Shown here: in pieces, positions 1-64,000 of the stretch
Layout of the letters: each line of letters begins with the position of its first letter
How positions within the stretch are numbered: position 1 is the stretch's first letter
Origin: Gammaproteobacteria bacterium
GTDB taxonomy: Bacteria > Pseudomonadota > Gammaproteobacteria > Chromatiales > Chromatiaceae
Reading direction: 5' to 3'
Assembly (NCBI GenBank): GCA_009928645.1
Contig: SACH01000002.1
Location: 1 to 64,000, forward strand
DNA: 64,000 nt
The notes under the pieces: generated by a model
Seen by the model: the letters and a program-made list of their open reading frames with translations, nothing else
Databases searched by the model: none
Told to the model about the DNA's origin: nothing
Position numbers and translations under genes: made by a program

Positions 1-4
1 GGTA

Positions 5-289
5 TTGCAGGAGTTGAAGCGGTTGCAATTCCGCATCGCCGAGCTTGAAGCGGAGCTTGAAGCCAAGAGCAAATTACTTACTGAACGTGACACGAAAATA
101 ACGAACCTGCACACAATCATCACCAAGCAAGCCGAGCGCATCAAGCGGCAAGCGGCGCGGATAACGGAGCTGGAAGCGCTTTACGCTGGCACGAAGCGGA
201 GTAAGAAAGCCGCGACGATCAAGGCGAAGTACAAGGCGTTGAAAGCACGGGAACACACGGTAGGTATTTGGTATGGGTGGTTGAGATGA
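5..289 (+). CDS. Small coiled-coil protein, possibly cut at the window edge
   Basis: Reads from a TTG at base 5, so the true start may lie before the window. The 94 residues are almost wholly heptad-like and charged (repeated ELEAELEAK, ITELEAL), predicting one long coiled coil, followed by a basic Lys/Arg stretch and a tryptophan-containing C-terminus. No catalytic motif is visible and I do not recognise the family. Its stop overlaps the next start in an ATGA junction (286-289), the first of three such junctions, so it is translated as part of a tiny nested cassette. The sequence is AT-richer than the rest of the window, which with the gene size suggests phage or plasmid origin (inference). 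Confidence 0.55.
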   Translation: MQELKRLQFRIAELEAELEAKSKLLTERDTKITNLHTIITKQAERIKRQAARITELEALYAGTKRSKKAATIKAKYKALKAREHTVGIWYGWLR

Positions 290-426
290 GCTTCGTCGGC
301 GGACTAATCGTTGGGCTGTTCGTAGGCGCGAACGTTGGGCTATTGGTCTTCGCGCTGCTGCAATCGGCAAGTGAGATCGAGGTCGAGGACACGCACACTA
401 TCAGACGCACGGGAGGTCGGGGATGA
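286..426 (+). CDS. 46-residue single-pass membrane protein
   Basis: ATG start overlaps the previous stop (ATGA). The first 26 residues are hydrophobic and glycine-rich (MSFVGGLIVGLFVGANVG) and should form one transmembrane helix, followed by a short acidic tail. It ends in another ATGA overlap with the next small gene. The arrangement of a coiled-coil protein followed by a tiny membrane protein recalls phage accessory or lysis gene clusters, but no family match is evident and the function is unknown. Confidence 0.5.
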   Translation: MSFVGGLIVGLFVGANVGLLVFALLQSASEIEVEDTHTIRRTGGRG

Positions 427-569
427 GGTTTCGCGTTTACCTGGACGAGCAACCGTGGCGCTTCTTCGTGGTGTGGGGCGTGACAATCGGGATGTGCAGA
501 CTGCTAAGGCGCTTGGGGGAGCGCCGGCGCGGGTGGGACGAACAGCAGTGCCGGAGCGAGCGAGTATGA
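423..569 (+). CDS. 48-residue basic hypothetical protein
   Basis: Starts in the ATGA overlap with the preceding gene and ends in ATGA at 566-569. It has an aromatic/hydrophobic centre (WRFFVVWGV) and an arginine-rich second half, compatible with a small membrane-associated protein. There is no recognisable domain. The chain of three start-stop overlaps is the main reason to accept it as a gene. A further 19-codon frame from 566 runs into the dispersed repeat at 596 and stops at 625; it has a CxxC pair but I treat it as unproven. Confidence 0.4.
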   Translation: MRFRVYLDEQPWRFFVVWGVTIGMCRLLRRLGERRRGWDEQQCRSERV

Positions 570-595
570 ACAAGTGCCTGAATTGCGCTAACTCT

Positions 596-651
596 CATGA
601 GGCTGCGCGCCACCCCCCCCGATAATGAAAGATTATCCCGTAACTTTCACG
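596..651 (+). repeat. Dispersed ~63-bp repeat family, copy A
   Basis: The core CATGAGGCTGCGCGCCACC followed by a C-tract, then AATGAAAG and a CCGTAACTTTCACG-like end, matches two other places in the window: 7794-7869 (opposite orientation) and 37196-37280. This copy is the most diverged and lacks a clear upstream direct repeat. Its C-tract can also pair with the G-tract at about 658-667, giving a possible long-loop hairpin just beyond the end of the convergent cytochrome gene. Confidence 0.75.
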
Positions 652-682
652 TAAAAGGGTGGGGGGCTGACGCCAGGGCCGC

Positions 683-1972
683 TCAGGGCTTGGCGATCTC
701 CTTCTCCGCCTCGGCCATCAGCACCGGCTGCTTCAGTTCTTCCGGCAGTTGGGTGAACTTCTTCGCCAGGGAAGGCCAGAGCAGGTTGTAGTAAAGCTCA
801 CCGCGCACCAGGACCACGTCCTTGGCGGGGATCTCGTAGCTCAGCACCCGGGTCTCGTGGGGCTTGAGACGGGTGTCGGCGCCCGCCTTCTTGGCCAGGG
901 GCGGGGATACCGGCTTGCCCTCGTCGTCCACCAGGGTCAGGAACATGTAAGCCTGGGGATCATCCTCGCTGGGGTGGCCCTTGGTGCTCTGCCAGACGAC
1001 CTCGCCCTTGCCGTTGTAGGCCATGACCTTGAGGTACATGTTCCGGAACGGGGCGCCCGTGGGCAGGATGTGGGGCTGCTGATTGGTCATGCTGACGTCG
1101 ACGGCCAGCTTGTCGCCCTTGGGCTGGGCCTTGAGGTCGAAGAGCACCGAGCGCTCGAGAATGGCCTGATCATGGCCGCCGCCCAGGGAATGGTCGCTGA
1201 GGCCGCCGGACAGGGGCATGTGGCAGGAGATGCAGGTCACCTGGGTGCGGGACTGGGCATATTCGTCGCCGGTGCCGCACAGGGCGACGCCATGGGGGTT
1301 GTTGCGCTTGTCGTGGCAGCCCATGCAGGCGTCATTGGAGCGCATCAGGCTCGGGTTACCTTCCATGGGCAGCCCGGGGATCTGCTTGCCCTCGAATTCC
1401 ACCGGTTCGCCCAAGTGGGGATTGGGCTTCTGATCGCCACCGGCGCCGGCGCCACCGAAGGGATCATCGCTGGCGGTGAGTTTGCGCAGGCCCAGGTTCA
1501 GCCCCGTGGGCGCCTGGATCTTGTCGGAGACTTCATAGGCGTTGATGCCCAGGCGCAGCTTGCCGCCTCCGGCGTCTATGCCCTTGTACTTGGCCAGGGT
1601 ATGGCAGGCCACGCAGTTGACGCCCTCGGCGTAAGCGGGTTTGGCGTCCAGTTTGGTGGTTTTGTCCCGGGCGGCGTTGGGGGCATGGCAGGCGAGACAG
1701 ATGGGGTATTGCTTATTGGCCTTGGCGACCTGGCCCTCTTCGGTCGGCGAACCCACCTCGGATTGATAGAAGGCCGCATGGATGGGGTCCTTCATCGCCG
1801 AGGACTGGGCGTGCATGGAGCCGCTCCACTGCTTGTAGATCTCCTGGTGGCAGTTTTTGCAGACCTCCGAGGAAACCTGATGGATGGGATCAGCCGCCAG
1901 GGCGCTGGTGGCGCTCAGTCCCATTAGCAGGGCCAGGGCGGCGGAAGGGATCAACCCGTGGGGTGATTTCAT
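683..1972 (-). CDS. Periplasmic pentaheme c-type cytochrome
   Basis: A 429-residue secreted cytochrome. I chose the ATG at 1972 because a Sec signal (hydrophobic run ending SALAADP) begins there and a GAGGAG lies upstream; the frame stays open to 2068. Five CXXCH heme sites are visible at about residues 38, 92, 120, 216 and 247 (CKNCH, CLACH, CVACH, CMGCH, CISCH), resembling cytochrome c554-like multiheme proteins. The last ~175 residues have no heme motif and look beta-rich. It is divergent from the octaheme HAO-like gene at 2300, so it is a good candidate redox partner. Role as electron carrier is inferred from hemes and context; the exact partner is not shown. Confidence 0.85.
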   Translation of the reverse strand: MKSPHGLIPSAALALLMGLSATSALAADPIHQVSSEVCKNCHQEIYKQWSGSMHAQSSAMKDPIHAAFYQSEVGSPTEEGQVAKANKQYPICLACHAPNAARDKTTKLDAKPAYAEGVNCVACHTLAKYKGIDAGGGKLRLGINAYEVSDKIQAPTGLNLGLRKLTASDDPFGGAGAGGDQKPNPHLGEPVEFEGKQIPGLPMEGNPSLMRSNDACMGCHDKRNNPHGVALCGTGDEYAQSRTQVTCISCHMPLSGGLSDHSLGGGHDQAILERSVLFDLKAQPKGDKLAVDVSMTNQQPHILPTGAPFRNMYLKVMAYNGKGEVVWQSTKGHPSEDDPQAYMFLTLVDDEGKPVSPPLAKKAGADTRLKPHETRVLSYEIPAKDVVLVRGELYYNLLWPSLAKKFTQLPEELKQPVLMAEAEKEIAKP

Positions 1973-2299
1973 GCTTTTTAATTTCTCCTCGTGCCTCTTG
2001 GGGGTGAGGGCAACCTGATAAAGGGCCCGATCCTTATACTTCACGCCAAAAGGCATCCCGTCAACCAAGTAGTTTAGTAAGCTATTGATTATAGATATAT
2101 AATTAAAATCTTAAATACCAATTTATTTGCCCTAAAGAAACTCTCCACGGGATAATTTGGTTGGGGTCTGCGTTGCGGCCATCTAAATTTTGCTCCCGCC
2201 CGCAGCGGACGGATCTTGCCGTAACTCCGCCGAAATTCAGACGTCATCACCGAGACAATAAAAAGGCGTCGGTCCATCACTACTGAGGAGGTAATGAGG
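1973..2299. promoter_or_regulatory. Divergent promoter region between cytochrome genes
   Basis: About 330 bases without a gene, separating two divergent multiheme cytochrome genes. The stretch near 2080-2125 is markedly AT-rich (tatagatatataatt), as expected for promoters. I found no complete FNR-type palindrome; TTGAT at about 2086 has no matching right half. A strong GAGGAGGT at 2285-2292 serves the octaheme gene. Confidence 0.35.
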
Positions 2300-3784
2300 A
2301 TGCCCGGTTCACCCATCCAGTCCAGGGCACTGACCGGCCTGGGGCTTTTGTTCTTATGCCTTGCCAGCCCCCTGTGGGCGGCCAAGGTCACCCTGGACCC
2401 CAGCAACTGGGGCCATGCGGCTGGCGAGGCCTGCGTGAACTGCCATACCAAGTCCTCCGCCGGTCTGGCCCAGGAGTGGCGGGAGAGCGCCCATGCCAAG
2501 GCCGGGGTCAACTGCATGGACTGTCACCAGGCCCAGGCGGTGGACCCGGATGCCATCAAGCACGAGGGGGAGATCATCGCCACCATCGTCTCCCCCAAGG
2601 ACTGCGCCCGCTGCCATGAGACCGAGTTCAAGGAGCAGCAGGGCTCGGTCCACGCCGAGGCCTACAGCCTGATCAAGGAGCGCATCCCGGCCATGGCCGC
2701 CAACCTGACCGGTCCCGCGGTCCAGGCCGCCGGCTGTGACCAGTGCCATGGCTCTAAGGTCAAGGTCAAGGGCGATGGCACCCTGGACCCGGAGACCTGG
2801 CCCAACTCGGGCATCGGCCGGATCAACCCGGACGGGTCCAAGGGCTCCTGCTCCTCCTGTCACGGCCGCCACCTCTTTGCCAAGGCCCAGGCCCGGGAAC
2901 CGGAGGCCTGCGCCCGCTGCCATTCCGGTCCCGATTCACCGGACGCGGAGATCTTCGCCGCCTCCAAACACGGCATGCTCTTCTCCTCGCAACGGCACCG
3001 CATGAACCTGGACGCGCCCCAATGGGTTGCCGGCAAGGACTACACCGCCGCCCCCACCTGCGCCACCTGTCACATGGGCGCCGCCGGCAAACTCCCTTCA
3101 ACCCACGACGTCGGCATGCGTAACGCCTGGGCCCTCAACGCCCCCGTATCCCAACGCCAGTATCTGGTGCTGCTCGAGGATGGCGGCAAGCTGGAGATCC
3201 CCGCCGGCTCCCCGGTCCCTAAACGGGGCGAAGAGATCGCGAAGCTCGATGGCGGCCTGACCAAGGTCAAGTCCGTCGTTACCCCGGAACGGCGCCGCGA
3301 GGCCATGAGCCTGGTGTGTCTGGAATGCCACAGTAAGCCCTTCACCCAGGGTTTCATGCGCCAGTTCGATAACCTGGTGGAGTTGTTCGACGTCAAGTTC
3401 GCCATACCGGCCAAGGGCATCATGGCCGACCTCTATGCCGGCGGCTATCTGACCCCCTTGCCCTTCGACGAACCCATCGAGTTCACCTATTGGGAACTGT
3501 GGCACGACGAGGGCGCCCGGGCCCGCCATGGCGCTTCCATGGCCAGCCCGAATCACGCCTGGTGGGAAGGGATGTATCTGGTCAGTCGCAATTTCTACGG
3601 CAAGTTCCTGCCCGAGGTCCGGCAGGAGGCGGGTTCCGAAGCCCAGGCCATCATCGACCAGCATCTGACCGAGGACGCGGGTCATGGTTGGCTGGACGCG
3701 CCTGACCAAGCCAACGCCATCCTTGGCTTTGGCACCCACTATGGCCCGCCAGCAAGTCAGGCGGGTAGCGGGGGAGATCGGTAG
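2300..3784 (+). CDS. Octaheme cytochrome c, hydroxylamine oxidoreductase (HAO) family
   Basis: A 494-residue secreted protein with eight CXXCH motifs (about residues 45, 72, 102, 146, 184, 204, 254, 340), the count and spacing of the HAO/octaheme family. The ATG at 2300 is preferred over the one at 2294 because GAGGAGGT then sits 7 bases upstream; a signal peptide ending SPLWAA follows. Known relatives either oxidise hydroxylamine or, as in epsilonproteobacterial HaoA, work reductively on nitrite or hydroxylamine with a NapC-type partner. The partner lies 2 bases downstream here, favouring quinol-linked reduction. The C-terminal family motif reads SPNHAWWEGM without a tyrosine; loss of the cross-linking Tyr would fit a reductive enzyme, but this needs an alignment. 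Confidence 0.85.
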   Translation: MPGSPIQSRALTGLGLLFLCLASPLWAAKVTLDPSNWGHAAGEACVNCHTKSSAGLAQEWRESAHAKAGVNCMDCHQAQAVDPDAIKHEGEIIATIVSPKDCARCHETEFKEQQGSVHAEAYSLIKERIPAMAANLTGPAVQAAGCDQCHGSKVKVKGDGTLDPETWPNSGIGRINPDGSKGSCSSCHGRHLFAKAQAREPEACARCHSGPDSPDAEIFAASKHGMLFSSQRHRMNLDAPQWVAGKDYTAAPTCATCHMGAAGKLPSTHDVGMRNAWALNAPVSQRQYLVLLEDGGKLEIPAGSPVPKRGEEIAKLDGGLTKVKSVVTPERRREAMSLVCLECHSKPFTQGFMRQFDNLVELFDVKFAIPAKGIMADLYAGGYLTPLPFDEPIEFTYWELWHDEGARARHGASMASPNHAWWEGMYLVSRNFYGKFLPEVRQEAGSEAQAIIDQHLTEDAGHGWLDAPDQANAILGFGTHYGPPASQAGSGGDR

Positions 3785-3786
3785 CG

Positions 3787-4416
3787 ATGGCTAACTTCTT
3801 CTCCGCCATCCCCATCACCCGTCCCATCCTGATCGCCCTGGTCATCGGCGGCCTGGGCGGCATGGCCTTCATGACCTTCCTGCTGGAGTTCGACCGCTAT
3901 ACCAGTAGCAACGAGTTCTGCACCAGTTGCCACTCCATGACCTTCATGGAGGACGAGTACCGCAAATCGGTCCATTACAACCCGGTCTCGGGGGTCCGCG
4001 CCGAGTGCGGCGATTGCCATGTCTCCGCAGGCATCTTCGCCGCCACCTGGGACCATATCAAGGGCGGCAAGGACCTGTGGAAGCAGTTCTTCGGCGCCAA
4101 TTACGACGATCCGGTCATCAGCGCCCTGCACCTGCCAGAGGCCGCCTTCGCCACCCGCCACTGGTTCCGGGAGACGGAGTCAGCCACCTGTCAACGGTGC
4201 CATGTGCTGGAGGCGATTCAGGGCAAGCGTGCCGACACCGCGGCCATACACCGGGAGGAGACCGCGGGCAAAAGCTGCATCGACTGTCACGAAAATCTCG
4301 TCCACCGCCCGGTCCCCAGCCAGGAGACCTTCAAGCGTGAGGCCTGGAACCAGATGATCGAAGAGGAGTTTGGTCTGGAACCAGGTGCGGCGGAGAAATT
4401 ATTAGCCAAATTATAA
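3787..4416 (+). CDS. NapC/NirT/NrfH-type tetraheme quinol dehydrogenase
   Basis: 209 residues with one N-terminal membrane anchor (about residues 12-32) and four CXXCH sites (CTSCH, CGDCH, CQRCH, CIDCH). This is the membrane cytochrome family that takes electrons from quinol and passes them to periplasmic reductases. It begins 2 bases after the octaheme gene, so both are surely co-transcribed, matching the HaoA-HaoC arrangement of epsilonproteobacteria. The nap operon at 31-36 kb has no napC, so this protein might also serve nitrate reduction (speculative). The membrane anchor and all four heme sites are directly visible; the partner assignment is from gene order. Confidence 0.88.
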   Translation: MANFFSAIPITRPILIALVIGGLGGMAFMTFLLEFDRYTSSNEFCTSCHSMTFMEDEYRKSVHYNPVSGVRAECGDCHVSAGIFAATWDHIKGGKDLWKQFFGANYDDPVISALHLPEAAFATRHWFRETESATCQRCHVLEAIQGKRADTAAIHREETAGKSCIDCHENLVHRPVPSQETFKREAWNQMIEEEFGLEPGAAEKLLAKL

Positions 4417-4565
4417 GCTTGGCGTGAAAAACCCCGGCAGAGTCTTTCAACCTCCGAGGGTGTGGCGGGCACCTTCAGTAACGCTGCGGCCCCTCATGAC
4501 AACGCGGGCGGAAGATACCCGCAACATCTTCCACCCTCAGGGCTTCCTGGCCCCCCGCATGGCAA

Positions 4566-4805
4566 TTAACCCACCAATAGGGTCCTTTTGCGGCATTCCG
4601 CCAGGCGCCGGGCGCTGCCCGGCAGCAGGGCGGTGACAAAGGTCACAGTCAGAATGGCCAGGGCCGCCAGCCCCGAGAACAGGGCCAACGCCATGATCGG
4701 CGCCGGGAAGGCGAATGAACGGCCGGCGAATTCCAGCACCAGACCGACGATGAGCATAAAGGCGGAGAGGAACACCGCTCCGCGGAGGCGTTGGCAAGTG
4801 AGCAT
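4566..4805 (-). CDS. Small two-helix membrane protein
   Basis: 79 residues with two hydrophobic segments (about 9-26 and 33-60) separated by a short polar loop, and a basic C-terminus. It is read from ATG at 4805. It has no recognised domain. It is convergent with the tetraheme cytochrome gene upstream and followed on the other side by a short tandem repeat. Coding status rests on the clean hydrophobic pattern, which in this GC-rich DNA is less likely by chance. Confidence 0.5.
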   Translation of the reverse strand: MLTCQRLRGAVFLSAFMLIVGLVLEFAGRSFAFPAPIMALALFSGLAALAILTVTFVTALLPGSARRLAECRKRTLLVG

Positions 4806-4864
4806 GGCTGTCTCCGATGAAGGGTAGATAAGTAAATACTAATACTCTAATCGGAAATCCGCAA

Positions 4865-4900
4865 GGACGATCCGGACGATCCGGATGATCCGGATGATTC
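4865..4900. repeat. Tandem repeat, 9 bp x 4
   Basis: Four consecutive units GGACGATCC, GGACGATCC, GGATGATCC, GGATGATTC. It lies in the intergenic gap between the small membrane gene and the HPt gene, with no open reading frame across it. Confidence 0.85.
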
Positions 4901-4959
4901 TAGGGCCGGCTATTTAGATGGTCCCACCCGCCGTTTCGCTGGTTGGCCCCCCGTCTGGA

Positions 4960-5418
4960 TCACCGGCTGCCCCCCCCAGTTGCACCCCGATGCTCCGCCG
5001 AGATGGGATTCTCCACGCCGAGCAGGGCGCGGATCTCGTCGAGCACCTCGGACAGTTCCTGGTAAAAGGCGGCAAGGAGGGCCGCGTTGCCGTTCTTTTC
5101 CAGCGCCGCCGCCAGTTCCTGCAACCGGCTGGCGCCGACATTACCGCTCAAGCCCTTCAGGCTATGCAGGTTACGGCGGTCCTCCGGGTTGTCGAGGTCC
5201 AGGCGCAGGTTGGCATAGGTCTGGACGAAACCGGCCAGAACCCGCTGGTACAGCGGCATGTTGCCACCCATCAGGGCCAGTCCCCGCGCCTGATCCAGGT
5301 GGCGTTCGCCCCTGTCGGCTGCCCCGGTAACATCGGGCGTGGTGCCGCCGGGCGCGGGGCTGGCTTCGGTCCGTGGGTCATGTCGTTCATCCCACTTGTT
5401 GTCATCTATGGGGTCCAT
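4960..5418 (-). CDS. HPt (histidine phosphotransfer) domain protein
   Basis: 152 residues. The ATG at 5418 is chosen because AAGGAG lies a few bases upstream; the frame is open to 5442. The N-terminal 40 residues are polar and probably disordered; the rest is a four-helix HPt fold with the phospho-accepting histidine in LHSLKGLSGNVGA (His about 85). It is the last gene of a same-strand set FIST sensor, response regulator-diguanylate cyclase, HPt, and would relay phosphate to a receiver such as the one next door. No histidine kinase is encoded nearby, so the donor is elsewhere. Confidence 0.85.
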   Translation of the reverse strand: MDPIDDNKWDERHDPRTEASPAPGGTTPDVTGAADRGERHLDQARGLALMGGNMPLYQRVLAGFVQTYANLRLDLDNPEDRRNLHSLKGLSGNVGASRLQELAAALEKNGNAALLAAFYQELSEVLDEIRALLGVENPISAEHRGATGGGSR

Positions 5419-5498
5419 GTGATTCTCCTTCAGGTGATCCATGAGTTGATCTATGTGAAAAGTCGATAGTTAACAGCAGCTTGGTAACCGAGCGGGGG

Positions 5499-6386
5499 TT
5501 ATGGCGGGATGTGGCGAAAGATGACCCGATTGCGCCCGCTGCCTTTGGCCTGATAAAGGGCTTGGTCGGCATCGTGGAGCAGCGCGTCGATGTTGCGAGT
5601 GTCCGGGGTGCGGGAGGCCAGACCGCAACTGATGGTGCAGGTCAGGGTTCCCTCTTCGAGCGGGATGGCCAGATCGGCTACCGCCTGACGGATGGTATCC
5701 ACGGCCCCCAGGACGGCATCCGGATCGGCGGAGGGGAAGAGGATGGCGAATTCCTCCCCCCCGAGGCGGCCGAGGACCGCCTCGGGGGGGAGCCGCACGC
5801 CGATGGTGTCGGCAACCAGCCGCAGGACCTGGTCGCCCACCGCGTGGCCGTGGCGATCATTCACCCGCTTAAAATGGTCGATGTCGAGCATGACCGCCTG
5901 CAAGTCCCCCGGCCCATCGAACAGGACCGCCGCCAGATCGAAGAAGCGCCGACGGTTGGCGATCCCGGTCAGGGCGTCGAGGTAGGCGAGGTCATGCAGG
6001 CGCTGCATGAGGAACTTCAACTCCAATTGGGTCTTGACCCGGGCCAGCAGTTCCCGGGGGCGAAAGGGCTTGGTGACATAGTCCTTGCCACCGACCTCAA
6101 AGGCGCGACTGATGGTGGCCTCGTCGCTCATGGCAGAGATGAAGATGACGGGGATGGCCCGGGTGCGCTCGTCGTCCTGCAACTGGCGACAGAGTTCGAA
6201 GCCATCGATGTCCGGCATCATGATGTCGAGCAGGATCAGGTCGACGAGGGAATGGTCCAGGATCCGCCAGGCACTGGCGGCGTCGGTGACATCCCGCACG
6301 TCATAGTCCTGGAGGAGACTGGTGAGAATATCCAGGTTTTCGACCTTGTCGTCGACAGCGAGGATCACCGGTGGTGAATGGTCCAT
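5499..6386 (-). CDS. Response regulator with GGDEF (diguanylate cyclase) output
   Basis: 295 residues. The receiver domain (about 8-122) carries the acidic pair near VDDK, the phospho-acceptor Asp in LLDIMMPDIDG and the conserved Lys in VTKPF. The GGDEF domain (about 130-290) has an intact GGEEF active site, so it should make cyclic di-GMP from GTP. The residues before GGEEF do not form the RxxD inhibitory I-site, so product inhibition may be absent. It sits between the FIST gene and the HPt gene on the same strand, which suggests a small phosphorelay controlling c-di-GMP. WspR/PleD-like two-domain layout. Confidence 0.93.
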   Translation of the reverse strand: MDHSPPVILAVDDKVENLDILTSLLQDYDVRDVTDAASAWRILDHSLVDLILLDIMMPDIDGFELCRQLQDDERTRAIPVIFISAMSDEATISRAFEVGGKDYVTKPFRPRELLARVKTQLELKFLMQRLHDLAYLDALTGIANRRRFFDLAAVLFDGPGDLQAVMLDIDHFKRVNDRHGHAVGDQVLRLVADTIGVRLPPEAVLGRLGGEEFAILFPSADPDAVLGAVDTIRQAVADLAIPLEEGTLTCTISCGLASRTPDTRNIDALLHDADQALYQAKGSGRNRVIFRHIPP

Positions 6387-6453
6387 GGGCTTCCCTCAGT
6401 CAATGTGATCAGGTCAGGGTGGCCGGCGTCGGGGCCGGCGGAGGAATGGGACA

Positions 6454-7650
6454 TCAAGCATTCCGGCAAATGGCATAAATGGCCGTGGTGTAGTTGTGGT
6501 ACTCGTTCTTGCCGCCCAGGCGGGCGAATTCACCGAAGCCATACATGCCGAGCCAGGGCGGGATCTCGCCATTCTTGGCCAGGGGATACTGCATGCGGCC
6601 CACCAGTTCCTCCTTCATCACCCGGTTGAAGAGGAAGCGGCCCCGGGCCAGGCAGTCGGCGTGGAAGACGGCGACCACCTCCCGCCCGCCGATCCGGTCC
6701 ACCATCTGGCCCATCATGCGGTCCATGTCGTTGAAGATGCGCTCCTCGTCGCGCACCGTCAGCCACAGGCGGGTGCCCTCGGGACAAGTGGTGGCATAGT
6801 GCATGGCCCCGTCCGGGTCGCGCTTGGTGACCACGCGCAGGATGTGCTCATTGCCGTATTCCTCCGCCAGCTTGGGCCGCAGGTGCTCCGCCAGGGCGCC
6901 GATGGGGATGGTGTCACCGCAGGTGGCGGTCTCCGGCAGGGCCAGGCGACGGGTGTACTCGCCCCAGGCCGGGCGGCCGTCGAGTTGTAGGATGCGGTTC
7001 TCCTCCGACTTGGTCACCACCATGGGCTCGCCGACGGCGACGAAGCCATGGGTGGCCTGGGTGACGACCTCCAGAGTCGGGTCGGCAAAGCCCACGGCAT
7101 AGGCGGCGTGCTCATATACCCGGTCATCGACCATCTGGAAGCTGGCGATACCCTTCATGTTGTCGGCGGAGGTGGCGCCGAAGAGGGTCACCTCGGGCCC
7201 GAACACCGACTCGATGCCGGCGATGCAGCGGTCGTCGGCGATGTCGATGCCCGAGGCCAGGAAATAGATCATGTTGACGCCAGGGTTGGCGGTCTTGAGC
7301 TGGGTGGCCAGTTCGACGGACTTCTGGTAGGAATTGTGGCCGTAGATGCCATCGACGCTGGCGACGGCGATCTCCGTCGCGCCACGCACTGCCATGATGG
7401 CCAGGTCCTTCATGGACTCGCTTACCCCCTCCTTGCCGACGACGCCACAGCAGGAGGAGCCAACGATGCGGGCGCTGGGGGCCAGGGCCTTGGCCTCGGC
7501 GATCAGTGCCCCGTAGTCGTGACCCATGGAGGCGTGGATGACCACCAGGTCGCAGTCGGTGGTGCCCTCGCCCAGGGCGGCCTCCAGGCATTCGGCCATA
7601 GCCCGGCGGGAGTTCACCATACGGGTGCTGGCGGAGAAGAATTCAAGCAT
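6454..7650 (-). CDS. FIST-domain sensory protein
   Basis: 398 residues spanning FIST N and FIST C domains; the N half begins with an alpha/beta pattern (DLVVIHASMGHDY, RIVGSSCCGVVG) and the C half holds the typical GKNEYHNYTTAI ending. FIST proteins are putative small-ligand sensors, often upstream of signalling genes. Start at ATG 7650 has GAGGA upstream. It is first in a same-strand group with a diguanylate cyclase response regulator and an HPt protein, so it is the probable input module. No membrane segment is visible, so it should be cytoplasmic. The ligand is unknown. Confidence 0.88.
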   Translation of the reverse strand: MLEFFSASTRMVNSRRAMAECLEAALGEGTTDCDLVVIHASMGHDYGALIAEAKALAPSARIVGSSCCGVVGKEGVSESMKDLAIMAVRGATEIAVASVDGIYGHNSYQKSVELATQLKTANPGVNMIYFLASGIDIADDRCIAGIESVFGPEVTLFGATSADNMKGIASFQMVDDRVYEHAAYAVGFADPTLEVVTQATHGFVAVGEPMVVTKSEENRILQLDGRPAWGEYTRRLALPETATCGDTIPIGALAEHLRPKLAEEYGNEHILRVVTKRDPDGAMHYATTCPEGTRLWLTVRDEERIFNDMDRMMGQMVDRIGGREVVAVFHADCLARGRFLFNRVMKEELVGRMQYPLAKNGEIPPWLGMYGFGEFARLGGKNEYHNYTTAIYAICRNA

Positions 7651-7793
7651 CGGTCTGGTCCTCGTCTATTGTTGGCCTCGCCCTATTCTCGGGAACTGTC
7701 TGGTCGCCAGCGCCCTGGGGGGGATCGTTGTGGGAAATAAAGCAATTATGGCCAGAGGGGCCGGGGTTTGTAAGGTAGCCCCAGGGTCATTAG

Positions 7794-7869
7794 CGTAAAA
7801 GTCACGGCAAAGACTTTCATTTTCAGGGGGGGTGGCGCGCCGCCTCATGCCAGTCAGGATGAAAGTCAC
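7794..7869 (-). repeat. Dispersed ~63-bp repeat family, copy B
   Basis: On the minus strand this reads GTGACTTTCATCCTGACTGG, then CATGAGGCGGCGCGCCACC, a 7-C tract, TGAAAATGAAAGTCTTTGCC and GTGACTTTTACG. The GTGACTT...TACG ends at both sides are direct repeats about 63 bp apart. It lies in the gap between the FIST gene and the toxin gene. A short open frame crosses it, with the peptide MRRRATPPENESLCRDFYA, similar to one at copy A, but the C-tract length differs between copies and shifts the frame. Confidence 0.8.
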
Positions 7870-7890
7870 AGGTCGCCAATGCAGGCCACG

Positions 7891-8598
7891 TCATGGCGGT
7901 CCGCGGTGCCGCAGACCGGCCAGGCGTTGCTGGAGCAGCGCCGGGGGGATGGTGATTTTCAAGGCGTCAATGCAGCGGGCGAGGCGTCGTGGATCGTCTG
8001 TCAGCCGCGTCAAGGCCGCATTCAGCGCCCGCGGCACGGCTTCGCCGTAGGCTTCTTCAGCCTTTTGCAGGGCAACCTCCCAGGTCTTTCGCGCGGGCTG
8101 CAGCATGGCAAGGTCGATGATGTCGCGACTCATTACCCCGTCATCCGCCCAGCGATCAACATTGGCGAGTAACTTGCTCGCGACAAGATCGACCTCCGTG
8201 AGCGTGGAGACCCCCCCAATTTGGTCTTGCGCTTCCGGCGTATCAAACGAGATACGTGCCTCGAAGACGATCTCGAATTTGATCGGACACAACTTCAAGG
8301 GCAAACGGGTGCGAATTCCATACTGGTCGGCGCGTATATCTGGCAGCGCCAACAAGGGCCCTCGTCCAAGTCCAAAAAAGCGCGCCAATGTCTCGCTGTT
8401 TTGTAACCCTTTGCGCATCTCGCGGTAGCAGGCCAGGTCGGACGCCAAGAAATCCATATCGACGGATTCCCGGTACTCCCCCCGCTGCATCACGATGGCG
8501 GTTCCGCCACCAAAATAACACCGCTGTTCACGCAACAGTCCGGCGTCCAGCGCGAGCAAGACTTCATGAATCCGTTGGTGATGCGGTCGCTCGAACAT
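7891..8598 (-). CDS. AbiEii-type nucleotidyltransferase toxin
   Basis: 235 residues of the nucleotidyltransferase AbiEii/AbiGii toxin family. The fold signature is the GGGTA loop (about residues 30-34) followed by an Arg and the metal-binding pair in SVDMDFLAS (Asp 47 and 49). Known family members transfer nucleotides to tRNA or other targets and block translation until an antitoxin counters them. The gene starts 3 bases after the stop of the XRE-type gene upstream, a typical toxin-antitoxin layout with the antitoxin first. Phage defence or plasmid/island maintenance is a family-level inference. The two-gene unit is flanked by a dispersed repeat and an AT-rich gap, consistent with acquisition. 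Confidence 0.85.
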   Translation of the reverse strand: MFERPHHQRIHEVLLALDAGLLREQRCYFGGGTAIVMQRGEYRESVDMDFLASDLACYREMRKGLQNSETLARFFGLGRGPLLALPDIRADQYGIRTRLPLKLCPIKFEIVFEARISFDTPEAQDQIGGVSTLTEVDLVASKLLANVDRWADDGVMSRDIIDLAMLQPARKTWEVALQKAEEAYGEAVPRALNAALTRLTDDPRRLARCIDALKITIPPALLQQRLAGLRHRGPP

Positions 8599-8601
8599 GT
8601 C

Positions 8602-9066
8602 TTAACCAAAAACCAGGCGCAGGTTTGCAATCAAGACCTGCTCCGATGGCGTGAGGGCCGCTTCATCGAGGTGGCGCGCATTTCGCTCATAGACGTCGAA
8701 CGCTTCTCGCGGCGACAGAACAACGCTCCCACCCATTTGCCAGGCAAGGGCCGCAAGCTGCGGATAATCCGCAAGCGGGATGGCCAGCGGAATTGCGTCA
8801 GTGGCCGGGCGTTCGGCTCCCCTCGCCTCCAACCCCACACCAAACCGCAGCCCGAGCACCGTCAGGGCGTTGAACCAAGCGCCAATCGTGACCGTTGTCT
8901 CACCACGCTCCATGCGATACCAGGTATCCCGTGACATACCCGATGCCGCGGCCGCGTTCTGGACGGTGACGCCCAAGGCTTTGCGACGCTGGCGCAGTTG
9001 ATGCGCCAACTCCTTCGCTCGGCGCTCCAAGGCTTCATTGGTCAATCGCTGGATGCTGGTCGGCAT
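8602..9066 (-). CDS. XRE-family antitoxin/transcriptional regulator
   Basis: 154 residues. Residues about 15-75 form a lambda-repressor-type helix-turn-helix (RRKALGVTVQNAAAASGMSR, then WYRMERGE). The C-terminal half is a variable helical segment that probably binds the toxin. It is directly upstream of the AbiEii-like nucleotidyltransferase with a 3-base gap. By analogy with such pairs it should neutralise the toxin and repress its own promoter in the AT-rich gap beyond 9066. Partner binding is inferred from gene order. Confidence 0.82.
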   Translation of the reverse strand: MPTSIQRLTNEALERRAKELAHQLRQRRKALGVTVQNAAAASGMSRDTWYRMERGETTVTIGAWFNALTVLGLRFGVGLEARGAERPATDAIPLAIPLADYPQLAALAWQMGGSVVLSPREAFDVYERNARHLDEAALTPSEQVLIANLRLVFG

Positions 9067-9408
9067 GGGTGCCTGGATATGTTGCTTGTTTCGGGCATTT
9101 TAATCGAATTGCCTGAAATAGGCGACTTTATGGCCAGGAGGATGTCTCCACCTGATTCTCCAACCGCCTAAAGGGAAACCGTGCATGCTGGAAGTGTTTC
9201 CAGAATTGCGACAGGCGGTACTTACAGGTAGTATTGATCCAGGTTAGGGGAATGATCGTATATAACATTATAATTTTAAAAGCTTTTAACTGGCGATACC
9301 CGCTCTTCTCCCCTCTTTTACTCCCCCACGGGAGAAAAACCCCCTGTACCGCGCAATGTTGCGCTTGGCTAAAGGGGTATCTGCAACCTTCGGGCAAGGG
9401 GCATCCTT
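9067..9408. other. AT-rich intergenic region with a short hairpin
   Basis: About 340 bases between the divergent toxin-antitoxin operon and the TRAP binding-protein gene. It is clearly AT-rich at 9250-9285 (tataacattataatttt), a likely promoter zone. A perfect short inverted repeat CTGGAA-GTGT-TTCCAG lies at 9188-9203 and could be an operator. No gene is supported here. Confidence 0.4.
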
Positions 9409-10497
9409 ATGGAGCGTCGTACTTTTCTGCGGCATACGGGTCTGGCGGGCATACTGGCCAGCGGCGTGGCGCCGGCGCTGGTCCGCGCCCAGCCGTCGAT
9501 CCGCTGGCGCCTGGCCTCCAGCTTTCCCAAGTCCCACCGCGTCCTGTTCGGGGCCAGCGAGTCCTTCGCCCAGTACATCGCCGACGCCACGGGGGGGAAC
9601 TTCACCATTTCGCTCCATGCCCCCGGTGAACTGGTCCCCGCCTTCGGCGTGGTCGATGCCATCCAGCAAGGCACCATCGAGTGCGCCCATACCGCCTCTT
9701 ATTATTTCTTTGGCAAGGACGAGACCTTCGCCCTCGACTGCGCCGTGCCCTTCGGCATGACCGCCCGGCAGATGAATGCCTGGATGTGGGACGGCAACGG
9801 CCTGTCCTTGTTGCGCGATTTTTTCGCCCGTTATGACATCGTCAATTTCCCCTGTGGCAACACCACCGCCCAGATGGGTGGCTGGTACCGCAAGGAGATC
9901 CGCTCCGTCGAGGATCTTCAGGGCCTCAAGTTTCGGGTTGGTGGTTTTGGCGGCCGCGTCCTCGCCAAACTGGGCGTGGTGCCGCAGAACCTCCCGGGCG
10001 GGGAGGTCTACCAGGCCCTGGAGAAGGGGACCATCGATGCCACCGAGTTCGTCGGGCCCTATGACGACCTGCAACTGGGGGTGCATCGCGTCGCTCCTTA
10101 CTATTACTACCCGGCCTGGTGGGAGGGTGGGGCGCAGATCTCCATCTACATCAACGCCGACCAGTGGCGGCGCCTGTCCCCGACCTATCAGGCCATCGTC
10201 ACCCAGGCCGCCGCCGCCGCCCATATCCAGTGTCAGGCGCGCTATGACGCCCGTAACCCCCAGGCCCTGAAACAACTGGTCGCGGAGGGCGCCAAACTAT
10301 CGCGCTTCCCCAAGGAGGTCATGGACGCCGCCTTCCGCGCCTCCCGGGAGGTCTACGCGGAACTGGAAGCCAGCAACCCCAACTGGCGCAAGATCTACCC
10401 TGACTTCAGCCGCTTTCTGGCCGAACAGGTGCAGTGGGAGTCCGTGGCGGAAGCCAACTATTTTCAATATCTGGCGGCAAGAACACCGGCAGCTTAG
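9409..10497 (+). CDS. TRAP transporter substrate-binding protein (DctP family)
   Basis: 362 residues with a twin-arginine-like leader (ERRTFLRHTGL, cleavage near VRAQ) followed by the DctP fold: ASSFPKSHRVLF near the start and the conserved Arg in LKFRVGG region that binds carboxylate ligands. Such proteins capture organic acids in the periplasm and hand them to a DctQM permease. No DctQ or DctM gene is nearby, so it is an orphan that must work with permease genes elsewhere, or act as a sensor ligand binder. It resembles the TakP group that binds keto or hydroxy acids (resemblance from general pattern only). Confidence 0.9.
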   Translation: MERRTFLRHTGLAGILASGVAPALVRAQPSIRWRLASSFPKSHRVLFGASESFAQYIADATGGNFTISLHAPGELVPAFGVVDAIQQGTIECAHTASYYFFGKDETFALDCAVPFGMTARQMNAWMWDGNGLSLLRDFFARYDIVNFPCGNTTAQMGGWYRKEIRSVEDLQGLKFRVGGFGGRVLAKLGVVPQNLPGGEVYQALEKGTIDATEFVGPYDDLQLGVHRVAPYYYYPAWWEGGAQISIYINADQWRRLSPTYQAIVTQAAAAAHIQCQARYDARNPQALKQLVAEGAKLSRFPKEVMDAAFRASREVYAELEASNPNWRKIYPDFSRFLAEQVQWESVAEANYFQYLAARTPAA

Positions 10498-10554
10498 CGC
10501 TATCCAAGGCTGAGTTGCTGTATCAGCACATTAATTGCCATTCAGAGTCTGCCC

Positions 10555-11466
10555 GTGACTGCGAGACCCCCACCATCCGCCATGCCTCGCCAACCGCTTC
10601 CCTTCCACTATCTGGTCCTACTCATCTTGGCGGCCCTCCTTGCCATTGGGGGGTGCAGTGCCACCCGTCTCGCCTATGACCAATTGGATTTTTTCATCCA
10701 GCTCTATGCGGCGGACTACATCGACCTGGAGGCGGAACAGGAGGCCGTCTGGAAACCGGTATTGGCGGCCGAGCATGAGCGCCACCGGGCCGAGGAGTTG
10801 CCCTATCTGGCGGCCTATCTGGAGGAGATGCTGGTGGCCAGCCGGCGGGGCTTTGATCAGGAGAACATGACCTGTCTCCTCGGCTCCCTCGACGCCCTTT
10901 ATCGCCGCCAGGCCGGCTATGCGGTGAACCTCGCCGCTCCCTTGCTGGCGGCGCTTACCCCGGCCCAGGTCCAGACCCTGGGTTCGCGCTTTCGCGAGCG
11001 GACAGCAGAGGATCTGGAGGAGGTGTCCGCGGCGGCCAGCCCGGCGGGGCGGGAGAAACGCGCCCGTCGCTATCTGGAGACGATCGAGGATTGGACCGGC
11101 CCACTCGATCCTGGTCAGCAGGCATTGGTGACGGAGATCGTCGGCCGGATGCCGGAGTCGCGCCCAGCCTTCATCGCCTACCGTGACCAGAAGCGGGCCG
11201 AACTGGTCGCTCTCCTGCAGGCCCGCGCCGGCGAGGCGCGGCTGCGTGCCTTCCTCACAGACTGGCTGGTGGAGTTCAAGGACCTGCCGCCGGAGCTGAC
11301 GCAGGCACGGAGGGAGATGCGCGCCCGGGTCACCGAGCTCTTCATTCAGGTGGGGCAGCGCCTCGATACTAGCCAACGTCGCCATCTGCAGGACCGCCTG
11401 CAAGACTTGCGCGACGACCTGATGATGCTGCAACGGCAGCCGCGGATGGCGTCCCTGTCCTGTTAG
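10555..11466 (+). CDS. DUF6279-type outer lipoprotein
   Basis: 303 residues read from GTG 10555; an in-frame ATG at 10582 is an alternative. A lipoprotein signal with lipobox IGGC places the lipidated Cys at about residue 34, followed directly by SATRLAYDQLDFFIQLYAAD, the characteristic start of the DUF6279 lipoprotein family. The rest is helical and rich in charged residues with no enzymatic motif. Function is unknown. It follows the TRAP binding protein by 57 bases on the same strand, but no functional link is evident. Confidence 0.82.
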   Translation: MTARPPPSAMPRQPLPFHYLVLLILAALLAIGGCSATRLAYDQLDFFIQLYAADYIDLEAEQEAVWKPVLAAEHERHRAEELPYLAAYLEEMLVASRRGFDQENMTCLLGSLDALYRRQAGYAVNLAAPLLAALTPAQVQTLGSRFRERTAEDLEEVSAAASPAGREKRARRYLETIEDWTGPLDPGQQALVTEIVGRMPESRPAFIAYRDQKRAELVALLQARAGEARLRAFLTDWLVEFKDLPPELTQARREMRARVTELFIQVGQRLDTSQRRHLQDRLQDLRDDLMMLQRQPRMASLSC

Positions 11467-11546
11467 CGGGCTTCCATCCGCCTGCGCTCCCCGGCCCTGT
11501 TGCGGGCCCTGGCGCTGCCTGGCTAGACCATTTCGCGCAACACTTT

Positions 11547-14324
11547 TCACAGCCGCAGGCTCACCTGCACCAGGCCGGGCTCGTCGCCGATGGGGCCCTG
11601 GGTAAAGCCCAGGATCTTGCATAGCTTGAGCATGGGCCGGTTCTCCCTCAGCACCTCGCCATGGACCTCCACCAGGCCGCGACGCTGGGCATAGTCGAGC
11701 AGACGGCGCAGCAGGAGGATGCCCAGGCCCATACCGGTCATTTCCCGATTGATAACGATGGCGAACTCGGCGCGGGTGAGGCCGGGTTCGGCGTTGAGGC
11801 TGGCGACCCCATGGATGGGCCGGGTACCGGCCGGTCCGGTCTCGGTCAGGACCAGGGCCATCTCGCGGTCATAGTCAAGCTGGCAGAAGCGCGCGGCGGT
11901 GATGTGGTCCAGGGTCCGGCGGGGGACGAAGAAGCGCATCCGGCTCTCCTCCGGGTCCAGACGGCCAAAGTGGGCCTGGAGGGCGGGCTCGTCCTCGGAC
12001 TGAATGGGGCGCAGCCAGAGTTGGCGGCCATCGGGGAGTGGCACCTCCTCCTCCAGTTCCCGGGGGTAGGGCCGGATGGCCAGGCGCTCGCTGGGCTCGG
12101 GACCGGGACCGGGTCGCAGGCGGATGCGGGCGTCCAGGGCCAGGATGCCGTCGGCATCCGCCAGCAGGGGATTGACGTCGAGCTCGACGATCTCGGGGAC
12201 TTCCACCACCAGGGACGAGAGCCGCACCAGGGCCAGGGCGATCGCCTCCAGATCGGCGCACGGCAAGCCGGCCCCGCCGCGCAGGCGGGCATGGACCCGG
12301 GTCTCCTCCAGCATCGCCATGGCCAGGCGCAGATTGAGGGGGGGAAGACCCAGGGCCCGGTCCCGCAACACCTCCGCGCCACTGCCGCCCTGACCGATCA
12401 GCAGCACGGGGCCAAATTGCGGGTCTTCGCTGAGGCCGAGGATCAACTCGCACGCCGCCGGCCGGCGCGCCATGGCCTGGACCGAAAAGCCGTCCAGGCG
12501 CGCCTCGGGGTGAGACTGGCGGACCCGGTCGAGCATGGCCAGGGCGGCGGCCTCTACCGCCTCCGCACCCGTCAGTTCCAGGGCCACGCCGCCCGCGCGG
12601 CGTTTATGCGGGATATCAGGTGAGAGCAGCTTGAGGGCCACTGGGGTGCCGATCGCCGTGGCCAGGCGCCCCGCCTCCGCGGGTGAGGTGGCAACCCGGG
12701 TGGGGATCACCGGGATACCGCAGGCGCTGAGCACTGCCTTGGCCTCCGGCTCGGTCAGCCATTCCCGGCCCGCCTCACGGGCATAGGTCAAAAGGGGCCG
12801 GATGGCCGCCAGATCCGGTCGATAATCCGCCGGGAGGGCAGGGGGCGTCTCCATGAGTTCGGCCTGGGCGCGGTGGAAGGCGACCAGGTGCATGAAGGCG
12901 CGGACGGCCCGTTCCGGGGTGTCATAACTGGGTAGTTGGCTGGCGGCGAGGAGCCGGCGGGCCTTACTGACACTGACGCCGCCCATCCAGCTCGCCAGCA
13001 GGGTGGGGGTTCCCCCGCTCGCCCCGGGACCGTGCCTTGGGGTGGTCGCCGACGCGGTGACCAAGGCCTGGGCGCAGGCGTTCGGACGGATACCGGCACT
13101 GGGGCTATGCAGGGCCAGAATTGCGTCCACCCCCGGGGCCGCGCGCAGGATGTCCAGGGCGCGGGCATAGCGCGGGCCGTCCGCGTCCCCCAGCAGGTCG
13201 ATGGGATTGGCCCGGGACCAACCGCTCGGCAGGACTTCGTCCAGGGCCGCCCGGGTGCCGGCGCTCAGCTCCGCCAGCCGGCCCCCGCTGTCCAGCAGGG
13301 CATCCGTCGCCAGCACGCCGGCGCCGCCGCTGTTGGTGAGGATGGCCAACCGGTCGCCGCGGGGCGGGCGGGTCAGGGCCAGGGTCGTCACGGCATCGAA
13401 CAGTTCCTGCAGGCTGTGCACTCGCAGCAGGCCGGCGCGGCGAAAGGCCGCGTCCTGGACGGCATCGGTCCCGGCCATCGCCCCCGTGTGCGACAAGACC
13501 GCCCGCGCCCCGGCCGGGGTGTGGCCGGCCTTGACCAGGATGACGGGCTTGAGCCGGGCGGCGGCGCGGGCGGCGGAGAGGAATTTGCGCGCCGGCCCCA
13601 GGCTCTCGATGAACAGCAGGATGGCGCCGACCCCGCCATCCAGGGCCAGGTGGTCGAGCAGGTCGCCAAAATCCAGGTCCACCATGTCGCCGAGGGAGAC
13701 CAGATGGGAGAAGCCGATCCCCCGCGCCAGGGCCCAGTCGAGCACCGTGGCGACGAGGGTGCCCGACTGGGCCACGAAGGCCAGCCGCCCCGGGCGGGGG
13801 AGACGATGGCCCAGGCTGGCGTTGAGTCCCTGACCGGGCATCATGAGCCCGAGGCAGTTGGGACCCAGCAGGCGCAGCCCATGGCGCCGGGCGATGGCCA
13901 GGATCTCCGCGCGACGGTCCAGACCGGCGGGGTCGCCGCCCTCGCCGAAGCCCGGGCTGGTGAGGATGGCGGCGCGGGCCCCCAGGGTACCGAGCTGGTC
14001 CAGGAAGGTGGGCGCCTGGTCCGCTGGCGTGGCGAGGATGGCCAGATCCGGTCGCACCGGCAAGGCCGCCAGTTCGCTGACGCAGGGCAGGCCGCAGAAG
14101 CGGGGGGCTTGGGTGCCCGGCCGGCTCACCCGGCCCGACTGGCTCACCCGTTGGGGACGGACGGCCCAGAGGGGGCCGGGAAAGCCGGAAGTGGCCAGAT
14201 TACGACCGAGGAGACGGGATCGGTCCCGCGCCAGGGGTTTCCCCAAGGGGTCCTGGCCACCGCTGGCGCATACCAGAACAATGGCTTCGGGGTGGAACAG
14301 GCAATCGAGGGGAGAAGGAGACAT
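11547..14324 (-). CDS. Protein lysine acetyltransferase Pat: NDP-forming acyl-CoA ligase fused to GNAT
   Basis: 925 residues; ATG 14324 is chosen because a GGGAG precedes it and the conserved N-terminus starts there (frame open to 14423). Order: CoA-binding Rossmann domain (about 5-135), succinyl-CoA-ligase-like domain with the phospho-histidine motif SHTGAMAG (about 275), ATP-grasp domain (about 510-715), and a C-terminal GNAT domain (about 760-925) with MTGMGLGILL acetyl-CoA loop. This is the architecture of PatZ/YfiQ enzymes, which acetylate lysines of acetyl-CoA synthetase and other proteins. The ligase half of such proteins is often inactive. An acyl carrier protein gene starts divergently about 100 bases away. 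Confidence 0.92.
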   Translation of the reverse strand: MSPSPLDCLFHPEAIVLVCASGGQDPLGKPLARDRSRLLGRNLATSGFPGPLWAVRPQRVSQSGRVSRPGTQAPRFCGLPCVSELAALPVRPDLAILATPADQAPTFLDQLGTLGARAAILTSPGFGEGGDPAGLDRRAEILAIARRHGLRLLGPNCLGLMMPGQGLNASLGHRLPRPGRLAFVAQSGTLVATVLDWALARGIGFSHLVSLGDMVDLDFGDLLDHLALDGGVGAILLFIESLGPARKFLSAARAAARLKPVILVKAGHTPAGARAVLSHTGAMAGTDAVQDAAFRRAGLLRVHSLQELFDAVTTLALTRPPRGDRLAILTNSGGAGVLATDALLDSGGRLAELSAGTRAALDEVLPSGWSRANPIDLLGDADGPRYARALDILRAAPGVDAILALHSPSAGIRPNACAQALVTASATTPRHGPGASGGTPTLLASWMGGVSVSKARRLLAASQLPSYDTPERAVRAFMHLVAFHRAQAELMETPPALPADYRPDLAAIRPLLTYAREAGREWLTEPEAKAVLSACGIPVIPTRVATSPAEAGRLATAIGTPVALKLLSPDIPHKRRAGGVALELTGAEAVEAAALAMLDRVRQSHPEARLDGFSVQAMARRPAACELILGLSEDPQFGPVLLIGQGGSGAEVLRDRALGLPPLNLRLAMAMLEETRVHARLRGGAGLPCADLEAIALALVRLSSLVVEVPEIVELDVNPLLADADGILALDARIRLRPGPGPEPSERLAIRPYPRELEEEVPLPDGRQLWLRPIQSEDEPALQAHFGRLDPEESRMRFFVPRRTLDHITAARFCQLDYDREMALVLTETGPAGTRPIHGVASLNAEPGLTRAEFAIVINREMTGMGLGILLLRRLLDYAQRRGLVEVHGEVLRENRPMLKLCKILGFTQGPIGDEPGLVQVSLRL

Positions 14325-14428
14325 GGGGGCTCCCTGGCGGAATGGCGGAACAGGGCCTATCCTGCCCAGGCAGACGCAAGAAATGCAATGACCCACCCCC
14401 AGACCTGACCCAACCGCGGCCATCCGTC

Positions 14429-14749
14429 ATGGATCACCTGAATCCCGACCATAAGCGCGCTTCCTCACCCCCGGCCCCGAGCCAAAACCATGGGCCAGGG
14501 CTCACCAATCCCGCCGCTCTCGACGAGCTAACCCAGCTCATATTGGCGACCTTGACCACCATCGCCCCCGAGGTGGACCCCGCCAGTCTGGACCCGGCGC
14601 GGGCCTTCCGCGACCAGATCGAGCTGGACTCCGTGGATTTCCTCAATTTCGTCCTGACGCTGGAAAAACGCCTGGAGCGGCCGATCCCGGCGAGCCATTA
14701 CCCCCGCCTGTCCAGCCTCAAGGGCTGCCTGGAGTACCTGGGGGGGTGA
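14429..14749 (+). CDS. Orphan acyl carrier protein
   Basis: 106 residues; ATG 14429 is the likely start, the frame being open further upstream. A ~35-residue polar leader precedes a single ACP domain with the 4'-phosphopantetheine attachment serine in IELDSVDFLNF. The order of helices and the DS motif match ACPs of fatty acid, polyketide or specialised lipid pathways. No ketosynthase or acyltransferase gene is nearby, so it is an orphan. It is divergent from the Pat gene and convergent with an ICMT-like methyltransferase gene, 9 bases apart. Confidence 0.85.
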   Translation: MDHLNPDHKRASSPPAPSQNHGPGLTNPAALDELTQLILATLTTIAPEVDPASLDPARAFRDQIELDSVDFLNFVLTLEKRLERPIPASHYPRLSSLKGCLEYLGG

Positions 14750-14758
14750 GCATTGCCT

Positions 14759-15301
14759 TCAGTACCACCAAGGAATCAGCTTGCGCGTCCCGCGGGCATA
14801 GTCGGCGTATGCCGGATGCCGCTCTGTCAGCCAGGCCTCTTCCTGGGTCGCCTTGTAGTCGAAAAATAGGAAGCCGATGACCAGCAACAGCAGGTGACTG
14901 AGGCTGAGGCTGTAGATCACCCAGCCCAGGGCGGCAAAGAGCTGGCTGCTGTAGAGGGGGTGGCGGATCAGGGCATAGATGCCCTGGGTCACGAGGCGGT
15001 TGTGATCGAGGGGATAGGGCAGGGGCGTGAGATTGGTGCCCAGCTTGAGGACACCGAGGCCGCCGATCGCCAGGGCGATGAACCCACACAGGGCCAGAAG
15101 GGCGACGCGCGGGATCTGGGTCAGCGCCAGGAAGTCGGGCGTGAGCCAGGGATTCCAGGGGATGGTGAACAGGAAAGCGGCGACCAGCGCCACTTGTAGG
15201 ACGACCAGGACTTCTCCGCGGCGGCCCTGGCGCGGTGGCGGGGGACGATCCGCCCCGGCGACGTTGCCCGGGGGTGTGTCAGACGGATTGGACTGCGGCA
15301 T
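14759..15301 (-). CDS. ICMT/PEMT-like membrane methyltransferase
   Basis: 180 residues with four or so hydrophobic segments and the isoprenylcysteine/phosphatidylethanolamine methyltransferase signature around LVTQGIYALIRHPLYSSQL, where the RHP motif contributes to SAM binding, plus the late YKATQEEAWL glutamate motif. A ~30-residue polar leader rich in proline precedes the first helix. Bacterial members methylate lipids or unknown small substrates in the membrane. It is transcribed toward the ACP gene and lies directly downstream of the large GGDEF-EAL gene. Substrate is not predictable. Confidence 0.8.
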   Translation of the reverse strand: MPQSNPSDTPPGNVAGADRPPPPRQGRRGEVLVVLQVALVAAFLFTIPWNPWLTPDFLALTQIPRVALLALCGFIALAIGGLGVLKLGTNLTPLPYPLDHNRLVTQGIYALIRHPLYSSQLFAALGWVIYSLSLSHLLLLVIGFLFFDYKATQEEAWLTERHPAYADYARGTRKLIPWWY

Positions 15302-15321
15302 GGCTTCGGTTCAGGCAAGGG

Positions 15322-18300
15322 TCAGGCCCGAAAATATTTTTCCTCGAATTCCCCGGTTGGCACGGGGCGACTGAAGAAGTAGCCCTGGAACAGGTGGCAG
15401 CCATTGGCGAGCAGGGCATCGCGCATGGCCTCGGTCTCCACCCCTTCGGCCACCACCTCCAGGTTCAATTGCCGGGAGAGGCCGATGATGGTGGAGACCA
15501 GGACGGAATCATTGGGGTTTTCCAGCATGTCTTGGACGAAGGAGCGGTCGATCTTGATCTCGCTGATGGGCAGGCGTTTGATGTAGGCGAGGGATGAGTA
15601 ACCGGTGCCAAAATCGTCGATGGAGAAGCGCACCCCCAACTCCTTGAGGGCTTGCATCTTCGCCACCGTGGCCGCGACGTCGCCGACCAGCATGCTCTCG
15701 GTGATTTCCAGGATGAGATGCCGGGGGTCGGCCCCGGTCTCGGCCAGGGCCTGGTGGACCTGTTCGACGAAGCCGTCCTTGCGGAATTGCAGGGCGCTGA
15801 CGTTGACCGACAGGCGCGGGATGGCCTGGTTGGGGAAGTCCCGCACCCACCGTTCACGGGTCGCGAGGGCCTGATGGAGGACCTGATGGCTCAGGGGTTC
15901 GATGAGGCCGCTCTCCTCGGCCAGGGGAATGAAGCGCGTCGGGGGGATCATGCCGAGCTCGGGGTGCCGCCAGCGGACCAGGGCCTCGACCCCGATCAGC
16001 CGGTCCTGGTCGTCGATCTGGGGCTGATACCAGACCTCCAGGCGGTGCTCGGTCAAGGCCTGACGCAGGTCCGCCAGCAACCGCATGCGCTCCTCGATCT
16101 GCCGCTGCATCTCCGGCGAGAAGAAGCTGAAGGCATTGCGACCCGCCTCCTTGGCCTGATACATGGCGGTATCGGCCTGTTTTAGGATGTCGGTGGCGGA
16201 ATCGGCCTGGAGGGGGAACAGGGTGATGCCGATGCTGGTGGTGGTGTGGACGGGGTTGCCATCGATATCGAAGGGCTCGGCGACGCGGGCGATGACGTCC
16301 TCCGCCACCCGCGTCGCCTCGGCGATGGCCGGCGGGAGCTGGTCGCCGAGTTCGGACAACAGGACCACGAACTCGTCCCCACCCAGGCGCGCCACCGTGT
16401 CCTCGTTGTGCTTGCTGGCCAGGATGCGCTGGGCCGCCGCCTGCAGCAGCTTGTCGCCCACCGGGTGGCCCAGGCTGTCATTGATGTGCTTGAAGTTGTC
16501 CAGGTCGATGACCAGGATGGCGCCGAAGTGATGGTGATGGCGACAACGCTCCAGGGTCTCCGCCAGGCGGTCAAGGAGGGTGATGCGGTTGGGGAGTTGC
16601 GTCAGGGCGTCATAGGCCGCCTGGAAGCGGATCAGGGCCTCGGTCTCGTAGCGCTTGGTGACGTTTTCCGCCATCACCAGGTAGCCCAGCATCCGCTCCT
16701 GGTCCTGGTCGCGGATGGGGGAGATCCGGGCATCCACGTACTGCTGCTTCTGGCCAATCTGCTTGGTTAGGGAAAGGCGGAACTCGCCCTGTTCCCGCGC
16801 CTGCAGCAGGGCGTGCTCGTCCAGCAGCCCCTGAGTCTTGCACTGACTGAAGGAGAGCTGGCCACCCCGGGCCAGTTCCGGGTCGGCGCCACAGATGCGG
16901 GCGGCGGCCTCGTTGTAGTAACGAATGTCCAGATTGAGGTCGGTGCCGATGAAGCCCACCGTGGCCGAGGCGCTGAGGATGCTATCGAGATAGCTCTTCT
17001 GTTCGATGAGTTGGGCCTCGGCGCGGCGCCACTCGGTGATGTCGTGCCAGACGCAGAAAAAGTCCTCGCCGCCGCCAGGATGGGGGATGCGGGTCAGGGA
17101 CACGTCGATCAGGCGCGGGCTGCCGTCCTTGCGCAGATGCTCCCACTCGAAGCGCAGGAAGCCCTTGGCCTCGGCTGCGTCGAACAGGGCCTCGGCCTTG
17201 GCGAAGGAGGGCTGGCCATCGGCTTGGTGGGCGGGGGAGAGCTTGGAGGGGTGGGTGCGCAGCAATTCCGTGGCATCGGCGTAGCCCAGCAATCGGGCGG
17301 TGGCATCGTTGGCCATGACGAAGTGCCGGTCATGGATGACCAGCATGGGGTCCTCAGACAACTCGAAGAGGCGACGGTAACGTTCCTCGCTCTCGCGGAT
17401 GAGCTGCTCCTGATGCCGCAGATGCTGGGTCTGGTGCTCCAGCAGCCGGTTCTTGCGGCGCAACTGGACCAGAAAGATCAGCAGGATCGCCAGGATCACG
17501 ATCAGCAGCAGGGTGGTGACCAGGATGGCTTGCAGGTGGCGCTCGACGAAACTCAGGCGGCGATTGATCAGCCGCGCCTGGGCGGCGATCTCCTCCGGCA
17601 GGCGGATGCCCAGGGTCCCGAGGCGGGTGTCATCGAACAGGTATTCGTTGGGGCTCTCCAGCACAGGTGGCAACACCCGCAGTGGCCGGCCAGCGAGATG
17701 AGCCAAGGCAAGGCGGGCGGCCGTCTGCCCCTGGGCCAGGCCACTGGTCACGTAACCCCCAAGCACGCCGTCAAACTGGTAGGCATCCTCCATGCTCAGG
17801 ACGATATCGCGCCCGGCGGCCAGGGCGGGGATGCTTTGCTCCAGATTCAGCACCTGGCCATCCGCGCCCTTCAGCCCGCCCAGGGTGGTCAGGAACAGGG
17901 GACCTGGGGTCTCCGCCAGCCGGGCCTGGAGCGCCTCCAGGCTGGCGCCGGCGATGAAAGTGGCCTTGATCGCGGGGCGCTTGGCCAGTTCCTCCTCGAT
18001 CTCGTGGGCGACGGCGCGATAGGTGGTGGAACCGTCGCCGACGATGACGACGGCGGACCCCGCGGCGCCCGGCAGCGCCTGGAGCAAGTCCAGGTTGGGG
18101 CCGATGTCCTTTTTCTCGAACACGCCCGTCTGCCGGTTGGGGTCCAGCCGTTCCTGGGCGTGGTAGTCATTGACGCCGGAAAAGAACAGGGGAAGCTCCG
18201 GGAAGCCCCGGGCCTGGACCTCAAGCCCCAGCTTGAGACCGTCGTCATCGGTGACGTAGAGGAGTTGGGGGTGAAAGCCCTGGTATTTCTGGCCCAGGTA

Positions 18301-18609
18301 ATCCGCGAACCAGGCCTGATAACCCGCTTCCAACCCCAGGCGTTTGCTATCCAGATACTCGGTCTTGACGGTCGGCGGGAGCGGCAGGGACTCCGTCAGG
18401 GTGCTGACAAAACCTTCATGCTGACCCTTGGTCCAGGGATACTCCTGGCTATAGGCATGGACGATGAGGACGCGGACCGGCTCCAGCGCCCGTGCGGGGG
18501 TGGCGGCCGCCAGGGTCAGCAGCAAGACCAGCGTCATCAGCGGGAGGCCCGGGCGGCCGGGGCGGCGCTTGAGCGGGGTCACGCCGAAGAGAGGGGGCAA
18601 GGGAGACAT
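15322..18609 (-). CDS. Membrane c-di-GMP protein: periplasmic ABC-type sensor, PAS-PAS-GGDEF-EAL
   Basis: 1095 residues. A signal segment ends near ATPARA (about 42). It is followed by a periplasmic ABC-substrate-binding-like domain (about 45-340), a transmembrane helix (about 356-381), two PAS domains (about 400-525 and 530-655), GGDEF (about 660-830) and EAL (about 845-1090). The GGDEF site is intact (RLGGDEF at about 740), and the EAL half keeps EALVRW and DDFGTGYSSL, so both synthesis and hydrolysis of c-di-GMP are possible. The sensor half belongs to the ABC-binding-protein group often fused to kinases and cyclases, which probably reads a small extracellular ligand. It is first in a same-strand row with the ICMT-like gene. 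Confidence 0.93.
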   Translation of the reverse strand: MSPLPPLFGVTPLKRRPGRPGLPLMTLVLLLTLAAATPARALEPVRVLIVHAYSQEYPWTKGQHEGFVSTLTESLPLPPTVKTEYLDSKRLGLEAGYQAWFADYLGQKYQGFHPQLLYVTDDDGLKLGLEVQARGFPELPLFFSGVNDYHAQERLDPNRQTGVFEKKDIGPNLDLLQALPGAAGSAVVIVGDGSTTYRAVAHEIEEELAKRPAIKATFIAGASLEALQARLAETPGPLFLTTLGGLKGADGQVLNLEQSIPALAAGRDIVLSMEDAYQFDGVLGGYVTSGLAQGQTAARLALAHLAGRPLRVLPPVLESPNEYLFDDTRLGTLGIRLPEEIAAQARLINRRLSFVERHLQAILVTTLLLIVILAILLIFLVQLRRKNRLLEHQTQHLRHQEQLIRESEERYRRLFELSEDPMLVIHDRHFVMANDATARLLGYADATELLRTHPSKLSPAHQADGQPSFAKAEALFDAAEAKGFLRFEWEHLRKDGSPRLIDVSLTRIPHPGGGEDFFCVWHDITEWRRAEAQLIEQKSYLDSILSASATVGFIGTDLNLDIRYYNEAAARICGADPELARGGQLSFSQCKTQGLLDEHALLQAREQGEFRLSLTKQIGQKQQYVDARISPIRDQDQERMLGYLVMAENVTKRYETEALIRFQAAYDALTQLPNRITLLDRLAETLERCRHHHHFGAILVIDLDNFKHINDSLGHPVGDKLLQAAAQRILASKHNEDTVARLGGDEFVVLLSELGDQLPPAIAEATRVAEDVIARVAEPFDIDGNPVHTTTSIGITLFPLQADSATDILKQADTAMYQAKEAGRNAFSFFSPEMQRQIEERMRLLADLRQALTEHRLEVWYQPQIDDQDRLIGVEALVRWRHPELGMIPPTRFIPLAEESGLIEPLSHQVLHQALATRERWVRDFPNQAIPRLSVNVSALQFRKDGFVEQVHQALAETGADPRHLILEITESMLVGDVAATVAKMQALKELGVRFSIDDFGTGYSSLAYIKRLPISEIKIDRSFVQDMLENPNDSVLVSTIIGLSRQLNLEVVAEGVETEAMRDALLANGCHLFQGYFFSRPVPTGEFEEKYFRA

Positions 18610-18639
18610 GAATCACCCGCGTGTGGTGGGAGGGTAAAG

Positions 18640-20130
18640 TCAATCATCCAGGACTTCCAGCGAGAGCCGATGCTCGGGTACCCCCCGCTCCCGCAGGGCC
18701 GCCGCCAGCGGTTCGATGCTTCCCGCGGGACCAGCCAGGTAGAAGCGCCGGCTGGCAGGCTCGGGGTGATCGGTCAGGAGCCGCTCCCGGACCTCAGGGA
18801 GACCGGCATCTGGCAGGAGGGTGAGCCGGAAGTTGTCCAGGGCGTCCTGCAGGGCCCGGCACCAGCGGCCAGGCTCCTGGCCGAGGAGGGCGTCATCGCC
18901 CGAGGTCTGCCAGTAGAGGTGGAAGGCCTCGATGCTGTCGAGGGACAGACCATGCTCGATGAGGCTGCGCATGGGGGCGATACCCGCCCCGAAGGCGACA
19001 AAGACCGCCGGCGCCGAGGTCGTCTCATCCAGGACGAAGCGGCCGAGGGGGCCTTCGATCAGGATGAGATCGCCGGGTCGGACCTGGTTGCCGAAGAGTG
19101 CCGCGGCGAAGGGACTCCTCGGCCGGCGGCGGACCAGAAAGTGCAGGTTGCGGGCATCGCAGGGGCAACTGGCGATGGGCAGTTCGGCGGTACTCCCGTC
19201 CTCCAGTCGCAACAAGGCGCGTTGACCGGCCATGAAGCGCAGGCTTTGGGTACGGGGCGTCTGGAGGTGCAGGCTCATGAGATCGGGGCTGAGCAACTCC
19301 CTGGCGCGCAGGGTGGCGCGAATCTCCTGCCGGGGCAGGTCGTCGACGCTGAGGGCCTCCGCCGCCTCCAGCACCAGATCAGTCACGGCGGTGTTGGCGC
19401 ACGTCAGGACGTAGCCCATCTCCTTCTCACGCCCACTGAGTGGGTAGTCGTGCTCGCGGATCTTACGGACCTCGCCACTGATCACCCGCGCCTTGCAGGA
19501 GCCGCAGTTACCGCTGGCGCAGCCGTAGGCCAGGTGCAGACCGGCGCGTACCGAGGCCTCCAGGATGCTCTCGTTGCCCTCGACCAAGAAATCCCGCCCG
19601 CTGGGAATGACCTTGACGCTGGCGGCCATCAGGCGCAGCAGGCTGTCCCGGGCCAGGACTTGGGCCTTGCGGTCCAGGGTGGTCCGCTCCCTCAGGGCCT
19701 GGCGGTTCTGGGCCAGCCAGTCCGCCAATTCCTGAATACCAGCCAGCAGGGCGGGCTGAGACGCGACCTGCTCCAGGTTGGTTAGCCGGACTGCCACCTC
19801 GTCGAGCAGGGCCTGGGCGGCCTCCAGGGCCGTGACCTTGGCCGCCAGGGCCTCACTCATGCCCTTGAGGCGCGAGACTAGGACCTCGGGGCTCGGCAGC
19901 ACCGTGTCCGCCTCGTGGGAGCGGGGCAGGGCGGCGGCCTTGATGCGCTGCACCCGTTCCAGGGCATCGTCGTTATCGAGACTGACCTGGGGGAAGACGC
20001 GCAGCAAATCGCTGACGGCGATCTCACCCTCGAAAGTGGTCAATTCGCCGCGGCGGATGCGCCGTTGAATTTCGGCGCGGGTCACGCCTGCCAGTCGCGC
20101 CGAGCGGGAGAGACTGAGGAGTTGGGTCAT
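18640..20130 (-). CDS. 2Fe-2S ferredoxin / FAD-NAD(P) reductase with helical N-terminal extension
   Basis: 496 residues. The first ~60 resemble a MerR-like or excisionase-like helix-turn-helix (VTRAEIQRRIRRGEL), followed by helical stretches (about 85-160). A plant-type 2Fe-2S domain has the four ligands Cys 204, 209, 212 and 244 (GCASGNCGSC). FAD-binding (about 265-365) and NAD-binding (about 370-490) domains follow. Electron flow from NAD(P)H via flavin to the 2Fe-2S centre is the family reaction. The usual flavin motif RxYS is replaced by ELPIAS, so FAD binding may be altered. The N-terminal module joined to such a reductase is unusual. Confidence 0.85.
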   Translation of the reverse strand: MTQLLSLSRSARLAGVTRAEIQRRIRRGELTTFEGEIAVSDLLRVFPQVSLDNDDALERVQRIKAAALPRSHEADTVLPSPEVLVSRLKGMSEALAAKVTALEAAQALLDEVAVRLTNLEQVASQPALLAGIQELADWLAQNRQALRERTTLDRKAQVLARDSLLRLMAASVKVIPSGRDFLVEGNESILEASVRAGLHLAYGCASGNCGSCKARVISGEVRKIREHDYPLSGREKEMGYVLTCANTAVTDLVLEAAEALSVDDLPRQEIRATLRARELLSPDLMSLHLQTPRTQSLRFMAGQRALLRLEDGSTAELPIASCPCDARNLHFLVRRRPRSPFAAALFGNQVRPGDLILIEGPLGRFVLDETTSAPAVFVAFGAGIAPMRSLIEHGLSLDSIEAFHLYWQTSGDDALLGQEPGRWCRALQDALDNFRLTLLPDAGLPEVRERLLTDHPEPASRRFYLAGPAGSIEPLAAALRERGVPEHRLSLEVLDD

Positions 20131-20357
20131 GGTCGATCCGGAAGGTGTCGGCGGCAGCCCCGCCTGGCCGGCCCCAGGTGACTTCCGGATTGTCCTGGCC
20201 TTGGGGTCTCTTTATACCTGCTTGCCGAATGCTTCGCCAGAAGGGGAAGAGTCGGCTATTGTTTACGGGTAGGGGATGAGTCTGGATACCGCCCCGCCAG
20301 GGGGCGTCGCTCCCGGGTCCCTATTCCGTCCTTGTCACGTGCTGAGGATCGCCAGCC

Positions 20358-20603
20358 ATGCGCAACCTGATGATTCTGCCCCTGATCAGCTTGATCCTGA
20401 TGGGCTGTCAGACGCCGCCGCCCGTTTACTCGACCACTTACAATTTCTACGACTTCCCGGACTGTACCCCCGGCAGCAAGGACTGCCGGCCCACCTCCAG
20501 CACTAAGACCAAGACCACGCCCAAGCCCCCGCCGCCGCCCAAGGTCGAAAAGGCCAGCGAATTCACCGGCGGCGGTCGCGCCCTCCAGCCTGGCGAGTGG
20601 TGA
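20358..20603 (+). CDS. Small proline-rich lipoprotein
   Basis: 81 residues with a classical lipoprotein signal (LISLILMGC, Cys about 17), then a tyrosine-rich stretch, a C-x6-C pair (DCTPGSKDC) and a Thr/Lys/Pro-rich linker (KTTPKPPPPP). Export and lipidation are well supported; function is unknown. It converges on the duplicated membrane protein gene with only 5 bases between stops. Confidence 0.72.
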   Translation: MRNLMILPLISLILMGCQTPPPVYSTTYNFYDFPDCTPGSKDCRPTSSTKTKTTPKPPPPPKVEKASEFTGGGRALQPGEW

Positions 20604-20608
20604 TCGGG

Positions 20609-21946
20609 CTAGAACGCCGGACGGGTGACCCCCTCCAACTGGCGCAGGATCAGCGCCAGTTGGAAGAGCAACCCCCCGTTGAGGATGAGAATGCCGGCGA
20701 TGGCCGGTAAGGGCACCAGGCCCGGCAGGAGCATGGACAGACCGAAAGCGATGCCCACCAGGTAAAGCAGGGTCTGGGTGACCGCCAGTTTGCGTAACGG
20801 CGAGGGGAGCGGTAGCGTGCCAGGGTCCGCCCCTGGTCCTCGGTGCCCCCTGGGCCACAGGCTGCCGGCCAGCAGGAGCAGATTCCCGCCAAGGTTCATC
20901 AGGCCCAGCAGGATCTGGAGGCTGCCAGTCAGGACACCGGGGACGATGCTCGAGAAGATCCCCAGCCCTGCAAACCCCATCCCGGCCAGGATCAGCCACC
21001 CGGAGCGCCGGAATCGCCCCGCCGGGGTGTCCCCCAGGGCCAGGATCTGGATTGCCATCAGGACCAGGATGAGCCCAAGTTGGCCATCCGGCGAGAAGGG
21101 GAGCAGTCCCAGGCCGACGGGAAACAGCAGGAGACCCAGCAGGCCAAGGAGGATAGCCAGCAGCAGGATGAGGGCCGTGCCCAGGGATAGGGAGGCCTCT
21201 CCGCCCAGGGGCCGCGGGAAAGAGCTGATGCCTGGACCTGCGGGCTTGGGGCCTCCAGCCAGCGCTGGTCCCCCGGAGGGCTCGCCCCCCCCAGAAGGGC
21301 TAACCCTGGGTCCGATGGCCGCGGCAGGCAAGGTGGTGGGAGGGTAGAGCCGGCGAACCTGCCTCAGGGCCCCGGAGAGATAGAAAAAACTCGCCCCGCA
21401 GGCGATGAGCAGGGGGGCGGTGAGGGCGGTGGGGAGCACATCGGGGAAGAGGGTGATCAGACCGGCGACCAGGGTGAGGGCGTAAACCAGGCCAGCGGCC
21501 AGGGTCAGGTGCCACAAGGGGGCCGGGCCACGCAACCACAGCCGGGCCTTGTCCCGGGCCACCAGCAAGCCCAGCAGCAGTGTCAGGCCCCCCGCCGTCA
21601 GCAACCCGCCCACCAGCAGGCGCAAGGGCTCGTGCAGCAGGCCAGGAATGAAACAGCCGACCATGCCGGTGATCGCCCCAACCGTGCCCAAGGCGACGAG
21701 GAGCCAGGAGTGGCGGAAATCGCCGAAGGGGGTCTTGCCCAGGGTGATGGCCTGAAAGGAGAGCAGGACGAGAAACAGCCCATGGGTGCTGTCCGGGGCA
21801 TAGGACAAGTCCCCGCGATAAATCCAAAACAGGAGCACGCCGAATAGGGCCATGAAGAGCCCGAAGATCAGCAGGATGATGATTTCCAGGGACGGGTCCG
21901 CAGGCTCGGTCCGGAGGGTGGGGGAGGGTGTTTCCGTCTGGCTCAT
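20609..21946 (-). CDS. Polytopic membrane protein with internal duplication
   Basis: 445 residues, with two similar blocks of hydrophobic helices separated by a Gly/Pro-rich linker of about 55 residues. Corresponding segments are GKTPFGDFRHSWLLVALG in the first half and GDTPAGRFRRSGWLILAG in the second, each preceded by a GLFLVLL or GLILVLM helix and followed by a second helix ending in IPG or VPG. So it arose by tandem duplication and fusion. No transport or enzyme motif is recognised. It lies between a lipoprotein gene and the porin gene, 46 bases upstream of the porin stop on the same strand. Confidence 0.75.
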   Translation of the reverse strand: MSQTETPSPTLRTEPADPSLEIIILLIFGLFMALFGVLLFWIYRGDLSYAPDSTHGLFLVLLSFQAITLGKTPFGDFRHSWLLVALGTVGAITGMVGCFIPGLLHEPLRLLVGGLLTAGGLTLLLGLLVARDKARLWLRGPAPLWHLTLAAGLVYALTLVAGLITLFPDVLPTALTAPLLIACGASFFYLSGALRQVRRLYPPTTLPAAAIGPRVSPSGGGEPSGGPALAGGPKPAGPGISSFPRPLGGEASLSLGTALILLLAILLGLLGLLLFPVGLGLLPFSPDGQLGLILVLMAIQILALGDTPAGRFRRSGWLILAGMGFAGLGIFSSIVPGVLTGSLQILLGLMNLGGNLLLLAGSLWPRGHRGPGADPGTLPLPSPLRKLAVTQTLLYLVGIAFGLSMLLPGLVPLPAIAGILILNGGLLFQLALILRQLEGVTRPAF

Positions 21947-21992
21947 GGTGGCGATGTCTCCCTCATCAAATCAGGGCGAGATGCCGGCGTCA

Positions 21993-23363
21993 TTAAAACA
22001 GCGCGATCAGCCGCCAGGACACCACATGGGCGGCGGGGAGATCGGGCCTTTGCCCGGGATCGGGAATGAAGCTATAGGCCAGGACGCTGGTGAGCGTCCA
22101 GTAATTGGCCGGCGTCCCGATGGCGAAATTGGTCTCATAGGCCGCCTGCACCATCAGTTCGCTCGCGCCGAGATCGACGGAAGGCGAGGGGACATCGGGG
22201 AAAAAGAAGGCCCCCGCGCCGGTTGTGTCATTGAGTTCGGAATAGGCCAGTCCCAGGCTCAAGGTATCGTCGTGACGGCCAGGGATCAGGCCAATCCCCG
22301 TCAGGCCAGCCCCCAGATAGGTATTGACGATGGCTGTCGCGGACCCGGTATGACCGAATTGCAGATAGCCGATGAGCCCCCCGTTGTCGATACCGGGATT
22401 CTTGAACCAGAGCCGCTGATTGGCGAAGAGATAATAGCCTTGGGCACCGTCCTCGACGTTCAAGGCGGGGGTATAGAGATCGCCGGTTTGCCACCAGCCA
22501 CCCAGGCCCAGGCGACCGGGCTTGCCTTCCGGGCCCAGACGCCAGGAATAGCCCATCTCGGCGATATTGAAGGTGTACTCATTGAAGGTGGGCAGCCATT
22601 CCTTTCCCGTCTGGACGCCCGTGGCGCCATTGCCGTCAAAGATACCGAACGAGGCATAAAAGTTCGCGGTCGGCACCAGGTGCACCACGGCCCCATAAGC
22701 GGTGTTGTAATAGGCAGGCAGCCTGCCGAAGAGGGTGGGATTCAGGCCAATTGGAATCATGATCAGGTCGCTGATGGTGGTATCCCGCATCCAGGGGGTA
22801 TCGACGATGACCGGGTTGAGTACCGTATTGAAGATACCGGAACCGTTCAACTTGCCCACCTGCACCAGCACCTTGTCATTGAACAGGCGCTGGTGCCACC
22901 ACAATTGCATCATCTCCTGGCGATTGCGCGGCTCACTGCCATCCATGTTCGTATACAACTGCACCGTCCCCGCCGCCTCATTGTTGTCACCCCCCGTGGT
23001 GGCAAGGAATTCCACCCCCCAGGTCGCGCCAGGGATGTGCAGGGCCTTTTCCAGATCGACCTTGGCATGCAGGCCGAGAGCAAGGCTGCCATAGGCGGTA
23101 TCGGGCTCAACCCCTCCCGAGACCACCCAGTCGAATTCCGGGAGCAGAAAGCCGCCGAGTTGCAGGGCCGAGTCCCGCTCCAGCCCCAGGGCCCGGCCCA
23201 GGTAGCCGTTGCCGAGGAAGGAATAGGTGGCCTGGGGATTCACGATGAACCCACTGGAGGGCGCTAATGTTCGTGACGGCTGCTCCGTGGCGCTCAACTC
23301 CTGGCAGGGGATGACAAGAGCGGTAACCAGGAATGGTAACCATCTGACAAGGATAAGGCTCAT
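21993..23363 (-). CDS. OprB-family carbohydrate-selective porin
   Basis: 457 residues from ATG 23363; the frame runs on to 23573 but the signal peptide (SLILVRWLPFLVTALVIP) starts at the chosen Met. The mature protein shows alternating aromatic/Gly beta-strand pattern and ends in Phe (RLIALF), both hallmarks of outer membrane barrels. FLLPEFDWVVSGG and the YTNMDG strand region match the OprB porin family, which lets sugars or other small solutes through the outer membrane. It is divergent from the acyl-CoA/ketone gene cluster at 23689, so it may serve uptake of that pathway's substrate (inference). Confidence 0.82.
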   Translation of the reverse strand: MSLILVRWLPFLVTALVIPCQELSATEQPSRTLAPSSGFIVNPQATYSFLGNGYLGRALGLERDSALQLGGFLLPEFDWVVSGGVEPDTAYGSLALGLHAKVDLEKALHIPGATWGVEFLATTGGDNNEAAGTVQLYTNMDGSEPRNRQEMMQLWWHQRLFNDKVLVQVGKLNGSGIFNTVLNPVIVDTPWMRDTTISDLIMIPIGLNPTLFGRLPAYYNTAYGAVVHLVPTANFYASFGIFDGNGATGVQTGKEWLPTFNEYTFNIAEMGYSWRLGPEGKPGRLGLGGWWQTGDLYTPALNVEDGAQGYYLFANQRLWFKNPGIDNGGLIGYLQFGHTGSATAIVNTYLGAGLTGIGLIPGRHDDTLSLGLAYSELNDTTGAGAFFFPDVPSPSVDLGASELMVQAAYETNFAIGTPANYWTLTSVLAYSFIPDPGQRPDLPAAHVVSWRLIALF

Positions 23364-23688
23364 GGGTAGCGGGTAGCGAAAAGCGACAGATTTCGACCGC
23401 AACGCCTCGCCGGGTCTCAGCATAAGGGTCAGCCTCGCCGGACGGGCCAGGCCATCACCCGGTGGGTTGCGTACTTGCAAGGGTAGAAAATGATCAGCGT
23501 GGCTGCCGATTATTTCTGGCTGACTGATTGGTTGCACGGCCAGCATCCTAGGCCAATCCGAGCCGCTCGGCATGAACCTCCCTGAAGGACGCTGTCTGCC
23601 TTGTAATGCCTAAACCCAAGACTATGCTTTGGGACAGGGTTAGTCCTCTTTTCATCCTGCCGCTTTGGCGGTCCTCAGGAGTTCTTCG
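23364..23688. promoter_or_regulatory. Divergent intergenic region, porin and ketone-cluster promoters
   Basis: About 325 bases between two divergent transcription units. It should hold promoters for both. CAGGAG at about 23676-23681 is the ribosome binding site for the dehydrogenase gene and fixes its start at 23689. I see no clear operator or repeat. Confidence 0.4.
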
Positions 23689-24603
23689 ATGAACATCGAC
23701 GATATCCGTCACCTGCTGGTGGTCGGTACCGGAACCATGGGGCAAAAAATCGCGCTGCAATGCGCGCGCTATGGCTATGAGGTGATCGCCTACGATGGCT
23801 TTGCCAAGTCCCTGGAAAATGCCCAGGAGCGGATACCGGCGTATGCCACCGACCTGGTGTCCCAGGGATTGATGACAGCGGCGGAGGCCGAGGCCACCCT
23901 GACCCGCATCACCTACACCCTGAATCCGGAGGATGGCGCACAGGCCGATCTGATCAGTGAATCGGTATTGGAGGATCCGGAACTGAAAGGCAAGATCTTT
24001 GCCCAGTTCAATGCGATCTGTCCGCCCCACACCCTGTTTACTACCAATACCTCGACCCTGCTGCCCTCGATGTTCGCCGCGGCGACTGGCCGGCCCGACA
24101 AATTCGCTGCCTTGCATTTCTACGGGGTCTGGATCAAGAACCTGGCCGATATCATGCCCCACCCCGGTACCTCGCCGGAGACCCTCTCGTTGCTTGAGGC
24201 ATTTGCCAGACGGATTGGCCAAGTCCCGACCGTGCTGAAGAAGGAATATCCCGGCTATATCGGCAATACCATCCTGGGTGCCTTGAACGCTGTCGCCTTT
24301 AAACTGGTCTTTGTTGACCGGGTGGCCTCCGTCGAAGACGTGGATCGTGCCTTCATGCTGCTCGAAGGTACCCCCTACGGCCCCTTTGGCTGGCTCGATT
24401 CTAATGGGCTGGATACCATTTGGCATGTCATGGAGAGTGGCGCCAAGATCTCCGGCGATCCTGGGGCTCAGGAGTTTGCGGATATGTTCAAGCGGGAATA
24501 CATCGATAAGGGTTGGTTGGGGGTCAAGTCAGGCAAGGGATTCTATAGCTACCCGAACCCCGCCTTTTTACAGCCCGATTTTCTCCGCGGTCCTGGTGAA
24601 TGA
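23689..24603 (+). CDS. 3-hydroxyacyl-CoA dehydrogenase (NAD-binding)
   Basis: 304 residues. The N-terminal Rossmann motif VVGTGTMGQKIALQCARYGY (about 10-30) and the two-domain layout of about 300 residues match 3-hydroxyacyl/3-hydroxybutyryl-CoA dehydrogenases; SESVLEDPELK and NTSTLLPS are the usual catalytic-region segments, and HFYGVWIKN replaces the common HFFNP, so substrate preference may differ. It would oxidise a 3-hydroxyacyl thioester to the 3-keto form with NAD. First of a same-strand operon with flavoenzyme, SDR and acetoacetate-decarboxylase-like genes. Confidence 0.88.
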   Translation: MNIDDIRHLLVVGTGTMGQKIALQCARYGYEVIAYDGFAKSLENAQERIPAYATDLVSQGLMTAAEAEATLTRITYTLNPEDGAQADLISESVLEDPELKGKIFAQFNAICPPHTLFTTNTSTLLPSMFAAATGRPDKFAALHFYGVWIKNLADIMPHPGTSPETLSLLEAFARRIGQVPTVLKKEYPGYIGNTILGALNAVAFKLVFVDRVASVEDVDRAFMLLEGTPYGPFGWLDSNGLDTIWHVMESGAKISGDPGAQEFADMFKREYIDKGWLGVKSGKGFYSYPNPAFLQPDFLRGPGE

Positions 24604-24620
24604 GGGAAGGGAGCCAGCCG

Positions 24621-26567
24621 ATGTATGCCAACCTGTTCAGCCCGGTCTCGATCGGACGTCTGGAGATCAAGAACCGCGTGGCCATGACCGCCATGGGCGC
24701 CAACCTCGCCGCGGCGGGCGGGGGTGTCAACGACGACGCCATCGCCTTTTACGAGGCGCGGGCCAAAGGGGGGGTGGGCCTCATCATCAGCGGCGTCTGC
24801 CGCGTCCTCGATGGCGCGGGGGCCAGCGAGCCCAACCAGCTCGCCGCGCGCAGCACCGCCGACCTCCAGGGTCTCGAACGGCTGATGGATTCGGTGCACA
24901 AGTACGGCACCCGGCTGTTCCTTCAACTCCATCATCCCGGGCGGGAGGGCCAGCTCCTCTTCGGCGAGGAGCCCGTGGCCGCCTCGGCGGTCCCCCATCC
25001 CCTCTCCGGCCTAACGCCCCGGGCCTTGACCGTACCGGAGATCCAGCGCATCCAGACCGCCTTCGTCACTGGGGCGCGGATCGCCCAGATGGCGGGCGCC
25101 GACGGGGTCGAATTGCACGGCGCCCATGGCTACCTGATCAATTCCTTCCTCTCGCCCTATCTCAACCGCCGCGACGATGACTACGGCGGCAGCCTGGAGA
25201 ACCGCCTGCGGTTCCTGCTGGAGATCCTCGCCGGTATTCGCGAGGCCTGTGGCCGGACTTTCCCCCTCGGGGTGCGCCTCTCCGCCGAGGAGTTCCTGGG
25301 AGACCAGGGCAACGACCTCGCCACCTCTTGCCAGATCGCCATCGCACTGGAACAGGCCAGCATCGATTTCCTCGACATCAGTTGCACCATCCCCGAAACC
25401 CCGCCCGAGTCCGCCCTGGCCTGTATCGAGCCCGGCACCTACGAACAGGGGTGGAAGAAATTCATGGCCGCGGCGATCAAGCAGCATGTCAGGATCCCGG
25501 TCATCGCCGTGGCCAATATCAAGGAACCTGAGGTCGCGGAGGCGATCCTGCGGGAAGGGTGCTGCGATCTGGTGGGGGTCGCCCGGGGCCATCTGGCCGA
25601 TCCCGCCTGGTGCAACCAGGCCCGGGCCGGCCGGGCCGAGATGATCCGCAAGTGCATCGGCTGCCTGGTGTGCCTCAACGAGATCTTCCACCATCGGCAC
25701 GTCAAATGCTCGGTCAACCCGACGACCGGGCGCGAACGCGAGTTCGCCCACCCCGAGCGCAATGGCGCGGGCCGGATCATCGCCGTGATCGGCGGTGGCC
25801 CGGCGGGGCTCACGGCCGTCCTGGTCCTCAAGGAGCGGGGTTTCCATCCCGTCCTGTTCGAAGCCGCCCGGCGCCTGGGCGGCACCCTCAATGTCGCCGA
25901 CAAGGGGGTCGGCAAGGACAAGATCACCCGCTTCATCGACTCCATGGTCGCCCAGGCCCGGGAAACCGGCATCGATCTGCGGCTTGGCGAGGAGGCGACG
26001 GTCGCCAAGGTCCAGACCCTGTCCCCCAGCGGGGTCTTCATCGCCTGCGGCGCCCGGCCCTTCATTCCGCCGGTCCCCGGTATCGACGGCGGGAATGTCG
26101 TCCTGGCGGAGGAGGTGCTGCTCCATCCCGAGGAGGCCAAAGGGGACTGTGTCATCATCGGCTCCGGCATGACCGGGCTGGAAACGGCGGAGGTGGTGCT
26201 CAAGTCCGGACACGGGACCACCATCGTCGACCTGCTGCCGGAGATCGGCGCGGGCGCGGACATGATGACCATTTTGGACGCCAAGCAACGCATGGCGCCC
26301 TACCAGCCCACCTATCTGCCGGGGCACAAGCTGACACGGATCACCCCGGAAGGGGCGGATTTTGAATGTCTGGCGACCGGGTTGCCGGTCCAGGTGGCCG
26401 CGGACACCGTGATCCTGGCCTTGGGCGTGCGGCCCCAGACCGACCTCGTCGCCCGCTTCAAGGCGGCCTTCCCGGATGCCCATGTCCTGGGGGATGCGTC
26501 CCGGGGCGGGCGGGTGGTGGATGCCACCCAGGACGCCTACGGCCAGGCCTTCGTATACGAACCCTGA
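24621..26567 (+). CDS. Old-yellow-type NADH:flavin oxidoreductase / dienoyl-CoA reductase-like
   Basis: 648 residues; ATG 24621 follows GGGAAGGGAG. The N-terminal TIM barrel (about 1-335) binds FMN and has the catalytic His region ELHGAHGYLI. The cysteine cluster C-IG-C-LV-C-x11-C (about 344-362) binds a 4Fe-4S centre. The C-terminal half has FAD/NAD folds starting at VIGGGPAGL (about 387). This is the architecture of 2,4-dienoyl-CoA reductase FadH and related enoate reductases, which reduce C=C bonds of acyl-CoAs or cyclic enones. It lies 17 bases after the dehydrogenase gene and 43 before the SDR gene. Confidence 0.9.
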   Translation: MYANLFSPVSIGRLEIKNRVAMTAMGANLAAAGGGVNDDAIAFYEARAKGGVGLIISGVCRVLDGAGASEPNQLAARSTADLQGLERLMDSVHKYGTRLFLQLHHPGREGQLLFGEEPVAASAVPHPLSGLTPRALTVPEIQRIQTAFVTGARIAQMAGADGVELHGAHGYLINSFLSPYLNRRDDDYGGSLENRLRFLLEILAGIREACGRTFPLGVRLSAEEFLGDQGNDLATSCQIAIALEQASIDFLDISCTIPETPPESALACIEPGTYEQGWKKFMAAAIKQHVRIPVIAVANIKEPEVAEAILREGCCDLVGVARGHLADPAWCNQARAGRAEMIRKCIGCLVCLNEIFHHRHVKCSVNPTTGREREFAHPERNGAGRIIAVIGGGPAGLTAVLVLKERGFHPVLFEAARRLGGTLNVADKGVGKDKITRFIDSMVAQARETGIDLRLGEEATVAKVQTLSPSGVFIACGARPFIPPVPGIDGGNVVLAEEVLLHPEEAKGDCVIIGSGMTGLETAEVVLKSGHGTTIVDLLPEIGAGADMMTILDAKQRMAPYQPTYLPGHKLTRITPEGADFECLATGLPVQVAADTVILALGVRPQTDLVARFKAAFPDAHVLGDASRGGRVVDATQDAYGQAFVYEP

Positions 26568-26610
26568 TTATTCCCAGCCTTATCTGCGCCCGGCTTGGAG
26601 GAGAGCGGCC

Positions 26611-27429
26611 ATGAACGAAACGAGCGAATACTATCGGAACAAGGTGGCCGTGGTGACTGGCGGCGCCTCTGGCATCGGACTGGCCCTGGGGGAAACGATG
26701 TTGGCCTACGGGGCCGCGAAGGTCGTCCTCGCGGATTTCAACGACGAGAATCTGCGGCGGGAGGCCGCGCGGCTGAACGCGGCTTATCCCGAAGGGGTAC
26801 GCGGACTTCACTGCAATGTCACCCAGGAAGAAGACGTCAAGGGAATGATTCACAAGGCCGCGGAGTTCGGTGGTGGGCGCATCGATCTGTTATTCAACAA
26901 CGCCGGCGCGGGTCTCGGCGGAATTTTCGACGCGCAAACGAATGAAGACTGGGAAAAGGCCTTCGCCCTGAACTTTTACGGCGCGTTGTACGGCATCCGC
27001 GCCGTGCTGCCGATCATGCGCGCCCAGGGTGGCGGGCACATCATCGACATCATTTCCGGCATCGCCTTCGCCCCCATGGCCTATCAGACCATGTACGCCG
27101 CCACCAAGGCCGCCCTGAATGGGCTCACACTCGCCCTGCGCTATGAGCTATGGGACGAGAACATCCACGTGACCTCGGCGACACCCGGCACGACGGCAAC
27201 CGCGATCTGGAAGGCGGGCGGTGCTGAACCGCCACCGGGGGCGCAGACAGCCGAGCAGTCCGCGCGGACGGTCCTGGCGGGGGTGGCAAAGAACGAGCGG
27301 CTAGTCCTCGGCGACGAGGGCGATTTGAGCGGCGCGAAGTATTGCTTCCATCCCGAAGCCGCCAAAGGGAACGATGAGTACCTGCTGAACGTGGCCCGTA
27401 AGCGCCGCAGCGGTCAGTTTGTCGTGTAA
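26611..27429 (+). CDS. Short-chain dehydrogenase/reductase (SDR)
   Basis: 272 residues from ATG 26611, preceded by GGAGGAG. Classical SDR: nucleotide motif TGGASGIG (about 17-24), NNAG (about 94), catalytic Ser about 148 and YAATK (Tyr about 161, Lys about 165). It would interconvert an alcohol and a ketone using NAD(P). It sits between the dienoyl-CoA reductase-like gene and the acetoacetate-decarboxylase-like gene in one operon, pointing to a keto/hydroxy intermediate of that pathway. The substrate cannot be read from the sequence. Confidence 0.92.
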   Translation: MNETSEYYRNKVAVVTGGASGIGLALGETMLAYGAAKVVLADFNDENLRREAARLNAAYPEGVRGLHCNVTQEEDVKGMIHKAAEFGGGRIDLLFNNAGAGLGGIFDAQTNEDWEKAFALNFYGALYGIRAVLPIMRAQGGGHIIDIISGIAFAPMAYQTMYAATKAALNGLTLALRYELWDENIHVTSATPGTTATAIWKAGGAEPPPGAQTAEQSARTVLAGVAKNERLVLGDEGDLSGAKYCFHPEAAKGNDEYLLNVARKRRSGQFVV

Positions 27430-27465
27430 GCGGCAAGGTCCGACAGCAACGAGAGGTCAGACACA

Positions 27466-28341
27466 GTGAAAAACGGTAGCTATTTTATCCCCCGAGAGCA
27501 GCTCAATGGGTTCATGAATCCCAGTGAATTGAACAATATGGAGGGTCTCTACCTTTATTGGCAGACCGATCCCACTATCGCGCGGCGGGTAGTGCCGCCA
27601 CCGCTGGAACTGGTCACACCGGACCAGCCCCTGGCCTTTGTCTATGCCGTCAATATCCGGGAACCCACGTTCGCCCCCTGGTACATGGAGGCCGCGCTCG
27701 GGCTCATGTGCCGCTACGGTGAGACGACGGGAATCTATTTCCTCAATCTCCAACTCAGCGGCCCGGGAGCCCTGATGGCACTCTGCAGCGGGCGCGAATT
27801 CTCGGGGCTGCCCAAGAAATTGTGTGAGCGCATCCTGGTCGAACGGACCGACACGTGGGCCCATGCCCTGATCGAGAGCAAGGGCAGACGGATCTTCGAG
27901 ATCGAGGCGGAGCTTGGTGCCTACAATGACCCCTTGATGGCTCAACTCTATCAGGATGTGGGGCCGGGATGCCGCCAGCGCAGCTCCTGCCTGCTTTTCC
28001 AATATGATCCCTCCACCTTGTCCCAGGGACCCCAGGGGCAAACGACTTTTCCCAGGATGTGCCTGGTCAACTATGACAGTGCCAATGACTACCAGTCCTG
28101 GGAGCCGGGAAGCATCGCCGCGCTGCGGATGGAGCCCTCCCTCGACGATCCCTGGGCCGAGCTCACCGTCGTGAAGCCCCTGGGCGTCGGTTATGGCATC
28201 CTCTCAAACCCGGTGTTTGGCGTCTCAACCCTCGCCGAGTTTGAGGGGGAGGAGGCGGACAAGCTGTTCTCCTACCTGTTCTCCGGCCGTTGGGACCGTT
28301 CCACCCTCTGCGCGGGCCACCAGCGCTACGGTCAGTTTTAA
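27466..28341 (+). CDS. Acetoacetate decarboxylase family protein
   Basis: 291 residues starting at GTG 27466 (GAGAGG upstream). The motif GREFSGLPKK holds the family lysine (about residue 117), matching the Schiff-base Lys of acetoacetate decarboxylases, although many family members catalyse other beta-keto or aldol reactions. The N-terminal region (YLYWQTDPTIARRVVPPPLE) is the typical family opening. Last gene of the four-gene operon; its stop codon overlaps that of the convergent DsrC-fusion gene. Decarboxylation of a beta-keto acid to a ketone is the family-level expectation, unproven here. Confidence 0.85.
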   Translation: MKNGSYFIPREQLNGFMNPSELNNMEGLYLYWQTDPTIARRVVPPPLELVTPDQPLAFVYAVNIREPTFAPWYMEAALGLMCRYGETTGIYFLNLQLSGPGALMALCSGREFSGLPKKLCERILVERTDTWAHALIESKGRRIFEIEAELGAYNDPLMAQLYQDVGPGCRQRSSCLLFQYDPSTLSQGPQGQTTFPRMCLVNYDSANDYQSWEPGSIAALRMEPSLDDPWAELTVVKPLGVGYGILSNPVFGVSTLAEFEGEEADKLFSYLFSGRWDRSTLCAGHQRYGQF

Positions 28342-28979
28342 TGCTCACCCTTGGTCCGGAGCAGGCCGGCCAGGCGGTTGCCCTGCTTCTGGGGACCACC
28401 GCGCGGAAAGAGGCGGTGCAGGTAGCGGTTGCTGCCGCGTTCCGGCCCCCAGACCCGGCGGAAGTGGGCGATCATGTCGCGCACCGTGGGCTGGGTGCCA
28501 TGACGGGCGAAGCTGGCGCGGAGGAAGCGGATCACCTCCCAGTGCTCGGCGGTCAGGGCCAGGTCTTCCTCGGCGGCCAGGACCCGGGCGAAGTCCTCGG
28601 ACCATTCCGCCGGATCGACCAGGTAACCCTCGCTGTCGGTGAGCAGCCAGTTCTGGCCCACCACCACGTAGCGGGTGGTCATGCCAGGGTAGGCGTTGCT
28701 TCCCGCCGGCAGGCCCGCGGCGAAGCCACGGCTGTCCTGGTCGGCCTCGGTGATGGACCAGAGCTCGATGGGGATCTCCCCCTCCAGGCGCCCATCGAAA
28801 CGCTGCCGCCCGGATACCAGGACCCGGCCGCTGGTGGCGGGCAGGTCGAAGCGCGCCACCCCAGACCGGTCGGTCAGCACCGGCGCGGTTTCCAGGTCAT
28901 TCTCATCCAGTTTCAGGACCACCGGGGTGCGCTTGAGGGGCTCGTGGGTGGCCTTCATCGATACTTTGACGGCGATCAT
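28338..28979 (-). CDS. Beta-domain fused to a DsrC/TusE-type domain lacking both redox cysteines
   Basis: 213 residues. Residues about 112-206 clearly follow DsrC/TusE: GYLVDPAEWSEDFARVLAAE, ELT-like AEHWEVIRFLR, then GPERGSNRYLHRLFP and KQGNRLAGL. In DsrC the end reads KQACRIAGLPKPTGCV. Here the first cysteine aligns with Asn 201 and the penultimate cysteine with Glu 212, so it cannot carry sulfur as a thiol or trisulfide. Residues 1-110 form a beta-rich Ig- or transthyretin-like domain that DsrC never has. Such cysteine-free DsrC relatives (RspA-type) are thought to be regulatory. A LysR gene is divergent from it. Cytoplasmic, no signal seen. Confidence 0.8.
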   Translation of the reverse strand: MIAVKVSMKATHEPLKRTPVVLKLDENDLETAPVLTDRSGVARFDLPATSGRVLVSGRQRFDGRLEGEIPIELWSITEADQDSRGFAAGLPAGSNAYPGMTTRYVVVGQNWLLTDSEGYLVDPAEWSEDFARVLAAEEDLALTAEHWEVIRFLRASFARHGTQPTVRDMIAHFRRVWGPERGSNRYLHRLFPRGGPQKQGNRLAGLLRTKGEH

Positions 28980-29300
28980 CTTTCATCTCCGGTGTGGTGA
29001 GCGGTACGGCGGTCCGGTTCAGCCGAGCTATCTGGCCCCTTGGCCTGCTAGCAATCGTCGGGTGCTAGCCGTCTTTGGCAGGTAGCGTTGGGTCCGCCCG
29101 CCTGGCTAATTCCCGACTGTTGAGGTAAAGATTAGTCGTCGCTTATAGGGATGACAAACGAAATTAATCCGCAGTTGGTATCGAAGATCCCGATAGATGG
29201 CCGCCATCACGCGAGGCTTGCGATCGGCTGAGGCTCCCGCCTTCCGCCCGGGCTGGGGTCTGGCCGAAATCTGCCTGCGACGGGTATAAAATCCCTGTCC
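28980..29300. promoter_or_regulatory. Divergent intergenic region, DsrC-fusion and LysR genes
   Basis: About 320 bases between divergent genes, a usual place for LysR-type autoregulation. The section 29110-29190 is comparatively AT-rich (taaagattagtcgtcgctta) and is the likely promoter zone. No convincing palindrome of T-N11-A type was picked out by eye. Confidence 0.35.
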
Positions 29301-30359
29301 ATGGACATCGAACAGGTCAAGACCTTTCTCCAGGTGGCCGCCCACGGCAGTTTTCTTGAGGCGGCCAATCGGGTGCATGTCACCCAGTCCACGGTCAGTG
29401 CGCGCATCCAGAACCTGGAGCAGGCGCTGGGAGCGCGGCTGTTTATCCGCAATCGCGCCGGGGCGGTCCTGACCCCGGCGGGGCGGCGCTTTCTGCGTCA
29501 CGCCAAGACCCTGGTGCTCACCTACGAGCAGGCGCGGCACGACGTGGGCCTGCCGAGCCGCTTTCGCGCCAGCCTCACCATCGGCGCCCGCATCGCCCTC
29601 TGGGATGAATTCCTCCCGCGCTGGGCCGCACGGATGCTTCACCTGGCCCCGGACGTGTCGCTGAATACCGAGATCGGCTTCGAGGACGACCTGATGCGCC
29701 GGGTGATCGCCGGCACCATGGACCTGGCGCTGATGTATGGCCCCCAACAGTGGGCGGGTCTGCGGGTGGACTACCTGTTCGACGAGACCCTGATTTTGGT
29801 GACCCCGGACCCATCGCCCGCGGAGCGCGTGGGGCGAGAGCGGAACCCTGAACTTGACCGGGGCCAGGTCCAGGCATTTGATCCGAACCAGGCCCGGGAT
29901 CAGGTCCAGGACCCTGGCTTGGATCAGGTATTGGGCCAGGGAGCGGACCTGAACCGCCGCCTGGACCGCAAGCCGGATCAGGACCAGGACGCCATGCCGG
30001 GGGTCGATGACGGCTATGTCTACGTGGACTGGGGACCCACCTTCTACGCGGAGCACCGCAAGGTCTACCCGGATTTTGAACGGCCGGCCCGCACCGCCAA
30101 CATCGGCTGGCTGGGGCTACAACTGATCCTGGCCGATGGGGGCACCTGCTTCGTGCCCGAGCGGGTCGCGGCGGCGTATCTGCGGGGCGGTTGCCTGCAT
30201 CGGGTGACGGGGAGCCCAATTCTGCGGATGCCGGCCTACGTGGTCTACCCCCGGGAGTCGGACAATGAGGTATTGGCCACGGCCCTTGGGGTGCTGCGGG
30301 AACTGGCTGCTGAAGGGGAGGTGGTTGATGAGGATGTGGCTGGGGCGGTTGGGGGCTAG
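29301..30359 (+). CDS. LysR-family transcriptional regulator with a tandem-repeat insert
   Basis: 352 residues against about 300 for the family. The N-terminal winged helix-turn-helix (MDIEQVKTFLQVAAHGSFLE, STVSARIQNLEQALG) is well preserved, as is the start of the effector-binding domain (LTIGARIALWDEFLP). Residues about 186-231 are a Gln/Asp-rich insert built of 18-bp units (see 29856-29993), after which the effector domain resumes (GYVYVDWGPTF, FVPERVAAAYL). The insert falls between the two lobes of the sensor domain. Divergent from the DsrC-fusion gene, which it may control. Confidence 0.88.
   Translation: MDIEQVKTFLQVAAHGSFLEAANRVHVTQSTVSARIQNLEQALGARLFIRNRAGAVLTPAGRRFLRHAKTLVLTYEQARHDVGLPSRFRASLTIGARIALWDEFLPRWAARMLHLAPDVSLNTEIGFEDDLMRRVIAGTMDLALMYGPQQWAGLRVDYLFDETLILVTPDPSPAERVGRERNPELDRGQVQAFDPNQARDQVQDPGLDQVLGQGADLNRRLDRKPDQDQDAMPGVDDGYVYVDWGPTFYAEHRKVYPDFERPARTANIGWLGLQLILADGGTCFVPERVAAAYLRGGCLHRVTGSPILRMPAYVVYPRESDNEVLATALGVLRELAAEGEVVDEDVAGAVGG
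29856..29993 (+). repeat. Coding minisatellite, 18-bp period, about 8 units
   Basis: Units of 18 bp such as GACCGGGGCCAGGTCCAG, GCCCGGGATCAGGTCCAG and GACCGCAAGCCGGATCAG, encoding hexads like DRGQVQ, ARDQVQ, DPGLDQ, DRKPDQ. Most units end in CAG. The array is in frame inside the LysR gene. Confidence 0.8.
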
Positions 30360-30474
30360 GGGCTTGGGCCCGGTACTGACGCTCCGCGCCCTTTTCTCAG
30401 GTGATAGTCATGGCCCCGTTCTTGCCCCCGGGTGCCTGATCCCGTTGCGAGCGGTGCGGATGCCGCGCGATGGC

Positions 30475-31113
30475 TTAGGAGGCTGCCGGCGCCTCCAGGT
30501 GGCAGGCATGGAGGAACTGCTTGCGCAGGAGGAGACCCGCCAGCCGCCCCGCGGCAGTGACCACGGGCATGGCCCGGCCGGGGTGGCTGGCGAAGGCCCC
30601 CATCAGGTGCCGGAAGCCGGCCGCCTCGGGGACGGTCACCGCCGGGCTGGTCATGAGGTCCCGCACCGGGCGCTGGCAGTCCGCGGGACTGAGGAGACCC
30701 GGCTCGGCCATGAGCCGGGCGAGCAAGGCGAGAAAGGTCTCCGCCCCCAAGGCGCGCAGGACGTCCGTCTCACTGAGGATACCGATAACCTGGCCCGCCG
30801 CGTCCACCACGGGCAGGGCCTTCAGCCCCTGACGGACGAAGAGCGGAATGGCCTCCTTCAGCCGCATGCCGGGTAGCAGGGGCTGGATGTCCCCGCGCAT
30901 CAGCCGCCCGGCGGTGATACCGCGAAACAGCCGCTCCCGTCCGTGGCGATAGGCCAGGTGGTACAGCTCCCGGAAATCGGCGGTGGAGATATCCAGATAA
31001 CCGGGTATCTCCCCCATGGCCTCCAGGATGTCCGCATCGGAGAGTTCGATCTCGCCGGCCTCAAGAGGAGGCGCGGCCAGCTCAGCGGATGCGATGTGGG
31101 GCGTTTGCGTCAT
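30475..31113 (-). CDS. Paired CBS-domain protein
   Basis: 212 residues with a helical N-terminal section (about 1-60) and two CBS motifs (about 68-128 and 145-205): TAGRLMRGDIQPLLPGMRL with ALPVVDAAGQVIGILSETD, then VRDLMTSPAVTVPEA with AMPVVTAAGRLAGLL. Paired CBS modules bind adenosine nucleotides and report energy state. It follows napB by 74 bases on the same strand and may be the last gene of the nap operon, suggesting a link to energy sensing. No catalytic domain is attached. Confidence 0.85.
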   Translation of the reverse strand: MTQTPHIASAELAAPPLEAGEIELSDADILEAMGEIPGYLDISTADFRELYHLAYRHGRERLFRGITAGRLMRGDIQPLLPGMRLKEAIPLFVRQGLKALPVVDAAGQVIGILSETDVLRALGAETFLALLARLMAEPGLLSPADCQRPVRDLMTSPAVTVPEAAGFRHLMGAFASHPGRAMPVVTAAGRLAGLLLRKQFLHACHLEAPAAS

Positions 31114-31187
31114 GACGGTCGGGTCTCCCGGGTGCGACTCTATAACTATCGCGAATCAATTTCCGTATTGCCATTCCCGGGAGTGGC

Positions 31188-31649
31188 CTATTTCTTGACC
31201 AACGCCTGGAAGGTGTTCTCCACCAGCGGCTCGGCGTCGGCCTGCGGGACATGGCACTGGGTACAGAAATGCCGGTTGCCGACCGGTTTGGTGTGCTTCT
31301 TGCCGTTGCGGTCGACGTAATGAGACTTGCTCATGGGCACCGATTTGGCTTCCTCATCGTCGTCCTTGGCGGCGGCCCCTTCCATGTGGCATTTCAGGCA
31401 GCCGTTTTCCTTGATATTGATCTCGTACTTTTCCGTGGTATGGGGGACCAGGGGCGGTTGATCATCGAAGTTGCGCGGGATATTTTCCTTGTCATTGATG
31501 TACTTGAACGGATCTGGTGCCGGTTCCGTGGCGGTGATAGGCAGGTCGCCGCGCAATGAATCGATGGTCGTCGCGGCTTGTCCGGGCAGGGTCGCCAGTC
31601 CGGTCAGACCGGTGAGCGCCAGGGCCAGAAGGGCTGTGGATGGCTTCAT
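31188..31649 (-). CDS. napB: Periplasmic nitrate reductase diheme subunit NapB
   Basis: 153 residues with a signal peptide (to about 25) and two CXXCH sites (CLKCH at 84, CTQCH at 129). PPLVPHTTEKYEINIKENG and MSKSHYVDR upstream of the second heme are typical of NapB, the small cytochrome that passes electrons to NapA. Its ATG overlaps the napH stop (31646-31649), showing translational coupling. Confidence 0.95.
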   Translation of the reverse strand: MKPSTALLALALTGLTGLATLPGQAATTIDSLRGDLPITATEPAPDPFKYINDKENIPRNFDDQPPLVPHTTEKYEINIKENGCLKCHMEGAAAKDDDEEAKSVPMSKSHYVDRNGKKHTKPVGNRHFCTQCHVPQADAEPLVENTFQALVKK

Positions 31650-32659
31650 GACGATACCTCCTGAGGGTGGTTGTCGCCGGTCTTGACCGGTCGGGTATTA
31701 TTAGCGTAGCGGGTGTTGTTAGCGGAGCGGGCGTTGTTAGCCGCAAGGGCGCTAACGGGGGTTATGGCGTTAACAGGGGATAGGCCGTTAACGGGGGAAC
31801 GGTCCTTATTGGCCAGACGGGTGGTGAAGGCGAAAACCTCGCGCCCGCAGACATCGATGCAGCGACCACAGTTGGTGCAGTGGCCGGAGAGGATCACCGG
31901 CCCCAGGCCCTTGTCCGCCCCCTTGAGCGCGGGCTTGATGACCTGCTGTTCCGGACAGACGGCGAAGCAGTCCAGGCAGTCGTCGCAACGCTCCCGCTGG
32001 AGGGCGCCGACCCGCACCAGGGCGAACTTGCCCAGCAGGCCATAGAAGGCGCCCACCGGACAGAGATGACCGCACCAGGCGCGCCGGCCGACGAACAGGT
32101 CGAGGAGGAAGATGGCCGCCAGGACGCCCCAGGCCAGCCCCATTCCGAAGACCAGGCCGCGGTAGACCATGGACACTGGGTTGACCAGTTCCCAGGCCAG
32201 ACCGCCGCTGATGGCCGCCAGCAGCAGGATGGCGCCCAGCAACCAATTACGGGTCTGGTCGGAGAACCGGGCCCCCCCCTTGATGCCGAGCCGGCAGCGC
32301 AGCCACTCGGCGGCATCGGTGATGGGGTTCACCGGGCAGACCCAACTGCAATAGACCCGGCCGCCGACCAGCAGATAAAAGACCAGCACGATGGCCGCGC
32401 CCATCGCGGCGTTAGCGGCCGGCATCTGGCCACTGGCCAGCACCTGGAGCAGGAGCAGGGGATCGGTCAGGGGCAGGACCTCCAGGGTCAGGCTGGAGGC
32501 CAGGTTGCCCTTGACGATCCAGACACCCAGCCAGGGTCCGGCGAGAAACAGACCCAGAATGATCAACTGGCTGAGCCGCCGCGCCAGCAGCCAGCGGTGG
32601 GCGCCTAACCAGCCCTTGCGCTGTATGGCCTCGGCACCGGGTCGACCGCCGGGTTTCAT
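31646..32659 (-). CDS. napH: Quinol dehydrogenase membrane subunit NapH with a repeat-built C-terminal tail
   Basis: 337 residues. About four to five transmembrane helices, the CPVNP and CPVGAF loop motifs of the NapH/NosR group, then two 4Fe-4S clusters (CDDCLDCFAVCP and CTNCGRCIDVCG). NapH with NapG takes electrons from quinol for NapA. After residue about 276 the protein continues as a tail of hexads (SPVN/AANN type) encoded by 18-bp tandem units at 31695-31802, which the family lacks. napG ends 39 bases upstream; napB overlaps downstream. Confidence 0.93.
   Translation of the reverse strand: MKPGGRPGAEAIQRKGWLGAHRWLLARRLSQLIILGLFLAGPWLGVWIVKGNLASSLTLEVLPLTDPLLLLQVLASGQMPAANAAMGAAIVLVFYLLVGGRVYCSWVCPVNPITDAAEWLRCRLGIKGGARFSDQTRNWLLGAILLLAAISGGLAWELVNPVSMVYRGLVFGMGLAWGVLAAIFLLDLFVGRRAWCGHLCPVGAFYGLLGKFALVRVGALQRERCDDCLDCFAVCPEQQVIKPALKGADKGLGPVILSGHCTNCGRCIDVCGREVFAFTTRLANKDRSPVNGLSPVNAITPVSALAANNARSANNTRYANNTRPVKTGDNHPQEVSS
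31695..31802 (-). repeat. Coding minisatellite, 18 bp x 6, in the napH 3' end
   Basis: Plus-strand units GTATTATTAGCGTAGCGG, GTGTTGTTAGCGGAGCGG, GCGTTGTTAGCCGCAAGG, GCGCTAACGGGGGTTATG, GCGTTAACAGGGGATAGG, CCGTTAACGGGGGAACGG. They encode hexads ending PVN, PVS or ANN. Two subtypes, TTGTTAGC and GTTAACGG, hint at two rounds of expansion. Confidence 0.85.
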
Positions 32660-32698
32660 CGCTTACCACTCCCGCGCATCAGCTCGTTATCCCCCATC

Positions 32699-33769
32699 TC
32701 AGATGCCTCCCCCACGGTTGAGGGTCTCCAGCGGATTGGCGGGGAAGGGGGAGGCCGCTTCGGGTGGCAGCGGCGGCATAAGGTCGGGCGCCAGCGCTGA
32801 CGAAGCCGGGGGGCTGAGTGAAGCGGCAGACCCCGGGGTGGAGTAGGGCGCTGGCGCGGGGGCGAGCGCCGGGGATGCTCCCTCAAGACCGCCAGGGGCA
32901 AAGGGGTCCATATGGGCGCCAGGCCCCATCGCTGGCGGCGCGGGGACGGCAGGCGCCGACGGCTCGGCGGGCAGGAGCCCCCGGCCGCCATGCTCATAAC
33001 GCATCCCTTCTGGCAGGTTGTATTGGTGCGGCGTGTCCGGAGTGACCAGGGAGCCACCCGCGTCGGCCTTCTGTTCCCAGCCCAGGCGATAGTGCTGGCC
33101 CAGCAGACCCTTGGCGAGGGCGATGGGCAGGACCTTGATCGCCGCCTCGTCGAGGATGCAGGCCTTTTCACACTTGCCGCAGCCAGTACAGTCCTGGGAG
33201 TGGACCACCGGGATGAAGAGGGCATGCTTGCCGCTACGGGCATTGTGCTGCTTGTTGAGGCTGATGGCCTTGCCGCGCACCGGGCAGATGTTGAAGCAGA
33301 CCTCGCAGCGCAGGCCCTGGAAGGCAATGCAGGACTCCTGATCGATGAGTACCGCCAGCCCCATCCGCGAGTCCTCGATCCGCGTCAGCCCCGGGTCCAG
33401 GGCCCCGGTGGGGCAGGCCTTGACGCAGGGCAGGTGGTCGCACATCTCGCAGGGGATGTCGCGGGCGACGAAATAGGGCGTGCCCAGGGCGACCTCATCA
33501 CCAAGCTGGGCCAGCTTCAGGGTGTCATAGGGGCAATCGCGCACGCACAGGCCGCAGCGGATGCAGGCCCCCTGAAACAGGGCCTCGTCATCCGCCGCCC
33601 CCGGCGGGCGAATGGCGGTGGCGGGCAAAGCCCGCGCCTGGCGCTGCTGGACGCCCACCACGCCCGCGACCAGGCCGACACCGGCGAGAGTGCGCAGGCC
33701 GTCCGTCAGCCAGCGCCGCCGTCTGGGATCAAAGCCCTTTCCGCCCTTCTCATTGCCGGTCATGGCCAT
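32699..33769 (-). CDS. napG: Periplasmic ferredoxin-type NapG with a long Pro/Ala-rich tail
   Basis: 356 residues; usual NapG is about 230-260. A twin-arginine leader ([15 protein letters not shown]) is followed by four 4Fe-4S motifs: [35 protein letters not shown] and [12 protein letters not shown]. It relays electrons from NapH to the NapAB complex. Residues beyond about 265 are a Pro/Ala/Ser-rich low-complexity extension with no known counterpart, probably disordered in the periplasm. Starts 25 bases after napA ends. Confidence 0.93.
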
Positions 33770-33794
33770 GGGCTCCCGCCCCGGCTCCTGGTCC

Positions 33795-36338
33795 TTAGGC
33801 CTTCATCACCTTCACCGCCACCTTCTTGAAATCCGTTTCTTTCGACAAGGGGTCGGTGGCATCGAGGACCAGCTTGTTGATCAGGCGACTGGCGTCGAAG
33901 AAGGGGACGTAGACCATGCCCTCGGGCATCTTGTTGCGCCCCTTGGTCTCCACCCGGCAGATGACCTCGCCGCGGCGGCTGGCGATCTTGGCCGCGTCGC
34001 CGCGCTTAAGGCCGCGCTTCTCCGCGTCCTCTGGATTCATGAACACCTGGGCGTCGGGCACAGCGCGGTAAAGCTCAGGGACGCGCCGGGTCATGGAGCC
34101 GGAGTGCCAATGCTCCAGCACCCGGCCGGTGGACAGCCACAGATCGTATTCCTGGTCCGGGGACTCCGCCGGCGGCTCGTAGGGGGCGGTGATGATATTG
34201 GCCTTGCCATCCGGGTTGCCGTAGAAGGCCACCTTGGCGCCCTTGGGGACGAAGGGGTCGTAACCTTCGCGATAGCGCCACAGGGTCTCCTTACCCTTCA
34301 CCACCGGCCAGCGCATGCCGCGCACCTTGTGGTACTGGTCGAAGCTGGCCAGGTCGTGACCCTTCTTCGGCCCCTCCAGGCCGAAGATGCGGTACTCCTC
34401 GAACAGACCCTTCTGCAGGTAGAAGCCGAAGGCCTCCATCTCGTCATTGGGATAGACATTGCCCCGGTCGTCCTTCACCTTCTGCTTGGCAAACCTATTG
34501 ACCGCCCCATTGGCGAACAGCACCTCGTACAGGGTCTTGCCGCGATACTGCGGATTCTTCTCCAGCAGTTCCTGGGGCCAGACCTCGTCGGTCTTGAAGC
34601 GCTTGGAGAACTCGACGTACTGCCACAGGTCGGACCGACTCTCGCCCGGGGCCTTGACCTGCTGCCGCCACAACTGGGTGCGGCGCTCGGCGTTGCCAAA
34701 ACCGCCCTCCTTCTCGGTCCACATGGCCACCGGCAGGATCAGGTCCGCGGCCATGGCGGAGACGGTGGGGTAGGCCTCGGAGACCACGACGAAGGCAGCC
34801 GGGTTGCGCCAGCCGGGGTACATCTCCTCGTTGATGTTGGGCCCGCACTGCATGTTGTTGGTGGTGCTGGTCCAGTAGCAGTTGAGCTTGCCGTCCTTGA
34901 GCATGCGGCTCTGCAACACGGCGTGATAGCCGATCTTGCCCGGCAGGGTGCCCTCGGGGAGTTTCCACACCTTTTCGGCGTAGTCCCGGTGCTCCTTCTT
35001 TTCCACCACCATGTCCGCCGGCAGCCGGTGGGCGAAGGTACCGACCTCCCGGGCCGTGCCGCAGGCCGAGGGCTGGCCGGTGAGGGAGAAGGGCCCGTTG
35101 CCCGGCTCGGAGATCTTGCCGGTGAGCAGGTGGACGTTGTACATGAGGCCGTTGACCCAGACCCCGCGCACGTGCTGGTTGAAGCCCATGGTCCAGTAGG
35201 AGACCACCTTCTTCTTGGGGTCGGCGTAGAGCTTGGCCAGGCGCTCCAGGCTCTCCACCGGCACCCCGGACAGCTCGGACACGTATTCAGCGGTGTAGGG
35301 CTCCAGGGATTTCTTGTAGTCCTCGAAGCTGATCTTGGTCAGGTTGCCCTTGGCCGGGTTCTTGGCCGCCTTCTCCAGGGGGTGATCCGGGCGCAGGCCA
35401 TAACCGATGTCGGTGGGCGTGGTATTGAAATTGACGTGGGCGTTGACGAAGTCCCAGTTCACCTGGTCGTTGCTAACGATGTAATTGGCGATGTAGTTGA
35501 GGATCGCCAGGTCGGTCTGGGGCTTGAAGATGACGCCGTGGTCCGCCAGCTCGAAGCTGCGGTGCTCGAAGGTGGAGAGGACGTGGACCTCGCAGCCCTC
35601 CTTGGTCAGGCGGGTGTCGGTGAGGCGCGACCAGAGCACCGGGTGGTTCTCCGCCATGTTCGCCCCCCAGAGGACGAAGGCGTCGGCCTGCTCCAGGTCG
35701 TCATAGCAGCCCATGGGCTCGTCGGCGCCAAAGGCGCGCATGAAGCCCACCACGGCGGTGGCCATGCAATGCCGGGCGTTGGGGTCGATATTGTTGGAGC
35801 GGAAGCCGGCCTTGTAGAGCTTGGCGGCGGCATAGCCCTCGTAGATGGTCCACTGGCCGGAGCCGAACATGCCCACCCGTGAGGTGACCTCCTCCGGCGG
35901 CTTGCCCTTGTTCTCCTCCAGGCTCTGCTGGATGGCCGCCTTCCACTTCTCCGCCATGAGGTCGAAGGCCTCGTCCCAGGACACCGGCTCGAACTGGCCC
36001 TCCTTGTCGTACTTGCCATCCTTCTTGCGCAGCAGCGGCTGGGTCAGCCGGTCCTCGCCATACATGATCTTGGACAGGAAGTAGCCCTTGATACAGTTCA
36101 GGCCGCGGTTGACCGGGGCGTCGGGATCACCCTGGGTCGCCACCACCCGCCCGTCCTTGGTGCCCACCAGCACCGAGCAACCCGTGCCGCAGAAGCGGCA
36201 GGGGGCCTTGTCCCAGCGGATGTCCTTGTCCTCCTTCTTCGCGGCGGCGGCCGCCACGCCTGGCAGCGCCAGCCCAGCCGCGGCGGCGGTCGCGGCGATA
36301 GCATTGCATTTAATGAATTCCCGACGGGTCTGGTTCAT
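33795..36338 (-). CDS. napA: Periplasmic nitrate reductase catalytic subunit NapA
   Basis: 847 residues, close to the usual length. Twin-arginine leader ([14 protein letters not shown]), then the 4Fe-4S site CRFCGTGC with a fourth Cys near residue 82, and the molybdenum-ligating cysteine region [15 protein letters not shown] (about 185-198). It reduces nitrate to nitrite in the periplasm at bis-MGD molybdenum. The C-terminal beta domain ends with [16 protein letters not shown], typical of NapA. ATG overlaps the napD stop (36335-36338). Confidence 0.97.
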
Positions 36339-36646
36339 GGCGCTGTCTCCTGGGATGGCGATACGTTATCGTTGGCCTGGCCGGATCCGATGACGGACGC
36401 GGGGCCGTTATCGTTATCAATCTGATGGTAGACGAGGGAAGCAGCGGCAACCCCGGGGAGGGTCGCCAGATGATTCATGAGGTCGGCGCAATGGGCGGAG
36501 GAGAGACCTTCGACGGTGACGACCAGGCGGCCGCCCTCACGGGCATGCAGTTCCACGCCGCCGAACTCCCGCAGCGCCAAGGCTACCTGCGGGGCCCGTT
36601 CGGGGTGAGTCATCAGTAGGACGCCACAGACGTGATATTCGTCCAT
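36335..36646 (-). CDS. napD: NapA maturation chaperone NapD
   Basis: 103 residues. The ferredoxin-like NapD fold is recognisable from [13 protein letters not shown] and the VTVEGLSSA strand; it binds the NapA twin-arginine leader and prevents premature export. The final ~25 residues (after HQID) are a polar extension. First gene of the nap operon, which lacks napC and napF; NapGH therefore must supply electrons. An FNR-type palindrome lies about 85 bases upstream of its start. Confidence 0.9.
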
Positions 36647-36725
36647 CTTGGTTTTTGTAGTGGCGGCATCCTGGTGGTGGCGGATGCCTTGGCGACAAGG
36701 TTACGCCCTGATCCCCAGCAAAAAA

Positions 36726-36739
36726 TTGACCCGGGTCAA
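36726..36739. promoter_or_regulatory. FNR/FnrL-type palindrome upstream of nap operon
   Basis: TTGACCCGGGTCAA is a perfect inverted repeat matching the FNR-family consensus TTGAY-N4-RTCAA. Its centre is about 86 bases from the napD start, suitable for oxygen-responsive activation of nap. CRP/FNR family members other than FNR could also bind. Confidence 0.65.
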
Positions 36740-36997
36740 ATCGAGGGCCAGGGTCAGCCCCCCCTCAGGTCGAACCCGGTTCCTCCCCCGACGCGGGGGC
36801 GGATTCGGGCGCTGATGGGGCTGGTGAGCAACCCGCGGGCGCGGGGGGGCCGCGCGGCCTGAGGCTGGGGCCAAGAGATCTTCGACGGACTCGACCGCTG
36901 GACCCCGAACCGGGGCAGTCCGCAGAGAGCGGTGATCAGTTCGTTAGTGGCGAACATCTACCTGCATCCACTCGACTGCGGGATGAGCGGGCGGGGT

Positions 36998-37020
36998 ACC
37001 TGGCCTCGGCCAGGTTTTTT
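36998..37020 (+). terminator. Rho-independent terminator-like hairpin
   Basis: ACCTGGC-CTCG-GCCAGGT followed directly by a run of T (37015-37020). Works for plus-strand transcripts. No protein gene precedes it on that strand, so the transcript it ends is unknown. Confidence 0.6.
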
Positions 37021-37195
37021 GGAATTTAGGACCACGATGATCCACCGTAACGATCCCTTGGTGACTACCGCCCATGAGCCTCCTATCTGCCATAAGGGGG
37101 AACGCTGACTTCCGGAAATGGGGAACGTTGCCGTTCTTTTCGCGCCAACTATCATGAAGGGGCATGATGCATGCGTGGTGATGGGAGAGTTGGTC

Positions 37196-37280
37196 GTGAC
37201 TTGTACGTTAACTGTCATGAGGCGGCGCGCCACCCCCCTGAGAATGAAAGACTTTGCTGTGACTATTAGGCTTACTTCTG
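37196..37280 (+). repeat. Dispersed ~63-bp repeat family, copy C
   Basis: GTGACTTGTACGTTAACTGT then CATGAGGCGGCGCGCCACC, a 6-C tract, TGAGAATGAAAGACTTTGCT and a second GTGACT at 37259, 63 bases after the first. The copy covers the start codon and the first codons of the phospholipase gene. Confidence 0.8.
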
Positions 37281-38878
37281 CCTTGGCGCTAGCATTTGCG
37301 CTGGCGCTGGCGTTGATGCTGACCGGATGCGCCGGCCTCAAGTCCGGCGATCCGGCTGCTATCCCGCAGGCGGGCCGGACTGAATCCCACGCCATCGCCA
37401 ATCCCGAGACCACGCCGCTGGGCAAGCAGGTCCGACGCCTGGTCAGCCACCAGCCCACCGGCCAGTCGGGTTTCCTGCTCCTGGACAAGGGCGAGGAGGC
37501 CTTGCTGTGGCGGGGCATGCTGGCCGACCAGGCCAGCCGCACCATCGATACCCAGTACTTCATCTGGTACCAGGACAACGTCGGCAAGATCGCCGCCGAG
37601 CGCCTCCTGCGGGCGGCGGAACGGGGGGTGCGGGTACGGGTCATCGTCGACGAGATCTCCCTCGACGCCGATCCCCGTTTTCTGGCCTTGCTGAACGATC
37701 ACCCCCAGGTCGAGATCCGCCTCTACAACCCGGTGGGCGCCCTGGGGCTGGATACCCTGGGCAAGTTGGGACAGATCATTGGCTCGCTGGGCGATTTTCC
37801 ACGCCTCAACCGGCGCATGCACAACAAGACCTTCATCGTCGATGGCAGCCTGGCCATCCTCGGCGGTCGCAATGTGGCCGATGAATACTACGACATGAAT
37901 CAGGCGTTCAATTTCCGGGATCTCGATGTCCTGACCCTGGGGCCCGTGGTGCCGAAGATCTCCAGGAGCTTCGACGAGTATTGGAACGATCCCTGGGTGG
38001 TCCCCCTGGAGGCGGTGGTCCAGGTCCCCATCACCGCCGCGGAGCGGGAGGCCTATTATCGCGGGCTGCACCAGTATGCCGCCCAGCCCGAGAACTTCCC
38101 CCCGCGGTTCGACGCCGGTCTCGCGGCGACCACCGCCCGCTTCAAGGGGCTGCGGGCCGCGGATCTTGCCTGGGGCCAGGCGCGGCTCATCTATGACCGG
38201 CCGGGCAAGAACCCGGAGGTGGACCGGTACGATGCCTTCGGCGAGAGCGGGCGCCAGTTGACCGAGTTGGCCCGTGGCGCCCGGCAGGAAGTGCTCGGCG
38301 CGACGCCCTATCTGATCATGCTCCCCGGCACCTATCGCCTGTTAGAGGACCTGCGGGACCGAAACGTCCGGGTCGCCATCGTCACCAACTCCATGGCGGC
38401 TAACGATGCGATCTGGGTGCATTCGCGCTATGCCTTTCAGCGTCGCCGCCTGCTGGGCATAGGGATCGAGTTGTTCGAGTACCGCGGCGACGCCGAGGAT
38501 CAGTCCCTTCTGATCGAGCGCTACGCGCGGATGCCGGAAAAGGTCCCCCTGGTCCTGCATGCCAAGACCCTGGTCATCGATCGCCGGCTGGTCTACATCG
38601 GCTCCTTCAACATGGACCCGCGCTCCACGCACCTGAATACGGAGATTGGCCTGATTATCGACAGTCCCTCCCTGGCCCAGGCGGTGGCTGCGCTGATCGA
38701 GCGCGACATGGCGCCCCACAACAGTTGGCGCTTGGAGTTGACAGCGGAGGGCCAGATGGAATGGGTGACCCGCCGGGAGGGCAGGCTGGTGCGCGTCGCG
38801 GCCGAGCCGGACATCGGGATTGGCGAGGCGCTGCAGTTCCTGCTGCTGGCCATCCTCCCGATCGGAGAATTGATCTGA
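37244..38878 (+). CDS. Phospholipase D / cardiolipin-synthase-like lipoprotein
   Basis: 544 residues; ATG 37244 is chosen because the lipoprotein signal (LALAFALALALMLTGC, Cys about 28) starts just after it, though the frame is open from 37118. Two HKD motifs are intact: HNKTFIVDG with GGRN (about 192) and HAKTLVIDR with GSFN (about 438). Family enzymes transfer or hydrolyse phosphatidyl groups; the envelope lipoprotein form resembles YmdC/ClsC-type proteins. The start codon and signal lie inside repeat copy C, so the repeat supplies the first ~9 codons. It is followed after about 165 bases by the patatin gene on the other strand. Confidence 0.9.
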   Translation: MKDFAVTIRLTSALALAFALALALMLTGCAGLKSGDPAAIPQAGRTESHAIANPETTPLGKQVRRLVSHQPTGQSGFLLLDKGEEALLWRGMLADQASRTIDTQYFIWYQDNVGKIAAERLLRAAERGVRVRVIVDEISLDADPRFLALLNDHPQVEIRLYNPVGALGLDTLGKLGQIIGSLGDFPRLNRRMHNKTFIVDGSLAILGGRNVADEYYDMNQAFNFRDLDVLTLGPVVPKISRSFDEYWNDPWVVPLEAVVQVPITAAEREAYYRGLHQYAAQPENFPPRFDAGLAATTARFKGLRAADLAWGQARLIYDRPGKNPEVDRYDAFGESGRQLTELARGARQEVLGATPYLIMLPGTYRLLEDLRDRNVRVAIVTNSMAANDAIWVHSRYAFQRRRLLGIGIELFEYRGDAEDQSLLIERYARMPEKVPLVLHAKTLVIDRRLVYIGSFNMDPRSTHLNTEIGLIIDSPSLAQAVAALIERDMAPHNSWRLELTAEGQMEWVTRREGRLVRVAAEPDIGIGEALQFLLLAILPIGELI

Positions 38879-39043
38879 GGGGCCCTGGCCCCAGGGCTGC
38901 ATGCCTGACGGGTCATGGGGGGCTTGCCATGGGGCGGCGGCTGGAAGTGCGTGGCAGCCTCCCGAAAACCCCGCCGCGAGCCTCACCCTCCCCAGAGGCT
39001 CACCGCCGGCCTTCGGGTAAGGCGGGATTGCTCCCCGCAAGGC

Positions 39044-40150
39044 TTACAACAGATCTTCACTCCGGAGATTTCGCTCGGCGTAGGCGGCGCCAATGTCACG
39101 CAACAGGGGGATCAGCTTGAGGTTATCGATGTCGAACCCGGTTCTGGTGACTTTCCGGGCCAGGGCGATCTGTTCGGCGGAGAAGAGCAGGTTGTAGCGC
39201 AGATAGGTGAAATGGTTGCCTGAGGCCTCGCCTCGAATGTTGCTTGGGTTGGCTCCAGCCCCCCCGTCCTTGAGATCCCCGATCTCACAGTCGATCTCAT
39301 CGCCGAACCGGCACTGGCCGAGGACCCGACACAGCAGGTCCTGTTGCAGGCTGGAGGAGTCGATGAGGGCCACCGGCACGCGGCGGGCGTGAAAGAGCAG
39401 GCTCATCTCCTCCGCCGTGGCCGTACCGGAGGTCACGCGCACCCGTCCGGTGCCAATCGAGACCAACAGCAGCTTATCCAGGCCCCGTTCCCATTCCAGG
39501 TGAAAACAAGGCAGGGTCGCCATGAGATAGAGGAGCAGGCTGGGGTTGTTGTAGGGCGTGATGCCACCATCCACGAAGACCTGCTGGCGGCCGCCGAGGA
39601 CAATGGTTTCCGGGGGGAAAAAGGTCGGGGCGGCGGTGCTGGCCCGCACCAATTGCCACAGGGGGATGCGCAGGTTGCACTCCGGCGAGGCGGGGTCGTT
39701 GAATTTGGCGGCGGGGTTGTTGGAGATCGGCCAGGGTGAGCCGGTGGAATAGTTGCGCATCACCAGGCACAGCAGGGTGCGCAGTTTGCGGGTGCCCAGC
39801 AAGGCCGGCACCCGGCCCGCTTCATCTTCAGCGAAAACCTCCTTGAGCATGCCGGTAATGGCCTCCGCGGCATACTTGCTCTGCCAGCGTTTGTACCAGG
39901 GTGCGGGCCGGAAGATGTCCATCCCCCGGCGGATGTACAGGTCCTCAATCTCCGCCACCGGCATGCCCCAGGACAGGCAAGTGGCGATGATGCCGCCGGT
40001 GCTGGTTCCGGCGATGTAGTCGAAGTAATCCCCCAGGACCATATTGGGCTTACCGGTCTTGGCGCGCAGCATTTCCTCCATCCGCGCCAGGACCTCCAGG
40101 GTGAAGATGCCGCGGATGCCGCCACCATCCAGGGCCAGGAGTCGTTTCAT
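39044..40150 (-). CDS. Patatin-like phospholipase
   Basis: 368 residues. All patatin landmarks are visible: the glycine-rich oxyanion stretch DGGGIRGI (8-15), the nucleophile elbow GTSTGG (Ser about 50) and the catalytic DGG (about 192). It should cleave acyl chains from phospholipids; no signal peptide, so it acts from the cytoplasm. Its start lies 32 bases after the stop of the SLOG-transmembrane gene, so the two form an operon. Patatins are common effectors in bacterial immune systems such as CBASS (CapV), which supports a role as membrane-damaging effector here (inference). Confidence 0.9.
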   Translation of the reverse strand: MKRLLALDGGGIRGIFTLEVLARMEEMLRAKTGKPNMVLGDYFDYIAGTSTGGIIATCLSWGMPVAEIEDLYIRRGMDIFRPAPWYKRWQSKYAAEAITGMLKEVFAEDEAGRVPALLGTRKLRTLLCLVMRNYSTGSPWPISNNPAAKFNDPASPECNLRIPLWQLVRASTAAPTFFPPETIVLGGRQQVFVDGGITPYNNPSLLLYLMATLPCFHLEWERGLDKLLLVSIGTGRVRVTSGTATAEEMSLLFHARRVPVALIDSSSLQQDLLCRVLGQCRFGDEIDCEIGDLKDGGAGANPSNIRGEASGNHFTYLRYNLLFSAEQIALARKVTRTGFDIDNLKLIPLLRDIGAAYAERNLRSEDLL

Positions 40151-40182
40151 GGTGCAAGCCTCTCGTCAAATCCTCACGTTAG

Positions 40183-41658
40183 TCAGCCATAGCGGGATTC
40201 CTGGCTCAGGGTAAACCAGTCGGCGATCTCTCGGGCCAGATAATGTTCGACGCGGGCAATGGCCCGCTGCAAGGCCGGGGGATGTTGGCAGGTCTCCACC
40301 TCTTGCCGCGCCGCCAGCAGGAAGTAGACCAGGGCGCGGGAGTGGGCCAACTGGCCGTTAAGGTCGAACACCGCTACCAGCGCCAGGGCGCAACCGGCCA
40401 GACCGGGCAGCGCCAGAGGCAGAAAGTGGCTTAGGGTCCGGCTGACCTCCGGGCTGAATCCTTCAGTGCCGTACATCCCGGCGTAGAGCCCGCGCAGCAC
40501 GGCCAGGGCGGAGAAGAACCAGAAGAGGGTGATCAGGCGCCGGCGCAGCCGGGCGAGCCGGGCGGCCCGGGCTTGGTGGTAGTGGAGTTGATCGTCAAGG
40601 CGGAGGCGCAGGTAGCGCTCCCGGATGTCCGCCAGGGGGGGTGGCGTGGTGGGGCGCGCGCCCAGATGCATCATCCGCAGCGAGGTCGCGAGGCGCCCAA
40701 AGGTCTCCCCCAGGCCCTGGAGGTCCGGCAGCACCAGCCGGGGCAATTCCCAGGTGGCGATGGCGGCCCGGCAGATCTCCGCCGCCACGCGGCAATGAAT
40801 CCAGCGTTCATGCACCTTGCGGAACTTGAGATAAAAGCCGCCCCCCATGGCCCCGGCGGTCATGAGGAATACCAGGGCGTCGAGGGCGGGCAGGCGCAGG
40901 GTGAAGGCAATGATGAAGGCCACCAGCAGGGTGGCGCCGGTATTCAGCACCAGGGAAGAGGCGACCCAGCGGCGGAAATTCGGCGCCGTCCGGCTGGCCA
41001 TACGGTCGACCTTGGCGAAAAACCGCAACAGATTGACAGGAACGGGGGAGGGGAGAGTCGGTTCCGTCTCGCGCTCCTCCGCCAGGCCGTTGAGGTAGCG
41101 CAGTTCCTCATCCACGAAAGGCCGGGCCCGCCAGCCCTCGCGCCGTTGCTCCAGGGTGTCCGGGTTTAGCAGGATCAGTGGTTTGCCGATGCCGCGGGCG
41201 TAGGCAACGATGTCCCCCGTGCCGCCCGGTGCCGCTGTGGGTTGGCCATCCCAAACCGCGATGACCAGGTCGGCCTGATCCACCGTCTCCATGCCACATT
41301 CCAGATCGGCCTCCTTGCCACCGTTGAGGGTGCCGTGGACCTGGACCTCGGTCGCTCGGGCCAGCAGTTGCTCCCGGCGTTGCCAGGCCGCCGGGGAAAA
41401 GTCCTGACGCAGCTCGGCCACCGGCAGCAGGACACGCCAAGGGAGCGACATGCCCAGGACTGCCTGGGCGAAGAGGGTATCCGCCCCCGGGGCGATGGAC
41501 GAGACCCCGACCAGGGTGCCCTGGATCTCCACGCTCAAGGTGCGCAGCAGGGCGGACAGGGCCTCCCCGACCGCCTCCGGACGACGTAGATGCTGGTGAC
41601 CCTTAAGGGCGACGAGCCAGTAGGGACGCAGAGCGGATAAGGCGTGGGGGGATGTCAT
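40183..41658 (-). CDS. SLOG-domain sensor fused to SLATT-like transmembrane effector
   Basis: About 491 residues from ATG 41658; a GTG at 41697 is an alternative. Residues about 8-170 show a Rossmann-like SLOG pattern: YWLVALKGHQHL, GVSSIAPGADTLFAQAVL, then DQADLVIAVWDGQPTAAPGG and GKPLILLN, as in predicted nucleotide-derivative-binding SLOG proteins. From about 225 on there are two pairs of hydrophobic helices around a conserved helical segment (RKVHERWIHCRVAAEICRAA), resembling SLATT pore-forming effector domains. Followed by patatin in one operon and divergent from a STAND NTPase. Nucleotide-triggered membrane effector is the best guess. Confidence 0.75.
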   Translation of the reverse strand: MTSPHALSALRPYWLVALKGHQHLRRPEAVGEALSALLRTLSVEIQGTLVGVSSIAPGADTLFAQAVLGMSLPWRVLLPVAELRQDFSPAAWQRREQLLARATEVQVHGTLNGGKEADLECGMETVDQADLVIAVWDGQPTAAPGGTGDIVAYARGIGKPLILLNPDTLEQRREGWRARPFVDEELRYLNGLAEERETEPTLPSPVPVNLLRFFAKVDRMASRTAPNFRRWVASSLVLNTGATLLVAFIIAFTLRLPALDALVFLMTAGAMGGGFYLKFRKVHERWIHCRVAAEICRAAIATWELPRLVLPDLQGLGETFGRLATSLRMMHLGARPTTPPPLADIRERYLRLRLDDQLHYHQARAARLARLRRRLITLFWFFSALAVLRGLYAGMYGTEGFSPEVSRTLSHFLPLALPGLAGCALALVAVFDLNGQLAHSRALVYFLLAARQEVETCQHPPALQRAIARVEHYLAREIADWFTLSQESRYG

Positions 41659-41946
41659 CGAGGCGAAGGCGCGGGGATATTGTGGCGCGGGGCTCACACA
41701 TCATCGACGAAAAAGGGTAGCAGGAAAAGCCGACCCTTCTCCGCGCCAGGCCGGGGTGTTTGACCGGCCCTGCCGGCCAGGCTTCTGCTGGTCTGACGCC
41801 GTCCTATCCCCTTCAACCCGTCCCGCCACGCGCCAGGCTCTGAACTTTGGCCTATCCTATCTTTCTAGAAGAGGCGATTCTCTTCCCTCGCCGAAACGGC
41901 TTCCTTTCCACGCTCCCCACCTTCTCCGCCTTCCTCTGGTGTGCCG

Positions 41947-44900
41947 ATGGCCGATCCTCTGGTTCGTATCTTCGTCTCTTCCCCCTCCGACCTGGATCAT
42001 GAACGGGCCTTGACGCGGAACATCATCGAGGCCCTGGCGCAGGAGTACCTGCCTTATTTCAAGGTCCAGGCGGTCCTCTGGGAACAGGAGGCCCTGACCG
42101 CGGCCCAGAGCTTTCAGGCCGGCCTGGTGCGGCCCTCGGACTGCGAGATCGTGCTGGTCATGCTCTGGGCACGCCTGGGGACGCCCCTGGCCAATGATCC
42201 CTATGGCGGCCTGACCGGGACCGAGTGGGAGTTCGTCGACGCGGTGGAGGCCTCGGCGCGCACCGGCAGCCCGGAAGTGCTGGTCTATCGCAAGACCGCC
42301 CCCTGCCTGGTGGACGTCAACAATCCCGAGGCGGCGCGGGAGGCCCTGGCGGATCGCAGCCGTCTGGAGGCCTTTTTCCGCACTCATTTCTTTAATCCTG
42401 ATGGCAGCTTCCGACGTGCCTTCCGCCAGTTCAGCAATGATCATTCCTTTCGCGAACTGGTCGAGACCCAACTGCGCAAGCTCCTCAACCGCCGTATCAG
42501 CGCCGAGCGGCGCCTGACCTCCCACCTCCAGGATTGGCAGGGCAGCCCCTTTCGCGTGGACCGGCCCTTCGAGTTCTCCGATCAGCCGATCTTCGTCGGC
42601 CGCGAGATCGAGACCCGGGAACTGATCACCCGCTTGGAGGCCAACGTCGACCGGGGCCGGGGTCTCCTGCTGGTCACTGGCCCCAGCGGCGTTGGCAAAA
42701 GCTCCCTCATCCGCGCCGGCCTGCTGCCCCGACTGGCGCGGCCGTTCCAGTTCCCGGGGATCGCCTTATGCCGCTGGTGTCTAGTCGATCTGGCCGCGGG
42801 GGAGGAGCCCCTCCAGGCCCTGGCCACGGCCGTGAGCGCGCCGACGATCCTCGGCGCGTCACTGCAGCGGTTCGGGCTCGATACCCAGGCCCTGGCCGCC
42901 CTCCTGGTCGCCACCCCGGAGGTGGCGGCTACCGAACTGGCCGCAGCCCTGGCCCAGGTCAGCGTCAAGTTCGCCGAGCAGGCGGGGACGAATGGCGGGC
43001 GGGCGCAACTGGTCATCGTCGTCGATCCCCTGGATGACCTGTTCGGACCCTCGGCAACCAGGGGAGGTTTGGGGCCTGGTGAGGACATGCCAGTCGTAGC
43101 CTCCGGGGAAGCTACGCCCCCCACGGGGCTAGGGGTACCCTTGGCCCCGGCGGCGCTGGCCTTCCTCGCCGCCCTGAGCTGCCTGGCCGCCCGGGACGGC
43201 ATCTGGGTTATCGCCACCCTGCGCAGCGACTTTCTCCCCCTGCTCGCCGGCCTGCCCGAACTCGCGGCGGAACTGGACGAGGTGAGCTGGTTTCCCCTGC
43301 AACCCCCCGCCACGGCCCGCATCCGCCAGGTGATCGAGATCCCGGCCCGGGTCGCCGCCATCGACTACGAGGAACCGACCAGTGGCACTGGACGCGGGCT
43401 GGTGGACGCCCTGGAGGCGGAGGCCGGTCTGCTGACCCATTGGCCCCCGGCCTTGCAGGAGGTTCTTGATGACCTCTACCGGCAAGCGGTCGCTCGCCGG
43501 GACGCAGGGGCGGCCCGGCACTCCCTGCTGACCCTGGCCGATCTGCGGAGCCTGGGCGGGATCACCGGCAGCCTCATCGCCCGCGCCGACCAGCTCTGGG
43601 CGGAACTGCCCCCCCCCCAACGCGCCGCCCTGCCAACCCTGTGCCGAGCCCTGACCACCCTGGAAGGGAGCGGCGCGCCCCGCCCCGGTCTCCGCGCCGG
43701 AGATCTCCAGACCCTGACCCGTCTGCCCGCGGTGGCGCTCCTGGTGGAGCGCCTGATCGCGGCGCGTCTGGTAGTGGCCGATGCGGAGGAGGAGGAGGTG
43801 GAGGCGGCGACCACCCCCCCTGCCGCCCCGAGTATCTGGGACGACCTGCGACGGCTGTGGCGACAGACCCGGGAGGAGCGGCGGATACGTCATGATGGGG
43901 TGGGAGGCCTGTTGCGCCTGGGCACGGACCTGATCAGCAAGGATACCCCCAGCGCCCCGCGTGAGCCCCCTCTCGCCACCGGCGCATCGCCAATCGCCGC
44001 GGGCGTGCCCCCCCTTGCCACCGGCGGGCCACCAAGTACCACCGCAGCCCCCTTCGCCACCGGTGAATCCCTCCCCGGCGCGGAAGCGGACCCCCTCGCC
44101 ACCGGTGAGACCCTCGCCCTCGCGGAAGCGGACCCCCGGGAGTCCGCACGTCGTTGGGAGCGGTTCCGGCCCATCGCCACCTTCATTCATCCGGTGCTGC
44201 TGGAGCGCTGGGGTCCAATTCAGGATTGGCTCGCGGAACCGGCCCAGCGCCGCGATCTCATCCTGCGCTACCAGCTCACCCGCCAGGCACGGCTCTGGCG
44301 GCGTACCGACCGCAACCGGGAATATCTCCTGGGGGAGACCGGCTACGCCGCCGCCCAGCTTTTCGCCACGGCCCACGCCGCGGAACTGGAACCCCTAGAG
44401 CGTGACTATCTGGAGCAGAGCCGCCTGTACCTGGGCGTGCAACGGCGCCGCAACCGCCAGGCGCGCATCCTGGGCTGGACCCTGCTCAGCCTGCTGGTGA
44501 TCGCCACCTCCACCGCCTGGTGGGCCTGGGATGCCTCGAACAAGTCCCGGCTCAGCTTCTATCGCAGCGAGTTACGCAACGCGGAGAGCGCCATCGACCG
44601 CGGTAATACCGCCGAGGCGGTCCGTCTGGCCCTGGCGGCCGGACCCTATCTGCCCGCGGAGGCCACGGACACCCTGAGCCGGGCCTTCATCCGCAACCGC
44701 CTGCTCAGCCTAGTCAATGCCCCGCCCGCCATCGGCACGACCCCTCTGGCGGCGGCCTTCAGCGACGATGGCGAGCGCCTGGCGATGCCAGCCCCCGGGG
44801 GGGGCGCCGAACTCTGGACTCTCCAGGGTCAGCGCTATCATTTCGCCGGGGCCCTGGCAGCTCCGGAAGTACCGATTCATAGCCTCCGGCTGGTCGGTTC

Positions 44901-47085
44901 GGGCGAGGAGGTGTTGGCGCTGGGGATCGGTGAAGAGGGCGTCTGGCGTCTGCCCGCCGCCGCGACTGATCCGCCGACCTGGACCTGCGGTGGACGTCCA
45001 CGCTCGCCCATCGCCCTGGATGCCAGCGGGCGCTATCTGGCGCTGATCCATGGGGAGCGGCGCTCTCCCGCCCTCTGTGTTTTGAGCCTGGTGACCCCGG
45101 GGGTGGTCCTTTGGGATCGCCCGATCCATGACCGCGGCGTCCGCGGCCTGGCCTTTTCGGCCGATGGGCAGCGGCTGGTGACGGCCTCCTTCGATGGCAC
45201 CGCCAAGGTGGTCGCCACCCTCACCGGAGAGGGGCTGGTCACGCTCCCGGATGGCGGCTCGCGGGGCCGGGCGGCCTATCATGCCGCCTTTGATGCGACC
45301 GGTAACCGGGTCGCCGTCGCCTTCGCCGACGACCGCATCCGGGTCTACGACTTGAACGGGCGCCAGTTGGCGGAATTGGGGGTCATCACGCGGGATGGCC
45401 GCAAGATCCGCATCCACCGGGCTTCGGTGCGCAAGACCGCCTTTGGCCCCGAGGGACGCACCCTGGTGGCGGTGGATGACGATGGCCAGGTCGTGCGCTG
45501 GGACCTGGAGACGGGTGAGGCCCAGATCTTCGGTCATCATGACCTGGCGGTGGACCAGGTGCAGATCTCGCCGGGAGCGGACGCCGGGGAGGAGGAACCT
45601 CTCGTCCTCACTGCCTCCCAGGATGACACCATCCGGCTCTGGGGACTCTGGAGCGGCCAGAGTCTGGGCGTCATCAGTCACGAAGGGGATGTCACCGAGG
45701 CGCGCTTCAGCCGCGATCAGCGGCGCATCCTCAGCTATTCCAGCGAGGACGGCTCGGCCCGGCTGTGGTCGGTGCGACCGGCGGCGAGCTTCGTCCTCCA
45801 ATTTCCCCAAGCGGACCAGGTCGCCCATCTGGCCCTGGCCGCGGCGCCGGCGGCTGAGGAAGGTGCATCCCAGCCGGGAGGTCCGTATACGACCCTGCTG
45901 GCATCCGGTGCCCATGATGGCCGTATCGAGGTTTGGCGCCTGGAACGGAACGCGGCGGGGCTGGTACCGGCCTTGCGCTGGCGCCTGGGTGGTGAGGGCC
46001 AGGGCCACCAGGACCGGGTCCGTCGCGTAAGTTTCTCTCCCTCTGCCGAGCTGCTAGCCAGTGCCGGCTTTGATGGCACGGCCCGGGTCTGGGATCTGGC
46101 CAAGGGTGAGGAGGTCTGCACCCTGGCCCTGACCCCCGATGCCCAGCCCTGTACCCAGAACGGCAACCCGGACTGCCCGGTAATCTATCATGCGCTCTTC
46201 ACCCCTCAAGGTGACTGGTTGCTGACGGCCTCGAATGATTCCTGGTATCCGGTGCGCTTGTGGGATTTGCGGGCCTGCGTTCCCTTGGGCGAGGATCTGC
46301 CCATGGACCCGGGCGCTGGCAGCGTCCGGGCGGCGGCCCTGGCCCGGGGCGAGGAGGGGGAGGTCTGGGTGGCCAGCGGCGCCGAAAACGGCACGGTGCG
46401 CGTGCTGCGGGTCGATGCCGCGGGCCAGTGGACCCCGGTCTGCGCCGGGCCCTGGCACAAAAATACCGTCCAGGATCTGGCCTTTAGCCCCGATGCCCGC
46501 CATCTGGCCACGGCCAGCGAGGAGGGCCGTATCGCCCTGGTCGAGATCGCCGGGGGCTCCTGTAGCAAACCCCGTTATCTGGAACCTGAGGCCGGCCCGG
46601 CCACCAGTGTGCGCTTCGCCCCGGATGGTCGGACCCTGGTCACCGCCAGCGGCGAGGGAGAGGCCCAGGTCTGGGACCTGAATGGCACCCTCCTTGCCCG
46701 ACTGAGCGGCCACAAGGCGCGGATCCTGAGCCTCGATGTCTCCCGGGATGGGCGCTGGCTCCTCACCGCCTCCCGCGATGGCACGGTGCGTCTCTGGCCC
46801 AGCCCAACCCTGGCCCAGGCCCAGCCGCTGACGGCCTACCTGACCCTGTCCGCTGGGCTGGGTGGCGCCTCCCATGCCAGCTTCAGTCCCGATGGCCTGA
46901 GTATCGGCGCCGCTTACCGCAACGATGTCGCCTTGCTCTGGCAGGTGTGGAACGAGGGGCCGGTGGCGGACCCGGACTTAGCGGCGACCTGGGGAGCGGA
47001 TCGGGCGCGCCTGTCCCTGATCCAGGCCGCCCAACGCTTCATGGACGAGAATTTGCAGCCGGTACGACCCTTGCCGGCACCTTGA
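41947..47085 (+). CDS. DUF4062 - STAND NTPase - TM - WD40 protein
   Basis: 1712 residues from ATG 41947 (GTG 41941 possible). Order: DUF4062 (about 1-165, RIFVSSPSDLDHER), a STAND/AAA NTPase with Walker A GPSGVGKSS (about 245), Walker B VIVVDPLDDLF (about 355) and a sensor Arg in ATLRSDFLPLL; a repeat-built linker (about 674-729); one transmembrane helix (about 839-859); and a beta-propeller region with many WD-type repeats (about 935-1675, e.g. LASAGFDGTARVWDLA). STAND proteins are signal-triggered switches; the propeller would sense, the N-terminus would signal. Divergent from the SLOG-patatin operon. Confidence 0.9.
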   Translation: MADPLVRIFVSSPSDLDHERALTRNIIEALAQEYLPYFKVQAVLWEQEALTAAQSFQAGLVRPSDCEIVLVMLWARLGTPLANDPYGGLTGTEWEFVDAVEASARTGSPEVLVYRKTAPCLVDVNNPEAAREALADRSRLEAFFRTHFFNPDGSFRRAFRQFSNDHSFRELVETQLRKLLNRRISAERRLTSHLQDWQGSPFRVDRPFEFSDQPIFVGREIETRELITRLEANVDRGRGLLLVTGPSGVGKSSLIRAGLLPRLARPFQFPGIALCRWCLVDLAAGEEPLQALATAVSAPTILGASLQRFGLDTQALAALLVATPEVAATELAAALAQVSVKFAEQAGTNGGRAQLVIVVDPLDDLFGPSATRGGLGPGEDMPVVASGEATPPTGLGVPLAPAALAFLAALSCLAARDGIWVIATLRSDFLPLLAGLPELAAELDEVSWFPLQPPATARIRQVIEIPARVAAIDYEEPTSGTGRGLVDALEAEAGLLTHWPPALQEVLDDLYRQAVARRDAGAARHSLLTLADLRSLGGITGSLIARADQLWAELPPPQRAALPTLCRALTTLEGSGAPRPGLRAGDLQTLTRLPAVALLVERLIAARLVVADAEEEEVEAATTPPAAPSIWDDLRRLWRQTREERRIRHDGVGGLLRLGTDLISKDTPSAPREPPLATGASPIAAGVPPLATGGPPSTTAAPFATGESLPGAEADPLATGETLALAEADPRESARRWERFRPIATFIHPVLLERWGPIQDWLAEPAQRRDLILRYQLTRQARLWRRTDRNREYLLGETGYAAAQLFATAHAAELEPLERDYLEQSRLYLGVQRRRNRQARILGWTLLSLLVIATSTAWWAWDASNKSRLSFYRSELRNAESAIDRGNTAEAVRLALAAGPYLPAEATDTLSRAFIRNRLLSLVNAPPAIGTTPLAAAFSDDGERLAMPAPGGGAELWTLQGQRYHFAGALAAPEVPIHSLRLVGSGEEVLALGIGEEGVWRLPAAATDPPTWTCGGRPRSPIALDASGRYLALIHGERRSPALCVLSLVTPGVVLWDRPIHDRGVRGLAFSADGQRLVTASFDGTAKVVATLTGEGLVTLPDGGSRGRAAYHAAFDATGNRVAVAFADDRIRVYDLNGRQLAELGVITRDGRKIRIHRASVRKTAFGPEGRTLVAVDDDGQVVRWDLETGEAQIFGHHDLAVDQVQISPGADAGEEEPLVLTASQDDTIRLWGLWSGQSLGVISHEGDVTEARFSRDQRRILSYSSEDGSARLWSVRPAASFVLQFPQADQVAHLALAAAPAAEEGASQPGGPYTTLLASGAHDGRIEVWRLERNAAGLVPALRWRLGGEGQGHQDRVRRVSFSPSAELLASAGFDGTARVWDLAKGEEVCTLALTPDAQPCTQNGNPDCPVIYHALFTPQGDWLLTASNDSWYPVRLWDLRACVPLGEDLPMDPGAGSVRAAALARGEEGEVWVASGAENGTVRVLRVDAAGQWTPVCAGPWHKNTVQDLAFSPDARHLATASEEGRIALVEIAGGSCSKPRYLEPEAGPATSVRFAPDGRTLVTASGEGEAQVWDLNGTLLARLSGHKARILSLDVSRDGRWLLTASRDGTVRLWPSPTLAQAQPLTAYLTLSAGLGGASHASFSPDGLSIGAAYRNDVALLWQVWNEGPVADPDLAATWGADRARLSLIQAAQRFMDENLQPVRPLPAP
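43966..44133 (+). repeat. Coding minisatellite, 21 bp x 8
   Basis: Eight 21-bp units encode heptads PPLATGA, SPIAAGV, PPLATGG, PPSTTAA, PFATGES, LPGAEAD, PLATGET, LALAEAD. In frame, inside the STAND gene between the NTPase and the membrane helix. Confidence 0.85.
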
Positions 47086-47164
47086 GGGTGCCTCGGCGTT
47101 AGGGCCAGCGGCTAAAGCGTTAGCGGCAACCGCCAGGCTGCGGGTGTGGTTCGCAGCGAATTTC

Positions 47165-47791
47165 TCAAGGAGCTGTCCCTTTCCCCTTGCGCCATGCCCG
47201 TAGGTCCGTCACCACCGCCATGGCCAGGCGCTCTGCCAGGCGGGTGGCGGCGGCGGCCATGTCGGCGGGAGTATCCCCCGCGACGATCTCCTCGGCATCA
47301 TAGCGACGTACCAGGAGGGGGCGGCGGTCATCGGCCTGGAGGAGGGTCAGACTCAGGGTGCCCGCCATCCGGGGTGGCGTCGCCGTGGGCAGGTGCTCGA
47401 AACGCTCCACCTCGCCGCTTAGGAGATAGTCCGCACGCCCCCGGTCGGCAGGAATCAGGACGAAGCGGAAGAGCCCAGCGCCGCGGATACGGGCCGCCAG
47501 GTGACGGGACAGGGCCCGCGGTACCGGTTCGTCCCAGAGCAATTGTTGGTAGCGTTGGGTTTGCCAGGGGTCCGCCGCGGTGCGAAAGACGATCTGCCGC
47601 CCGCCGAGGAAACCGTGGGCCGCCAGTTCGTTGACTTGCAGATCGTCTGAACCGCTGGCGGGCGAAGGGGCATTGAGTTCGGGAGCGGTCAGGGGGGCCA
47701 AGGATAGGTACTGATCCTCCCTAACGGTCACCGGCGAACCACAGCCGCCAAGGCCGACGCTCAGGAGGTAGATCAGGATGGAGCGCTTCAT
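47165..47791 (-). CDS. PqiC/ABC-transport auxiliary lipoprotein
   Basis: 208 residues with a lipoprotein signal (ILIYLLSVGLGGC, Cys about 17) and a periplasmic alpha/beta domain of the ABC-type transport auxiliary lipoprotein family (YLSLAPL start, VPRALSRHLAARIRGAGLF, LSGEVERFE). These outer membrane lipoproteins work with MCE/Mla/Pqi proteins in lipid traffic. Its ATG overlaps the MlaD stop (47788-47791). Last gene of the LSDAT-RyR-Mla operon. Confidence 0.85.
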   Translation of the reverse strand: MKRSILIYLLSVGLGGCGSPVTVREDQYLSLAPLTAPELNAPSPASGSDDLQVNELAAHGFLGGRQIVFRTAADPWQTQRYQQLLWDEPVPRALSRHLAARIRGAGLFRFVLIPADRGRADYLLSGEVERFEHLPTATPPRMAGTLSLTLLQADDRRPLLVRRYDAEEIVAGDTPADMAAAATRLAERLAMAVVTDLRAWRKGKGTAP

Positions 47792-48921
47792 TTGAACCAT
47801 GGGGCTTGCTCCTCGGTTTCCCGGGGGCGGAGGAGGTGGAGGGGCTGGTTGCGCAGTTCCTGGGAAAAGGCGGCCAGGTTGCGGCTGGCGTCCTCGATGT
47901 TGGTCAGGATGGGGGTGAGGGACGCCGCCAGGGCCTGCAACAGGAACTGGGTATCATCCAGGGAGCGCTGCAGGGCGGGGCGGTTCTCGTTGACCAGACC
48001 GCGGATGTCGGTGGCCAGGTCCCCATAGTTGTTGACCGTCCGCTGGACGTCCTGGGTGCTGCCAGCCATCTCGGCGGTGATGCGCGCCAGGTCGGCGGAC
48101 ATGGTCTCGACCGAGGCAAGGATGGCGCCGATGGCCTGGGGGTCCACCGCCTTGACCAGGTTGTCCGACAGCAGGCGCAGGTTCTCGAAGGCCCCGGCGA
48201 GCTGCTCGCGATTCCCCGCCAGCCCCTGGCCCTGGTCATCGCCACCGCCGACCAGAAGTTCGATGGTCTTGACCTGATCGCGGATGCTGGCCAGGGTCGG
48301 GGCGATGCTCTCCTCGACCACTAGGCGCACCGTCTCCGTCAGGACGGCGAGTTGCTGGGTCAGGTCGGGCTCGGGGGCGCGGGCGGCGATGATCGCGCCG
48401 GGGGCGAGCAGCTCCGCTGACTGGCCGACGGCGATGCGCAGGGCGTTACCCTTCAGTAACCCCAGGGTGGTAAGCCGCACCTCGCTGTCCTGGGGAATGG
48501 GCCACTGGTCGCGGATGCGCAGGATGGCGCGGAAGCAGGGCAGGGTCGGGGAGCGGGGCGGGGCCTCGGCGGCGGGCGCCGGGCAATGGCGGCCATGGGC
48601 CGGATCGCCAGGGAAGACCGGCTGGACGCGCTCCACCAGGCCGATCACATAGCCCTCCTGGAGCAGTTGCATCCCCGGGTCCAGGCCATCCGCGTCGGGG
48701 AAGTAGGCCTCCAGCCGGTAGGCCTGACCCAGGAGTCCCGGCAGGATCAGGGCAAAGACCGCCACGACGAGGACCGCCATGGCCAGGACGAAGATCCCCG
48801 CGAGGAAGATCTGACGGCGCTCGTCCAGGGCCCGGCGCTTGCCGGGGGCCCCGATCTCGGGCGGGGCGTAGAGGCGGTCGAGACGCCGCGCGGCGGGAGG
48901 GATGGGGTGGTTGTCGCTCAT
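47788..48921 (-). CDS. MCE-domain (MlaD-type) periplasmic lipid transport protein
   Basis: 377 residues: cytoplasmic N-tail of ~35 residues, one membrane anchor (about 37-60), an MCE domain (about 65-165) with YFPDADGLDPGMQLLQEGYVIG, interrupted by a Cys/Pro-rich loop (about 108-128), then a long helical C-terminal region that could build a needle-like extension. MCE proteins bind and shuttle phospholipids across the periplasm. It overlaps the lipoprotein gene by ATGA and follows the ATPase gene by about 70 bases. Confidence 0.88.
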   Translation of the reverse strand: MSDNHPIPPAARRLDRLYAPPEIGAPGKRRALDERRQIFLAGIFVLAMAVLVVAVFALILPGLLGQAYRLEAYFPDADGLDPGMQLLQEGYVIGLVERVQPVFPGDPAHGRHCPAPAAEAPPRSPTLPCFRAILRIRDQWPIPQDSEVRLTTLGLLKGNALRIAVGQSAELLAPGAIIAARAPEPDLTQQLAVLTETVRLVVEESIAPTLASIRDQVKTIELLVGGGDDQGQGLAGNREQLAGAFENLRLLSDNLVKAVDPQAIGAILASVETMSADLARITAEMAGSTQDVQRTVNNYGDLATDIRGLVNENRPALQRSLDDTQFLLQALAASLTPILTNIEDASRNLAAFSQELRNQPLHLLRPRETEEQAPWFK

Positions 48922-48992
48922 TGGGTCAGCTTATCAGTCATCACGTCAGGCCTTGCGCGGCAAGGTACGGGTTAAGGCCGGGTCGGGTGAGT

Positions 48993-49730
48993 TCAAAACC
49001 GGCCTCCCAGGGCGGTGCGCAGTTCCAGATCCCCGGTGCTGGCGGCGGCCAGGGTTTCCGGGGTCCCCTGAAAGAGCAGACGCCCGCGGTTCAGCACCGC
49101 GACCCGCGCGGGGATGCCCCCTAGGGCATCGGGGGTGTTATCGGTGGCGAGCAGGGCCATGGGCTGGCCGCCGCGCAGGCTGTCCAAGACGGCGAGGATC
49201 TCCCGTGCTACCGTCGGGTCCAGGCCGTCGGAAAGGCCATCCCATACCAGGAGCCGGGGGCGGCGGATGAGGGCCCGCGCCAGTTCCACCCGCCGTTGCT
49301 GCCCCAGGGACAGGGCTTGGGGCGAGTGATTTTCCAGCCCGTCAAGGCCCAGCAGGGTTATCACCAGCCGCGCTGCCCGCGCCATCTCCCCGCGCGTTAG
49401 CGGCGCATGACGCAGGGGCAGGAGGATGTTCGCCAGGACGCTGTGATCGGCGAGCAGGGAGCCGCGCTGGATGACGGCGCCGACATCTAGCCGCAATTGC
49501 TCAAGACCACGCCCGTCGAGTTGTGCCAGGTCCCTGCCCAGGACCTGGACGCAACCGGCGGAGGGCCGGTCGAGGCCAAGCACTAGGCGGGAGAGTAAGG
49601 TCTTCCCCGCCCCATTGGGGCCGCAGACCAGAAGCCAGTCTCCTTCCGCCAGGTCGATGCTCAGGCCCTGCAGGGCCAGGCGTCCGGCCACATGCTGGAA
49701 GACGCCATCCAGACTCAACGCCAGGGACAT
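48993..49730 (-). CDS. MlaF-like ABC ATPase with degenerate catalytic residues
   Basis: 245 residues from ATG 49730 (GAGAGGAG upstream). Walker A is intact (GPNGAGKT, 37-44). The signature reads LSLGQ instead of LSGGQ. Walker B is LLVWDG, so the catalytic glutamate expected after Asp 164 is Gly 165, and the switch histidine expected near residue 197 is Asp (ATDNT). Nucleotide binding looks possible but hydrolysis is doubtful. In the Mla system this subunit powers MlaE. Between it and MlaE lies a 149-base gap holding a dispersed repeat. Confidence 0.85.
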   Translation of the reverse strand: MSLALSLDGVFQHVAGRLALQGLSIDLAEGDWLLVCGPNGAGKTLLSRLVLGLDRPSAGCVQVLGRDLAQLDGRGLEQLRLDVGAVIQRGSLLADHSVLANILLPLRHAPLTRGEMARAARLVITLLGLDGLENHSPQALSLGQQRRVELARALIRRPRLLVWDGLSDGLDPTVAREILAVLDSLRGGQPMALLATDNTPDALGGIPARVAVLNRGRLLFQGTPETLAAASTGDLELRTALGGRF

Positions 49731-49806
49731 CCCGCTCCTCTCGGTTGGCAAGCGTTCACCGCCCCCTGCGGCCTGGGCTGGCCTAGGTTGTACAAGCCGA
49801 TGATGT

Positions 49807-49855
49807 TCTTACTCCCTCCCTCCTGGTGGGGAAGGGTCGGGGAGAGGGGGTCTGA
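49807..49855. repeat. Dispersed GC-skewed palindromic repeat, copy 1
   Basis: CTCCCTCCCTCCTGGTGGGG followed by AAGGGTCGGGGAGAGGGGG and TCTGAA. A close relative is at 55854-55905 inside tmcA. It lies between the MlaF-like and MlaE genes. Confidence 0.7.
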
Positions 49856-49879
49856 AGGGTTACCGCGGTGTTGGCCATC

Positions 49880-50665
49880 TCAGACCCGCACCAGGATGAT
49901 ATACAGCAGGTCCGTGACCAGGATAGCCGTGACCGCCCCGATCATAGTCCCGGTGGCGGCACCGGCGATCCCACCTGGCCGGCGACCCGCGCCGATGCCG
50001 TTCAGGGTGGCGATCAGGGCGATCAGTACGGCGAACAACAAGGGTTTGACCAGGGCCTCGATGAGGGCCTCGGGGGTCAGGGCGCTGGTCAACATCTCCA
50101 GGAACAGGGCCGGCGCTACCCCGGTGCTGGCCCAGAGCCAGACCCCGGCCACGCTGAAGGTCACCAGGGTCCCCCAGACCATGAAGGCGAAGCTCATCAG
50201 CAGCATGGCCAGCAGGACCGGGGCGAGAGTGAAGGGCAGAGGCGCTATCCCGCACACCAGCAGCCCGTCCATCTCGCCGGTGGCCAACAAGGTCGCCTGC
50301 CGCACCGCCAGGGCGACCCCGGCCCGACCCGCCACCAGGATGCCGACCAGGACTGGCAGCACCTCGATGATGAGGACCAGGGCCACCGTCAGGATGACCA
50401 CCACGGGCAGATCGAACTGGGTGAGGATGCCTTCGACCTGGTGCCCGAGGATGAGGCCGATGGCGACCATGACCAGGGTGATGGCCGGCAGGATCGACAG
50501 ACCGGACTGCTGCAGGGCGGCCGCGAAGGCTGGCAGGTCGAAGCGCGCCCGTCCCACCAGGACCTGGCCATAGAAGACCAGACAACTGGCCAGGGCCAGG
50601 GCCGCCAGGCCCAGGGCCTCGATCCAGCCCCGGGGGCCGCGGAAGTTTAGTAATCGAAGGTCCAT
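49880..50665 (-). CDS. MlaE-family permease
   Basis: 261 residues, five or six membrane helices, matching the MlaE/YrbE family: the interfacial helix at the N-terminus, ATGEMDGLLVCGIAPLPFTL near the coupling site, and LVTDLLYIILVRV at the end, typical of the family C-terminus. It forms the membrane core of phospholipid transport with MlaF and MlaD. Its first 19 bases overlap the end of the RyR gene, so both are translated from one message. Confidence 0.9.
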   Translation of the reverse strand: MDLRLLNFRGPRGWIEALGLAALALASCLVFYGQVLVGRARFDLPAFAAALQQSGLSILPAITLVMVAIGLILGHQVEGILTQFDLPVVVILTVALVLIIEVLPVLVGILVAGRAGVALAVRQATLLATGEMDGLLVCGIAPLPFTLAPVLLAMLLMSFAFMVWGTLVTFSVAGVWLWASTGVAPALFLEMLTSALTPEALIEALVKPLLFAVLIALIATLNGIGAGRRPGGIAGAATGTMIGAVTAILVTDLLYIILVRV

Positions 50666-52779
50666 GTCAGTCCGGCGCCGTCAGGATTGAGCAGGATGCA
50701 TTTGTTCGGCGTTTCCCCGCCGTCCGCAATCGCCCTGATTTCCGGGGATTGGTCGTTAAGAATGAGGTGGATCTCGGCCCGGCGGGCGAACCAGGTGGCC
50801 ATTTCCGCCGCGCCGCGCAGGCTGATGCGCCGTTCGGCCTGGGTCAGCAGGTCCAGAAAGTCCCGGCGGGCGGCGGGCGGGCTCAGCCGGGCCAAAAGCT
50901 GGCTGAGGGGGCGGGGCAGCAGCAGGAAGAGACCCGCGGGCTCGGCCCCCGCCATCAACACCCGGGCCAGGTCGCGCTCCCGGGCATCGGTCAGGGTGGT
51001 GGCGATGACCAGGGCGCGGTCCGGATAGCGTTCGCGTAACCCTTCTCCCAGCGCCGTCGCCAGGCTCCGCAAGGGTTTACCCGTCGGACAGGCGGCTCCA
51101 GGGGAGTGAACGCCGAGGATGAGCAGCCGCTGGATACCGAGCCCCAGGCGGGCAGCCAGGGTCGGCAGACCGCGCACGGCGAAGCGGTCCAGGTCCTTCA
51201 TCGCCTCCGACAGGTCCGCGTAGGGGATGAGTTGGGGGTGGAGTTTGCGGGCATTGTCGCGCGCCGGGCCATAGGACCAGCCATCCAGATAACGGTCCGC
51301 CGCCCAGCGCTCGTGTTCGACCATCGCCAGCCGCTCGACCTCCAGGGGGCTCAGGGCGAAGGCCTCCACCAGTTCCTCCGCCACCGCCCGGCAGTCGGTG
51401 ACGGCGAGCTTGGCCCAGACATGGTCGGCCTGATGGCGGTTGGCCTGGCGATAAGAAGTCGCCAGGCGCTCCCAGGGCTGGCCAGCGGGCTCCTGGGTCA
51501 GGTCCCGCCCCTGGGCGGCGATGGTGTCGCAATAGTGCTCGTGAATGGTGCGCGCCAGCTCGTCCCCGACGCCGTCGAGGAGCAGGGCGGCGCGGCAGGC
51601 CTCCCGGCGATAGGCGAAGGGGATGATCTGGCCGTCCCAGTCGTCGATAACGCCCCCCGGTTCGGCATCACCCACCTCCAGCAGTACCGGGGTGGAGACC
51701 CCCTGGACAGCCGCCAGTTCGTCGATCAGGCGGCGCGCCAAGGCCAGGCCCGGGTGGCCAACGCTCTCAACAGCAGAGCGCGCCAGGCCAGGGTTGCTGA
51801 CCTGATCAGCGGTGGCTGGGATAAGCCCGGGGATACTGCGGAGGTCAGCGGTGGAGGAGACCCGAATGGGGTTGCTGGCAAGATCAACGGCGGAACGGGC
51901 CAGCCCAAAGTTGCTAGCGTGATCAGCCGTGGGAAGGTTCTGCGGGATGGTGGGATCGCCGGGTTCAGGATGCGCGGTCGGAGTGTCGTCCATACAGACC
52001 AGGGCCAGGGTGACTGGCGGATTGGCCGGGGATGGTGAGCCTGGATCGGACGCGACCGTTGCCCGGAGCAGACGGGACAAGTCCTTCAGGGGCGCAAAGC
52101 CCAGGTCGGCAATCCGGTGAGCCTGGGGATAAGCGGCCAGCAGATCGGCGGCAATGGCCTCATGATGGTCGCAGACCAGGCTGATCCGCGGCCGGCCCTG
52201 GCCGTAATGGGCCAGCCGCAGGGCCTGCAGCAGCAGGGCCCGCGCGGGGGGGGCGAAACCGAGGAGGAGCAGGTGGGGGACCTGGCCAAAACCGGGGTCG
52301 AGACCCAGGTGCGGGGGCCAACGGCGAAGGACCGCGCGGGCGGCGCGATCCTCGATGGCGAAGGTCTCGATCCGCAGCGGGTCGCCCGGCTCCGGCGCGG
52401 GCAGGGCCGGGGCGGGGTCACGGGGGTGCATGAGGATCAGGCGCTGAACCGGTGGCGATCGGCCTGGCCAGGCCCCCCGCCCGGCCAGCCGACTACCCGC
52501 CTGGTTTTGGCGGTTGGCTTTCCGGGCGCGGGTGAACAGGTGGGTGACCAGGGTAGGGGCATCCGGTGGATCGGCCAGAATCAGGACGGGGGTTCGGGCC
52601 GGGTCCAGCGCTGCTGAGTCCAGCAGGGTCAAAGTGTTGGCCTTGTCCGGTGCCAGCGCATCCAGAGGATCGAGGCGCCGCGCCCGGTGGCCCTCCCGGC
52701 GCAGACTGACGACCACCAGGTCCGCCAAGGAATCCTCGCCTAGTACCAGGATGGAGGTTCGCCGGAAAGAGAGGGCCAT
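50647..52779 (-). CDS. RyR-domain protein with Rossmann/TrkA-N-like modules
   Basis: 710 residues. The N-terminal half has two nucleotide-binding-type patterns (ILVLGEDSLADLVVVSLRRE at about 10-30, LLLLGFAPPARALLLQALRL at about 170-190), reminiscent of TrkA-N. A 13-residue-period repeat occupies about 284-348. At about 485 MVEHERWAADRYLDGWSYG begins a RyR domain, the small module of animal ryanodine receptors that also occurs in bacteria. The C-terminal ~150 residues form another alpha/beta domain with an LLILGVHS start. Lies between the LSDAT and MlaE genes. No membrane helix, so probably a cytoplasmic sensor/scaffold. Confidence 0.82.
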   Translation of the reverse strand: MALSFRRTSILVLGEDSLADLVVVSLRREGHRARRLDPLDALAPDKANTLTLLDSAALDPARTPVLILADPPDAPTLVTHLFTRARKANRQNQAGSRLAGRGAWPGRSPPVQRLILMHPRDPAPALPAPEPGDPLRIETFAIEDRAARAVLRRWPPHLGLDPGFGQVPHLLLLGFAPPARALLLQALRLAHYGQGRPRISLVCDHHEAIAADLLAAYPQAHRIADLGFAPLKDLSRLLRATVASDPGSPSPANPPVTLALVCMDDTPTAHPEPGDPTIPQNLPTADHASNFGLARSAVDLASNPIRVSSTADLRSIPGLIPATADQVSNPGLARSAVESVGHPGLALARRLIDELAAVQGVSTPVLLEVGDAEPGGVIDDWDGQIIPFAYRREACRAALLLDGVGDELARTIHEHYCDTIAAQGRDLTQEPAGQPWERLATSYRQANRHQADHVWAKLAVTDCRAVAEELVEAFALSPLEVERLAMVEHERWAADRYLDGWSYGPARDNARKLHPQLIPYADLSEAMKDLDRFAVRGLPTLAARLGLGIQRLLILGVHSPGAACPTGKPLRSLATALGEGLRERYPDRALVIATTLTDARERDLARVLMAGAEPAGLFLLLPRPLSQLLARLSPPAARRDFLDLLTQAERRISLRGAAEMATWFARRAEIHLILNDQSPEIRAIADGGETPNKCILLNPDGAGLTWTFDY
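51736..51930 (-). repeat. Coding minisatellite, 39 bp x 5
   Basis: Five 39-bp units encode 13-residue repeats, e.g. TADHASNFGLARS, AVDLASNPIRVSS, TADLRSIPGLIPA, TADQVSNPGLARS, AVESVGHPGLALA. In frame within the RyR gene. Confidence 0.82.
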
Positions 52780-52792
52780 CCCTTGCTTGTCC

Positions 52793-53602
52793 TCAACAGG
52801 CTAAGGCTTGCGCCACAAGCCGGGGCAACTGGCCCGGGGCCTCCATCAAGTCCAGAACCTCGACCAGGGCGGGAGCGAAGCCCGCCTGATCGTCCACCGG
52901 TAGCGGTCCCTTGCCACGGCGCCAGGCGACCAGGGCTTCCGCCGTGCCTCCGCTGCCGGCGAGCGCCAGGATCCGACCTGATTGACGGAGCCGGTGCAGG
53001 ATATCCCGCCGGGTGATCTCCCCGCCCCCGGCCACCAGCATCAGGGTGGCCCGCCCAATGGCCAGCCTTTCGGCCACGGCCATGAGCCAGGGGGATTCGT
53101 CGCCCCAGCACTCTCCCGGTACCAGGAGGAAATGGCTGTGATGGGGGTCCAAGGCGACTCGGGGCTCTTGCCGATCTTGCCAAGCGGACCGATACGGGGC
53201 TGGGTCAAGCTCCGGCACGGGCCTCGAATTCTCAGGAGTGGTCGTCCCCGGATACGGGAAGGCTACCCGCCCGCGAGGCGCCATCCCGATGAGCGGAAAA
53301 CGCCCGCTGGCCTGCTGGCGCGCCTCGCCCATCAAGGCCATGACCCCAAAATGGGTGCCACCGTCGATCACCGCCGCCCCCAGCCGATCCAGAACGGGCA
53401 CCAGGTCCCTGAACAGGGGACACAGCCGGACCGCTACCTTCGCGTCGAGATTGGCAGCGCCCCCGACCAGGATCAGCACCGGGCGGGGGCCGGTCAGACC
53501 GATAGCGGCCAGAGCGGCGCCCACCGCCGATGCCGGCGAACCCTGGGGGCAGGCGAACGCCGCCGGGGAATCGAGGCCGATGGCGTGAGGATCAGGGTTC
53601 AT
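52793..53602 (-). CDS. LSDAT (TRPM-type SLOG) nucleotide sensor protein
   Basis: 269 residues. The core follows the LSDAT/TRPM homology region: VLILVGGAANL, VIDGGTHFGVMALMGEAR (about 80), PLIGMAPRG, DPHHSHFLLVPGE (about 150), ATLMLVAGGGEITRRDIL (about 185) and ALAGSGGTAEAL. In TRPM channels this SLOG region binds ADP-ribose-type nucleotides. First gene of the operon; the RyR gene starts 13 bases downstream. It should be soluble. Ligand identity is inferred only from the fold. Confidence 0.85.
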   Translation of the reverse strand: MNPDPHAIGLDSPAAFACPQGSPASAVGAALAAIGLTGPRPVLILVGGAANLDAKVAVRLCPLFRDLVPVLDRLGAAVIDGGTHFGVMALMGEARQQASGRFPLIGMAPRGRVAFPYPGTTTPENSRPVPELDPAPYRSAWQDRQEPRVALDPHHSHFLLVPGECWGDESPWLMAVAERLAIGRATLMLVAGGGEITRRDILHRLRQSGRILALAGSGGTAEALVAWRRGKGPLPVDDQAGFAPALVEVLDLMEAPGQLPRLVAQALAC

Positions 53603-53922
53603 CGCGGGGGTAGAAGCATGGATGGAAGTAGTCCCTGGAACATCTGCTAGGCGTTGCTGCTGCTCTTGAGAGCAGGTTCTTGAGAACAGGGGCAGGGTCA
53701 GCGTCCTCGTCCTGCACTCCCGCCAAGAGGATAAAACTGACCCAGTGATCCCATGACATCAATCTATCCTTGCGGCGCATTGTCCGCGATCCGTGGCATC
53801 CTGTCCGAAGTTTCGCCCGTCGGCCGGCCACCCGATAACCATGAAGGGGTCTGGTATTTTCGTGTGCTGTCCAGCAGCAATCGGTTCCGCCACGCGATGG
53901 ATCAGTCACCTGCCCATCGTGG
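53603..53922. promoter_or_regulatory. Upstream region of the LSDAT-RyR-Mla operon
   Basis: About 320 bases between the LSDAT start and the tmcA stop, with lower GC at 53745-53790. It must contain the operon promoter. An open frame of 105 codons (53592-53909, minus) crosses it but shows no domain or clear ribosome site. I see no clear operator. Confidence 0.4.
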
Positions 53923-56469
53923 TTACGAAGGGGACCAGGAAAGCAGTCTGGCGCAGGTTACCCTCAACAAGGCGATGAGTTGCGCTCGTCCAGTCGCGCC
54001 GGCCAAAAGGCTGGCCTCGGCCCAATCCCGGTATTGCAACACCGTGACGATGAGGGGGATGGCCTCTTCCCGCGAACAATGCCCCGCGCGGAGGGCCGGT
54101 CCCAGCCTGTCCCGGGCCAGTGCCTGAAGGGCGGCCAGGCTAGCCTCGAAGGGCCGCTGGGCGAAGGCGAAGGCGGCCAGTTCCCGCCAGTCGGGATCAT
54201 TGTCCTCCGCTTGAGTCCGTGGCGGTTCCGAAGTCGGGCAGGTGAGTGCTAGCAGATCGGCGACCAGGCCCGGCTCCAGGTGGCGGAAGGGACCCGCCAG
54301 CAGGACCGGAAAACGGCGGCCGAAACGCGCGCTGGCCCGCCGCGCCAGGTCCTCGCCCGCCGGGGAGAGGGGGCGCAGGACCACGGCGGCATGGGCGCCG
54401 CTGGCGGCGTTACGGCTGGTACCCAGATGGACAGGGTGCAGCCCGCAGGCGGCCCAGAAGCGGAGCAGGTCGGTGGTGACGCCAAAGCTGACCCCCAGTA
54501 GATCCAGGCCCTGGCCCCGGGACTGGGGCTGGGACTGGGCACCTTCCAGGTCCAAAGGCAGGTCCTGATCCTGGGTCAGATCCAGATCCAGATCCAGATC
54601 CAGGAGCAGGTTCTGATCCTGATCCCGGGTCAGTTCCAGGCCCTGAGTCCGTTCCAGGCCCTTAGGCCGGTCCTCTTTTTGGTCTTCGTCTTGGTCTTGG
54701 GCTTGGTTCTGGTCCTGGCCCCGATTCTGGTCCCCGATCCACTGAAGCAAACGCCGCCCCAGGCCCCGGCCCTGAACGGCGGGGTGGACGGCGAGGCGGA
54801 CGATCCTGGCCCAGCGCAGGGTGGGGGCGACCGCCAGACCGGCATGGGCGCTCAGGGTCTGGGGGAGCAGATGACCCTGGGGCCGGCGACGGCCCTGGTA
54901 GATCTCCTCGGCCAGGTCCTGGTCCAGTCCACCCTCGCTGGCAACCAGGGCGGTGGCGACGATGTGACCGCCCTGGCGTAGGGCATGGACCTGGAGGTTG
55001 GGGCCATCCAGCAGGTGCCGCAGATCCAGCGGCCGGGTCTGGTAATGGGCCAGGACCAGGAGACCGAAGAGCTGGCTCAGGGTGGCTTCGTCCCTGACCA
55101 GGGCGTCGCGGTCGAACCGGAGTGGCTCCACCTTGTCCGGCATGGCGGCCAATACCCCCGCGTCCGCGGCGGGGTTGGCGTCCAGCAGCAGGGCCCGGGC
55201 GACCAGGGCCTCAAGGGGATCGGCCGCGGCCCAGCGGATGGGGGTCTGGAGCGCGATCCGCCGGTAGTCGGGGGTCAGGCGCTCCAAGGCGTGGCGGAAG
55301 CGCACCTCGAAGCCGCGTCCAGTGCCCTCGTAGCCATGGATGGTGGTGGCGAAGACCAGGCGGGGATAGGCCTGCAGCAGGCACTCCAGCAAGGGAGCGG
55401 GGATGGCCGCCGCCTCGTCCACCAGCAGCAAGTCGGCCGGCTCGGGGGCCTGGCACAGGGCGTCCGGGGCCTGAAAGCGTAACTCCCCCGCGGCCTGGGC
55501 CTCCGGACGGCGCCTGGTGGCATGGTGGAACAGGGGGTCGACGGCGCTCAGGCGCGGGGCGGTGACCAGGATGCGCCGCATCCCGCTGCCCAGCAGTTCG
55601 CCGGCGGCGATCCCCAGGGCGGCGGTCTTGCCGCGACCGCGGTCGGCGACGATGACCAGAGGCCGACGGGCACGCCCCCGGGCGGCGCGCAGGATGGCCG
55701 CCACCGCCTGGCGCTGATCCTCGGTCCGACAAAGGCGGTCCAGGTCCTGCGCGGATCGGCCGGGGTCGCTGGCCGGGTCCGCGTGCATCCCGGGAGGTAA
55801 GTGTTCAGATCCCCCTGCTACCTGGGCGGGCATGGGTAGCATCAGCCGCCGATCCTCTTGCTCCCTACCCCCTGGCAGGGGAGGATTGGGGGGAGGGGGC
55901 TGAACGTTTGCCCTGGGAGGAGACCCCAGAACTGACGCCGAGGCATTTTCTCGGGTCGAATCTTGGCCCGGCGCCGGGTCAGAGGCCGTGGCCAGTTCCG
56001 GGCCGAATTGCCAGGGTTCGGGGAGCAATTCAGGGATGGGAGCACCCTCCTCGACGCGGATCAGCCTCGCCGCGGTCCCTAGTACCCACGCCAGGCGGGT
56101 GAGGAAGCGGTGGCTGAGCTGGTCGGGGCGGTAGGGCGCGACGGTGACGCGGTGGGCCTGGGGGTCCGGCAGATGGGGCCAGAGGGGGAGGGGAGGAGTC
56201 AGGAGCATTAGCAATCCACCGCCACGCAGGGCTCCCGTGGCGGCGCCGAAGCTGTCGGGGTCGAAGCCGGCATGGGCGTCGTAGACCAGATAATCGAGTT
56301 CCTGACCGAGCAGTAGCGGACCGGCGGCGAGGGGGCGCCGATCATCGGGTCCGGGACCGTCGGTCAACCAGACACCCTGGCCCGGGTTTGACGCCAGACA
56401 GACTTCCGCGGTCAGGCGACACCAGGGGGCGGAACCGGCAAGGAGCAGGGCCAGACGGTGTCGTCGCAT
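53923..56469 (-). CDS. tmcA: tRNA(Met) cytidine acetyltransferase TmcA with two low-complexity inserts
   Basis: 848 residues from ATG 56469, longer than E. coli TmcA (about 670). N-terminal DUF1726-like region (about 1-155), RecD-like helicase with Walker A DRGRGKTAALG, DEAAAIPAPLL and GYEGTGRGFEVRF, then GNAT (AVHPAVQGRGLGRRLL) and the LGVSFG segment. It acetylates the wobble cytidine of elongator tRNA-Met. Insert 1 (about 160-245) contains dispersed repeat DNA; insert 2 (about 579-656) is a 13 x 18-bp array placed inside the GNAT domain. A 15-bp inverted repeat covers the start codon. Confidence 0.92.
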   Translation of the reverse strand: MRRHRLALLLAGSAPWCRLTAEVCLASNPGQGVWLTDGPGPDDRRPLAAGPLLLGQELDYLVYDAHAGFDPDSFGAATGALRGGGLLMLLTPPLPLWPHLPDPQAHRVTVAPYRPDQLSHRFLTRLAWVLGTAARLIRVEEGAPIPELLPEPWQFGPELATASDPAPGQDSTRENASASVLGSPPRANVQPPPPNPPLPGGREQEDRRLMLPMPAQVAGGSEHLPPGMHADPASDPGRSAQDLDRLCRTEDQRQAVAAILRAARGRARRPLVIVADRGRGKTAALGIAAGELLGSGMRRILVTAPRLSAVDPLFHHATRRRPEAQAAGELRFQAPDALCQAPEPADLLLVDEAAAIPAPLLECLLQAYPRLVFATTIHGYEGTGRGFEVRFRHALERLTPDYRRIALQTPIRWAAADPLEALVARALLLDANPAADAGVLAAMPDKVEPLRFDRDALVRDEATLSQLFGLLVLAHYQTRPLDLRHLLDGPNLQVHALRQGGHIVATALVASEGGLDQDLAEEIYQGRRRPQGHLLPQTLSAHAGLAVAPTLRWARIVRLAVHPAVQGRGLGRRLLQWIGDQNRGQDQNQAQDQDEDQKEDRPKGLERTQGLELTRDQDQNLLLDLDLDLDLTQDQDLPLDLEGAQSQPQSRGQGLDLLGVSFGVTTDLLRFWAACGLHPVHLGTSRNAASGAHAAVVLRPLSPAGEDLARRASARFGRRFPVLLAGPFRHLEPGLVADLLALTCPTSEPPRTQAEDNDPDWRELAAFAFAQRPFEASLAALQALARDRLGPALRAGHCSREEAIPLIVTVLQYRDWAEASLLAGATGRAQLIALLRVTCARLLSWSPS
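54502..54735 (-). repeat. Coding minisatellite, 18 bp x 13, in tmcA
   Basis: 234 bases exactly divisible into 13 hexad-coding units: GDQNRG, QDQNQA, QDQDED, QKEDRP, KGLERT, QGLELT, RDQDQN, LLLDLD, LDLDLT, QDQDLP, LDLEGA, QSQPQS, RGQGLD. The composition (Asp/Gln/Leu, GATCAG words) resembles the array in the LysR gene. Confidence 0.85.
55854..55905. repeat. Dispersed GC-skewed palindromic repeat, copy 2, inside tmcA
   Basis: CTCCCTACCCCCTGGCAGGG then GAGGATTGGGGGGAGGGGG and CTGAAC, matching 49807-49855. On the coding strand it encodes PPPPNPPLPGGREQE within insert 1 of TmcA. Confidence 0.7.
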
Positions 56470-56498
56470 CCGGGCCGAGCACAGCCCGGATGCGACGA
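56461..56498. repeat. 15-bp perfect inverted repeat over the tmcA start codon
   Basis: Arms TCGTCGCATCCGGGC (56461-56475) and GCCCGGATGCGACGA (56484-56498) with an 8-base loop CGAGCACA. The tmcA ATG (56467-56469, minus strand) is inside one arm, so in mRNA the hairpin would hide it. Confidence 0.85.
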
Positions 56499-56532
56499 GC
56501 CGACGGAGGGTCTCCTCCTGCTGGGTGTGCGG

Positions 56533-56600
56533 AAAAATGGCTTTGTTTCGCAAAATGACCTTTTCGACCAGTCCAAAAAATGGCTTTGTTTCGCAAAATG
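56533..56600. repeat. 25-bp perfect direct repeat
   Basis: The 25-bp unit aaaaatggctttgtttcgca+aaatg occurs at 56533-56557 and 56576-56600, 43 bases apart. It lies just upstream of tmcA, in the gap of about 350 bases before tumE, which otherwise has an AT-rich section (56640-56760) likely to hold promoters. Confidence 0.85.
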
Positions 56601-56818
56601 GCCCCAGCAAACACTACCCGCCGCGCTGGCAAGTAGATCAATCCGCTAATCCGCTTTGGCGCAGTAATGACATAAACATCTATAAAACAAGATACTATAC
56701 ATAATGAATTCGTAAGGGTATTGGTGATACGAAGTACTAGCCGACCCGCCGCATCCGAATCCGGCATGATATTCTGTTTGCATTGCCTGGCCTTGGCGAT
56801 GTTGTTATCTTGTCCAAC

Positions 56819-57115
56819 ATGGCCGCTCAACCCTTGTTCAACCGCCGCATCGAGTTGCGCGCGAACGTGTTCGCGGAACTGGTCGCATGGAAACTACCGC
56901 GACCGGTCAGCGGCTGCCAACACCGCTACAAATACCGCCTCGCCCTGGTGAAGGACGGCGATTGCGTGTTGCGATACGACAACGAGGCGGGAAAAGGGGA
57001 TCACCGCCACCGGAACGGGCGGGAAAGTGGTTACCACTTCACTGAAATTGAACAACTGATCGCCGATTTCATGGCCGATGTCACGAGGTGCCTGCATGAC
57101 GACGATAACCTTTGA
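56819..57115 (+). CDS. tumE: TumE-family toxin (DUF6516)
   Basis: 98 residues from ATG 56819; the frame is open upstream to 56783. The sequence follows the small DUF6516/TumE family: an N-terminal strand with FAELVAWKLPRPV, HRYKYRLALV, then the hallmark RYDNEAGKGDHRH and the closing YHFTEIEQLIADFMADV. It is the toxin of a two-gene module with a DNA-binding antitoxin, whose start codon overlaps its end. Target unknown to me. Confidence 0.85.
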   Translation: MAAQPLFNRRIELRANVFAELVAWKLPRPVSGCQHRYKYRLALVKDGDCVLRYDNEAGKGDHRHRNGRESGYHFTEIEQLIADFMADVTRCLHDDDNL

Positions 57116-57443
57116 TGTCCGCACCCTCGAGGATAACCTCGTGGATTTTGCCGAGGCCTGGAAGACAGGGCAACCCAGCGACCCGCGGATCAGTTTCGCT
57201 ACCCCGGAACTCCTCTGGCAGGCGCTGACCGCCAAACGCTGGCGAATTTTGCAGACCATGGCCGGAACCGGACCCCTCTCCATCCGGGAATTGGCCCGCA
57301 GGGTCCAGCGCGATGTCAAAGCCGTCCATGCGGATGTCACGGCACTGCGCAAAGCCGGCATAGTGGAAAAAACCGCCGAGGGCAAGATCCATTTCCCCTA
57401 TGACGCGATCCATGTCGATTTCGTCATGAAAGCCGCCGCTTGA
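57096..57443 (+). CDS. tumA: TumA-type HTH antitoxin
   Basis: 115 residues from ATG 57096, overlapping the toxin gene by 20 bases. A winged helix-turn-helix is clear (LLWQALTAKRWRILQTMAG, then LSIRELARRVQRDVKAVHAD), as in the HVO_A0114-type DNA-binding antitoxins that accompany TumE. It should bind the toxin and repress the operon. The toxin-first order is typical of this pair. Confidence 0.85.
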   Translation: MTTITFDVRTLEDNLVDFAEAWKTGQPSDPRISFATPELLWQALTAKRWRILQTMAGTGPLSIRELARRVQRDVKAVHADVTALRKAGIVEKTAEGKIHFPYDAIHVDFVMKAAA

Positions 57444-57569
57444 TCCCTTTCCATCCGCAAGTCGATGCCTGGGCTACCCTAGTCGGGGGATCGCGGCGCG
57501 ATTGATCCGGCGTCCCCGCGGCGAGGGGATTATACTGCCGCCCTCCGCCATTCCTCCGGTTTCCGCCCC

Positions 57570-58940
57570 ATGTCCATCGCCGCCCGCCTTGCCTGCCGCC
57601 CGCTGCCCATCCTGCTGTTTTCGCTGGCCCTGACCCCCTTGAGCTTCGCCCCCTCGCCGCTGGCTGCCGCGACGCCGCCGCCGGCCGAGGAAAAGGCGCC
57701 CCTGCCCGCGGTCGTGGTCACCGCCATCGAGGAGGGGCTGGTGGACAAGCAGGAGCGCTTCATCGGCACCATCAAGGCCATCCAGTCGGTGGACATCAAG
57801 GCCCGGGTGGAGGGCTTTCTCACCAAGCTGGCCTTCGCTCAGGGGGCCATGGTCACCCAGGATCAACTCCTGTATCAGATCGAGCAGGCCCCCTTCCAGG
57901 CCACCCTTGACGGCGCCAAGGCGCAACTGGCCGTGGCCCAGGCCAGCCAGGCGGCGGCGGAGGCCGATCTACTCAATAAGCAGGTGGACCTCGACCGTCA
58001 GGAAACCTTGTTGAAGAAAGGCGACACCTCCCAGGCCAATCGCGACAAGGCCAAGGCCCAGCGCGACGAGGCACAGGCGGCGGTGGACAAGGGCAAGGCC
58101 CAGGGTGAGGATGCCAAGGCGTCCATCGCTACCGCCCAGATCAACCTGGGTTACACCACCATCACCAGCCCCATCGCCGGGCGCATCGGCCCCACCAAGT
58201 ACACCGAGGGCAATCTGGTCAATACCGCCAGCGGCACCCTCGCCACCGTGGTCCAGCTCGATCCCATCCGCGCCGTCTTCTCCATTCCCGGCGCGATCTT
58301 TGTGCGCATCGCCGAGATGACCGATGGGGATGGCCTGGAGGTCATCCGCAAAAAGTTCATTCCCAAGCTCATCCTGCCGACGGGAGAGACCTACGCCCAC
58401 CCCGGGGAGATCGCCTTCGTCGATAACCAGGTCGATCCGCGCACCGGCACCGTCGCCATTTACGCCGATTTCCCCAACCCCGAGCAGATGCTCTTGCCGG
58501 GCCAGTTTATCGCCGCCGTGATCCACCGCGCCGAGGAGGAGCGCCAGCCCCTGGTGCCGGCCTCGGCCATCCAGCGGACCAAGGACGGCGAACAGGTCTT
58601 CGTGGTGGGAGCCGACAACCGGGTGGCGGTGCGCGCGGTCAAGACCGGGGCCCAGGTGGGTACCAACTATGCCGTCCTCTCGGGCCTGCAGGTGGGGGAC
58701 ATCGTCATCGTCTCCGGGGAGCAGAAGGTCAAGCCGGGCATGGTCGTGAAGCCGGTGAAGCAGAGTCAGGCCGATGGGGATGGCGCCAAGGAGGCCCCGT
58801 CCAAGCCCGCGGCCACGGGTACGAGTGGTGCCAAGGCGCCGGCGAGTGCCCCGGCGGCCCCCGCCGGCGTGGCCAAGGACGCGGCAACCCTGAAGAATGC
58901 CGGCGGTGGTGAAGGCAGCCAGGCGGAGCAGCGCCCATGA
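57570..58940 (+). CDS. RND efflux periplasmic adaptor (membrane fusion protein)
   Basis: 456 residues. Signal peptide to about 33; lipoyl/biotinyl-like halves around [15 protein letters not shown] and [13 protein letters not shown] flank a coiled hairpin (about 105-190) with heptad Ala/Gln/Asp. Beta-barrel and membrane-proximal domains follow ([17 protein letters not shown]), then a Ala/Pro/Gly-rich tail of ~50 residues. It bridges the inner membrane RND pump and TolC. Its stop overlaps the pump start (58937-58940). Confidence 0.93.
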
Positions 58941-61900
58941 TCTCCCGGGTCTTCGTCGAGCGGCCACGGCTGGCCTCGGTCGTCTCCATCGTCCTGGTGG
59001 TGGCCGGGCTCCTGGCCATCAAGGCCATCCCCGTCGCCCAATACCCCAACATCACCCCGCCGGTGGTCATGGTCAACGCCACCTATCCCGGCGCCGACGC
59101 CGAGACCATCGCCAGCACCGTCGGTGGCCCCATCGAGCAGCAGGTCAACGGTGTACAGGACATGCTCTACATGTCCTCGGTCTCCTCCGCCGCGGGGACC
59201 TATGCCCTGACGGTGACCTTCGCCGTGGGCACGGACCCGGACATCGCCCAGGTCAACACCCAGAACCGGGTCTCCCAGGCCCTGGCCCTGCTGCCCACCG
59301 AGGTCCAGGACCTGGGGGTGACGGTCCAGGCCGAGGCCACCAACCTGTTGCTGGTGGTCAACGTCTATTCCCCGGACGACAGCAAGAGCGCCCTCTTCCT
59401 CTCCAACTTTGCCACCATCAACGTCCAGAACGAGCTGGCACGGGTGGCGGGGGTCGGTCAGGCCAACCAGTTCGGCCCCCTCAATTACTCGATGCGCATC
59501 TGGATCGAGCCGGAGAAGATGGCCGCCCTGGGCATCGCCCCGGAGGACGTGGTCAACGCGGTGCGTAAGCAGAACCTCCAGGCTGCCCTGGGGTCCGTGG
59601 GTGGACCGCCCATCGGCGACGATCAGGTCTTCCAGTTCACCGTCGTCACCGAGGGGCAACTGGTCCAGCCCGAGGAGTTCGAGGACATCGTGGTCCGCAC
59701 CAGCGCGGACGGCGGTATCGTCCGGGTCCGGGATGTCGCTCGGGTCGAGCTGGGGTCGCAGATGTACAGCTCCTTCTCCAGTTTCAACGGTAAGCCGACG
59801 GCGGCCATCGGTATCTACCAGGCGCCGGGAGCCAATGCCTTGCAGGTGGCCAAGGACGTGCGCGCCGAGCTCGAGGCGTTGAAATCCCGCTTCCCGGATG
59901 GGGTCGCGGGAGAGGTTATGTACGACTCGACCCTGTTCGTCCAGGCATCCATCGCCGAGATCATCTCCACCCTGGCCATCACGGCGGTGATCGTGCTGCT
60001 GGTGGTGTACATCTTTCTACAGGATATCCGGGCGACCATCGTCCCGGCCCTGACCATCCCCGTCTCCCTGATCGGCGTCTTCATCGTCCTGTTGGCAGCA
60101 GGCTTCTCGGCCAATACCATCAGTCTGTTCGCGGTGGTGCTGGCCATCGGGCTGGTAGTGGACGACGCCATCGTGGTGGTGGAGAACGTCCAGCGCGTCA
60201 TGCTCGAAGAAGGGCTCGACCGGCGGGCGGCGACCCTCAAGGCCATGGAGCAGGTAACCGGCCCCATCGTCTCCACCACCCTGGTGCTGTTCGCCATCTT
60301 TGCCCCGGTGGCCTTCCTGCCGGGCATCAGCGGCGGCCTTTTCCAGCAGTTCTCTCTCACCATCGCCACCGCGGTGGCCATCTCCGCTATCAATGCCCTG
60401 ACCCTGTCGCCCATGCTCTGTGCCCTGTTCCTGGGGACCCCCAAGGAGGCCAGGCGCGGGCCCTTCGCCTGGTTCAATAAGGGGCTGGACGCCACCCGCA
60501 ACGGGTATGTCCGGGTGGTGGGACTGATCGCCCGGCGCTCCATCGTCGCTGGCCTGATCATCATCCTGGTCGGCGGGGCGGCGGTGTGGATTCTGGACCG
60601 GCTGCCCACGGGCTTTATCCCCAACGAGGACCAGGGCGTCCTCTTCGCCGATATCAAGCTGCCCACCGGGGCGGCCCTGCCGCGGGCCACCGAGGTCCTG
60701 AACGAGGTGGCGGCGATCGCCCGCTCCACGCCGGGGGTGGCCAATGTCCTCACCGTCACCGGCTACAGCATGCTCACCGGCGCCGCCTCCTCCAACTCCG
60801 GCCTGGGGGTCTTCGTGCTGGAGCCCTGGGACGACCGCAACACACCAGAGACCCAGATCCGCGGCCTGATCGGGGCCATGGAGGCTCGCTTCGCCGCCAT
60901 CCCCGACGCCGAGGTCCTGGTCTTCCCGCCGCCGCCCATCCCCGGTCTCGGCAATGCCGGCGGCTTTACCTACCAGCTCGAAGGGCTGGGCGGCCAGTCC
61001 TCCCAGGAGTTGACCCAGGTCCTCAACGGTCTGATGACCGCGGCGCGCCAGGAGCCCAGCATCGCTTCGGCCTATTCCACCTTCGATGCCGACGTGCCCC
61101 AGCTTTTCCTCGACCTGGACCGCACCCAGGCGGAATATCTCCAGGTACCGGTCGCGGACGTCTTCTCGACCCTGCAATCGGTCTTCGGCAGCACCTTCGT
61201 CAACAATTTCACCTACCTGGGCCAGACCTACCAGGTCAACGTCCAGGCGGACCAGACGGCCCGGGCCCGGGTGGACCAGATCGGCGAGACCTATGTCCGT
61301 TCCAACACGGGCGCCATGGTGCCCATCGGGGTGCTGGCGAAGGTAAAGGACGACCTCGGTGCTGATCTCGTGTTCCGCTACAACCAGTTCCCCACCGCCG
61401 CCATCAACGGCAGCACCGCCCGCGGCTTCACCAGCGGCGAGTCCATGGCCGCCATGGAGGCGGTCTCGAAACAGACGCTGCCGCAGGGGTTCGGCTTCGA
61501 GTGGACCGGCATGTCCCTGCAGGAGGCCCAGCAGAGCGCCGGGGTCGAGGCGGCCATCTTCGGCCTGGCGGTGCTCTTCGGCTACCTCTTCCTGGTAGCC
61601 CTTTACGAAAGCTGGACCATCCCCTTCTCGGTCCTGACCTCGGTCGCCGTGGCGGTCCTGGGCGCCGCGGGGGGTCTGATGCTGCGCCATCTGGAGAACG
61701 ACCTTTACGCCCAGATCGGTCTGGTGCTGCTCATCGGCCTGGCGGCCAAGAATGCCATCCTCATCGTCGAATTCGCCAAGGAACAGCACGAGGCGGGCAA
61801 GGGCCTGTACGACGCCGCCCTGGCCGGGGCGCGTATGCGCTTCCGCGCCGTGCTCATGACCGCCCTGGCCTTCATCATCGGCCTGCTGCCCCTGGTGATC

Positions 61901-62092
61901 GCCACCGGCGCCGGGGCCAACTCCCGCGTCCATCTGGGCACCACGGTGCTCAGCGGCATGCTGGCGGCGACCCTGTTCGGCATCCTCGTCATTCCTGGCC
62001 TCTATGTTATGTTCCAGGGCATGGCGGAAGGGTCGGGACGCTGGGTCCGGCGGCTGCGCGGGCGGCCAGCCCAAGGCACTGGCCAGCGCTGA
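58937..62092 (+). CDS. RND multidrug efflux permease (AcrB/HAE1 type)
   Basis: 1051 residues, the usual length. Twelve helices expected; TM4 has the proton-relay pair in [19 protein letters not shown] (about 404-422) and the TM10 lysine is in [17 protein letters not shown] (about 935). The docking and porter domains are complete. It expels hydrophobic compounds in trade for protons with the adaptor and an outer-membrane channel. Substrate range cannot be told from sequence. Confidence 0.95.
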
Positions 62093-62273
62093 ACGGGAGG
62101 CCTCGTGAGGTATCCCCGCCCCGATAAAACGGAGCGGATTGTTTTACCTGTACCGCGGAGTAGGCCCCATGAGGGCCGCCATTCCGTCATCCTTGCTGGC
62201 CGGGGGGCGTCGCCCCCTGTGCCGGCTCATCGGACCTATTTCCAAGGATCTCTATCGGGATTGATCCCCCGCA

Positions 62274-62303
62274 TTGAGCCAATGAAAGGGGCTCTCCTAT
62301 AAT
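62274..62303 (+). promoter_or_regulatory. Sigma-70-like promoter for the TolC gene
   Basis: TTGAGC (62274-62279), 18-base spacer, TATAAT (62298-62303). The start of transcription would be near 62310, within the 18-bp tandem array. The 62093-62416 gap holds this, the array and a short G/C hairpin near 62200, and no gene. Confidence 0.65.
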
Positions 62304-62304
62304 G

Positions 62305-62358
62305 CCTTGAACTATTCAGGCGCCTTGAACCCATCAGGTACCTTGAACTATTCGGGAA
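62305..62358 (+). repeat. 18 bp x 3 tandem repeat in the tolC leader
   Basis: Three adjacent units CCTTGAACTATTCAGGCG, CCTTGAACCCATCAGGTA, CCTTGAACTATTCGGGAA. It starts 2 bases after the -10 box and ends 58 bases before the start codon. Confidence 0.9.
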
Positions 62359-62416
62359 ATCGGCCCCGATCTCCCGTAAGAGCTTATTCGTCGCCATCCT
62401 CACGGGGAACGAGTTC

Positions 62417-63775
62417 ATGCGTAAACGTATTTTGACGGCCTGTCTGACTCTGGCCTTTGTGGGTGCCGGTCCAGCCTTGGCCGAAGATCTGATCCAGATC
62501 TACGACCTGGCGGTACTGAGCGATCCAGTGCTCAAGCAGGCCGAGCAGCAACTCCTGGCGACCAAGGAGGTCAAGCCTCAGTCCCTGGCCCTCCTCCTGC
62601 CAAACATTGGTGTCAACGGCTCTGGCACCTATCAGAACGTCGAGGCCTATGACGTTCAGGTCGGTCCTGAAACTCGCAACATGCGGGAAGACTTCTCCAC
62701 CGGTACCGCCACGGCCACCTTGAATCAGACGGTCTACAACCGCGCCCAGTGGATCGGGTTGCAAAAGTCAGACGACGTCATCTCCCAGGCCGAGGCCCAA
62801 TACAAGACCAGCCAGATCCAGTTGATGGCCCGGACCGCCGAGGCCTACTTCAACGTCCTGCGTGCCGCGGACCTGGTGCGCTCCTCGGAGGCCCTCATGC
62901 GGGCCAACGAACGCCAGTTGGAGCAGTCCAAGCAGCGCTTCGAGGTAGGCTTGGTGGCGATCACCGACGTCAATGACAACCAGGCCGCCTATGACCGATC
63001 GCGGGCCACGGTCATCACCAACAAGAATCAGTTGGACAATGCCTGGGAGGCCCTGCGGGTCATCATCGGTCCCGTGAACGTGCCCCTGGCGCGCCTGGGC
63101 GACAACCTGCCCCTGGCGGCCCCTGAGCCCAATGACATCGAGCAGTGGACCAAGGTCGCCCTGGAGAACAATTACGACATCCGGGCGGCGTCCATGGCGG
63201 TGGCGGCGGCCAAGAAAGAGGTCGAAATCCAGCGCTCAGGCCATTACCCGACCCTGGGTCTCCAGGCGGGCTACAACCTTGATCGCAGCGGATCGGAGAT
63301 GTTTGGCGGTTACGACACCGATACCTCCTATATCGGTCTGAACCTGAGCATCCCTATCTATCAGGGCGGGGCCGTGGTCTCCCGCACCCGCCAGGCGGGG
63401 CATAACCTGGGCGCGTCCCAGGAACAACTGGATCAGACCCGGCGCAAGGTGAACCAGGCGGTCACTGATGCCTTCCGCGGCGTCCTGTCCAGCATCAGCG
63501 AGGTCGAGGCGCGCAAGGCGGCTATCGTCTCCGCCACCAGCACCCTGGAGTCCACCGAGGCCGGCCTGGAGGTCGGTACCCGTACTCAGGTGGATGTCCT
63601 CACCGCCCAGCGGCAACTGTTCGAGAACGAATACCTCTACCTCTCGGCGCGTTACGACTACATCATCAACGGGATCAAGCTCTATCAGGCCACCAGCGGC
63701 CTCAATCGTGAGGCGATCGAGCGGGCCAACACCTGGCTGAATCCCGGCGATCTCCTCACCACCTCCAACCTTTGA
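62417..63775 (+). CDS. TolC-family outer membrane channel
   Basis: 452 residues with a signal peptide (to about 22, PALAED), then the TolC/OEP repeat pattern: two halves with long helices and barrel strands (LLPNIGVNGSGTYQN, LQAGYNLDRSGSEM), and VGTRTQVDVLTAQRQLFENE near the end as in TolC. It forms the exit duct for RND pumps or type I secretion. It sits downstream of the pump genes but has its own promoter (62274). Confidence 0.93.
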   Translation: MRKRILTACLTLAFVGAGPALAEDLIQIYDLAVLSDPVLKQAEQQLLATKEVKPQSLALLLPNIGVNGSGTYQNVEAYDVQVGPETRNMREDFSTGTATATLNQTVYNRAQWIGLQKSDDVISQAEAQYKTSQIQLMARTAEAYFNVLRAADLVRSSEALMRANERQLEQSKQRFEVGLVAITDVNDNQAAYDRSRATVITNKNQLDNAWEALRVIIGPVNVPLARLGDNLPLAAPEPNDIEQWTKVALENNYDIRAASMAVAAAKKEVEIQRSGHYPTLGLQAGYNLDRSGSEMFGGYDTDTSYIGLNLSIPIYQGGAVVSRTRQAGHNLGASQEQLDQTRRKVNQAVTDAFRGVLSSISEVEARKAAIVSATSTLESTEAGLEVGTRTQVDVLTAQRQLFENEYLYLSARYDYIINGIKLYQATSGLNREAIERANTWLNPGDLLTTSNL

Positions 63776-63921
63776 GCTCTGATCTCCGCAGGTATCAGCC
63801 GGTCCAAGGCCATTTTCGCGGCGCCGGGTTAGGGTCAGCCTTACCCAGGCCACGGCCGCCGGAAATGGTCGACTAATCTCTTGTTAGCTTTACGTGCCCT
63901 AGGTTTGACCCCCCTTATCCC

Positions 63922-64000
63922 ATGTCTGGCAACAGTTTCGGCAAGTGCTTCGTCACCACCAGCTTCGGCGAGAGCCATGGTCCCGCCATCGGCGGCATCG
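63922..64000 (+). CDS. aroC: Chorismate synthase AroC, N-terminal part only
   Basis: The last 79 bases encode [20 protein letters not shown], the conserved start of chorismate synthase (the shikimate pathway enzyme making chorismate from EPSP). The gene is cut by the window end; the rest cannot be judged. Independent of the TolC gene 146 bases upstream. Confidence 0.93.

Follow-up and report, generated by a model that had tools for sequence, protein, structure and literature searches.

A branch of HAO-family octaheme cytochromes lacking the distal histidine and encoded with NapC-type tetraheme and c552-type pentaheme cytochromes in purple sulfur bacteria and relatives

Multiheme cytochrome genes at the locus

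The window analyzed here, a 64,000-nucleotide stretch of a contig from a gammaproteobacterial purple sulfur bacterium (SACH01000002.1; family Chromatiaceae), encodes three multiheme cytochromes between positions 683 and 4416. The locus comprised the following features:

683..1972, minus strand: pentaheme c-type cytochrome, 429 aa, five CXXCH motifs, PF13435, phmmer match to PDB ID 5ze8
1973..2293, no strand: intergenic region of 321 bp between the divergent pentaheme and octaheme genes, probable shared promoter region
2294..3784, plus strand: octaheme cytochrome c of the HAO family, subfamily A, 496 aa, eight CXXCH motifs, PF13447
3787..4416, plus strand: NapC/NirT/NrfH-family membrane-anchored tetraheme cytochrome, 209 aa, four CXXCH motifs, N-terminal hydrophobic helix, PF03264

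The pentaheme gene, which starts at the ATG at 1972 within an ORF that itself opens at a TTG at 2068, is transcribed divergently from the octaheme and tetraheme genes. The tetraheme ORF begins 2 bp past the octaheme stop codon. The initial annotation had described an octaheme–tetraheme pair, and the analysis confirmed it as an HAO-fold ORF with eight CXXCH motifs followed by a NapC/NirT-type tetraheme ORF.

Family assignment and fold

A Pfam profile search assigned the octaheme to PF13447 with 92.6 bits (cut-off, 21.9) and the tetraheme to PF03264 (NapC/NirT) with 131 bits (cut-off, 24.1). The length of about 200 aa and the N-terminal hydrophobic stretch of the latter place it among the membrane-anchored NapC/NirT/NrfH tetrahemes, and it is probably the quinol dehydrogenase partner of the octaheme. 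The AlphaFold model of the octaheme reached a pLDDT of 91.5 when built from 91 sequences, versus 62 from 17 sequences. A Foldseek search with the model showed that the top 11 matches all belonged to the HAO family (E ≤ 1.8e-10), with IhOCC (Igni_0955; PDB ID: 4qo5) first, and the closest solved structures by both sequence and fold were IhOCC, anammox HAO-like proteins, and Nitrosomonas europaea HAO. The HAO fold, together with the eight CXXCH motifs, identifies the protein as a member of this family; Pfam and fold ruled out membership of the octaheme tetrathionate reductase (OTR, PF11783), MccA, and ONR groups.

Active-site residues of the octaheme

Alignment with HAO homologues located three positions of interest in the octaheme gene:

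2933..2938, plus strand: Asp214-Ser215, matching Asp267-His268 of N. europaea HAO, with Ser in place of His
3137..3139, plus strand: Asn282, at the position of Tyr334 in N. europaea HAO and of Arg in the majority of relatives
3539..3565, plus strand: Met416 to Trp424 (M416-ASPNHAW-W424), the epsilon-Hao signature, with Trp replacing the cross-linking Tyr

The absence of the cross-linking Tyr from the SPNHAWWEGM motif, pointed out in the initial annotation, was borne out by the alignment, in which Trp424 occupies the cross-link position (Tyr467 in N. europaea) whichever side a one-residue gap is placed. The five AOB-type HAOs aligned have Tyr at this position. M416 and W424 match the published signature of epsilon-Hao, namely Trp for Tyr and Met eight residues before it (PMC8940962), and in the alignment of the Tyr-lacking clade Met was found in 91/91 and Trp in 90/91 sequences.

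A second replacement concerns the distal Asp-His pair of nitrifier HAO (D267-H268 of N. europaea, where H268 is the distal catalytic His). The corresponding residues in the octaheme are Asp214-Ser215, and the stretch from the heme-6 CXXCH to the SKHG motif aligns without gaps. Ser was fixed at the His position in subfamily A (22/22), versus His in 68 of the 69 other homologues; similarly, the position of Asn282 was Asn in 21/22 subfamily A sequences and Arg in 61/69 others. Subfamily A nevertheless keeps Asp214 and the full set of eight heme motifs, and His is conserved at most positions outside those motifs. With both Tyr and His missing, a canonical oxidative HAO was ruled out. The same genome encodes a second octaheme, paralogue B (G000:C485), which is 45% identical to the subfamily A octaheme, forms its sister clade, and keeps the Asp-His pair. 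The His-to-Ser and Arg/Tyr-to-Asn replacements suggest that the substrate preference or rate of subfamily A probably differs from that of paralogue B. The fixed His-to-Ser replacement could also mean a different reaction or none, which would speak against reduction of an N-oxide.

Conservation of the gene set and its neighbors

All three cytochrome genes occurred together in 29 of 30 complete subfamily A neighborhoods, spanning 22 genera; the NapC-type gene followed the octaheme gene in every complete locus, and the pentaheme and octaheme genes were divergent in 23/29 loci. To our knowledge, the cytochrome c552 of Thermochromatium tepidum (PDB ID: 5ze8) is described as a lone soluble cytochrome, and no role is assigned to this type of cytochrome. 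The pentaheme has five CXXCH motifs and is similar to 5ze8 over its full length (62% identity over 414 aa; phmmer E = 1.6e-178), but is tied to the octaheme/NapC pair. It thus appears orthologue-like to T. tepidum c552, and the identity together with the conserved partnership shows that the pentaheme is neither separate nor divergent in sequence, as it had at first been called. It is probably an electron carrier of the octaheme system, and c552 is reported to be related to the AvECN nanowire cytochrome (PMC11976967).

FNR/NNR-like boxes (≤1 mismatch) were found 5' of the octaheme gene in 7/29 subfamily A loci, versus 0.9 in shuffles, and none was found at this threshold in the intergenic region of the window itself. 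Being weakly enriched and missing from the window, a conserved promoter motif was set aside as evidence.

OTR genes lay within 6 kb of subfamily A genes in 28 genomes of seven genera, against a chance expectation of about 0.003 per genome. In one locus (L040), all five genes (octaheme, NapC, pentaheme c552, OTR, and cytochrome b561) point in one direction. OTR does not adjoin the subfamily A octaheme in this genome. Every subfamily A host in the order search came from a single family, that of the purple sulfur bacteria and their relatives.

Comparison with known octaheme systems

In the phylogenetic tree, the octaheme fell in a clade of subfamily A and paralogue B (support 100/100), apart from the epsilonproteobacterial sequence L126, the one genomic sequence that, with published motifs, represents epsilon-Hao here. 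Epsilon-Hao with a NapC/NrfH-type tetraheme partner is known from reverse HURM in Nautilia and Campylobacter (PMC2628731, PMC8940962). The window system shares its eight hemes, the Trp for Tyr, the Met eight residues earlier, and the NapC-superfamily tetraheme partner (3787-4416, PF03264). It differs in the distal His, which L126 and the sequences of clades B and C retain but subfamily A replaces by Ser, and in its additional pentaheme c552 and the lack of a detectable Hcp in this genome.

IhOCC, the best match by profile and fold, likewise has neither the Tyr nor the distal His (Val at the latter position), although it is about 33% identical to the window octaheme and lies on a separate branch, so that the His loss looks independent. 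IhOCC is reported to reduce nitrite and hydroxylamine.

The Beggiatoa orange octaheme (BOGUAY_0691, Beggiatoaceae), another HAO-like octaheme of a sulfur oxidizer, has nitrite reductase as well as hydroxylamine and hydrazine oxidase activities (PMC6449678). Its Thiomargarita and Thioglobus relatives fall in the Trp clade and place it in clade C, with an Asp-His pair, unlike subfamily A, and with napAB beside it. Because this Tyr-lacking relative both oxidizes and reduces, Tyr loss alone is weak evidence for direction; its oxidation of hydroxylamine in vitro also counts against a reductive N-oxide reading (PMC6449678).

Relationship to nap and nitrate ammonification

The initial annotation had connected the octaheme with the nearby nap genes and with nitrate ammonification. 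The nap cluster lies at 31188-36646 on the minus strand, 27 kb from the octaheme locus, and in a within-genus test over 210 genomes of the order subfamily A did not track napA (z = −0.06). Distance and this test ruled out a link by proximity. Paralogue B tracked napA in the same test (z = 4.0); it has neither NapC nor pentaheme as a neighbor, and in several genomes it is found close to napA or hcp.

Hcp was not found in this genome (assembly 92% complete) or in three same-genus genomes. The reverse-HURM route combines Nap, a reductive Hao with a quinol partner, and Hcp; Nap and Hao are present here, and since Hcp was found in neither genome nor genus, the full ammonification route is not evident. 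For the step after Nap, nitrite reduction, paralogue B fits better than subfamily A. NrfA was not found in this genome at E ≤ 1e-40 and at that threshold occurred in only 8/210 genomes of the order. No nitrogen gene recurs beside subfamily A across its loci; this, the missing FNR-like boxes, and the napA and Hcp results stand as observations against a reductive N-oxide reading.

Functional interpretation

We give even chances to the reading that the locus encodes a quinol-linked periplasmic octaheme reductase from the HAO-family branch that lacks the Tyr and resembles epsilon-Hao and IhOCC, with an N-oxide as its likeliest substrate. This reductive reading is supported by the HAO fold, the Trp/Met signature, IhOCC as nearest solved relative, the NapC and pentaheme partners, the rarity of NrfA, and the OTR found adjacent in seven genera. 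The earlier proposal of a reductive enzyme stood as far as the missing Tyr, the Met/Trp signature, the proximity to IhOCC, the quinol-dehydrogenase-type partner, and the absence of NrfA are concerned, but lost its link to nap. Subfamily A is best read as a neofunctionalized variant of the epsilon-Hao/IhOCC kind.

For the electron path, direction, and substrate, we infer the following scheme. The NapC-type tetraheme would draw electrons from the quinol pool and hand them to the octaheme, either directly or via the pentaheme c552. The octaheme would then reduce a small oxidized substrate, most likely nitrite, hydroxylamine, or NO, at the unlinked heme 4, and may thereby help a sulfidic phototroph by detoxification or by serving as an electron sink.

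A possible but doubtful alternative is a neofunctionalized octaheme that lost its distal His after an A/B duplication and works in a multi-cytochrome respiratory unit of purple sulfur bacteria together with c552 and NapC, joined in some genera by OTR and b561. Its substrate would then not be the nitrite or hydroxylamine used by other HAO-type enzymes; a sulfur oxyanion would be one candidate and an extracellular acceptor another.

The OTR neighborhoods raise a related idea that we regard as unlikely, namely that octaheme, NapC, and c552 (with OTR and b561 in some genera) reduce or disproportionate tetrathionate, sulfite, polysulfide, or similar products of sulfide oxidation. The frequency of OTR so far above chance, the five co-directional genes of L040, the restriction of hosts in the order search to the purple sulfur bacteria family and relatives, and the lack of napA coupling all agree with it. 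In purple sulfur bacteria, an octaheme/b561 pair homologous to the one in Allochromatium vinosum is reportedly conserved, with up-regulation on sulfide (PMC6374484), and may or may not correspond to the OTR/b561 pair of the present loci. However, OTR reduces nitrite and hydroxylamine as well as tetrathionate (PMC6449678), the window octaheme is HAO-type by fold and of neither OTR nor MccA type, and no OTR adjoins it in this genome.

Quite unlikely, in our estimation, is a non-enzymatic octaheme that, having lost its His, would only pass electrons between its two partners, the NapC-type quinol protein and pentaheme c552, the latter akin in fold to extracellular cytochrome nanowires. The near-invariant Ser and Asn replacements and the constant pairing with a nanowire-related c552 would suit such a hub, but the retained Asp214, heme motifs, and non-motif His positions would not; IhOCC, which lacks the same His, is nevertheless reported to be active, and neither an outer-membrane porin nor a large secreted multiheme protein was seen next to the octaheme. 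A hydroxylamine, NO, or hydrazine oxidase delivering electrons via the tetraheme to quinone is highly improbable with cross-link Tyr and distal His both missing and no hydroxylamine source seen (an AMO search, run without a positive control, gave no match), although NapC-family proteins work in the oxidative direction in nitrifiers and the Beggiatoa orange octaheme, placed in the Trp clade via its relatives, oxidizes hydroxylamine and hydrazine.

Implications for the HAO family

The HAO family itself is known; the octaheme lies in a branch of it that lacks the usual active-site His and has a distinctive electron-carrier partner. The T. tepidum c552-type cytochrome, known as a solved structure, can now be placed in a fixed gene set alongside an octaheme and a quinol partner, which makes its role testable. 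Two octaheme paralogues that annotation would lump together as hydroxylamine oxidoreductase or nitrite reductase can be told apart: the His-bearing octaheme follows nitrate reductase and the His-less one does not. Subfamily A also offers a naturally occurring change in the active site with which the contribution of the distal His to reduction versus oxidation in the HAO family can be examined.

A conserved three-cytochrome gene set

For subfamily A, the group of HAO-family octaheme cytochromes that includes the one in the window, we established homology and fold, the changes in motifs, and the accompanying gene set. The octaheme and tetraheme pair described in the initial annotation was present, an ORF with eight CXXCH motifs being followed 2 bp on by a NapC-type ORF.

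Cytochrome genes in the window
2294-3784, + strand: octaheme cytochrome, HAO family, subfamily A (496 aa)
3787-4416, + strand: tetraheme cytochrome, NapC/NirT type (209 aa)
683-1972, - strand (opposite to the octaheme): pentaheme cytochrome

The octaheme matched PF13447 (92.6 bits; cut-off 21.9) and the tetraheme matched PF03264 NapC/NirT (131 bits; cut-off 24.1) in Pfam. The pentaheme was 62% identical to Thermochromatium tepidum c552 (PDB ID: 5ze8), the fold of which was reported to be related to the nanowire cytochrome AvECN (PMC11976967). The solved octahemes closest in sequence were the Ignicoccus hospitalis octaheme IhOCC (4qo5), Kuenenia kustc0458 (6h5l), a Brocadia HAO-like protein, and N. 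europaea HAO. A fold search using an AlphaFold model of the octaheme built from 91 homologues (pLDDT 91.5) retrieved the same solved relatives, with 4qo5 at the top (E 2.4e-21), and gave no convincing match to octaheme tetrathionate reductase (OTR), MccA, or NrfA.

Of 30 complete neighbourhoods of subfamily A (22 genera), 29 had the pentaheme, octaheme, and NapC-type genes together, that of genome G012 being the one without the pentaheme. None of 80 related octaheme loci from other phyla contained a c552-type pentaheme, and the NapC relatives in those loci were only distant (28-29%), following some Photobacterium- and Neiella-type genes.

OTR (PF11783) was located ≤6 kb from subfamily A in 28 genomes of seven genera, against a chance expectation of about 0.003 per genome. 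At four loci (L040, L041, L044, and L045), the OTR gene next to subfamily A came with one for cytochrome b561, and at L040 all five genes were co-directional. An A. vinosum octaheme/b561 pair was reported to be up-regulated on sulfide (PMC6374484), and it may be this OTR/b561 pair. Nitrite, hydroxylamine, and tetrathionate are all reduced by enzymes of the OTR type (PMC6449678), and so the OTR neighbour alone cannot choose between a nitrogen and a sulfur substrate.

Adjoining the cytochrome cluster, 4960-7650 (-) encodes a 160-aa protein, a response regulator-GGDEF protein, and a FIST-domain protein with a weak NosP match (48.7 bits; cut-off 450); these genes were not kept in the same-genus locus L032. 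The window also encodes an AbiEii-type toxin adjoining a helix-turn-helix gene (7891-9066, -) and a CBASS-type patatin phospholipase homologue under the curated cut-off (39044-40150, -), which are possible defence or toxin-antitoxin genes, as well as a 1714-aa STAND NTPase with WD40 repeats (nSTAND1; 41941-47085, +).

Active-site substitutions

Directly past the heme-6 motif, N. europaea HAO carries Asp267-His268 and the window octaheme Asp214-Ser215. The CXXCH His and the end of SKHG are separated by 17 residues in both proteins, and the alignment of Ser215 with His268 is therefore gap-free. Ser was found at this place in 22/22 subfamily A sequences and His in 68/69 others; the one remaining sequence, an IhOCC relative, had Val. 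Besides Ser215, position 217 alone was fixed differently at the 90% level in subfamily A. Residue 282, which lines up with HAO Tyr334, was Asn in 21/22 subfamily A sequences and Arg in 61/69 others. In HAO structures, H268 and Y334 sit in the heme 4 distal pocket.

IQ-TREE supported subfamily A plus its paralogue B (100/100) and B itself (100/100), with just 65.8/78 for A; A+B joined four sequences of the related clade C (92.7/100), which were Desulfuromonas/Geobacter-like in FastTree. Given this tree placement, the His loss of subfamily A appears to be a derived change, distinct from the loss seen in IhOCC.

At the cross-link position, Met416-ASPNHAW-Trp424 aligned with the His...Tyr of five AOB-type HAOs, the oxidative enzymes of nitrifiers; gap placement at the Tyr position was ambiguous by one residue, with Trp in the window octaheme either way. 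Met416 was kept in 91/91 and Trp424 in 90/91 clade sequences. The Met/Trp pair is a signature attributed to the reductive epsilon-Hao (PMC8940962), and a 2025 study inferred a Tyr-less, reductive form for most members of the HAO family that do not come from anammox bacteria (PMC12758564). On these grounds, the motif had been read correctly as lacking Tyr, and this absence is the usual state across the clade, not a special feature of the window octaheme. Another HAO-like octaheme clade from other gammaproteobacteria (L086-L093) had Pro-His for Asp-His and neither Trp nor Tyr at the cross-link position; some of its genomes had a second PF13447 match about 1 kb off.

Nitrate reduction and paralogue B

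Nitrogen-related features
31188-36646, - strand: napA, napG, napH, napB (NCBIfam), and probable napD (by position)
G000:C485:14177-15706 (L002, L046): paralogue B octaheme of the window's genome, 45% identical, Asp-His intact

The nap cluster, located 27 kb from the octaheme set, lacks napC and might in principle be served by the NapC-type gene at 3787 as well. A DsrC-like protein with an additional N-terminal stretch is encoded fairly close to the nap genes (28338-28979, -). Among 210 genomes of the order, many of them incomplete, scoring by E-value thresholds gave 96 with A, 55 with B, and 130 with napA, the only nitrate reductase type counted. Within genera, A did not track napA (z=-0.06), whereas B did (z=4.0). 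In several genomes, G120, G156, G180, G182, G048, and G004 among them, the distance from B to napA or hcp was no more than about 12 kb. The octaheme copy going with nitrate reduction is thus B, not A; the initial annotation, sound in its genes and motif, was borne out only in part in its interpretation, as its tie of the window octaheme to nap found no support.

The window's genome contains reaction-centre genes and therefore belongs to a phototroph. No Hcp was found in it, nor NrfA at E<=1e-40. Since only 8/210 genomes of the order were NrfA-positive, octaheme cytochromes are plausible nitrite reductases in this order.

Proposed electron path and substrate

Electrons would most likely pass from quinol to the NapC-type tetraheme and then to the octaheme, directly or via c552, and a small oxidised molecule would be reduced at an unlinked heme 4. 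IhOCC, the nearest solved relative, was reported by Parey in 2016 to have nitrite-reducing activity. An octaheme relative from sulfur-oxidising Beggiatoaceae reduces nitrite and, in vitro, is active as a hydroxylamine and hydrazine oxidase too (PMC6449678), so Tyr loss alone does not settle the direction. Subfamily A is a widespread His-less HAO-family branch with a fixed pentaheme partner, and the nitrite-reducing activity of these two relatives favours an N-oxide as its likeliest substrate.
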